A stretch of DNA of 38,035 bases, taken from Gemmatimonadota bacterium. Lineage in GTDB: Bacteria > Gemmatimonadota > Gemmatimonadetes > Gemmatimonadales > Gemmatimonadaceae. The notes under the pieces are model-generated. The model was not told the DNA's origin, did no database searches, and was given only the letters and a program-made list of their open reading frames with translations. Within the stretch, counting starts at the first letter, position 1. Each line of letters starts with the position of its first letter. The position numbers and the translations under genes are program-made. This document shows positions 1 through 38,035 of this stretch, one piece after another. The stretch covers positions 1-38,035 of the forward strand of contig JACQES010000342.1 in NCBI GenBank assembly GCA_016200495.1. Reading direction: 5' to 3'.

Positions 1-1
1 C

Positions 2-181
2 GACGTCGCCCAATGCGGCTTCTGCCAGCCGGGCTTCATCATGGAGGCCGCCGCGCTCCTTCGGTTCCGCCCGCACGCCACGTCCGCCGACGTCGAGGCG
101 CGACTCGCCACCCACGTCTGCCGCTGCGGCACGTACACGCGCATGCGCGCCGCCATGAAGAGCGCGGCGGAGGAACGCTGA
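2..181 (+). CDS. 2Fe-2S subunit of a molybdenum hydroxylase (C-terminal fragment)
   Basis: This is the last 59 codons of a small iron-sulfur subunit, and the 5' part lies outside the window. The visible piece contains the second [2Fe-2S] cluster motif of the xanthine dehydrogenase family: CGFC, then 31 residues, then CRC. This cluster sits next to the molybdenum cofactor and passes electrons out of it. The stop codon overlaps the ATG of the large-subunit gene by one base (TGATG), so the two are translationally coupled. By family knowledge and by the identity of the partner, it is the alpha subunit of an isoquinoline-1-oxidoreductase-like enzyme. The true substrate cannot be read from the sequence. 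Confidence 0.9.
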   Translation, partial: DVAQCGFCQPGFIMEAAALLRFRPHATSADVEARLATHVCRCGTYTRMRAAMKSAAEER

Positions 182-2409
182 TGGCGTCGCGGCGCGTCTT
201 CGTCGGGCAGGCGATGCGCGCGGGAGCGGGACTCATGCTGGCCGTCGGATGGCGCCGGCGCCTGCCGGTGCGCGCGCGCACCACGACCTTCCGGCCCAAT
301 GCATACCTGGCCATCGACGACGCGGGGCAAGTGACCATCTGGGTCGCGCGCTTCGAGATGGGACAGGGGGTGCGCACGGCGCTGCCGATGATCATCGCCG
401 AGGAGCTGGACCTTCCGTGGGGCGCGCTGCAACTCGAGTTCGGCCATCCGGGCGCCGCGTTCGCCGCGCTCCAGATGCACACCAGCGGGAGTGACAGCAG
501 CCGCAGCGCGTACCGGCTGCTGCGCCGGGCCGGGGCGGCGGCGCGCGAGATGCTCGTGCTCGCGGCGGCCACGGAGTGGCGCGTGGCGCCGGAGTCATGC
601 GAGACGGCGGCGGGCGTCGTGCATCACGCCGCGAGCGGCCGGTCGGCGAGCTACGGCTCGCTGGTCTCCGCAGCCGCCACGCTGCCGGTGCCAGCCACGC
701 CGCGCCTCAAGGACCGCGCGCGCTATCGCCTCCTCGGCACCCCCGTGCGACGCGTCGACGGCCCCGCGATCGTCACCGGTGCGGCCCGCTACGGCCTCGA
801 CGTGCGCGTCGAGGGGATGCTGTGCGCGAGCATCGAGCACGCGCCGACCTTCGGCGCCACCGTCGTCGCGATCGACGATGCCGCCGCGCGCCGGGTGCGC
901 GGCGTGCGCCACGTCGTGCGGGTCACGCGCGGCATCCATCAGGGCGTCGCCGTGCTGGCGGACGACCACTGGACCGCAATGCGCGCCCGCGCGGCGCTCA
1001 AGGTCACGTGGTCGCCGGGGGCGGGACGCGGGGCCGGCTTCGACTCCGACGCCTGGTACCGGCAGATGACCGCCGCATTCGACGCGCGACAGTTCCCGAT
1101 CCGCCGTGCTGGTGACGCCGCCGGCGCCCTCGCCGCGGCGCCGCGCGTGCACGAGGCCACCTACCGCTACCCGTTCCAGGCCCATGCGCCGCTCGAGACG
1201 ATGAACTGCACGGCGCATGTCCGCGCCGACGAGGCGGAGATCTGGTGTCCGACGCAGACCGACGTGCGCATCTTCGAGCAGGTGACGAAAGTCACCGGCC
1301 TCGCCAGGGAGCGGATCCGCCTGCACGGGACCCTCATCGGCGGCGGCTTCGGGCGGCGCCTCTTTGCCGACGTCGCCGCCGAGGCCGCGGAGCTCTCGCA
1401 GGCGGTGCACGCGCCGGTGCAGGTGCTCTGGACGCGCAGCGACGACATGCGCTTCGGCTACTTCCAGCCCGCGACGCTCGAGCGGTTGCGGGGGGTGCTG
1501 CGCGCGGACGGGGCGTTGCAGGCGTTGCGTCACCAGGCCACCGACTCCGAGCTCACCATCTACGACATCCACACGGGACGCGACATCTGGCGCGCCCCGG
1601 ACAAGCCGCCCAAGGCCGATGACGCCTACGCGAGCGACGAGAGTCCGTGGGGCGCGTTCGATTTCCCGTACGAAGTGCCGCACCTCGCCATCGATTGCGC
1701 CGACGTGACGAGCCCCGTGCCCGTCGGGCCATGGCGTTCGGTCGGGTATCCCTCCACCGTCTTCGCGCGCGAGTCGTTCCTCGACGAACTCGCGCGCCAG
1801 GCGGGCGCCGATCCGGTCGCATTCCGCCTCGCGCTCCTTCCGCGCGACGTGACGAAGGTCGGCCGGTACGCCATCGACCGCGCGCGCCTCGCCCACGTGC
1901 TGGAGCTCGCGCGCGACCGGTCCGGGTGGGGGCGGCCCCTCGCCTCCCGCGGCGGGGTGCGCCGCGGGCGCGGCGTGGCCGTGAACAACTACAACGTGGA
2001 GAGCTACATCGCGATGGTGGCCGACGTCGAGGTGGGCGCCGACGGTCGGGTACGCGTCACGCGCATCACCACCGTGGTCGACTGCGGGATCGTGCTCAAC
2101 CCGCTCGGCCTCACGGGCCAGGTCGAGAGCGCGATCACGTGGGGCCTCTCGGCGACGCTGCTGGGGCAGGTGCACTTCCGCAACGGGGCCGCCGTGGAGA
2201 GTTCGTATGCGGACTTCCCGGTGATGCGCCTCGACGCGATGCCCCAGCTCGACATCCATCTCGTGCCGAGCGACGCGCAACCGGGCGGCATGGGAGAGCA
2301 CCCGGTGCCGCTGGTCGCGCCGGCGGTGGCCAACGCGATCGCCGAGGCGACGGGGGTGCGAGTGCGCACCCTGCCGATCGACGCAACGGCGCTTCGGGCC
2401 ATTCGATAA
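181..2409 (+). CDS. molybdopterin-binding large subunit, isoquinoline 1-oxidoreductase beta type
   Basis: A 742-residue molybdenum-cofactor subunit of the xanthine dehydrogenase/aldehyde oxidase superfamily, in the two-subunit branch that includes isoquinoline 1-oxidoreductase (IorB). The ATG at 181 is chosen because it overlaps the stop of the 2Fe-2S subunit; an open frame upstream from 13 is antisense-like noise. Residues 3-10 (SRRVFVGQ) followed by a hydrophobic stretch resemble a Tat signal, as in many IorB proteins, so the enzyme probably works in the periplasm. Cofactor motifs visible are GGGFGRR at 387-393 and GMGEHPVP at 703-710, where Glu706 is in the place of the catalytic glutamate. 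Related IorB proteins usually have GGVGEPG there, so the His-Pro-Val-Pro variant may mark a different subgroup. The enzyme would hydroxylate an N-heterocycle or aldehyde and hand electrons to a cytochrome; the exact substrate is unknown. Confidence 0.88.
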   Translation: MASRRVFVGQAMRAGAGLMLAVGWRRRLPVRARTTTFRPNAYLAIDDAGQVTIWVARFEMGQGVRTALPMIIAEELDLPWGALQLEFGHPGAAFAALQMHTSGSDSSRSAYRLLRRAGAAAREMLVLAAATEWRVAPESCETAAGVVHHAASGRSASYGSLVSAAATLPVPATPRLKDRARYRLLGTPVRRVDGPAIVTGAARYGLDVRVEGMLCASIEHAPTFGATVVAIDDAAARRVRGVRHVVRVTRGIHQGVAVLADDHWTAMRARAALKVTWSPGAGRGAGFDSDAWYRQMTAAFDARQFPIRRAGDAAGALAAAPRVHEATYRYPFQAHAPLETMNCTAHVRADEAEIWCPTQTDVRIFEQVTKVTGLARERIRLHGTLIGGGFGRRLFADVAAEAAELSQAVHAPVQVLWTRSDDMRFGYFQPATLERLRGVLRADGALQALRHQATDSELTIYDIHTGRDIWRAPDKPPKADDAYASDESPWGAFDFPYEVPHLAIDCADVTSPVPVGPWRSVGYPSTVFARESFLDELARQAGADPVAFRLALLPRDVTKVGRYAIDRARLAHVLELARDRSGWGRPLASRGGVRRGRGVAVNNYNVESYIAMVADVEVGADGRVRVTRITTVVDCGIVLNPLGLTGQVESAITWGLSATLLGQVHFRNGAAVESSYADFPVMRLDAMPQLDIHLVPSDAQPGGMGEHPVPLVAPAVANAIAEATGVRVRTLPIDATALRAIR

Positions 2410-2594
2410 GGCGCCCTCGCGACTCGGACGCGCCGCTGCCCGCGTGGCGCGGGATCGCGCCGTCCGCGCACCAGGCCTCGCCCGAGTGAAGCGGCGTTCG
2501 GTCGGCCGGCGTGCACGATCGGGTGGCCGAGCGCGCACCGAGGCGGTACTGTCCTGCGCAGCGTCGTCGGTTGGTGCCCCTCTCCGGAGCCCGC

Positions 2595-3353
2595 ATGGTC
2601 GGCACGTTCGCGCCGGGATCGCTCGACTGGTCGTCGTGGCGCCAGGCCACGTGCATGCCCGCGCACTGCTTCAACGAAGCCGTACGCGACGGTTGGATCC
2701 GCCAGCCCTCGAACACGTGGTCGTCGCTGGCGTTCGTCGTGGTCGCGGCCTTGCTCGTGCTCCGCTGGCCGCGCGGCGCGGATGGCATGCGCCCCAGCTT
2801 CGCGACGTCGGTGCCGCTGCGCACGACGCTCGCGTTCGCGCTCGTGGTGACGGGACTGGGCAGCGCCTTCTTCCACGCCTCGCTCACCTTCGTGGGGCAG
2901 ACGGCGGACGTGGCGGGGATGTACCTGATCGGCACCTTCCTCATCATCCATGCCCGCCTCGCCGACGCGCCGGGAACGGGCCGGCAGTTCGTGACCACCT
3001 TCGTCGCGGCGAACCTGGTGCTGCTCATCGCGCTCGTGCTCGTGCCCGAGCTCCGGCGACAGCTGTTCGCGCTCCTGATCGTGGTGGGGTTGGTGCTCGA
3101 GGTGCGCCGCGCGCGTGCGGCGAACCGGCGCGCCGCGACTCCCGACGCCGGATCGTCGCCGCGCGCGACGCTCGACCTCGGCAGGCTCGAGCGGAGCGGG
3201 ATCACGCTCGCGGTGGCGTTCGCGATCTGGGGGCTGGACATGCTGCACGTTGGCCCCTCGCCCACGGCGTGGGTGCAGGGACACGCGATCTGGCACGTGC
3301 TGGGCGCGGTGTCGGCGGGTCAGCTGGCGCGCTACCTCGAGGGGCGCGCGTAG
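2595..3353 (+). CDS. ceramidase-like (CREST superfamily) integral membrane protein
   Basis: A 252-residue polytopic membrane protein. It shows the pattern of alkaline ceramidase-like members of the CREST superfamily (metal-dependent membrane hydrolases): a Cys-containing N-terminal segment followed by RQPSNTWSSLAF, then GSAFFHASLTF with the Ser and His ligands, an Asp shortly after (QTADVAGMY), and a C-terminal HAIWH with the HxxxH metal site. About six or seven hydrophobic helices are visible. The frame is open from 2511, but ATG 2595 gives a start directly before the conserved region and is preferred. In eukaryotes these enzymes cleave ceramide; in bacteria the substrate is generally unknown. 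It follows the molybdenum hydroxylase by about 185 bases in the same direction, but nothing ties them functionally. Confidence 0.75.
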   Translation: MVGTFAPGSLDWSSWRQATCMPAHCFNEAVRDGWIRQPSNTWSSLAFVVVAALLVLRWPRGADGMRPSFATSVPLRTTLAFALVVTGLGSAFFHASLTFVGQTADVAGMYLIGTFLIIHARLADAPGTGRQFVTTFVAANLVLLIALVLVPELRRQLFALLIVVGLVLEVRRARAANRRAATPDAGSSPRATLDLGRLERSGITLAVAFAIWGLDMLHVGPSPTAWVQGHAIWHVLGAVSAGQLARYLEGRA

Positions 3354-3375
3354 CACCGTGCCCGCGTAGCTCGCG

Positions 3376-5754
3376 TCAGAGTCGAGGCACGAGCACGAGC
3401 GTCACCTCGCGCACGACCCCCTGCCGGCGCACGCGCATGCGCACGGGACCGGGCCTGCGCAGACGCTCGCGCACGGCGCCGAGAGTGGTCGCGCCGGTCG
3501 GCGCCCCATCGAGCGCCTCGAGCGTGTCGCCGGTGGCGATTGCCGCGGCGTCGGCCGGCGTGCCCGGCGCGACCTCGTCCACCACCACCGCCGCATCGGG
3601 ACGCTCGCGCACCAGGAACAGGCCCGAGAGCTCCTCGCCAATGCCGGACCACGGCGCACGCGCGATGGGCGCGAGCCACATCGCGCCGCGCGGGTAGTCG
3701 AACGTGATGCAGTAGCCGCGGAGGAGCGAGAGGCCGAGCAGGCCGTCGTGGTAGCCGCCCGCGAGCACGCCCCCCTCGGAGAAGCCGGCGACGACACGCG
3801 TCCACGCGAGCGCGGCGCGCGATTCCGCGGTGAGCGCGAGCGCCGGCAAGCGCGCGTAGCGATACCGCGTGCGGCCGCCCATCCCCGCGCCCAGCGGTGC
3901 GACCAACGACGTCGCGCGCGGGACCACGACCCCGGTGCGCGCGAGGAACGACTCGCTCACGAGCAGGTTGTGCTTGGCACCCAGGTCCACGAGCAGCCGA
4001 GCGCTTCGCGCCGTGCCGGCCCAGTCGGTGAGCGTCGCGTGGGCGTACGGAATGCCGCCGGACACGGTGATCGGCACGCGCGTCGCCCCGACGGTGTCGG
4101 CGGTGGCATCGACCACGACCTCGCCGCGCGCGAAGTCGAGCGCCACGACGCGCCCGACGAAGAACTCCGAGCCGATGATGCCCGCCACGTGCCGCCCGCT
4201 CGAGGGACCGAGCAGCGAATCGAGCGGCGCGACGCGCACCTGCGACGGCGCGAACCGCCGGCTGCCGACGCGCAGCTGCTGCGCCGGCGCGCGACCGATC
4301 GCCACCTGGCCGCCCCCGGCACCGGTCGTGGATTGCGTGCGCTCGACCGTGATGCCCCATGCACGTGCCATGCCGACGTCGAGCAGCGTCGCGCCCGCAC
4401 CCGTGTCGAGGATGAACCAGGCGCTGTCGCCGGTCGCGCCGCGCACGGGGACGTACACCCGTTCGTCGTCCACGAGCATCGGGATGCGCGTCGGTGTGGC
4501 CCGGTCGTCGCGCGAGCGCACCGCGACCGACCGATGGGCCGCGTCGAGCATGGGATACGGCCGTGCCGGCGTCGCGGCCGTGCCGCGCCCCGGCGCCAGG
4601 TGCGTCGCGAGGAAGCGCAGGACCTCGCGCACCATGCGCGCGTGCATCGCGGATGGCGCGAGCGTGGCGCCGACGTCGCGCAGCTGCCGCTGGATCGTGA
4701 ACGGCGCGTCACTGAAGGAGAAGTGCCCCGTGCCGAGCACCTTGATGACGGAGGAGGGCTGGTCGCGGGAGAGCGCCTGGATGGCCGCCCAGCCGCTGTC
4801 GCGCGCGCGCCCCATGGCGGCGAACCGCGCGCGGGCCGCGCGCTCGGCGGAATCTCGCGGCGGCCGCTGCCCTCGATGGTCGGGCTCGCTCAGGAGCACG
4901 AGAAAGGGGCGACGCACCCCCTGCGTCCCGACGTCGCCGAAGACGTCGCCATCGAAGTCCACGCACGCGCGCATCAGCGGCACGGTGCGGCACGCCTCGA
5001 GCGCTGCGGCGCCACCGATCGAGTGCCCCACCACCGCGACGCGTGTCGTGTCCAGGCGGAGGCGGGGTGCCCGCGGGCCTGATGCGAACGAAGCGGCCGC
5101 CACGCGCACTGCGAGCGCCGCGTCCTCCGCCCAGTCGTGCACCACGCGCGCATACGGGCGATCGGGGTAGTGCAGCGAGTCGCTGCCCGGCGCGAGCACG
5201 CGCCCGTCCGCCCCGAACGCGAAGCCGCCGAGCGGGTGCTCGAGCGCGAGCACGACGTAGCCGTGGCTCGCGAGCGACTGCGCGAGCGCCGCGTAGTTGC
5301 CGCTCGCGACGCCGAGGCCGTGCGACAGGACGATGACCGGGCGCGGCGTCCGGGGTGACGCGGCGGCGGCATCCGTTGCCGCCGCGAGGCGCATCGCGCG
5401 CCACGGCGCCAGCTCGCCGGCCTCGAGGTCGAGGTACTGGTGCGCGAGCATCGAGTCCAGGAGCGCGGGCGGACCCGCGTAGGGCACGTCGCGCACGCCG
5501 CTGCCGGCCGCGGCCGGGTAGAACGCGCGCACGCCGATCCGGCGCGTCGGCACGTGGCGAGACGTGGCGCGCGTGGAATCGGTGACGAGGAACGCCACGG
5601 TGCCGACGGCGTGCGGGCCGTCGGGCGTGGGGAGCGGCAAGACGTGATTCCACGCGGGCGCCTGCGCGCCTGCCGTCCGCACGAGCGCCGAAGCGGTCAG
5701 GCACGCGGCGTGTGCAGCGAAGGCGAGCGTCAGGATCCGTCTCGCGATGGCCAT
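3376..5754 (-). CDS. secreted alpha/beta hydrolase fused to retropepsin-like and PDZ domains
   Basis: A 792-residue protein with a Sec signal (residues 1-30, ending AGA-QA). Residues about 35-390 form an alpha/beta hydrolase resembling platelet-activating-factor acetylhydrolase/dienelactone hydrolase types: SHGLG at 144-148 (oxyanion region), GHSIGG at 243-248 with nucleophile Ser245, and a late His at 344 (GTGHFSFSD). Residues about 425-700 look like a retropepsin-type aspartic protease: FILDTGAG with Asp450, and a second lobe-like LLVDLGAK with Asp590 and Leu in place of the usual Thr/Ser. Residues about 710-790 are a PDZ domain (VVDEVAPGTPADAAAIATGD). The start at 5754 has GGGAG eight bases upstream. 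The frame is open far upstream, but that part is antisense to the next gene. Aspartyl protease-PDZ proteins are known on their own; the hydrolase in front is unusual. The function is probably cell-envelope hydrolysis, inferred only. Confidence 0.85.
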   Translation of the reverse strand: MAIARRILTLAFAAHAACLTASALVRTAGAQAPAWNHVLPLPTPDGPHAVGTVAFLVTDSTRATSRHVPTRRIGVRAFYPAAAGSGVRDVPYAGPPALLDSMLAHQYLDLEAGELAPWRAMRLAAATDAAAASPRTPRPVIVLSHGLGVASGNYAALAQSLASHGYVVLALEHPLGGFAFGADGRVLAPGSDSLHYPDRPYARVVHDWAEDAALAVRVAAASFASGPRAPRLRLDTTRVAVVGHSIGGAAALEACRTVPLMRACVDFDGDVFGDVGTQGVRRPFLVLLSEPDHRGQRPPRDSAERAARARFAAMGRARDSGWAAIQALSRDQPSSVIKVLGTGHFSFSDAPFTIQRQLRDVGATLAPSAMHARMVREVLRFLATHLAPGRGTAATPARPYPMLDAAHRSVAVRSRDDRATPTRIPMLVDDERVYVPVRGATGDSAWFILDTGAGATLLDVGMARAWGITVERTQSTTGAGGGQVAIGRAPAQQLRVGSRRFAPSQVRVAPLDSLLGPSSGRHVAGIIGSEFFVGRVVALDFARGEVVVDATADTVGATRVPITVSGGIPYAHATLTDWAGTARSARLLVDLGAKHNLLVSESFLARTGVVVPRATSLVAPLGAGMGGRTRYRYARLPALALTAESRAALAWTRVVAGFSEGGVLAGGYHDGLLGLSLLRGYCITFDYPRGAMWLAPIARAPWSGIGEELSGLFLVRERPDAAVVVDEVAPGTPADAAAIATGDTLEALDGAPTGATTLGAVRERLRRPGPVRMRVRRQGVVREVTLVLVPRL

Positions 5755-5943
5755 CAGGCAGTCTCCCGGCAGCGGCGGTGGTCGTACGGGTGTCCCTGTC
5801 CGAATGATCGCGTGCTGCACGGGGAACGGGCTAGCACGTTGCTGCACGCGCTCCGGTGGGCCGCGCGAGGGTGGCCGACGGCCCCGCTGGGCGGTACTCT
5901 CTCCGGGACCGTGGTTCGCTCGTGTCCTTCCCGGGAGTGTCCC

Positions 5944-8900
5944 ATGTACCGCCACCTGAACGTCGCGCTGCGCCGTGCCGCGTTTGCCGCGACCCTCGTT
6001 CCCGCTGCGCTCGCCGCGCAGGCCACCGCCCCCAAGGTCGCCCCCGACGCGTACAAGGCGCTCCACTGGCGCACCCTGGGGCCCGAAGGCAACCGGTTCA
6101 GCGCCGCCGTGGGCATTCCGGGCGAGCCGTACACCTACTACGTGGGCGCCGCGTCGGGCGGCATCTGGAAGACGACCGATGGCGGCGTGCACTGGGAGAG
6201 CATCTTCGACGCGCACCCCGTGCAGTCCATCGGCGCGCTCGCGGTGGCGCGGTCCGACCGGAACGTCGTCTGGGCGGGCACCGGCGAGGCGCACATCCGG
6301 AGCCACATCTCGATCGGCCAGGGGATCTACAAGTCCACCGACGCCGGCAAGACGTGGACGCTGATGGGGCTCGAGAAGACGGGACGCATCGCGCGCGTCG
6401 TGGTGCACCCGTCGGACCCGAACATCGTCATGGCCTGCGCGCTCGGCACCGCCTACGGCCCGCAGCCCGACCGCGGCGTGTTCCGCACCACCGACGGCGG
6501 CGCCACGTGGACCAAGGTGCTCTTCGTGGACGAGAACACCGGGTGCGCCGACCTCGCCATGGACCCGAGCAACCCGCGCATCCTGTTCGCGGGGATGTGG
6601 ACCATCGAGATCCACACGTGGGGGCGCACGAGCGGTGGCCCGGGGAGCGGGCTCTTCCGGAGCACCGACGGCGGCGTGACGTGGACGCGCGTGAAGGGGA
6701 ACGGGCTGCCAGCCAAGAACGTCGGCAAGACGGTCGTCGCGATCGCGCCGAGCAACCCGCAGCGCGTGTACGTGATGATGGAGACGGGCGACGGCATCCC
6801 CAACCAGCAGACGGGCGAGCAGACGGAGAACGGGCAGGTGTGGCGGTCCGACGATGGCGGCGCGCACTGGGCCGTCGCCACGCGCGACAAGAACGCCATG
6901 GGGCGCGCGCACTATTACTCGCGCATCGCCGTGAGCCCCGCGGACGAGGACGAGACGTACTACCTCACCGCGTCGTACTCCAGGTCCATCGACGGCGGGC
7001 GCACGCTGGTGGTGCAGAACGGCGACGCCGCCCCCGGTGGCGATCACCACGACATCTGGATCGACCCGACCAACGCGAACCGGATGATCGTCGCGCACGA
7101 CCAGGGGCTCTCGATCTCGATCAACCGCGGCAAGACCTGGTTCCGCCAGCGCCTCAAGAACGCGCAGATCTACCACGTCACGGTGGACAACCTGATTCCG
7201 TACAACGTCTACGGGAACAAGCAGGACGAGCCGACCTATCGCGGCCCGAGCAACAGCCGCGTCTTCGGCGGGTTCCGCTCGGGCGGCATCTCGCGCGGCA
7301 TGTGGCACTCGGTGGGCGGCGGCGAGAGCGGCTGGGCGACGCCCGACCCGGTGGACCCGAACGTCATCTGGAGCACGGCCTCGGGGTCGGGGATGGTGGG
7401 CGGCATCGTGGTGCGCTTCGAGGAATCCACGCGCCAGTTCCGCAACGTCGAGGTGTGGCCCTACCAGTCGAACGGCCCGGCCAAGGACGTGAAGTACCGC
7501 TTCGTGTGGGACTCGCCGTTCCTGATCTCGCCGCACGACCACAACACGATCTACACCGGCAGCCAGCACGTGCACCGCTCGACCGACGGCGGGCAGAGCT
7601 GGCAGGTGATCAGCCCCGACCTGACGCTCAACGACCGCAGCAAGATGGGGAGCTCGGGCGGCCTCACCCCCGACAACATCGGCGTCGAGTACGCGGGCGT
7701 CGTGTATGGCATCGCCGAGTCGCCGATCACCAAGGGGCTCATCTGGGTCGGCACCAACGACGGCCAGGTGCAGCTCACGCGCGACAACGGCGCGACATGG
7801 ACCAACCTGACGAAGAACGTGCCCGGGCTCCCGGCGTGGGGCTCGGTGCGCTCGCTCGCGCCGTCGAAGTGGGACGCGGCGACGGCGTGGATCACGGTGG
7901 ACGCGCACCAGGAGAACAACCGCGACCCGTACGTCTACCGCACCACCGACTACGGCCGCACGTGGAAGCTGGTCGTGAACGGGATCCCGAGGAGCAACCT
8001 GAGCTACGCCAAGGTCATCATCGAGGACCCGGTGCGGCGCGGCATGCTCTACCTCGGCACCGAGAACGCGATCTACCTCTCGTACGACAACGGCGACACC
8101 TGGCAGTCGCTGCAGAACGACCTGCCGGCGGCCCCGGTGTCGGGGATCCAGGTGCAGGGGCACTTCAACGACCTCGTGATCAGCACCTACGGCCGCGGCT
8201 TCTGGGTGATGGACGACATCACCGCGCTGCAGCAGATGACGCCGGAGATCGCGAACCAGCCGGCGCACTTTTTCGCGCCGCGCGCCGCCTACCGCTTCCG
8301 CCCGATCACCGCGCCCTCGACCACGTACGATGATCCGACGACGGGCGATGACCCCGACTATGGCGCGCTGATTACGTACCACCTCAAGGCGGCCGCCACC
8401 GCGACGCCCAAGGTCACGATCAGCGACGCGAGTGGCACCGTGGTGCGCACGCTCGACGGCACCAACAAGCCGGGGATGAACCGCGTGGCGTGGGACCTGC
8501 GCGACACGCCGAGCTCGGAGCTCAAGCTGCTCACGAGCCCGATGTTCGCGCCGTACGTGGCGGTGGGCCCCGACGGCCGCGACGCCGGCACGCCGCGCGT
8601 CGCGATCCTCATGCCGCCGGGCAGGTACACGGTCAAGCTCACCGTCGACGGCACCGACTACACGCAGCCGCTCGAGGTGCGGAAGGATCCCAACTCGAGC
8701 GGCACCGAGGCGGAGATCGCCGAGCAGGTGAAGGTGATCGCCGCGATCCGGCGCGACATCGAGGCCGGGAACGCCGCCGTGCGACGCGCGGAGAGCGTGC
8801 GCCTGCAGCTCCAGTCGCTCATCCGCGTTGCCGGCGATGCGGCGGTGAGCGCGGACGCGAAGGCGCTCGACCAGAAGGTGACCGACGTCGAGATGAACCT

Positions 8901-9174
8901 CGTGGACCTGCGCCTCACCGGCACGGGGCAGGACGGCGTGCGGTTCGGCTCCAAGCTCCTCTCCAAGCTCGGCTACCTGAGCAACGGCGTGAACTCGGCC
9001 GACTTCAAGCCGACCAACCAGCACGTGGAGACGCAGACGCTCCTCCACACCGAGGTGGGCGACCAGGTGCGCGCGCTCGACCAGCTGCTCCAGAGGGAGC
9101 TCGGGCCCTTCAACGACAAGCTCAGGGCGAAGGGGCTGCCGACCATCTTCGACAAGCCGAGTCCGGTGCCGTGA
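5944..9174 (+). CDS. secreted Asp-box (BNR/VPS10-like) beta-propeller protein
   Basis: A 1076-residue exported protein. The start ATG at 5944 has GGGAG six bases upstream and is followed by a Sec signal (about residues 1-25, ending ALA-AQ). At least ten copies of the Asp-box signature (S/T-x-D-x-G-x-T/S-W) are spread over the first ~730 residues, for example KTTDGGVHW, RTTDGGATW, RSTDGGVTW, RSTDGGQSW, LTRDNGATW and LSYDNGDTW. This spacing builds the blades of one or two large beta-propellers of the sortilin/VPS10/sialidase-like fold. Around residues 800-900 a FlgD-type immunoglobulin-like segment is visible (GTVVRTLDG...PGMNRVAWDLRD). The C-terminal ~180 residues are helical. Proteins of this architecture and length are often annotated as glycosyl hydrolases, but no sialidase active site can be identified, so a binding or scaffolding role is equally likely. 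It is divergent from the hydrolase fusion, with 189 bases between the starts. Confidence 0.9.
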   Translation: MYRHLNVALRRAAFAATLVPAALAAQATAPKVAPDAYKALHWRTLGPEGNRFSAAVGIPGEPYTYYVGAASGGIWKTTDGGVHWESIFDAHPVQSIGALAVARSDRNVVWAGTGEAHIRSHISIGQGIYKSTDAGKTWTLMGLEKTGRIARVVVHPSDPNIVMACALGTAYGPQPDRGVFRTTDGGATWTKVLFVDENTGCADLAMDPSNPRILFAGMWTIEIHTWGRTSGGPGSGLFRSTDGGVTWTRVKGNGLPAKNVGKTVVAIAPSNPQRVYVMMETGDGIPNQQTGEQTENGQVWRSDDGGAHWAVATRDKNAMGRAHYYSRIAVSPADEDETYYLTASYSRSIDGGRTLVVQNGDAAPGGDHHDIWIDPTNANRMIVAHDQGLSISINRGKTWFRQRLKNAQIYHVTVDNLIPYNVYGNKQDEPTYRGPSNSRVFGGFRSGGISRGMWHSVGGGESGWATPDPVDPNVIWSTASGSGMVGGIVVRFEESTRQFRNVEVWPYQSNGPAKDVKYRFVWDSPFLISPHDHNTIYTGSQHVHRSTDGGQSWQVISPDLTLNDRSKMGSSGGLTPDNIGVEYAGVVYGIAESPITKGLIWVGTNDGQVQLTRDNGATWTNLTKNVPGLPAWGSVRSLAPSKWDAATAWITVDAHQENNRDPYVYRTTDYGRTWKLVVNGIPRSNLSYAKVIIEDPVRRGMLYLGTENAIYLSYDNGDTWQSLQNDLPAAPVSGIQVQGHFNDLVISTYGRGFWVMDDITALQQMTPEIANQPAHFFAPRAAYRFRPITAPSTTYDDPTTGDDPDYGALITYHLKAAATATPKVTISDASGTVVRTLDGTNKPGMNRVAWDLRDTPSSELKLLTSPMFAPYVAVGPDGRDAGTPRVAILMPPGRYTVKLTVDGTDYTQPLEVRKDPNSSGTEAEIAEQVKVIAAIRRDIEAGNAAVRRAESVRLQLQSLIRVAGDAAVSADAKALDQKVTDVEMNLVDLRLTGTGQDGVRFGSKLLSKLGYLSNGVNSADFKPTNQHVETQTLLHTEVGDQVRALDQLLQRELGPFNDKLRAKGLPTIFDKPSPVP

Positions 9175-9222
9175 GTTTCTCCTGAGAAAGTGAAAAGAAG
9201 GGCTTTCACCACCGAGCACAAC

Positions 9223-9429
9223 GAGCACACCGAGAACCACAACTGCACCACAGAGACACGGAGACACGGAGAAGGACGAGGACTGCTTGAAGCTTTTGGG
9301 GCCCGGTCGCCATCACTCGGCGAACGGGCCCCAATGCTTTTCGTCCTTCCTGGCAGTCCTCCGTGCCTCCGTGCCTCTGTGGCAAAGGCAGTTGCGAAAC
9401 CCGAAGGCTGCGTCTCTCTCGGTGTGCTC
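9223..9429. repeat. large imperfect palindrome, likely dispersed intergenic repeat
   Basis: The interval between the propeller gene and ettA holds nested inverted repeats. The outer arms are GAGCACACCGAGA at 9223-9235 against its complement at 9417-9429. The middle arms are 24 bases at 9248-9271 (begins CCACAGAGACACGGAG) against 9359-9382, with 22 of 24 matching. The inner hairpin pairs 9298-9311 with 9319-9332 (13 of 14) around a 7-base loop. Gene ends flank it on both sides (stop at 9174 plus strand, stop at 9471 minus strand), so it could also act as a bidirectional terminator. From memory, CCACAGAGACACGGAG-type inverted repeats recur in many bacterial genomes, including this broad group; I could not check that here. 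Confidence 0.8.
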
Positions 9430-9470
9430 TGCGGTGCAAGCAGTTCCTTCGCCAAACGCGGGACCGGCGC

Positions 9471-10980
<1,510 letters not shown>

Positions 10981-11484
10981 GGATCGGAGCGGAGGAAGTG
11001 CGGAGCGGCCGGAATCCGGCCAGACGGCGAGGGGAGCAATCTAGCCTGCGCGTCTTGCGCTCCGAAGCGGTCCTCGGGCGCACCCCACAAAGCGAGAGGC
11101 ACCGGGCATTCCCCCGGTGCCTCCCCGTGCCGTCCACGGATGCGTATGTGTGGCGTCGTTGCCACGGGAGCTGCAGGCCCCCTCCATTCCGTGTCGGCAC
11201 CCGCTCGGATGGGCTCCTGAACCCGGTCCGACGGTGCGTTCCACTCTGCGGTGGAATGTTGCAACCGTGGATGCGCGCGGCGTCCTTCGCTTCGCCCCGT
11301 TGGTGCGGGGAACCGGGAGTGCGACCCGGCCCGTCGCGGACGTCGTGGAGGCACCTCCCACGAGCTGCACCCACACTATGTGAAACGCGGATCGCGCGCG
11401 CCAGAAGGGATTGGCCGACGGGCGCGTAGGACGCTCGCGCACACGACGGTCGGCGGCGTGCCCCGGCGTCGCGCGATCACCCGC
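10981..11484. other. intergenic region upstream of ettA without a convincing gene
   Basis: About 500 bases between the ettA start and the end of the next minus-strand gene. Open frames on both strands here have no recognisable protein features. The region holds several short hairpins, the clearest at 11096-11123. Others are TTCCAC/GTGGAA near 11235-11255 and CCCC/GGGG and CCGGG/CCCGG stems near 11295-11335. A structured leader for ettA or a small RNA cannot be excluded, but I see no known family. Confidence 0.4.
11096..11123 (-). terminator. strong GC hairpin downstream of the minus-strand gene at 11485
   Basis: An 11-base perfect stem (GAGGCACCGGG / CCCGGTGCCTC) closes a 6-base loop. There is no T-run on either side, so it is not a classic intrinsic terminator. 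It sits between the end of the minus-strand gene at 11485 and the ettA start at 10980, which fits a transcript end or RNA-stabilising hairpin. Confidence 0.4.
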
Positions 11485-12315
11485 TCAGTGGTGGTGCTCG
11501 CCCTCGCCGTAGATGCTCGCGAGGTCGCGGCCCGCGTACACGTTCGCGTGCACCATCCAGCCGAACAGGTTCGCGAACCACCGCCCGCGAACGGCGGTGC
11601 AGCCGGCCTCGTCGTCGATCATGCCGTCGGGTCCGAACAGCGGCTGCCCATCACGCCGCTCCGCCAGACGCGCCTCCTCGCCCTTGGGCGGCAGGCAGAG
11701 CTTCACGTGGCGATGCCAGCGCACGATCGAGAGCGGAAGCCGCTGGTCGAGCGCCGTTTCGCTCACGCGCCGCGGCGCCGTGTACATGGCCCCCACGAGC
11801 GTGAGGCGCCCATCGCCCTCGCGCACGTAGAGCAGCGACGTCGGCTGCGCGGGATCGAACCGGAACGCCTCCTTGAGCGCGGCGGCCCAGCGCGTGTAGT
11901 GCAGCACCTTCTGCCCCTTCACGTTGGGCGCGAACGGTCGGAACCCCTCGCGCAAGGCGAGCGCGGTGTCGCGGAAGCGCGCGATCGCGCCCCGAAGCGT
12001 GTCGGCCACGGCGAGCGCGCGCGCCGAGTCGGCGGCGGTGGGGATGCGCGCGCCAGTGAGCACGAGGTGCGCGCCGGGAGTGATGTTCACCCCCATGGCG
12101 GCCTGCACGGCCGCGCTCCCCTCGGGCTCCTGCCGTGTCGTGTCGGCCTGGCCGTGGGCGTGCTGCGCGGCCGCCACGCCTGTGCCGCACGCGAAGGCGA
12201 GCGCCGCGGTCCAGAGCCGCCACCACGCCCGGCGGCGCAGCAGGGCGGGATGCCCACCATGGCGGCGGTGCCAGGGGTGCAGCAGCCCCGCGCGGCGTCC
12301 CGGCGATGGATACAT
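11485..12315 (-). CDS. secreted protein of unknown function with histidine-rich tail
   Basis: A 276-residue protein I do not recognise. The start at 12315 is chosen because GGAGG lies 11 bases upstream and a signal-like segment follows: an Arg-rich stretch, then WTAALAFACGTGVAAAQ with a likely cleavage after AAA-Q near residue 50. The long basic N-terminus (about 35 residues) before the hydrophobic core is unusual, and a later start is possible. The mature part has no obvious repeats. It ends in a conserved-looking block with WHRHVKLCLPP, a Cys pair (VKLCLPP and EAGCTAV), FGWMVHANVYAG and the last residues GEGEHHH. Histidines also follow the signal (QHAHGQ). The His clusters suggest metal binding, but this is speculation. 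It is divergent from the thioredoxin gene, with about 150 bases between the starts. Confidence 0.7.
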   Translation of the reverse strand: MYPSPGRRAGLLHPWHRRHGGHPALLRRRAWWRLWTAALAFACGTGVAAAQHAHGQADTTRQEPEGSAAVQAAMGVNITPGAHLVLTGARIPTAADSARALAVADTLRGAIARFRDTALALREGFRPFAPNVKGQKVLHYTRWAAALKEAFRFDPAQPTSLLYVREGDGRLTLVGAMYTAPRRVSETALDQRLPLSIVRWHRHVKLCLPPKGEEARLAERRDGQPLFGPDGMIDDEAGCTAVRGRWFANLFGWMVHANVYAGRDLASIYGEGEHHH

Positions 12316-12447
12316 TCGAGATGGGTCCTCCGGCCCGGGCCGGGGTATGAGGAGCCGGGCGCAACGCGCGACTCCCGTTGTCCGTTGGACGCAGGATGGG
12401 GCGGCGCCGTTACGAAGCCCGGGCAACGCCCGTTCGAATCCGTCATT

Positions 12448-12453
12448 TATACT
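12448..12453 (+). promoter_or_regulatory. candidate -10 element for tlpA-like gene
   Basis: TATACT stands out in very GC-rich DNA, 13 bases before the ATG at 12467. Transcription from about 12460 would leave a leader of only a few bases, and no Shine-Dalgarno sequence is seen, so the mRNA may be leaderless. No good -35 match is visible. Confidence 0.35.
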
Positions 12454-12466
12454 CACCGTGATACCA

Positions 12467-12958
12467 ATGCGTTGGCTCCGCTCCGCGACCGCCCTCGTCG
12501 CGCTCGCCCTCGTCCCCCTGGCCGCCCGCGCGCAGGAGGGGCTCAAGGTCGGCACGCAGGCCCCCGCCGCCCCGCTCGAGACGCTCGACGGGAAGCCGGT
12601 CAACCTCTCGGCCTGGGTCGGCAAGGGCCCGGTGGTGATCGAGTTCTGGGCCACGTGGTGCGGCAACTGCCGCGCGCTCGCGCCGCAGCTCGCCGCCGCG
12701 CTCAAGCGCCACGAGGGGAAGATCAAGCTCGTGACCGTCGCCGTCTCGTTCAACGAGACGCCCGAGGTGGTGAAGAAGCACCTCGCCACGCACCCGCTCG
12801 CGGGCGAGGTCCTGTATGACCGGTCCGGCGAGGCCAGCGAGAAGTACGACGCGCCGGGCACGAGCTACGTCGTGATCCTCGACAAGGCGGGCAAGGTCGT
12901 GTACTCGGGCATGGGCGCCGACCAGAAGCTCGACGACGCGATCAAGAAGGCGCTGTGA
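12467..12958 (+). CDS. TlpA/ResA-like exported thioredoxin-fold protein
   Basis: A 163-residue protein with a Sec signal (residues 1-22, ending ARA-QE) and a thioredoxin-like fold of the TlpA/ResA type. The redox motif WCGNC is at 64-68, preceded by VVIEFWAT, and the cis-Pro loop is GTSYVVIL. Such periplasmic proteins reduce disulfides, typically for cytochrome c maturation or for envelope proteins. The Gly-Asn pair between the cysteines is less common than Gly-Pro or Glu-Pro and would change the redox potential. The start ATG is preceded by a likely -10 box almost at the start codon. The gene overlaps the next one by four bases (GTGA), so the two are co-expressed. Confidence 0.88.
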   Translation: MRWLRSATALVALALVPLAARAQEGLKVGTQAPAAPLETLDGKPVNLSAWVGKGPVVIEFWATWCGNCRALAPQLAAALKRHEGKIKLVTVAVSFNETPEVVKKHLATHPLAGEVLYDRSGEASEKYDAPGTSYVVILDKAGKVVYSGMGADQKLDDAIKKAL

Positions 12959-13476
12959 ACGTGCGCGTGCTGCCCACGCTCGCTCGGCGCGCGATCGTCG
13001 GCCTCGCGCTCGTGGCGGGCGCATCGCTCGCGGCCTGCGACGCGAAGGGCAAGGCCGGCGCGAGTGACGCCGGCGCCGGCGCGACGCGCCAGGCGCCGCC
13101 CAGCACGTACCAGTCGCTCACCGGCCACTTCGAGTTCGCCGTGCCGGCGGCGTGGAGCACCACGGTGCGCATCGTCGAGGAGCCGGGGGTGAGCGCGGCG
13201 GGCACCTGGCCCGGCGTCGCGCACGCGGTCCACTTCCTCTTCCAGCCGACCGCGCCCGGCGCCAAGTCGCAGAGCGTGCTGAGCGTGCTCGTGTACGACT
13301 CCGCCACCGTCGCCCGCACGCCGGGGGCCGGCGTCGAGGCGGCCCGCGGCGCCGCGCGCGTGTACCGGGTGGTGCTGCCCACGCGGAATCCGTTCCCGGC
13401 GGGGGCGGACCATGACGCGTTCCAGGCGCTCATGCCATCGCTCGACGCGGTGAAGGGCGCACTCCGTCCCACCTAG
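12955..13476 (+). CDS. putative lipoprotein of unknown function
   Basis: A 173-residue protein starting with GTG at 12955, overlapping the stop of the thioredoxin gene (GTGA). GTG 12961 is an alternative start. The N-terminus is a lipoprotein signal: basic start, hydrophobic core, and lipobox LAAC at about residues 26-29. A short low-complexity linker follows (KGKAGASDAGAGA). The globular part begins near residue 50 with YQSLTGHFEFAVPAAWSTTVRI, a pattern of small secreted domains in which a predicted beta sheet opens with a Phe-x-Val-Pro-x-x-Trp motif, similar to PsbP/Mog1-like folds. That fold assignment is a guess. Operon position suggests a link with the thioredoxin, perhaps as an envelope partner. 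Confidence 0.75.
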   Translation: MNVRVLPTLARRAIVGLALVAGASLAACDAKGKAGASDAGAGATRQAPPSTYQSLTGHFEFAVPAAWSTTVRIVEEPGVSAAGTWPGVAHAVHFLFQPTAPGAKSQSVLSVLVYDSATVARTPGAGVEAARGAARVYRVVLPTRNPFPAGADHDAFQALMPSLDAVKGALRPT

Positions 13477-13493
13477 CGGTTGAGCGGCGGCGG

Positions 13494-14756
13494 ATGGAGC
13501 GCGAGCGCCGCATCCTGCTGGCCGACGCCGACCAGTTCTTCGTGGCGGTGGCGCGCCTCGTGGATCCCGAGGGCGCGGGGCGCGCGGCCAGGCTGATCGT
13601 CGGCGGGCGCCCGGGCAGCCGCGGCGTCGTCTGTTCGGCGAGCTACGAGACGCGGGTGTTCGGCGTGCGGAGCGGGATGCCCATCGGCCGCGCGCTCCGC
13701 CTCTGCCCCGACGCGATGTGCATCCCGGTGCCGCGCGGCGCGTGCTCGAAGATGAGCCGGCAGATCCGCGCGGTGCTGGAGCAGTTCACGCCCATCGTGC
13801 GCGGCGCGAGCATCGACGAGTGGTACCTGGACCTCACCGGCACCGAGGCGCTCTACCATCACGAGCCGCTGGCCGACACCGCGGCGCGCATCCGCCAGGC
13901 CGTGAAGGACGCGACGGGCCTCTCGGTCTCGTTCGGCGGCGGCACCAACCGGTTGATCGCCAAGCTCGCCGTGGAGTTCGGCAAGCCGAAGCCGGGCACC
14001 GATCGCACGGGGGTGTTCATCGTGCCGCCGGGCGAGGAAGCGCGCTTCATGGCCGAGCGCGTGAACCTGGCCGACATTCCCGGGATCGGGCCGCGCTTCC
14101 AGCAGGCGCTCGCGGCGCGCGAGCTGGTGCGCGTGGCCGACCTGCTGCCGCACGACGAGACGACGCTCGCGCGCTGGTTCGGACCGCGCGCGGGCCCGTG
14201 GCTCTGGCGCCGCGCGCGCGGCATGGGCGACGCGACGGTGACGGTGCGCGAACCGGCCAAGAGAGTGAGCCGCGAGGACACCTTCTCGCGCGACCTGTCG
14301 AACGAAGCGGCGATCCGGCGCGAAGTCGCCGGCCTTGCGGCCAAGGTGGCGGGCGACCTGCGCGGCGATCGGTTGATGGCGCGTACGGTGACGGTGAAGC
14401 TCAAGTACACCGACTTCAGCATCCGCACGGCGAGCCGCACGCTCAAGGAGCCGATCGAGAGCGATCGGGCGGTGACGGACGTGGCGCTCGAGCTGCTGGC
14501 GACGGTGCGGAAGCGACGGCGCGCGCCGATTCGCCTCGCGGGCGTGGGGCTCTCGGGGCTGGCCGATGCCGCCGATCGCCAGCCGTCGTTGTTCGACGCG
14601 CCGGGCGTCGCGCCGGCGGCGCCGGGCGCGGTCGTGTCGCCGGAGGCGCCGGAATCGGCGCGCGATCGGGAGATCTCGCGCGCGCTCGACGCGATTCGTG
14701 GGAAGTTCGGGGACGCGGCGGTGAAGCGGGGGGCGGGACGCGATCCTGAGCTCTAG
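13494..14756 (+). CDS. dinB: Y-family DNA polymerase (Pol IV type)
   Basis: A 420-residue translesion polymerase. The palm carries the three acidic residues: Asp11 in LLADADQFF, and Asp108-Glu109 in ASIDEWYLDLT. Phe16 is in the steric-gate position that excludes ribonucleotides. GRPGSRGVVCSASYETR and GMPIGRAL form the finger motifs, and NLADIPGIGPRF (about 200-210) is the helix-hairpin-helix thumb. A QPSLF sequence in the C-terminal tail (RQPSLFD) matches the beta-clamp binding consensus. Two positions are unusual: Gln14 where Ala/Tyr is common after D-x-D, and Trp110 directly after SIDE, where Ala/Val is usual. These could alter lesion choice. The gene starts 17 bases after the lipoprotein stop, but its function is unrelated. 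No LexA box was recognised upstream. Confidence 0.9.
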   Translation: MERERRILLADADQFFVAVARLVDPEGAGRAARLIVGGRPGSRGVVCSASYETRVFGVRSGMPIGRALRLCPDAMCIPVPRGACSKMSRQIRAVLEQFTPIVRGASIDEWYLDLTGTEALYHHEPLADTAARIRQAVKDATGLSVSFGGGTNRLIAKLAVEFGKPKPGTDRTGVFIVPPGEEARFMAERVNLADIPGIGPRFQQALAARELVRVADLLPHDETTLARWFGPRAGPWLWRRARGMGDATVTVREPAKRVSREDTFSRDLSNEAAIRREVAGLAAKVAGDLRGDRLMARTVTVKLKYTDFSIRTASRTLKEPIESDRAVTDVALELLATVRKRRRAPIRLAGVGLSGLADAADRQPSLFDAPGVAPAAPGAVVSPEAPESARDREISRALDAIRGKFGDAAVKRGAGRDPEL

Positions 14757-15076
14757 ATGTCATTGGCGGAGACGTTGCTCGAATGAAGCAGGGGCGCCCA
14801 CGGGTTGTCGCGGTCTCGGACTGGGGTGAACGCGGCCACACGCTCACCCCCGCCCGAGGACCTCATGCACAGCCCCAAGCGCCCACCGCTCCTCAGCACG
14901 GCGGACGGGCGCCCCGGTTCGCTCCCCGACCGGCCATGACGATGCGCGAACTCGCACTGCGCATCGCCGGCGACCGCACTCCGTCGCCTCGGAAACCATT
15001 GAACAACCGGGTGGGGTAGCGACGGCCAGCGCCCATGGCAGGTTGCCGTCGTGTGCGCCGACCACGAGCTGAGTCG
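14757..15076. other. convergent intergenic region, no confident gene
   Basis: About 320 bases between the polymerase stop and the stop of a minus-strand gene. Two short overlapping plus-strand frames exist (ATG 14865, 24 codons, and ATG 14937, overlapping its stop as ATGA, 27 codons ending NNRVG). They have no recognised motif and no good ribosome-binding site, so I do not call them. No T-tailed hairpin was found. Confidence 0.4.
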
Positions 15077-15499
15077 CTACCTCGCCGACGACGCGCGCGT
15101 CACGAGCCGCACCTGGATTCCGTGACCGGTTACGCGAACGACCCTGCTTCCCCTGCCGGCGGGGAAGGTGATCGTTCCACCTTGGGCGAAGGTCACCACC
15201 GCCCCTTGACCCGCCGAGAGGTTGAACGGTGGCTGTCCCTCCGGCTGCAATTGCAGCGCCAGCGGCGGATACAGCGTGACGACGCCACCGTTGGATGGGA
15301 TGGTGACGGTTGCGCCGGGCACCGAGAGTCCGGGAATGGTGACCACGGTTTCATCGGGATTCAGGGAAAGGGTTCCCGGACAACCCTGGGCCGACGTCGT
15401 GGGTGTGGCGGCGGCCAGAAGCATGCTGGCGGGCAGCGCGCCGCAGAGGACCACTAGTCGCAGGCGCTTGAAGAAGCGTCGATCATATGTGTCAGACAT
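15077..15499 (-). CDS. secreted beta-rich protein of unknown function
   Basis: A 140-residue protein of unknown family. The start at 15499 is supported by GGGGGA five bases upstream, although the frame is open to an earlier ATG at 15592 that would overlap the preceding gene's end. The N-terminus (YDRRFFKRLRLVVLCGALPASMLLAAA) is a Sec signal ending near SAQ-GC. The rest is rich in Val, Thr, Gly and Pro with alternating patterns such as ETVVTIPGLSVPGATVTIP and GAVVTFAQGGTITFPAGRG, which predict an all-beta domain. It lies 48 bases downstream of the 454-residue secreted protein and in the same direction, so the two are probably one transcript and may form a surface or secreted pair. Confidence 0.7.
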   Translation of the reverse strand: MSDTYDRRFFKRLRLVVLCGALPASMLLAAATPTTSAQGCPGTLSLNPDETVVTIPGLSVPGATVTIPSNGGVVTLYPPLALQLQPEGQPPFNLSAGQGAVVTFAQGGTITFPAGRGSRVVRVTGHGIQVRLVTRASSAR

Positions 15500-15546
15500 T
15501 GCGGTCCCCCGAAGATGTGCGTGGAAGCTGGGTGTGGTGCGTGGTT

Positions 15547-16911
15547 TCATTCGCCGGTAGGACGCCGCGCGCAGCCCGTCCCGTCCGTGCACGGCGCGGC
15601 GAGGCGAGGCCGATTGAGCGGGGCCTCACGCACTTTCGTGAGCATCACCGTATGCGCCGCGATCGTTCCACCGCCACCGCTCTCGTAGTTGGCGCTCAGC
15701 ACGATGGTGTACGTTCCGGGCGGCAGGTCGGCGACCGAGATGGTTGCGGTGGCGAGCCCGGTCCCCTCGATCGCGTGGTGATCGGCTCCATCCACGCCCG
15801 CATGCGCCTCGGAGCGCGTGACGATGCCCGTGGGGCACCCGCGCACGCATGCCGCAGACATCTGGATCCTGGGTGAGCGGACGCCCAGAGGCCGCGGCGA
15901 ATTCACCTGGAGACTGATGTCGAGGCGATCGTACTCCGCCCAGGCCGAGCCCGTCCACACGACATACTTGCCGTTCCGATTCTCTCGGAGGCGAAGGCGA
16001 GCCTGCTGCACAAGCTCTCCCGTCCGGAGCGTGTTGCGCATCAACTCCTGGCCGCGAGCGAGACCGCACACGTCACATCCGGTCGGACGCGCCATCCAGT
16101 AGGCGAGGCTGGTCACCGCTTCCACGGGGCGGTCCTCGGGACGGGTGACTCTCAGCGCGAGGACCTTCGCGATCTCGAGGCACGACGCACTGCAATCATC
16201 CGCGTTCTCGCTCACCGCGATCCCCAGCGGAATGTCGAGCGTGCCGCCGACGGGCCGAAAGCGGGCGAGGTCGATCTCGAAAGCCCAGACGCGGCGCTTC
16301 GACGTGTTGTCGCCACGCCGCATCAGGATCCCCGGCAGCGACACCCGGGGAGCCAGGAGCGCGTCGTTCAACATGTCGTCGTCGGAAGTCGCCGTGAACT
16401 CGATCTCGACCTTCTCGAACACGCCGTTCGGATAGGTGACGCGAAAGTCGTCTTGCGCCTTCACCGAGCGACCACCCCAGTGATTCAAGAGATTCACGAA
16501 ATCCTCATAGCCGTTCTTCCCCGCCTCATATGCGGCCTCTGCGGACACCGCGGCGGGGCCCGGCTCGCTCGCGACGACCGAGGCAGCGAGCGCCCCGAGG
16601 GCCTGCTGGAGCTTGTAGCCGTTGTAGGTGGCCTCGAGCAGATCGAGGAGTTGTTCGGTGACGTTGCCCTCGACTCTCGACCGGAACTCGCTGGGTCCGC
16701 GATAGAACTGCGGGAAGTCCTGCGGCTCCAAACGGCAGTCGAGCCGGCCGCTCGGGAGCTTCCGGCAATACCGAGGGTCCGACGCGATCAGTCGAACTCT
16801 CGTCGCAATCGTCACGTCCGCCTGCGCGACGCGCGGCGCGAGCGCCGCGACCACGAGGGCCGACGCAATCGCGTGGCGCAGGATCTTGTGTGCGTTCAGG
16901 GAAATCCACAC
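15547..16911 (-). CDS. secreted multidomain protein of unknown function
   Basis: A 454-residue protein I do not recognise. The start at 16911 begins a Sec signal ending VAQA-DV (about residue 31). The N-terminal half is mostly helical around residues 75-150 (EQLLDLLEATYNGYKLQQAL, a long Ala/Glu stretch). The middle part is mixed beta (VFEKVEIEFTATSDDDML, RRVWAFEIDLARF). A CDVCG motif sits near residue 280 and two more Cys pairs follow (SAACVRGCPTG, and a C-terminal pair in the tail), so disulfides are likely. The last ~100 residues read like an Ig/CUB-type beta domain (ISVADLPPGTYTIVLSANY). It heads a two-gene operon with the small beta protein downstream. Its promoter would lie in the unusually AT-rich spacer upstream. 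Confidence 0.75.
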   Translation of the reverse strand: MWISLNAHKILRHAIASALVVAALAPRVAQADVTIATRVRLIASDPRYCRKLPSGRLDCRLEPQDFPQFYRGPSEFRSRVEGNVTEQLLDLLEATYNGYKLQQALGALAASVVASEPGPAAVSAEAAYEAGKNGYEDFVNLLNHWGGRSVKAQDDFRVTYPNGVFEKVEIEFTATSDDDMLNDALLAPRVSLPGILMRRGDNTSKRRVWAFEIDLARFRPVGGTLDIPLGIAVSENADDCSASCLEIAKVLALRVTRPEDRPVEAVTSLAYWMARPTGCDVCGLARGQELMRNTLRTGELVQQARLRLRENRNGKYVVWTGSAWAEYDRLDISLQVNSPRPLGVRSPRIQMSAACVRGCPTGIVTRSEAHAGVDGADHHAIEGTGLATATISVADLPPGTYTIVLSANYESGGGGTIAAHTVMLTKVREAPLNRPRLAAPCTDGTGCARRPTGE

Positions 16912-17492
16912 GGCTGGACTCCAGGCTCGAGAGGGAGCGGCGGCGGTCGTGCCCGGCGAGATGCCGGTCGTTCGCAGTCCGCTGCGACCAGCCCTTGCGA
17001 ACCGCGCTCGGCTCGATCGCTGACATGAGAGTGTGAAGGACTGGCGCTCCTGGAAATACGCCGCGCGACGTAGGCGACCGACGTACTGGGTTCGCCTATT
17101 CGCATGCGCGTGAGCCGGACGCCGGACGGAACCCAGAGGGACCCGTATTTTCTTGACTATGCTCCATTAACAGATCAAATAAGCGACATTATCGATACAT
17201 TTATGCCCGTAATCTGTGGTTGACGCTTCTCGGGGGCTTCGGTGGGCATGTCGAACAGAGCCCGCGCTCCCACTCCTCCGGCGGGGTCGGACAACGAGTG
17301 TCCGGCGTGCCCGTGCGTGGTGCCCAAGGGACCGCAGATCCAAGCCGCGCCGCTTCGAACTCGCATTCCATTGATGGTCCCCACACCCTGGGCCAGCGCA
17401 TTCGGACAGGCTCCCCATCAAAGAAACCGCGCTGTCGGACGATACCTACAGAACATCCCCGCATTCCCGCGGGGAAAAATCAGGGTCTTCGC
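16912..17492. other. divergent intergenic region with AT-rich island
   Basis: About 580 bases separate the secreted-protein operon (minus) from the hybrid kinase (plus). Open frames across it look non-coding. Between 17145 and 17220 the composition drops sharply to AT-rich, with a possible -35 TTGACT at 17153-17158 and a -10-like TCAAAT at 17175-17180 (16-base spacer), and a perfect TATCGATA palindrome at 17190-17197. This is the likely promoter/operator zone for one or both genes. If so, the kinase transcript has a leader of about 300 bases. Confidence 0.45.
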
Positions 17493-20400
17493 ATGTCCGC
17501 CACCCCGCATCGCCAGACGCCGTCCACGCGACGCGTGACGCCGCCGAGCACCTTCGGCGGCGACACGGTGCTGGAGGCGTTGCGCGTGCGGACTGCCGTG
17601 CGCCACCTGCTGGCGCAGCGGTACCTGGACGATGTCGGGCCCGGCTTCACGGCCCACGTGCTCGTGGGCATCGTCGTCGCGACGGTCCTCGCGGGGAGCG
17701 TGCCCAACTGGGCGTACTGGACGTCGGTGTGCGGGCTCGCCGTCGCCCTCACCGCGCGCTACGCGCTGCTCCGCCTCGCCCGCCGGCAGGCCGACCCCGA
17801 CGTGATCACGCAGATCCTCTTCCGCGGCACCGTCATCACTTCCGCGGCGTGGGGCACGATCGGGCTCGTCGGCAGTCTCGGGCTCCCCAACGCACTGCTC
17901 GCGCTGCTGCTCCTCTCGATCGCCGGGCTGGTGGCGGGCGGGACGAACATTCTCGTGGCGCACCCGCGGAGCTACCTCGCCTGTGCCGGCCTGATGCTCG
18001 GCCCCGTCGCCATCGGCATCCCGCTCGGCGGGGTGGACAACCTGCGCCTGGGCTACCTCGCGCTGGTCGTCGCGTTCGCGCCCATGATGGTGATTCTCGT
18101 CCGCCGGGCGCACGCGCAACTGGTCGAGTCGCTTGAGGCGAGCGAACGCGTGGGGGTGGCCGAAGACCGGCTCCGCCGGTTCGTGGACGAGGCGAGCGAC
18201 GTGCTCTGGCGCATGGACTTCGACGGGCGCTGGACCTTCGTGAGCCGCGCGGCCGAGAACCTGTACAAGGCGCCCGCCGACAGCTTCGTGGGACATCCGT
18301 TCGTCGAGCGCACGCACCCCGACTACGTGCGCCGCGACCTCGGCGTGCTGATGCGCGTGCTGGCCGGCGAGGAAGTGATCGACCACGCGTCGGTGCACCT
18401 CGACGCGGACGGCAAGCAGGTCCACGTGTCGCTCTCCGCGCGCCTCCTGCGCGACCTCGACGGCACGATCCTCGGCGTGCAGGGCACGACGCGCGACGTG
18501 AGCGCGCGGGTGGCCCGCGAGCAGACGCTCGAGGACCTCGCCCGGCAGGGCTCGCTGCTCCGCTCGCTCCTCAACAGCACGGCCGACCGGATCTTCCACC
18601 TCGCCCCCGACGGCACGTACCGCGGCTGCAACGAGGCGTTCGCCGCCGGGGTGGGGCGCACGGAGGCGGAGGTGATCGGGCGCCGCGCCGCCGAGATCTT
18701 CGATCCGTCGCGCGCCGACGCCGCGTCGGCGCTCGACCAGCAGGCGTTCGCCACGCGCGTGCCGGTGCACTCGGAGGAGTGGGTCGAGATGCCCGACGGG
18801 CGGCGCGTCTTCTTCGAGACGGTGCGCACCGCGTACTTCAACGCGCAGGGCGAGCCGCTGGGCCTGGTCGGCATCGCGCGCGACCTGACGGCGCGCGAGG
18901 AGGCCGGCACGCGCATGAAGGAGCTGGTCGAGCGCTCGGAGACGGCGACGCGCATGAAGAGCGCGTTCCTCGCCAACATGTCGCACGAGATCCGCACGCC
19001 GATGAACGGCGTGCTCGGCATGGTGGAGCTGCTCCTCGACACCGACCTCAACATCGAGCAGCGCCGCCTGGCGGAGCTGTGCCAGACGTCGGCGGAGTCG
19101 CTGCTGGCGCTCCTCAACGACATCCTCGACCACAGCAAGATCGAGTCGGGGCACCTCGAACTCGAGCACGTGCCGTTCGACCTGCACAAGGTCGTGTCGG
19201 CGGCGGTGCGCCTGATGATGCCCAAGGCGGCCGAGCACGGGAACGAACTGGTGCTCGACATCCGACCCGACGTGCCCCCCAACGTGGTGGGCGACCCGGG
19301 CCGGCTGCGGCAGGTGATCACCAACCTCGTCAGCAACGCCACCAAGTTCACGCACGACGGCGAGGTGATCGTCACCGTGTCGGCCGAGGGGGAGCGCGAC
19401 GGGCGGGCGATCGTGAAGTTCGCCGTGCGCGACACCGGCATCGGCATCGCGCCCGAGGTGCAGGAGACGATCTTCGACGAGTTCACGCAGGCCGACTCCT
19501 CCATCACGCGCAAGTACGGCGGCACGGGGCTCGGGCTCGCGATCTCGCGCCGGCTCACCGCGATCATGGGCGGCGCGCTCGAGCTCGAGAGCACGCTCGG
19601 CGTGGGCTCGACCTTCTACTTCGTGCTGCCGATGCAGCGCGACCTCGCCGTGCGCGTGGACGAGGGGCCGTCGCACGCGTCGCTGCGCGGCACGCGCTGC
19701 CTCGTCGTGGACGACTCGCCGGCGTCGCGCGCGCTGGTGCGCGACTTCCTCGACGGCGCCGGGGCGCGCGTCGAGGAGGCCGGCACGATCGGCGACGCCC
19801 TCGCGCTGCTGCGCGACGCGGCCGAGCAGGGCGCGCCGTTCCAGTTCGTGTCGCTCGACCTCATCATGCCCGACGTCTCGGGGTTCGAGCTGGCGCGCTC
19901 GATGGCGCGCGACCCGCAGCTCCAGGGGACGCGGGTGCTGGTGCTCACGTCGTCGGGCAAGCCCGGCGACTCGAAGCAGGCCCGCGAGCTCGGGATCGGC
20001 GCCTACCTCACCAAGCCGGTGTCGCGGTTCGAGTACCTGTGGACGGCGTCGGCGCTGCTCGCGCGCCGCAGCATGCCCGGGGTGCCGCTCCGCTCGATCA
20101 TCACCCGCTACGAGGTGCGCGAGGCGCTGCGCCCGCTCAAGATCCTGCTGGCCGAGGACGGCGAGGTGAACCGCCAGGTGGCGTCGTCGATGCTGCAGAA
20201 GCGCGGCCACCACGTCACGATGGTGGTCAACGGCGCGCTCGCGGTCGAGGCGGTGCGCACGGGCCAGTTCGACCTCGTGCTCATGGACGTGCAGATGCCC
20301 GAGCTCGACGGCGTGCAGGCGACGCGCAAGATCCGCGCGGACGCGCGCTTCGCGAAGCTCCCGATCCTCGCCGTCACCGCGCACGCGTTCCAGGAGGAGC

Positions 20401-21080
20401 GCGAGCGGTGCGCGGCCGCCGGGATGAACGGCTTCCTCACCAAGCCGTTCAAGGCCCACGAGCTCTTCTCCGCCATCGAGGGCTGGGTGGACACGAGCAC
20501 GATCGGCGACGTGGTCGAGCGCGCGAACGCGCAACGCGTGCCGGGGCCGCGCGCCCGCGACGCGGAGGCCGTCGAGGCGTCGACCGTGGACGCGGCGACG
20601 GAGGCCGTGCCCGCCCACCCCGCGTTCCGGGGGGCGTCCGTGGACGCGGAGCCCGCCCGCGCGGAGGCGCCGCCGGCCTCCGTGGTGCGGTTGACGCCCC
20701 ACGGCATGCCGGCCGTGGCGGCGGCCGAGCCCGCGGTGGACATCGCGGGATTCCGCCGGATGATGCGCGAGGCGGGGATCGAGTTCATCGTCGAGCAGAC
20801 GATCGACACCTACCTGCGCGAGGCGCCGCAGCGGATGACCGGCCTGCTGGCGGCCATGGACGCGAACGACTCGCGCGCCATCGCCGCGCACGCGCACGCG
20901 CTCAAGGGCTCGTCGGGGAGCCTGCAGGCGCACCGCCTGGCGCAGCTCTGCGCCGACATCGAGGTCGCGGGCAAGGCCGGCGACCTGGGCGCCGCGACGG
21001 CGCTGCGCGCGACGGTCGAGGGCGAGTGGGCGCGCGTGGCCGCGCAGCTGCGGGACGTCCGGCAGGTGCGCGCCGCGTAG
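17493..21080 (+). CDS. membrane hybrid sensor histidine kinase, PAS-PAS-HisKA-HATPase-REC-REC-HPt
   Basis: A 1195-residue phosphorelay kinase. The ATG at 17493 is preferred over upstream in-frame starts because the earlier residues look non-coding. Domains in order: five or six membrane helices (about 52-205), PAS 1 (228-340), PAS 2 (352-468), HisKA with [10 protein letters not shown] and His498, HATPase_c with N-box Asn611/Asn615, DTGIG at 647-651 and GGTGLGL at 676-682, receiver 1 (acidic pair 740-741, phospho-site Asp789, Lys841), receiver 2 (Asp889, phospho-site Asp932, Thr962, Lys984), an Ala/Pro/Glu-rich linker (about 1005-1080), and an HPt domain with HALKGSSG and His1135. All steps of a His-Asp-His relay are thus on one chain, so the final target should be an external receiver. 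The next gene carries a receiver fused to a secretion ATPase, which makes it the obvious partner. The membrane part is not a family I can name with confidence. Confidence 0.92.
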
Positions 21081-21203
21081 GGCATCGGGCACCACCGCGC
21101 GGATTTCTTTGCGCGCGACAGCGCGCCGCTGCCTCAGGTGGCGCCGTGGGATGACCGATACTCAGGCCAGTCGCCTCCCTCCACCCACCTCGCGCAGTCC
21201 GTC

Positions 21204-23471
21204 GTGTCCACCATCATCCGTCCCACCCACTGGATCGTCGGCGTCGCGCGGCGGGCCGACTTTCTCGGCGCCGCGGCGCTCGAGACGCCGGTCGGCACCA
21301 CGTTGGCCGAAGCGTGGCGGAGCGTGATGGAGGGGTGCGCGGTGGACGGCGACACGCTGGCGGCGCGCGTCGCCGCGCACTTCCGCGTCTCGGTGGCCGA
21401 CCTGGCGCGCGCGGAGCCGGCCGCACGGAAGCTCATTCCCGAGAGCCTGGTGCGGAAGCATTTCATCTTCCCGATCTCGGCCGACGACCGGTCGATCACG
21501 GTCGCCACGGCCGACCCGACCGACATGCAGATGGAGCAGGACGTCGCGTTCGCGGCGGGTCGCACCGTCCGGTGCCAGGTGGCGGCGCCGGTGGCCATCC
21601 ACAACATGATCGAGGCGACCTATTCGCCCGAGCAGACGATCGAGCAGATGCTGCGCGGCGTCGAGGACGCCGGGAACGGACTGCGGGTGGTGGACGAGGA
21701 GGAGCTCGCGGCGGAGAACCAGGTCTCCGCGGACGAGGCGCATTCGGGACCGGTCGTGCAACTCGTGAACCTGGTGCTGCAGCGCGCGATCGAGCGGAAC
21801 ACCAGCGACATCCACCTGCAGCCCGCGGGCACGCAGGGGGTGGTCCGCTACCGCATCGATGGCGTCCTCGTGAACTCGGGGCAGATGCCGCTGCCGGCGC
21901 TCAACCGCGTGATCTCGCGGATCAAGGTCATGGCGAAGCTCGACATCGCCGACCGGTTGCGCCCGCAGGACGGTCGCGCGCGCGTGATCGTGCACGGGCG
22001 GACCTACGACCTCCGGATCTCGACGATCCCCGCGCGCGGCGCGGAGAAGTGCGTGATCCGCCTGCTGGACACGCAACGCGCGGTGCCGTTGTCACAGGTG
22101 GGTCTCCTCGAACCGGAGCTGGTGCGCGTCAAGCGGCTCCTCGCGCATCGCGACGGCATCGTCGTCGTGACGGGGCCGACGGGTTCGGGCAAGACCACCA
22201 CGCTCTACGCCGCCCTGCAGGAGATCCACGGGCCCGACATCAACATCATGACGGTCGAGGACCCGATCGAGTTCGAGCTCCCCGGCGTCACCCAGATCCA
22301 GGTCGAGACGAAGCAGGGGGTCACCTTCGCGTCCGCCCTCCGGGCGATCCTGCGCCAGGACCCGGACGTCATCTTCGTCGGCGAGATCCGCGACGCCGAG
22401 ACGGCCGCGATGGCCGCGCAAGCGGCGCTCACGGGCCACCTGGTGCTGGCCACGCTGCACACGAACGATGCCCCGGGGGCGATTCGCCGCCTCGCCGACC
22501 TCGGCCTCGATCCGGCGACGATCGCCTCCACCCTCCGCGGCGCGGTGGCCCAGCGACTGGTGCGCCGCGTGAACGGGGCCGTGAGCGAGCCCATCGGCCC
22601 CGACGACGTGCTCACCGACGACGAGGCACGCCTCGCGCGGGTGTTCAACGTGCGCCCGATCGTGCGCGTCGCGAGCGGCGAAGGCGCCCGGGAGGCCGGC
22701 TATCGCGGGCGGATGCCGCTCGCGCAGGTCTTCGAGGTCACGCCGGAGATTGCCGACCTGATCGCGAACGGCGCGACGATCGGCGCGATCGAGGCCGCGG
22801 CCGTGACACATGGCATGCGCTCGCTGCGCGCCTCGGGGGTGGATCGCGTGGCGACGGGCGAGACGACGCTGCAGGAGCTCGAGCGCGTGCTCGGCGACGG
22901 AGAGGAGCGTGCGCCGGAGGCTGCGGCGGACGCCCGTCCCGCGTCGGCCGCGAGCGCGCCCGGCGAGGCCCCCGCCGCGCGACCGTCGGTCGCGCTGACG
23001 CCCAGCACCGATCCCGCGATCACGCGGGGCACGATCGCGCTCGCCGCCGATCGCGTGCTCGCGGCGCTCGGCGAGGACACGCGGCACGATGCGTCCCCGC
23101 ACGTGCTCGTGGTGGACGACGACGGCGCGAACCGGATGATCGCGCGCGCGCTCCTCATGTCGGAGAAGTTCGAGGTCACCGAGGCGACGGACGGCGCCGA
23201 GGCGCTGGCGCTGCTGCGCACGGGCGCGATGTTCGACCTCGTGGTGCTCGACCTCGACATGCCCAAGGTGAACGGGCGCGAGGTGCTGCATGCGCTGCGC
23301 GCCGACGTGGCGAGCGCGGGGATCCCGACGATCATCCTCACGGGGACGAGCGACGCCGAGCTCGAGTCGAGCCTGCTCGACGAGGGGGCCGACGACTACA
23401 TCCGCAAGCCGTTCGACCCGCGCCGCTTCCTCGGGCGCGTCAAGGCGACGCTGCGGCGGTCGCGGGGCTGA
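21204..23471 (+). CDS. GspE/PilB-type secretion or pilus ATPase fused to a receiver domain
   Basis: About 755 residues from GTG 21204; GTG 21138 is an alternative in-frame start, and neither has a clear ribosome-binding site. Residues about 40-150 are the GspE N1E/MshEN-like domain. Residues about 180-560 are the type II secretion/type IV pilus hexameric ATPase: Walker A GPTGSGKTT (324-332), Asp box VEDPIE (351-356), Walker B DPDVIFVGEIRD (386-397) and His box HLVLATLHTND (412-422). The four-cysteine zinc motif normally found after the His box in GspE/PilB is absent; no Cys occurs from about 284 on. After an Ala/Pro linker (565-630), residues 632-752 form a receiver: acidic residues 638-640, phospho-site Asp683, Thr713, Lys735. 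The ATPase should power pseudopilin or pilin assembly in the inner membrane. The receiver makes it a direct output of a two-component system. It follows the HPt-containing kinase by 123 bases. Confidence 0.9.
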   Translation: MSTIIRPTHWIVGVARRADFLGAAALETPVGTTLAEAWRSVMEGCAVDGDTLAARVAAHFRVSVADLARAEPAARKLIPESLVRKHFIFPISADDRSITVATADPTDMQMEQDVAFAAGRTVRCQVAAPVAIHNMIEATYSPEQTIEQMLRGVEDAGNGLRVVDEEELAAENQVSADEAHSGPVVQLVNLVLQRAIERNTSDIHLQPAGTQGVVRYRIDGVLVNSGQMPLPALNRVISRIKVMAKLDIADRLRPQDGRARVIVHGRTYDLRISTIPARGAEKCVIRLLDTQRAVPLSQVGLLEPELVRVKRLLAHRDGIVVVTGPTGSGKTTTLYAALQEIHGPDINIMTVEDPIEFELPGVTQIQVETKQGVTFASALRAILRQDPDVIFVGEIRDAETAAMAAQAALTGHLVLATLHTNDAPGAIRRLADLGLDPATIASTLRGAVAQRLVRRVNGAVSEPIGPDDVLTDDEARLARVFNVRPIVRVASGEGAREAGYRGRMPLAQVFEVTPEIADLIANGATIGAIEAAAVTHGMRSLRASGVDRVATGETTLQELERVLGDGEERAPEAAADARPASAASAPGEAPAARPSVALTPSTDPAITRGTIALAADRVLAALGEDTRHDASPHVLVVDDDGANRMIARALLMSEKFEVTEATDGAEALALLRTGAMFDLVVLDLDMPKVNGREVLHALRADVASAGIPTIILTGTSDAELESSLLDEGADDYIRKPFDPRRFLGRVKATLRRSRG

Positions 23472-23537
23472 GCGGCAGGAGAGAGCGCCGGGCCCGCGGT
23501 CCGGTGCGCGGTGGACCCGGCAGCGACGAGCCGCGCG

Positions 23538-25190
23538 TCAGCGCGTGGCGGGTGGCGCCGGCGCGACGACCGGCACCACGACGGGCGGCGGCGTCATGGC
23601 GGGTGACGCGTGCACGGTCTGCGTCGGGAAGGCGAGCCAGACCTGGTGCTGGTTGAGCAGCTCGAGGAAGCGCAGCAGCATCGCCTCGCGCCACAGGCGG
23701 AACTGGTCGGCGTCGCGCGTGAGGAACCACGCCATCACCTCGATCTGGATGGCGTACGACCCGAACTCCTTGATGCGCACGACGACGCGATCGGGCCACA
23801 CGTTCGGGTGCGCGCGCAGCGCCTGCTCGAACGCGTCGCGCACCGCCCGCAGCTTCTCCGGCGGCGTACCGTACTCCACGCCCAGCAGCGCGTGGAACCG
23901 GATCCGGTCGCGCTCGGCGAAGTTCTCCGTGCGCATCTCGGCCAGCTTGCCGTTGGGGAGCGAGATGAGGGTGCGCTCGAGGGTGCGGATGCGCGTGGAG
24001 CGGAGGCCGATGTTCTCCACCTCGCCCTCGAAGTCCTCGATCTTGACCCAGTCGCCGACGCGGATCGGCTGGTCGAGGCCCAGCGAGACCGACCCGAAGA
24101 AATGCTCGAGCGTCTTCTGCGCGCCCAGCGCGACGGCGATGCCGCCGATGCCGAGGCCGGCCAGGAGCGTGCCCACCGGGTAGCCGAAGTCGGCGAAGAG
24201 GCCGATCAACCCGACCATCACCACGAACACGCGCGTCACGCGGCCGCCCAGCTGCACGGCGGAGCGCACGCCGGGACGGCCCGCCGAGAACTCGGCATCG
24301 GGGATCAGGCGCACCGTGACGGTGACGGCGCGCAGGGCCCACCAGGTGAGGGCGAGGATCACGAGCGCACCCACCATGGCGCCGAGCACGCGCTGGCCGG
24401 CCACGGTCACGAGCACCGACGACGTGGCGAGCTGGAACAGGAGGGCGGCGATGACGGTGAGCGTCGGCGTGCCGAGCGTCGTGGCGATCTCCTGCGCGGT
24501 GCGCTCGCTCGCGATCGGGAGCGCGTGCACGCCGGCGCGCAGCACCGGGCGCAGGAGCGCGGCGAGCAGGGCGACCAAGGGCAGGAAGAGCAGGACCGCC
24601 ACCCACTGCCACCACTGCACCTGCCACGGCCCGGCCAGGAAGAGCCAGTCGGGGAGGCGGTCGCGCAGCCACTTGTCCTCGAGCTCATCGTACCACGCAT
24701 CCACGTTCTGCACCGTCTTCGGGCTGAAGGCCCAGTGCGGCGGTGGCGGCGACTCGAGACGCACCAGGCGCACGGGCTGCGTGCCCATCTCCGCCGACGG
24801 GATGCGCCCGATCTCCTCACGCTCGACCGGCAGGCCGTCGGCGGTGTCGCCGGCGGCGCGCGGCGAGAGGTGGTCGAGGCGGATCTCGAGGTGACGGTCG
24901 AGGACCGCGGCCAGGCGGCGCGCGAGCTCGGCACCGCGGCCGGATTCCTCGGGGGGCAGCACGAGCCAGCGTGCGGCCGCCTCCCAGTCGCCGCGGCGCG
25001 CGCTGCGCTGGAAGGCGCGGATGGCCGCGCGTGGCGAATCGGGATCCACCCCCTCGGGGGCGTCGTTGCGGGCCCGCGCGCGCGTGGTGTCCTGCGCGGA
25101 GCGCAGGAGCGAGAGCTGCGCGGCCGCGGGCGCGGCGGCCATCGCGAGCGCGAGCACCGCGCGGAGGGCCAGGCGCCAGGGGGCGGGCAT
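23538..25190 (-). CDS. MscS-family mechanosensitive ion channel
   Basis: A 550-residue protein with a Sec signal (residues 1-25, ending AAA-QL), then a ~150-residue periplasmic domain, then membrane helices near 193-213, 243-264, 268-292 and 318-336. The pore helix TM3 is at about 337-365 (VGTLLAGLGIGGIAVALGAQ). The MscS beta domain follows with GLDQPIRVGDWVKIEDFEGEVENIGLRSTRIRT (given here by its ends, about 371-402) and LISLPNGKLAE. The Gly/Ala-packed pore helix and this beta-domain block are diagnostic. The channel releases solutes on hypo-osmotic shock. The large N-terminal extracytoplasmic domain is an accessory sensor region found in longer MscS relatives. The start at 25190 gives the signal peptide; the open frame upstream is made only of the 45-bp tandem repeat. 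The C-terminus is a Pro/Val-rich tail. Confidence 0.9.
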   Translation of the reverse strand: MPAPWRLALRAVLALAMAAAPAAAQLSLLRSAQDTTRARARNDAPEGVDPDSPRAAIRAFQRSARRGDWEAAARWLVLPPEESGRGAELARRLAAVLDRHLEIRLDHLSPRAAGDTADGLPVEREEIGRIPSAEMGTQPVRLVRLESPPPPHWAFSPKTVQNVDAWYDELEDKWLRDRLPDWLFLAGPWQVQWWQWVAVLLFLPLVALLAALLRPVLRAGVHALPIASERTAQEIATTLGTPTLTVIAALLFQLATSSVLVTVAGQRVLGAMVGALVILALTWWALRAVTVTVRLIPDAEFSAGRPGVRSAVQLGGRVTRVFVVMVGLIGLFADFGYPVGTLLAGLGIGGIAVALGAQKTLEHFFGSVSLGLDQPIRVGDWVKIEDFEGEVENIGLRSTRIRTLERTLISLPNGKLAEMRTENFAERDRIRFHALLGVEYGTPPEKLRAVRDAFEQALRAHPNVWPDRVVVRIKEFGSYAIQIEVMAWFLTRDADQFRLWREAMLLRFLELLNQHQVWLAFPTQTVHASPAMTPPPVVVPVVAPAPPATR

Positions 25191-25214
25191 GCGGAGCAAG
25201 CTAACGCGCCGGGG

Positions 25215-25325
25215 CGTCACGCCGCGCCGCCCGTGGTTGGATGCGCCGTCCGGATCGCACGTCACGCCGCCCCGCCCACGGTTGGGTGCGCCGTTCGGAT
25301 CGCACGTCACGCCGCGCCGCCCGTG
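25215..25325. repeat. 45-bp direct tandem repeat, about 2.5 copies
   Basis: Copies begin at 25215, 25260 and 25305, each starting CGTCACGCCGC. The first two differ at only a few positions. The third is partial and is the 3' end of the 2H phosphoesterase gene including its stop codon, so the array looks like a duplication outward from the gene end. As 45 is a multiple of three, the minus-strand frame through it stays open and would encode a 15-residue repeat (VTCDP..GA.N.GR.G). Confidence 0.85.
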
Positions 25326-25903
25326 AGCGGCAGGGTGAACACGGCCGACGGCGGCTGCGGATCGTTGGTGCGCGAGAGCTCGAGCCGGTCGATCACCACC
25401 GGCGCCTCGAGCACGAGGCCCAGGAGCGCGCGCTCCATCGCCCGGTCGAGGGTGCGGTAGAAGCTGATCGTGAGGTGCGGCGAGAACGGGAAGCGGACGG
25501 GGCCGAAGCGGAGGCCGCTCGCCTTGACCGCCTCGTGGAGCGCGCGCAGCGGCCCGTGCGGGTCGAGCTCGAAGCTGACGATGTCGGTGCCCGGGAAGCG
25601 CATGGGGCGGAGGGCGCGCACCGAGAACGGGGCCACGCGCGCCGCCACGGCTGCGAGGGCGTCGCGCACGGCGTCGTCACCATGCGCCGGCAGGATGGGT
25701 CCCGCCCCGGACGAGCCGATGAGCGAGAGGTGCGGCTTGTTGGAGTTGGCGAGCTTGGGGTCGTGCGCGCGGCGCATGGCGTCGAGCACGGCGCCGGCCT
25801 CGCCCAGCACGGGCACGAGCACGAACGCGCCCGGCGCGCGCCGCCAGTCCACCCCGGAGTCGGGGATGTCGTCGTCGGGATCGAACTCGTCACGGTCGCG
25901 CAT
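25307..25903 (-). CDS. 2H phosphoesterase (2'-5' RNA ligase/LigT-like)
   Basis: A 198-residue protein with the two His-x-Ser/Thr motifs that define 2H phosphoesterases: KPHLSL with His58 and Ser60, and SPHLTISF with His143 and Thr145. Spacing and length fit the single-domain LigT/AKAP-like family that opens 2',3'-cyclic phosphates or acts on 2'-5' linkages in RNA or small nucleotides. The N-terminus is acidic (DRDEFDPDDDIPDSGVDW) and probably disordered. The start at 25903 is immediately next to a BlaI-like inverted repeat and diverges from the blaI-type gene, so the repressor probably controls this gene too. Its 3' end is the source of the tandem repeat downstream. Confidence 0.85.
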   Translation of the reverse strand: MRDRDEFDPDDDIPDSGVDWRRAPGAFVLVPVLGEAGAVLDAMRRAHDPKLANSNKPHLSLIGSSGAGPILPAHGDDAVRDALAAVAARVAPFSVRALRPMRFPGTDIVSFELDPHGPLRALHEAVKASGLRFGPVRFPFSPHLTISFYRTLDRAMERALLGLVLEAPVVIDRLELSRTNDPQPPSAVFTLPLTGGAA

Positions 25904-25905
25904 CT

Positions 25906-25947
25906 ACTAACAATGTAGTTGACCGCGCGCGCGACGGGCGCGACATT
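25906..25947 (+). promoter_or_regulatory. BlaI-type operator and promoter between divergent genes
   Basis: ACTAACAATGTAGT at 25906-25919 is close to the ACTACA-n-TGTAGT dyad bound by BlaI/MecI-type repressors, with one extra base in the left half. It overlaps TTGACC (25919-25924), which with GACATT (25942-25947) at 17-base spacing makes a plausible sigma-70 promoter ending just before the ATG at 25954. A bound repressor would block both its own gene and the divergent 2H phosphoesterase. Confidence 0.5.
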
Positions 25948-25953
25948 GCGCCC

Positions 25954-26337
25954 ATGCCCCCCCGCCCCCTCCAGTTCACCGGTCGCGAGCTCGACGTCAT
26001 GGGGGCGCTGTGGGCCAACGGCCCGAGCTCCGTGGCCGAGGTGCGCGCCGCCATCGACGACCCGCTCGCCTACACGACCGTCCTGACGATCCTGCGCACG
26101 CTCGAGGCCAAGGGGCACGTGGGGCACGTGGCCGAGGGGCGCGCGCACCGGTTCCGCGCCTCGGTCACGCGCGACCAGGCGGCCGGCGCGGAGCTGCAAC
26201 GGCTGCTCGGCGCCTACTTCATGGGCTCGCCGCTCGCGCTGGTGGAGCGGCTGGCGCGCGAGCGCGCGGCCACGCCCGCCGAACTCAAGCGGATCCGCAA
26301 GGCGCTCAAGCGACGACTCAAGGCCAGGGGCGCGTGA
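25954..26337 (+). CDS. BlaI/MecI/CopY-family transcriptional repressor
   Basis: A 127-residue winged-helix repressor of the penicillinase-repressor family. Residues 10-75 are the DNA-binding domain, with FTGRELDVMGALWANGPSSVAEV and the recognition region YTTVLTILRTLEAKGHV, followed by the wing (GHVAEGRAHRFRASV). The C-terminal helices mediate dimerisation. In the classical system a BlaR1/MecR1 membrane sensor-protease inactivates it; no such gene is in the window, so induction must come from elsewhere. The gene overlaps the Sua5 gene by four bases (GTGA), and both would be under the same autoregulated promoter. The M56 protease signal for it may be encoded elsewhere in the genome. Confidence 0.9.
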   Translation: MPPRPLQFTGRELDVMGALWANGPSSVAEVRAAIDDPLAYTTVLTILRTLEAKGHVGHVAEGRAHRFRASVTRDQAAGAELQRLLGAYFMGSPLALVERLARERAATPAELKRIRKALKRRLKARGA

Positions 26338-27305
26338 TCCGCGTCGTGGATCCCGCGTCACCGGCGGGACCCGCGCTCGACGAGGCCGCCGCGCTGATCC
26401 GCGCCGGCGGCCTCGTGGCCTTTCCCACGGAGACGGTGTACGGGCTCGGCGCCAACGCGCTCGACGCGGCGGCGGTGCAGGCGATCTACGCCGCCAAGGG
26501 ACGGCCGCCGACCAACCCGGTGATCGTGCACGTGCACGATGCGCACGAGGCGCGCGCGCTGGTGCGGCAGTGGCCCGACGTGGCCGCCACGTGCGCGCAG
26601 GCGTGGTGGCCGGGACCGCTCACGCTGGTGCTGCCGCGCGAGAGCGGTGTGCCCGACGTGGTGACGGCGGGGCTCGATGCGGTGGCGGTGCGTGTGCCGT
26701 CCCACCCGGTGGCGCGGGCGCTGATCGCCGCGGCCGAGCGCCCGATCGCGGCGCCGAGCGCCAACCGCTCGAACCAGCTCTCGCCGACGACGGCGGCGCA
26801 CGTGGCGCAGGGACTTGGGCGTCGCGTGGGACTGATCCTCGACGGCGGCCCCTGCGCCGTGGGGCTCGAGAGCACGGTGCTCGACCTCACGGGCCCGGTG
26901 CCGACCGTGCTCCGCCCGGGCGGCGTGACGCTCGACGCGCTGCGCGCGGTGCTGGGGGCGGTACGGGTGCGCGAGGCGCGCGTGCATGACGCGGAGGCCC
27001 GCGTGTCGCCGGGGATGATGGCGCGCCACTACGCGCCGCGGGCGCGAGTCGTGCTCGTGCGCGGCCCGCTCATGCCGCCGGACGCCGCGCGATGGGGCGC
27101 GCTCGTGGTGGGTGCGGAGGCGCCGGGCGCCGCGCATGTTGAACGGATGCCCGCCGATCCGGCGGGCTACGGACGGGCGCTCTACGCGGCGCTCCACGCC
27201 GTGGACGACGCGGGGTGCACGGTGGTGCTCGTGGAGCTGCCGGGCGACGGCGAGGCGTGGCGCGCGGTGCGTGACCGGCTGGCCCGGGCCGCGACGCCGG
27301 CCTAG
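26334..27305 (+). CDS. threonylcarbamoyl-AMP synthase, Sua5 type
   Basis: A 323-residue enzyme starting with GTG at 26334. It makes threonylcarbamoyl-AMP from threonine, bicarbonate and ATP, the first step of the t6A37 modification of ANN-decoding tRNAs. The YrdC-like domain covers about 10-205: GGLVAFPTETVYGLGA, KGRPPTNPVIVH (substrate loop with Lys and Arg), WPGPLTLVL, AVRVPSHP and APSANRSN. A linker with SPGMMARHYAP (the family's conserved loop) leads to the C-terminal Sua5 domain (about 240-323). The two-domain length separates it from the short TsaC form. It is translationally coupled to the blaI-type gene (4-base overlap), a strange partnership for a housekeeping tRNA enzyme. Confidence 0.92.
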   Translation: MIRVVDPASPAGPALDEAAALIRAGGLVAFPTETVYGLGANALDAAAVQAIYAAKGRPPTNPVIVHVHDAHEARALVRQWPDVAATCAQAWWPGPLTLVLPRESGVPDVVTAGLDAVAVRVPSHPVARALIAAAERPIAAPSANRSNQLSPTTAAHVAQGLGRRVGLILDGGPCAVGLESTVLDLTGPVPTVLRPGGVTLDALRAVLGAVRVREARVHDAEARVSPGMMARHYAPRARVVLVRGPLMPPDAARWGALVVGAEAPGAAHVERMPADPAGYGRALYAALHAVDDAGCTVVLVELPGDGEAWRAVRDRLARAATPA

Positions 27306-27440
27306 ACCGCGAATCCCCGACATCGCCAGCCGACCCGCCCACCCGGCTGTCAGGCCCGGTCGGACAGATCGTGGTTGTCCTCCCCGATAGGCGGCTCGTG
27401 GCGGGGGGCGCATCATGCGCCGCATGGGGAGGATGCGCCG

Positions 27441-28754
27441 ATGAAGCATATCGTGATTCTCGGTGCCGGCACCGCCGGCACGATCATGGCCAACCGCCTC
27501 ACGCGCCTGCTCACACGTGAGGTGCGATCGGGCGCGCTGGACATCACGATCGTGGATCGCGACGACCAGCACCTGTACCAGCCGGGACTGCTGTTCATCC
27601 CGTTCGGCATCTACGAACGCCGCGACATCGTGCGGTCGCGGCACGCGACGCTGCCGCACCACGTGCGGCTGCTCTACGGCGAGATCGACCGCGTGGACAC
27701 GCAGGGCTCGGCCGTCGTGCTCACCGACGGGCGCGCGCTCGGCTACGACGTCCTGATCGTCGCGACCGGGGCGCGCACGCTGCCGGGCGAGACCGCGGGC
27801 CTCACGGGCCATGGCTGGTACGAGAACGCGTTCGACTTCTTCTCGCTGGAGGGTGCGGAGGCGCTGCGGACGCGGCTCGACGCGTTCCCGGGCGGTCGGC
27901 TGGTGGTGAACGTGATGGACATGCCGATCAAGTGCCCGGTGGCGCCGCTCGAGTTCGCGTTCCTGGCCGACTGGTTCTTCACGAAGAAGGGAATGCGCGA
28001 CAAGGTGCAGCTCACGTACGCGACCCCGCTCGACGCGGCGTTCACGCGCCCGGTGGCGGCGGCCCGGCTCGCGCACCTGCTCGCGGAGAAGGACATCGAG
28101 CTCGTGACCGAGTTCAACGTGGGCTCGGTGGACGGCACGGCGCAGCGGATGCGCGGGTGGGACGACCGCGAGCTCGCGTACGACCTGCTGGTGACGGTGC
28201 CGCTGCACGGCGGCGCGTCGTTCGTGGGCCGCTCGCAGGCGATGGGCGACGACTTCGACTTCGTCCGCACCCACAAGTACACCCTGCAGGCGCTGGCGGC
28301 GGAGAACATCTTCGCCATCGGCGACGCGACCGACCTGCCGACGAGCAAGGCGGGCTCGGTGGCGCACTTCGAGAGCGAGGTGCTCGCGCCGAACATCGCG
28401 CGCTTCCTGCATGGCGTGCCGCTGGCGCACGACTTCGACGGGCACGCCAACTGCTTCGTCGAGACCGGCCACGACAAGGCGCTCCTGATCGACTTCAATT
28501 ACGACACCGAGCCGTTGCCGGGTGACTTCCCGTTCGCCGGCAGCCCGTTGCCGTTGCTCGAAGAGAGTCGGCTGGCGCACCAGGCGAAGCGGGCGCTGCG
28601 CTGGGTGTACTGGAACCTGCTCCTGCCGGGGCACGCGGTGCCCGGGCTGAGTCCGCAGCTCTCGATGGCCGGCAAGCACGCGGCGCCCGTCGAGACGCAC
28701 ACCTTCCCTGACCCCCGGGCGCCGCAGACCAAGCGTGGAGGCGCCGTCAAATGA
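27441..28754 (+). CDS. sulfide:quinone oxidoreductase-like FAD flavoprotein
   Basis: A 437-residue flavoprotein. The start at 27441 has GGGGAGG about nine bases upstream. It has the FAD-binding GAGTAG (8-13) near the N-terminus, the second motif VLIVATGA (104-111) and FAIGDATDLP (291-300). Two cysteines are present: Cys165 in PIKCPVAPLE and Cys338 in HANCFVETG. They match the two redox cysteines that carry the sulfur chain in sulfide:quinone oxidoreductases (Cys160 and Cys356 of the classic enzymes); the third cysteine of some types is missing. The C-terminal amphipathic segment (HQAKRALRWVYWNLLLPGH) fits monotopic membrane anchoring. It would oxidise sulfide to polysulfide with quinone as acceptor. 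Because a DsrC-like and a DsrE-like gene follow with overlap or tight spacing, the sulfur may be passed to these carriers instead of being released. Confidence 0.88.
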   Translation: MKHIVILGAGTAGTIMANRLTRLLTREVRSGALDITIVDRDDQHLYQPGLLFIPFGIYERRDIVRSRHATLPHHVRLLYGEIDRVDTQGSAVVLTDGRALGYDVLIVATGARTLPGETAGLTGHGWYENAFDFFSLEGAEALRTRLDAFPGGRLVVNVMDMPIKCPVAPLEFAFLADWFFTKKGMRDKVQLTYATPLDAAFTRPVAAARLAHLLAEKDIELVTEFNVGSVDGTAQRMRGWDDRELAYDLLVTVPLHGGASFVGRSQAMGDDFDFVRTHKYTLQALAAENIFAIGDATDLPTSKAGSVAHFESEVLAPNIARFLHGVPLAHDFDGHANCFVETGHDKALLIDFNYDTEPLPGDFPFAGSPLPLLEESRLAHQAKRALRWVYWNLLLPGHAVPGLSPQLSMAGKHAAPVETHTFPDPRAPQTKRGGAVK

Positions 28755-29059
28755 GCACGACCCTGGCAGGCGTCGCGGTGGACGCGGAGGGCTTCCTCCT
28801 CCACCCCGAAGACTGGACCGAGGCCCTGGCCGCGGAGATCGCGCGCGGGGCCGGCATCGACGAGCTGACGCCGCGGCACTGGCTCGTGGTGCGCTTCATG
28901 CGCCACCGGTACCTCGCGACCGGCACCGCCCCCACGATCCGCACGCTCGGCAAGGCGTCGGGCGTCGAGATGAAGGAGCTCTACCAACTGTTCCCGAAAG
29001 GACCCGCCAAGATCGCCGCGAAGATCGGCGGGATCCCGAAGCCGCGCGGCTGCATCTAG
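28751..29059 (+). CDS. DsrC/TusE-like sulfur carrier with single C-terminal cysteine
   Basis: A 102-residue member of the DsrC/TusE family. The body has DAEGFLLHPEDWTEALA, TPRHWLVVRFMR and the C-terminal arm LFPKGPAKIAAKIGGIPKPRGCI (residues 80-102). The penultimate Cys101 is the conserved reactive cysteine at the tip of the flexible arm. The second cysteine of true DsrC, 11 residues earlier, is Ala90 here, so it cannot form the intramolecular disulfide or trisulfide used in dissimilatory sulfite reduction. It should act as a simple persulfide carrier, as TusE or RspA-type relatives do. It overlaps the SQR-like gene by four bases (ATGA) and is followed by a DsrE-like gene. Confidence 0.9.
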   Translation: MSTTLAGVAVDAEGFLLHPEDWTEALAAEIARGAGIDELTPRHWLVVRFMRHRYLATGTAPTIRTLGKASGVEMKELYQLFPKGPAKIAAKIGGIPKPRGCI

Positions 29060-29078
29060 CGCGCACGAGGAGGCCGTC

Positions 29079-29546
29079 ATGACCACGGCCATCGACAAGG
29101 TCTCGATCATCGTCTCGCACGGCTCGCTCGAGGGGATCTACCCGGGGCTGATCATGGCCAACGGAGCCCGCATGGAGGGGATCGAGGCGAACCTGTTCTT
29201 CACCTTCTTCGGGCTCGACGCGATCCACCGCACGCGGCAGCAGCACGTGAAGGTGGCCACGGTCGGCAACCCGGGGCTCCACCTGCCGACGATGCTGGGC
29301 GGACTGCCGGGGATGTCGGCGTTCGTCACGCACGAGATGCAGAAGCGGATGGAGGAGCTCGACATCCCGCCGATCCCCGAGTTCCTGGAGATGATCAGCG
29401 ACGCGGGGGGCAAGCTCTACGAGTGCAAGGCCAGCGTGGACATGTTCAAGCTCACGATGGCCGACTTCATCCCGCAGGTGGACTCCGTCATCACGGTCGG
29501 CGAGTTCTACGCGATGGCGGGCGGGGGGCAGATCATCTTCACGTGA
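29079..29546 (+). CDS. DsrE-family (DsrE2-like) sulfurtransferase protein
   Basis: A 155-residue protein of the DsrE/DsrF/DrsH-like family. The ribosome-binding site GAGGAGG is seven bases before the ATG at 29079. Features are the N-terminal beta-strand KVSIIVSHGSLEGIYPGLIMANGA, a middle Leu/Met-rich region (LPTMLGGLPGMSAFVTHEM), and YECKASVDMFKL with Cys116 in the conserved persulfide-carrying position. The C-terminus ends GEFYAMAGGGQIIFT. Such proteins pass persulfide sulfur between a donor and a TusA/DsrC-type carrier and are often membrane-associated. It closes the three-gene cassette, 19 bases after the DsrC-like stop. No TusA, Hdr-like or dsrAB genes are in the window. Confidence 0.88.
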   Translation: MTTAIDKVSIIVSHGSLEGIYPGLIMANGARMEGIEANLFFTFFGLDAIHRTRQQHVKVATVGNPGLHLPTMLGGLPGMSAFVTHEMQKRMEELDIPPIPEFLEMISDAGGKLYECKASVDMFKLTMADFIPQVDSVITVGEFYAMAGGGQIIFT

Positions 29547-29550
29547 GCGG

Positions 29551-29580
29551 GGCCGCGGCGGGGCGCGCCCGCCGCCGGCC
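29551..29580. terminator. GC hairpin between convergent genes
   Basis: An 8-base perfect stem GCGGCGGG/CCCGCCGC with a 5-base loop, extended by GGCC/GGCC past a single bulged base. It lies between the convergent stops at 29546 and 29622. No T-run follows, so it could be a bidirectional transcript-end hairpin but not a classic intrinsic terminator. Confidence 0.4.
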
Positions 29581-29621
29581 GTCGCGTCACCTGCGCGCTT
29601 GCGTCGCGTGCGGTCGCGCCG

Positions 29622-30506
29622 TCACATCGGCCAGATGGTGAGGCGCGGCAGCTTGGTGCGCACGAACCGCCCGCGCATCGTGCGCACGGCCGAGTCGAGC
29701 TGCACGAGGTCGGCGCGCGTGAGCTCGAGGCGGTCCTCGTCGGGCTGGTCCTGGGTGCCGACGACGTAGTCGGTGTACGGCGTGCGCTGCTGCTCGATGT
29801 GGGTGCCGAGGAAGGCCGTGACGGGATGCGCGGCACTGAAGGCGACGAGGCGCTCGATGCTGCGCGCGAACGCGGCGGTGTCGCGCACGTAGAGGCGGCC
29901 CGGGTAGAACGAGTCGCCGGGGAGCATCGTCGCGGTGGCGCGGTCGTAGAGCGCGATGGACGCGGGCTGGTGGCCGGGAATCGCCAGCACGTCGAGCACG
30001 CGACCGCCCAGGTCGAAGGTCACCGCGTCGTCGGGCCAGTGCGCGAAGCCGAAGAAGGCGCGCACGGCCAGCGTGTCGCGCTCGACCAGGGTCACGTTGG
30101 CGTGGCCGCGGAACTGGTCGTCGCCCGCCACGTGATCGCCGTGGCCATGCGAGTGCGTGACGACGAGGTCGCGCGGGGCACCGTCGTGCGTGGCGCGCCA
30201 GGCGCCAAGGACGGAATCCACCGCCCCGGCCACGTCGATGTTGCCGGCACCCGTATCGAGGAGGAGCGCGCGCGTCCGCCCGATCACGAGGTAGAGGAAC
30301 GGCTTCTCGTAGTTGGTGCAGGCCGGCTGCCGGAGGATGAAGAAGCCGGGCTGGTACTCGTGGACGCGGAAGGCCGGGCGTCCCGCGCAGGTGGCGCCGC
30401 CGGCGTACCAGGTGGCCGGCATGCGACCGACCGCCGGGGAAGGCGCCGGCGCCGGCGCGCCGCAGGCGAGGGCGAGGACGATCAGCAGGACGGCGGCGGG
30501 GCGCAT
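29622..30506 (-). CDS. metallo-beta-lactamase-fold lipoprotein
   Basis: A 294-residue protein with a lipoprotein signal (MRPAAVLLIVLALAC, lipobox near residues 12-15) and an MBL-fold hydrolase domain. The Zn-binding motif HSHGHGDH is near residue 118 (THSHGHGDHVAG). Other MBL features are LLLDTGAG upstream and AIPGHQPASIAL, MLPGDSFYPG and FLGTHIEQQRTPYTDY downstream with the further His/Asp ligands. It is not a class B beta-lactamase by the visible motifs; it resembles hydrolases of uncertain substrate, such as quorum-quenching or sulfur-related enzymes, anchored in the envelope. It is convergent with the sulfur cassette, so no operon link is implied, but a persulfide dioxygenase-like role cannot be ruled out. 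It is divergent from the M16 peptidase gene, with 154 bases between the starts. Confidence 0.85.
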   Translation of the reverse strand: MRPAAVLLIVLALACGAPAPAPSPAVGRMPATWYAGGATCAGRPAFRVHEYQPGFFILRQPACTNYEKPFLYLVIGRTRALLLDTGAGNIDVAGAVDSVLGAWRATHDGAPRDLVVTHSHGHGDHVAGDDQFRGHANVTLVERDTLAVRAFFGFAHWPDDAVTFDLGGRVLDVLAIPGHQPASIALYDRATATMLPGDSFYPGRLYVRDTAAFARSIERLVAFSAAHPVTAFLGTHIEQQRTPYTDYVVGTQDQPDEDRLELTRADLVQLDSAVRTMRGRFVRTKLPRLTIWPM

Positions 30507-30660
30507 GGCGGCGTGGCGGGGGGTCGGTGCGCCCTCGGGAACCCTCGGCGCGCAGCGGGAAACTAAGTGACACAGTTGCCCTGTCCCATGTGGAGTGGCT
30601 AGCGTCGAGCGCGGGGCGCCGACGCCGGCCTCCTGCGCTTCCCTCCTCCCCACCCACCCG

Positions 30661-32067
30661 ATGCGACCCTTCGTCGTTCGCGCGCGCGCGCTCCTCGTGG
30701 CCGCGCTCGTGCCGTTCGCGGCCTCGGCGCAGGCGCCGGCCAAGGCGGCCGCGCCACCGCGCCTCAACATTCCCGTCACCTACTGGCACCTGAAGAACGG
30801 GCTGCGCGTGGTGGTGGCCCCCGACAAGTCGGTGCCGACCGCCGCCGTGGCCGTGTACTACGGCGTCGGCTTCCGGGTCGAGCCCAAGGGGCGCACCGGG
30901 TTCGCGCACCTGTTCGAGCACATGATGTTCCAGGGCTCGAAGAACCTCGGCAAGATGCAGTTCGTGAAGCTGATCGAGGGCTCGGGCGGGATCCTCAACG
31001 GCTCGACGCGGTTCGACTTCACCAACTACTTCGAGGTCGTGCCGGCCAACGCGCTCGAGACGGCGCTGTGGGCCGAGGCCGACCGGATGCACGGGCTCGC
31101 GATCACGCAGGAGAACCTGACCAACCAGCAGGGGGTGGTGAAGAACGAGGTCAAGGTGAACGTGCTCAACCAGCCGTACGGCGGCTTCCCCTGGCTCGAC
31201 ATGCCGCAGCTGGCGAACACGAACTGGCACAACGCGCACAACTTCTACGGCGACCTCGCCGAGCTGGACGCGGCGACGCTGGAGGACGTCAAGCAGTTCT
31301 TCACGACGTTCTATGCGCCCAACAACGCGTCGCTCGTGATCGCGGGGGACGTGGACCCGAAGCAGGTGAAGGCGCTGGTCGAGAAGTACTTCGGCGACGT
31401 CCCCTCGCAGCCGCAGCCGCCGCGCGAGGACCTGACGGAGCCGCGGCAGGAGCAGGAGAAGCGCTCGAGCAAGGAGGACGCGAAGGCGCCGCGCCCGGCG
31501 CTCGCGGTGGCGTGGCACGTGCCGCCCCGGTGGACGCCGGAATGGTTCGCGTTCGGGCTGCTGGACTACATCCTGGCGCAGGGGCGCGACTCGCGGCTCT
31601 ACGAGTCGCTGGTGCGCGGCAAGGCGTACACGGGCGGCGTGGGCGGGGGCATCAACCCCGGCCTCGGCAACCAGTGGAACTATCAGGGGCCGATGCTCTA
31701 CACGATCAACCTGTTCCACGACGCGAAGACGAGCCCCGACACGATCCTCGCGGCGATGGACGTGGAGATCGAGAAGCTGCGCACGGAGCTGGTGGACCAG
31801 GGAACGCTCGACCGGGCGCGCACGCGGTGGCGCTCGAGCTTCTACAACTACATCGAGGGACTGAACGGGTTCGGCAAGGCCGACATCCTGGCGTCGCTCG
31901 CCCTGTTCGACGACAACCCGGCGCGCATCAACGAGATCGAGAAGGGGATGGACGCGGTGACGCCGGAGCTGCTCCGGAAGACCGCGCAGGAGTGGCTCCG
32001 GAAGGGGAACCGCTCGATCCTGACCGTCGTTCCGGCCGCGAAGCCGGCCACCACCGTGGGGAACTGA
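30661..32067 (+). CDS. M16 zinc peptidase, catalytic subunit
   Basis: A 468-residue exported peptidase of the insulinase/pitrilysin family, M16B type. Signal peptide is residues 1-23 (ending ASA-QA). The inverted zinc motif HLFEH is at 83-87 (His83, Glu86, His87), and Glu163 lies 76 residues later in GVVKNEV, the expected third ligand. The LNGLRV-like start (LKNGLRVVVAPD) and GGILNGSTRFDFTNYF are family-typical. In this branch an active subunit pairs with an inactive one, forming a heterodimeric clam-shell that degrades or processes peptides in the periplasm. The next gene encodes exactly such an inactive homologue, only a single base after the stop. Confidence 0.93.
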   Translation: MRPFVVRARALLVAALVPFAASAQAPAKAAAPPRLNIPVTYWHLKNGLRVVVAPDKSVPTAAVAVYYGVGFRVEPKGRTGFAHLFEHMMFQGSKNLGKMQFVKLIEGSGGILNGSTRFDFTNYFEVVPANALETALWAEADRMHGLAITQENLTNQQGVVKNEVKVNVLNQPYGGFPWLDMPQLANTNWHNAHNFYGDLAELDAATLEDVKQFFTTFYAPNNASLVIAGDVDPKQVKALVEKYFGDVPSQPQPPREDLTEPRQEQEKRSSKEDAKAPRPALAVAWHVPPRWTPEWFAFGLLDYILAQGRDSRLYESLVRGKAYTGGVGGGINPGLGNQWNYQGPMLYTINLFHDAKTSPDTILAAMDVEIEKLRTELVDQGTLDRARTRWRSSFYNYIEGLNGFGKADILASLALFDDNPARINEIEKGMDAVTPELLRKTAQEWLRKGNRSILTVVPAAKPATTVGN

Positions 32068-32068
32068 G

Positions 32069-33523
32069 ATGCGTCACGTGAAGTCATTCGATTTCGGCGC
32101 GCCGAAGCCCGCCCGTCGCACGTCGCGTGGGCGCGGGACGTTGGCGCGTGTCGCGACGGCCGCGCTGCTCTCGGCCGCGCTCGCCGCCCCCGCCGTAGCG
32201 CAGTTCCCGAGCACCGCGCCGCCGCTCGCCAAGCCCAGGCCGTTCTCGATCCCCAAGCGCAAGGTGATCACGCTCGCGAACGGGATGAAGATCTCGCTCG
32301 TGCCGTTCGGGACGACGCCCAAGGCCACGGTGCGGCTGGTGCTGCGCACGGGCTCGATCGACGAGGCGCCGGACCAGCTCTCGCTCGCCGCGCTCACGGC
32401 CGACCTCTGGAACGAGGGGACGGTGAACAAGGACGCGCGCACGATCGTGCAGCAGATGTCGGGGATGGGCGGCGCGCTGGGCGTGGGGGCGGGCGCCGAC
32501 CTGACGTTCATCAACGCCGACGTGCTGAGCGGGAGCGCGGCCGAGCTGGTGACGCTGGTGGGTGAGGTGGCGCGGCAGCCGCGCTTCCCCGAGAGCGAGC
32601 TCGCGCGCCTCAAGACGGCGCGGCTCCGCAACCTCGCGATCGCCCGCACGCAGCCGGGGACGCAGGCGTCGCAGAAGTTCAACAGCATCATGTACGGCGA
32701 CCATCCGTACGGGCGCGGCTTCCCGACGGACGACCAGCTCAAGGGCTACACGGTCGACCAGATCAAGGCGTTCTACGCGGCCAACGTGGGCGCGGCGCGC
32801 GCGCACCTGTACGTGGTCGGCGTGTTCGACGCGGCGGCCGTGGAGAAAGCGGCGCGCGCCGCGTTCACCGACTGGGCGGCGGGTCCCGCGCCCACGGTCA
32901 AGGTGCCGGTGATGCCCAAGGAGCGCACCGTGGCGGTGATCGACCGCCCGGCGGCCGTGCAGAGCACGCTCTACGTGGGGCTGCCGGTGGTGGAAGAGGC
33001 GCATCCCGACTTCATGAAGCTCACCGTGACCGACGCGCTGCTCGGCGGCTCGTTCGGGTCGCGCATCACGGCCAACATCCGCGAGAACAAGGGCTATACG
33101 TACTCGCCCTTCTCGTTCGTGAGCACGCGGCGCGGCACGGGGGTGTGGGCCGAGCAGGCGGACGTGACGACGAACGTCACGGGACCCTCGATCAGCGAGA
33201 TCTTCAAGGAAGTGGAGAAGCTGCGCGCCGAGGCGCCGCCCAAGGAGGAGCTGGAGCGGATCCAGCGCGGGCTGGCGGGGACGTTCGTGCTGCAGAACGG
33301 CTCGCGGGCCGGGATCGCGGCGCAGTTCTCGAACGTGGACGCGTACAACCTGGGGGAGGACCACCTGGCGACGTACGTGACGCGCATCTTCGGCGTGACG
33401 CCGGACGACGTGAAGAAGACGATGCAGCAGTATCTCAGCCCGGAGAAGATGTCGGTCGTGGTGGTGGGCGACCGGAAGGTGATCGACGAGCAGCTCAAGC
33501 AGGTGCTGGGCACGGTGCCGTGA
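32069..33523 (+). CDS. M16 peptidase family, non-catalytic partner
   Basis: A 484-residue exported homologue of the preceding peptidase. The signal segment (residues about 22-45, ending AVA-QF) follows a basic start. The protein has the M16 fold (LANGMKISLVPFG, VRLVLRTGS, and the second-half VTDALLGGSFGSRITANIRENKGYTYSPFS), but the HxxEH zinc motif is replaced by LAALTADLWNEGT, so it cannot bind the catalytic zinc. The retained R...Y pair (FGSRI...GYTY) in the C-terminal half supplies the substrate-binding residues that the active subunit uses in the heterodimer. It starts one base after the stop of the active subunit, and the operon ends at the terminator 63 bases downstream. Confidence 0.92.
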   Translation: MRHVKSFDFGAPKPARRTSRGRGTLARVATAALLSAALAAPAVAQFPSTAPPLAKPRPFSIPKRKVITLANGMKISLVPFGTTPKATVRLVLRTGSIDEAPDQLSLAALTADLWNEGTVNKDARTIVQQMSGMGGALGVGAGADLTFINADVLSGSAAELVTLVGEVARQPRFPESELARLKTARLRNLAIARTQPGTQASQKFNSIMYGDHPYGRGFPTDDQLKGYTVDQIKAFYAANVGAARAHLYVVGVFDAAAVEKAARAAFTDWAAGPAPTVKVPVMPKERTVAVIDRPAAVQSTLYVGLPVVEEAHPDFMKLTVTDALLGGSFGSRITANIRENKGYTYSPFSFVSTRRGTGVWAEQADVTTNVTGPSISEIFKEVEKLRAEAPPKEELERIQRGLAGTFVLQNGSRAGIAAQFSNVDAYNLGEDHLATYVTRIFGVTPDDVKKTMQQYLSPEKMSVVVVGDRKVIDEQLKQVLGTVP

Positions 33524-33585
33524 TGACGGGCTGAGGCGCGGCGCCGGGCTTCGGCCGGGCGTCGCGGTCCGACGCCAAGGAACAC

Positions 33586-33622
33586 GGGGGCGGCGTGCAC
33601 GTGGCGCCGCCCCCCTTTTTTT
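33586..33622 (+). terminator. intrinsic terminator of the M16 operon
   Basis: A perfect 10-base GC stem (GGGGGCGGCG at 33586-33595, CGCCGCCCCC at 33605-33614) with a 9-base loop, followed after one C by seven T residues. This is a textbook Rho-independent terminator and the best one in the window. It separates the M16 pair from fabI. Confidence 0.9.
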
Positions 33623-33649
33623 CGGGGGGTCGCGTGCTTGATTTCGATC

Positions 33650-34564
33650 ATGCTCAGCCTCGACCTCACGGGACGCCGCGCGCTGGTGGCGGGCGTCGCC
33701 GACGACAACGGATTCGGCTTCGCGATCGCGAAGTGCCTGGCGATGGCCGGCGCGACGGTGTGCGTCGCCACCTGGCCGCCCGCGCTCAACATCTTCCTCA
33801 ACCTGATCGAGCGCGGGAAGATCGACGACTCGCGGCGGATGCCCGACGGGTCGCTGCTCCAGTTCGAGAAGATCTACCCGCTCGACGCGGCGTTCGACAC
33901 GCTGGAGCAGGCGCCGGAGGACATCCGGAGCAACAAGCGCTACAAGGACACCGGCGACTTCTCGATCGCGGGGCTCCGGGCACAGCTGGTCGCCGACTTC
34001 GGCGCGCAGCCGCTCGACATCCTCGTGCATTCGCTGGCGAACGGGAGCGAGGTCAAGAAGCCGCTGCTCGAGGTGAGTCGCAACGGCTACCTGAGCGCCG
34101 TCGGCGTGAGCGCGTACTCGCTCGTCGCCCTGGTCCAGCACCTCGGGCCGATCTTCCGGCCGAACGCGTCGGTGCTGTCGCTCACGTACATGGCGAGCGA
34201 GCGCGTGATCCCCGGGTACGGCGGCGGGATGTCGAGCGCCAAGGCCGCGCTCGAGAGCGACACGCGACTCCTCGCGTTCGAGGCGGGACGGAAGTGGGGA
34301 GCGCGCGTCAACACGATCTCCGCCGGCCCCTTTGCCAGCCGCGCGGCGAGCGCGATCGGGATCATCGAGCGGATGGTGCGCTACTGCGCGCAGAACACGC
34401 CGATTCCGCAGGCGCTCGAGGCGGCGGAGGTCGGCAACGTGGCGGCGTTCCTCGCGAGTCCACTGTCGAGCGGGATCACGGGGTCCACGGTGTACGTGGA
34501 CAAGGGGTATCACGCGATGGGGATGCCGGCGGACGCGCTGACGGCGGCAGGTTCGGCGGGCTGA
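33650..34564 (+). CDS. fabI: enoyl-ACP reductase FabI, long plant/apicomplexan-like form
   Basis: A 304-residue NAD(P)H-dependent enoyl-[acyl-carrier-protein] reductase that completes each cycle of fatty-acid elongation. The Rossmann motif begins [14 protein letters not shown] (15-28). Catalytic residues are Tyr180 and Tyr190 with Lys198 in [17 protein letters not shown]. The seven residues between Tyr190 and Lys198, and the insertion around 45-110 ([25 protein letters not shown]), match the long chloroplast and apicomplexan ENRs rather than the ~260-residue E. coli FabI. The start at ATG 33650 is used; TTG 33638 is an alternative. It stands alone directly after a strong terminator. A weak hydrophobic-free C-terminal tail ([12 protein letters not shown]) is extra. 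Confidence 0.92.
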
Positions 34565-34583
34565 GCGACCGCAGGGCGGTACT

Positions 34584-34892
34584 TCAGCCCGCGCGGTCCG
34601 TTCTGTCGCGTCCGGATTCGTTCGCCGGCGGCGGCTCGTCGTCGTCCAGCGGCGTAAGACGCGTCGAGAAGGCCGGGGCCTCCAGCCAGCGCCAGTTTCT
34701 GCCCGTGATCGCCAGGTTCCCGAAGATAGCTGCGCATCCCGCCATGCTCGCCAGGCCAGCCATCGACGGCCAATCGCGATAGCGTGCGTCCGTCAGTGCC
34801 CCGTAGAGCATGAGAACGGCGAACAGTGTCGCCAGCAACGCGAGCAACGCGGAGGCCGCTCGTTCAACAAAGCCGTATAGGGGCTTATCCAT
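34584..34892 (-). CDS. small two-helix membrane protein, unknown function
   Basis: A 102-residue protein. Two hydrophobic helices are visible, about residues 12-33 (ASALLALLATLFAVLMLYGAL) and 43-62 (SMAGLASMAGCAAIFGNLAI), connected by a short polar loop, then an Arg/Trp-rich boundary (TGRNWRWLE) and a charged, disordered Pro/Asp/Glu tail. No family is recognised. It is convergent with fabI (stops 20 bases apart) and at the edge where base composition becomes less GC-rich, so it may belong to the accessory region. A pseudo-random open frame is a weaker alternative; the clean helix pattern argues for a real gene. Confidence 0.6.
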   Translation of the reverse strand: MDKPLYGFVERAASALLALLATLFAVLMLYGALTDARYRDWPSMAGLASMAGCAAIFGNLAITGRNWRWLEAPAFSTRLTPLDDDEPPPANESGRDRTDRAG

Positions 34893-35851
34893 TGGCGAGC
34901 TCAGACCACCTGAAGAGGGAAAACACTCCTAAACACATCCCCCGTATGACCACGCCAAGAAGGACCGACCTAATGTGCCCCATGCCCGGACGGGAATCTG
35001 GTTGATTCGGCATAGCGACTGCGAGGGTACGACGAAGCACTGAGTGATGCGCAATCCGAACAACTTTGCGCGGACGACGACCGTGGGGACGGGATGCGTG
35101 TGAGGACCACCCCTAATGCGTTCCGGCGTGCGCCAGAGTTGACGACCCTACAACACAAGTGAAAGTGAAATTGGACGGAGCGGCGAATTCACTGGAGCGA
35201 CGCCCTCCGTCGCATCAATGTATCCCCTAACAGACTGCAAGTTCTAAGTATCGGCGGTCGCTATCGGCGGGATTCTCATCCGATACGATCCCAGCATCAG
35301 CTGTCGTCGCCGGCGTGGCTTGGTTGACGACGCCCTGATGGTGCAAAGGGTTCTTTGAACCGGCATCTGCTTCCGTTCGACGGCGTCCTAGGTTTGGTAC
35401 CTCTCCTACCTAGCTCAATTCTCCCGCGATACCACACCTAAAGGGAATGCTCGTGCGGCGTTCAAGAGTCTGTCGTCGCCCCCGCGAGTGTCAATCGCCC
35501 ACGCGCGTAAGCATGCTCCCTACTTTCCCCACTTGGTTGCCATTTTGATCGCGGCCAGCCCGGCGACTTGAGGCTCGCAGGGCCGAGCTGAGCGACGAGC
35601 CCCCCGAGAGCAGCGAAGTGAAGCAGCCGCCTGCCCTCGGAGTTACGGGCTGTCGCTACTACCCAGCCGAGTACGGATGTTCGGCCAGCGCCTCATTTGT
35701 ACCAAGATGGGTAGCCTCACCGTTGCCACCTACCGTGCTGGCTCGATTGCCCCGCTTCGGGCTACATCACGGTCGGAATGCATCTCGCTGACCACACTGT
35801 TAACGCGCGCGATCCGGATCACTGTTGGCACTCGAGCGCAGTCACCTGCCT
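34893..35851. other. 959-base lower-GC stretch without a recognisable gene
   Basis: Codon-like periodicity and long GC-rich open frames, seen everywhere else, stop here. The longest frames are short (about 60 codons on the minus strand at 34970-35158, and a plus-strand frame from 35677) with no known motifs. A small hairpin GGTTC-TTT-GAACC lies near 35348-35360. No RHS immunity gene is evident downstream of the RHS fragment. It may be degraded mobile DNA or remnants of old RHS tips. Confidence 0.6.
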
Positions 35852-37897
35852 TCAATCCTTTAGGCAACCTGCCGACTGAGCGAAGAAGGCAGCCTGAGTT
35901 CCGAATGCCCAGCCTCCCGAAACTACTGCTCCACGAACGGCTACACCAACACCTAGGCCACCCAATTCGCCGAGCGCCGCACCGGCGCTCAGGTCAGTTG
36001 CTGACACACCGAATCCGCGACTGATGCGAGCAACGCTGGATCCAAACAAGGCTAACCCTTCACGGAGCGCGGCTGGAGAGCGCGCGTACGAGAGAATGGC
36101 TGGGCCCTTGAACGGACTTCCTGGCTCCAGCAAAGTATTCACTGCGGCTCCGCCTGCGAACGATGCCATCCATGGCGCGACCCCAGTCGCGTCTGCCAGG
36201 TTCGAGACCGACCTACTGAATTCCTCCGATCGCTCGGACCGGACGCGGAGGGCGCAAGACAGTGTAGACTCTCTCGAGGATTGGACCGCGCGATCTGGCC
36301 CCCAGAACTCCTTGTTCAGGACCGGATTGAGCCCAGCGAAGCCTGGAACGCCTCTCGGTTCTACATCCGTGAAATCAACGGCGTTCGGGCTACCTCCCCC
36401 AGCGTTCGAAGTCTCTTCGTCGGAACCGTCCCCCCAGCAGAACTCGAAGCGTACTATCCACAGATTCACGGAAATGCACGGCCGAGTTCCGGATGGATCC
36501 ACCAGTGACACCGGATTGTTTAGAACGTACACGTAGGTGTTTTGACCACCCGAACTGCCTAGAGGATCTTCGCTAATGAAACGACCAAGAGTTGGATCGA
36601 AGTACCTGGCGCGCAAATAGTACAGCCCCGTCGTGGCGTCCAACTCTCTAGCCGAGAATCGTATGGGCTGCGAGATGCTCTCAGTGGCGGTCAGTGCGTT
36701 CCCGAACGGTTCGTAGGTGTATTGATTGACTAGCGTTCCGCTGGCATCGGCCAACCCAACTGCATGTCCGGGCGCTTCGTACAGATAGTAGTACTTCGCA
36801 CCATTCACACCGCCGACGAGCACACTGTGCGGCTGGTCCGTGCCTGGGTAGTAAGTGTACTCGCGTGAGGGGTTGAGCGAGGCGTCGGTTTCTGCGAGCA
36901 GCACGTCTCCATCCAAGATGTAGTTCGTGACAGTGCCCGCTGCCACCTTCTTGACTCGGTGACCCCACGCGTCATACGCGAATGTGGTGACCACTCCGTT
37001 TGTTGTGTCGGCAATCAGTTGACCGAGTGCGTTCCAACCGAGCCGCTTCGAGTACCCGCTCTTCGTCTTGCCGATCAAATTTCCGTCAGGATCGTAGTCG
37101 AGCGCATAGCCGTCAAACGAGAGCAGTCGATTGGTCGTAGTGGCCACGGACGCTGAGTGATCGGTTCGGTTACCGGCCGCGTCGTAGGAGTAGCTGCCTT
37201 GCCCCACCTGCGTGTGGTGCTGCACCGGCTGATAGCTACAGATTTGCGTGAATCCACCGTTCGGATCATCGACACACACCAGTTCACTCGTGGTTGTGTG
37301 CGAGGAGTCGACGTAGGACTGCAGTTGGCCTTTGGGATCATAGGTGTGCGTCCGCGCGGTGTAGCCTGTGCTCGAACCGTACCACCGCTGCCGCACGCGG
37401 CCCACGGAATCGTACGTGTACCCTCGCCGCATCGCGGCTGCGATGGTGGCATCCGAGAAATCTGTCTGCGCGAGCTGCCCGGGCGGAGTCAGATACGTCT
37501 GGACCTGAAGATTGGTCGTCGTTGGGAGCGTGACAGCGCTCAGAAGGCCGCTCGTGGCATTGTACGCGAAGGTCGTGGTCTTGGCGGTGGTACCGTTGGG
37601 CGTGATCGCCTTGATTCGGTCCAGGCTGTCATACGCGAGCGCCTGGAAGCCCTTCGTCCCGTTCGGGTAGAACCACAAGACCTGCGACTTGCCCGTCGTC
37701 TGTTCATCGTACACCCACGAAAGGGTCAGCCCGGTGGACGGACGCCTCAAAACGTGCGTGCTCTTACGTCCATACGCATCGAATCGGATGGTGTCGACAG
37801 ATGCCGCGTTCCTGGCCGCCACCCATCCGTTTGCCGGCAGGCCCATGTCGTTGAAGGCCGTGTCGTAGTCGAAGCGCGCGGTGTCGCCGGTGCTCGT
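35852..37897 (-). CDS. RHS-repeat protein, 5'-truncated by an insertion element
   Basis: The frame is open for 681 residues from the IS boundary to the stop at 35852; it begins inside the protein (STGDTARFDYD...). YD-repeat motifs recur (RGYTYDSVGRVRQ, HTYDPKGQLQSY, GSYSYDAAGNRT, LDYDPDGNLIGK, FAYDAWGHRVKK). The RHS core ends with the highly conserved RARYFDPTLGRFISEDPLG, NTYVYVLNNPVSLVDPSG, after which the variable C-terminal domain (about 200 residues) starts. That tip is Gly/Ala-rich with hydrophobic stretches (WMASFAGGAAVNTLL, WAFGTQAAFFAQSAGCLKD) and matches no toxin family I know. RHS proteins form a cocoon that encloses and delivers a C-terminal toxin, often via type VI or similar secretion. 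GC is visibly lower than in the neighbouring genes. Without its N-terminal part and signal it is probably non-functional unless restarted from ATG 37846. Confidence 0.85.
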   Translation of the reverse strand, partial: TSTGDTARFDYDTAFNDMGLPANGWVAARNAASVDTIRFDAYGRKSTHVLRRPSTGLTLSWVYDEQTTGKSQVLWFYPNGTKGFQALAYDSLDRIKAITPNGTTAKTTTFAYNATSGLLSAVTLPTTTNLQVQTYLTPPGQLAQTDFSDATIAAAMRRGYTYDSVGRVRQRWYGSSTGYTARTHTYDPKGQLQSYVDSSHTTTSELVCVDDPNGGFTQICSYQPVQHHTQVGQGSYSYDAAGNRTDHSASVATTTNRLLSFDGYALDYDPDGNLIGKTKSGYSKRLGWNALGQLIADTTNGVVTTFAYDAWGHRVKKVAAGTVTNYILDGDVLLAETDASLNPSREYTYYPGTDQPHSVLVGGVNGAKYYYLYEAPGHAVGLADASGTLVNQYTYEPFGNALTATESISQPIRFSARELDATTGLYYLRARYFDPTLGRFISEDPLGSSGGQNTYVYVLNNPVSLVDPSGTRPCISVNLWIVRFEFCWGDGSDEETSNAGGGSPNAVDFTDVEPRGVPGFAGLNPVLNKEFWGPDRAVQSSRESTLSCALRVRSERSEEFSRSVSNLADATGVAPWMASFAGGAAVNTLLEPGSPFKGPAILSYARSPAALREGLALFGSSVARISRGFGVSATDLSAGAALGELGGLGVGVAVRGAVVSGGWAFGTQAAFFAQSAGCLKD

Positions 37898-38035
37898 TGA
37901 CGGTCCCCCCGCCAGCGCTCCAGTTCTAGGCTGACAACGGGGCGGGTTGTGTGGTGAAGGTTTGGGCGAACTCGTGCGGGGTCAAGGGGTGGCAGGCCTC
38001 GTGCGGTCGCGCGGTGTTGAACTCCCGCCGATAGC
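37898..38035 (-). mobile_element. end of an IS3-like insertion sequence (other end outside window)
   Basis: The inserted DNA begins at TGACGGTCCCCCC (37898), which has the TGA...CCCC look of IS3-family terminal inverted repeats. The transposase gene runs in from the window edge and stops 28 bases before this end. RHS coding sequence resumes immediately outside it, so the element sits inside the RHS gene. The target duplication cannot be seen because the other end is missing. Confidence 0.75.
37926..38035 (-). CDS. IS3/IS481-type transposase (C-terminal 35 residues)
   Basis: The last 35 codons are in frame to the window edge, ending with TAG at 37926-37928. The visible residues YRREFNTARPHEACHPLTPHEF contain the FN-x-x-RPH-x-A motif that follows the DDE integrase core in IS3 and IS481 transposases; the final residues are AQTFTTQPAPLSA. 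The catalytic DDE residues are outside the window. Whether this belongs to IS3 or IS481 cannot be settled from this fragment, but the terminal repeat favours IS3. Confidence 0.8.
   Translation of the reverse strand, partial: YRREFNTARPHEACHPLTPHEFAQTFTTQPAPLSA

Follow-up and report, generated by a model that had tools for sequence, protein, structure and literature searches.

A PAF-acetylhydrolase-like hydrolase joined in frame to a two-lobed aspartic protease-like region and a probable PDZ domain in one Gemmatimonadaceae genome

Bacterial proteins that combine an aspartyl protease domain (PF13650) with a PDZ domain were listed in 2019 among the families awaiting functional characterisation (PMC6411480), and the main text of that paper has no word beginning with "hydrolase." Described relatives of the protease part take several forms: RloA of Pseudomonas is an exported retropepsin-like protease that forms a homodimer (PMC12239564, whose main text does not mention a PDZ domain), while bilobal homologues of pepsin exist in bacteria as intracellular proteins (PMC2761423). 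PecA and its mycobacterial relative PE_PGRS16 (PDB 4EHC) are exported proteases with a single-chain aspartic protease fold, DTG and DSG motifs, and a PE domain plus linker for type VII secretion; PecA acts both on itself and on a lipase (LipY) that is a separate protein, and each of its two mapped sites in the LipY linker contains a pair of adjacent small residues, Gly or Ala (PMC6819658). The gene described here has the same protease-PDZ order as the family listed in 2019, but differs from these stand-alone proteins in that a hydrolase precedes the protease, which has no signal peptide of its own.

The window, a stretch of 38,035 nucleotides, is one complete contig (C68) of a genome of 4.14 Mb (431 contigs, 85.65% complete, 2.18% contaminated). 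The fusion is a single unbroken open frame of 792 codons (Table 1); the initial annotation had its coordinates, residue numbers and length right, and the strand, which it did not give, is minus. The contig contains no N, the frame has no internal stop, and third-position GC stays at 0.90-0.93 from residue 361 to residue 440 (40-codon windows), so that a merged reading frame over residues 390-430, which had been raised as a concern, is not indicated, and we reject a frameshift there.

Table 1. Features of the fusion gene in window coordinates; residue numbers are those of the encoded protein.
Feature	Position	Strand	Evidence
Whole fusion gene, 792 aa + stop	3376..5754	-	one open frame, ATG to TGA; third-position GC high throughout
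Signal peptide, residues 1-31, hydrophobic core 7-25, AQA before proposed cut	5662..5754	-	hydropathy
PAF-AH-type alpha/beta hydrolase, residues 40-388	4591..5637	-	PF03403, PDB 5yae, conserved triad
Hydrolase nucleophile Ser245 (GHSIGG)	5020-5022	-	motif and alignment
Hydrolase triad Asp268	4951-4953	-	alignment
Hydrolase triad His344	4723-4725	-	alignment
Junction/linker, residues 389-421, no internal signal peptide	4492..4590	-	ends and starts of stand-alone homologues, low hydropathy
Aspartic protease lobe 1 (predicted), residues 422-552	4099..4491	-	PF13650; invariant D, G; AlphaFold2 model
Lobe 1 Asp450 in DTGAG	4405-4407	-	motif; GIIG at residues 525-528
Aspartic protease lobe 2 (predicted), residues 553-700	3655..4098	-	second PF13650 stretch; invariant D, G; pepsin-like match
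Lobe 2 Asp590 in DLGAK	3985-3987	-	motif; GLLG at residues 671-674
PDZ domain (probable), residues 711-790	3385..3624	-	PDZ_6 below cut-off; relatives above; DegQ PDZ profile match

The core of the proposed signal peptide is the most hydrophobic 19-residue stretch of the whole protein; its cleavage site was placed by eye. The hydrolase matches PAF-AH_p_II (PF03403) at 3.6e-17 (62.4 bits, against a membership cut-off of 20), and its triad is conserved among the aligned hydrolases, the window included (Ser245 in 12 of 12, Asp268 and His344 each in 11 of 12). Its best solved relative is the esterase 5yae (1.6e-16, over residues 130-308), followed by PAF-acetylhydrolases; these proteins (PF03403, 5yae, PAF-AH 3d59) share with it a fold family, the nucleophile motif and the triad, but none of the hydrolase relatives examined is joined to a protease. 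Members of the PAF-AH family hydrolyse phospholipids with short or oxidised sn-2 acyl chains. One relative of the hydrolase half (G239:C137, loci L039/L010) shares 50% identity through residue 173, and beyond that point its frame stops matching; this could be due either to a broken gene or to an assembly error.

The C-terminal half matches Asp_protease_2 (PF13650) in two stretches (1.1e-11, 45.7 bits, cut-off 24.3), and each lobe carries the D-x-G of the clan AA dyad (D450/G452 and D590/G592) together with a hydrophobic-hydrophobic-Gly motif (in GIIG and GLLG, respectively). Both Asp and both D-x-G Gly are invariant in all 22 aligned protease halves, the window included (both Asp also in 15 of 15 in another alignment that includes it), with the GxxG Gly likewise retained in both lobes. 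In the canonical clan AA motif, D[T/S]G, a Thr or Ser follows each catalytic Asp. Lobe 1 reads DTG and lobe 2 reads DLG, which leaves the second Asp without the hydroxyl that normally stands next to it; in the 22 aligned sequences that position is Leu in nine, Thr in eight, Val in three, Met in one and Ser in one, giving Thr or Ser in only nine. Membership of PF13650 is independent of this residue, and protease activity of the C-terminal half is likely but, given the DLG, not assured. A search of NCBIfam returned weak matches only, every one under its cut-off, among them the clan AA DTGA family TIGR02281 (13.1 bits, cut-off 57.95). The border between the lobes was set by eye. The PDZ assignment is made from sequence: PDZ_6 matches the fusion at 3.5e-5 (23.9 bits, under the cut-off of 27), the protease-PDZ relatives scanned give 26-46 bits (45-46 in the C-terminal half's closest relative, G071), and a profile of the half matches the PDZ domains of DegQ in the PDB. 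The initial annotation had described a secreted protein composed of a PAF-acetylhydrolase-like hydrolase with a complete nucleophile motif, a two-lobed aspartyl protease-like region and a C-terminal PDZ domain. This description stands: the nucleophile motif and the two protease Asp lie where it had placed them, the PDZ domain is likely in view of close relatives above the cut-off, and the signal peptide predicts export.

We folded the C-terminal half (residues 413-792) with AlphaFold2 together with 14 relatives, obtaining a model with a mean pLDDT of 88.3 and a pTM of 0.87 (residues 413-418 fell below pLDDT 50); a single-sequence model of the full-length fusion (pLDDT 33.8) was uninformative. 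The top Foldseek match was 9iy9, a putative endopeptidase of Bacteroides fragilis (3.6e-13), followed by tick cathepsin D, the mycobacterial Rv0977 domain (4EHC, the third hit), renin, tethered HIV protease and plasmepsins. On alignment with VIA-align, 9iy9 gave a Z of 22.5 (rmsd 3.5, 261 residues aligned) and renins and plasmepsins a Z of about 17, values that, with the pLDDT, place the model in the pepsin/retropepsin fold. The matches span model residues 1-291, and since this covers both lobes, the prediction for this half is an aspartic protease of pepsin shape made of a single chain, not a homodimer of one-lobed chains. The two-lobed protease is also found in the 9iy9 profile match (4e-12), but identity is 15%, the match begins at residue 153 of the 9iy9 chain, after a different N-terminal region, and the PDZ domain lies outside it; a literature search found nothing on 9iy9.

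The junction falls where separate proteins begin and end. Stand-alone hydrolases stop at the start of the linker, and most of 33 protease-half sequences, examined by eye, have a signal peptide or lipobox of their own shortly before the match; the exceptions are the window, L006 (with a PD40 propeller), and L067 and L098 (TPR/DUF3887), while L112 is truncated by a contig end. The linker of the fusion holds runs of small residues (GTAATPA and DAAH), and hydropathy reveals no hydrophobic stretch in it. Together with the steady third-position GC, this fits an in-frame fusion in which the second signal peptide was dropped, and on these two grounds we read the gene as real and private to one lineage.

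The fusion was found in one genome only. In the phylum (395 genomes, best two candidates scored in each) and in the order (288 genomes, best three), the window's genome alone spans both halves; there was no other fusion among 179 genomes of the family, where the halves were queried apart and about ten candidates scored per genome. Within the genus (three genomes, all candidates scored), the two genus-mates have neither half and give matches at the level of the PDZ domain only. A junction query of 295 genomes of the class found no second hydrolase-protease fusion; weak junction matches in G350, G192, G1102, G024 and G068 were inspected and are not such fusions. Outside the phylum, 34 of 347 Acidobacteriota genomes (best two scored) and nine of 294 Oxalobacteraceae genomes (best three scored) match one half or the other, and none spans both. 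The hydrolase half is absent from the stretches around all 57 GTDB r220 loci that carry the protease half, and seven further genomes behind named loci contain no second fusion. Plasmid records were matched in 15 cases, and none of the ten listed has a place that reaches 80% coverage of the query; a first scan of genome contigs with the whole fusion protein as sole query gave no match. These samples overlap one another, and because the larger ones scored the best two or three candidates per genome, a fusion whose halves are only weakly similar may have escaped them. Our literature search (listings and the starts of abstracts) found no paper on a hydrolase-protease-PDZ fusion. Absence from other genomes had been named at the outset as something that would refute the observation, and it holds within the genomes searched; it weakens the claim of a conserved bifunctional enzyme, but does not show an artefact.

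Of the 179 family genomes, 12 have the protease half, 21 the hydrolase half and two have both, against 1.4 by chance; the two are the window's genome and G156, where the halves lie on separate contigs. The stand-alone genes thus co-occur no more than chance in the family. The initial annotation had gone on from its domains to suggest coupled cleavage of esters and peptides, or a protease that regulates the hydrolase; either is possible, but this co-occurrence lends the suggestion no support. Among 207 loci, none but the window's own, mutually overlapping ones (L001, L057 and L070) contain both halves, and with the halves adjacent in no sampled relative and so seldom in one genome, we reject an origin from conserved neighbouring genes.

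The contig itself is at home in the genus, as the nucleotide matches of its neighbouring stretches to genus-mates show: the divergent neighbour, a sortilin/BNR-repeat gene (5872-9177), is 84% identical in G123, and stretches within 9463-14746 match G123 or G081 at 73-91%. Upstream of the sortilin/BNR gene, G123 has an arginase-like gene (named by eye) in place of the fusion, which lies within DNA not common to G123 at that place. On the other side, a gene for a ceramidase-family membrane protein (2511-3353, plus strand; PF05875, 6.2e-15) ends 22 bases from the fusion on the opposite strand and occurs, among the loci compared, only in the window's own. Elsewhere on the contig, a large hybrid histidine kinase with an Hpt domain (17220-21077) directly precedes a type II/IV secretion ATPase (21138-23468, plus strand; T2SSE 4e-114, MshEN) that bears a C-terminal response-regulator receiver domain. 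An RHS-repeat protein (35855-37846, minus strand) has a third-position GC of 0.68, clearly below that of the contig's other long frames, and was possibly acquired recently.

Aspartyl protease-PDZ proteins do exist alone, as had been stated, with stand-alone relatives in Gemmatimonadota, Acidobacteriota, Massilia and Sphingomicrobium; the nearest named relatives (L118, L119, L122 and L123) are metagenome-derived Gemmatimonadetes or Gemmatimonadaceae bacteria. In a tree of 32 protease halves, the window falls in a set of seven with 100/100 support, together with G071, G414, G026, G021, Massilia arenosa and one Sphingomicrobium genome, and there is no supported branching order within the set. A sister relation to the PD40-fused half of G071, the nearest by identity (41%), was considered and set aside, that branch being without support. 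The protease-PDZ genes of M. arenosa (L120) and Sphingomicrobium (L121) are Pseudomonadota members of a supported set that contains Gemmatimonadota, which suggests lateral transfer of the gene.

The module is also joined to other domains. One G071 gene (G071:C4; L118, 1344-3740) encodes a PD40 propeller, a two-lobed protease and a PDZ domain behind one signal peptide, and a Zixiibacteriota gene (L130, 1418-3457) has an uncharacterised N-terminal domain before its protease and PDZ. The latter domain, the only one scanned among those of L130, L201, L204, L206 and L207, has no Pfam match; we take it and its relatives to be LolA-like. Six further loci were checked, five of which match the protease half, and in four of these five (L201, L204, L206 and L207; one from Acidobacteriota, three from Oxalobacteraceae) an N-terminal region related to that of L130 (BLAST 1.8e-17 to 1.6e-8) is fused to protease-PDZ. 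In others, TPR or DUF3887 regions accompany the protease module, with no Pfam PDZ match in the two scanned. The partners across several phyla are thus a PD40 propeller, the presumably LolA-like domain, TPR/DUF3887 regions and a lipase-like hydrolase; since the protease(-PDZ) module recurs behind other N-terminal domains that are exported, it is an existing plug-in to which the hydrolase adds a new partner.

The reading we hold probable is that the fusion is real, is private to one lineage and unites two secreted proteins that otherwise occur singly in Gemmatimonadota and beyond; the two enzymes would most likely act as independent tethered modules. A contig at home in the genus and the other fusions of the protease module also speak for it. 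The one N-terminal signal peptide would export the whole protein; outside the cytoplasm, the Ser245-Asp268-His344 triad of the hydrolase would, to judge from its motifs, cleave an ester or acyl substrate, the protease would use Asp450 and Asp590 to cut peptides in the cleft that its two lobes form, as motif and fold suggest, and the PDZ domain could, like others of its family, recruit the C-termini of substrates. That the sole carrier is one fragmented assembly speaks against this reading, as do the chance-level co-occurrence of the stand-alone genes, the DLG of lobe 2 and the PDZ match under its cut-off. An assembly chimera, or a local stop loss by which two neighbouring genes ran together without consequence, would also explain a gene seen in a single genome (431 contigs, 85.65% complete) whose genus-mates have neither half. 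We give such an accident only a small chance, given a contig without N, third-position GC that runs unbroken over the junction, a join at domain ends from which the second signal peptide has been removed, and two genes that are near each other in no sampled relative, coming together in the window's own loci alone. An equally small chance goes to a C-terminal half whose aspartic-protease fold has degenerated, is no longer catalytic and serves for binding, so that together with the PDZ domain it anchors or targets the hydrolase: the DLG of lobe 2 would suit it, as would the apparently non-enzymatic domains to which the module is joined elsewhere, but the invariance of both Asp and both motif Gly (22 of 22) and the GxxG Gly kept in both lobes would not be expected of a fold that had ceased to catalyse.

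In the tethered-enzyme reading, a plausible extra step is that the protease would cut the linker after export and so separate the halves. Taken as the point of the fusion, it gives a self-releasing pair, a cis version of PecA in which the aspartic protease would cut the Ala/Gly/Pro-rich linker and free the hydrolase; this seems to us unlikely, if less so than an accident of assembly. PecA does cleave itself and LipY, the latter in its linker at paired small residues (PMC6819658), its relative 4EHC is the third hit to our model, and the linker of the fusion has its small-residue runs and a low pLDDT at its end. Against this, linkers rich in Ala are frequent where genomic GC is high and so are weak evidence, the fusion has no PE domain (Pfam matches with E up to 1 include no PE family), loss of cleavage left the lipase activity of LipY unchanged (PMC6819658), and no second fusion was found in which conservation of a cleavage site would show. 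Least probable of all, in our estimate, is the wider proposal in which the protease(-PDZ) module, as a secreted plug-in of general use, would cut its own linker once exported, thereby setting the time and place of its partner's release.

Seen in one genome and built from two ordinary modules, the fusion is otherwise of modest significance. Its hydrolase, measurable with ordinary ester substrates, would provide a convenient read-out of cutting in cis and of recognition by this class of protease. The more general lead is that unrelated exported domains are repeatedly found joined to the protease(-PDZ) module: if self-maturation of the plug-in were true, the module would be a bacterial device analogous to the proteases of retroviral polyproteins, and the gene described here would be, among the fusions seen, the one with an enzyme as its released cargo.
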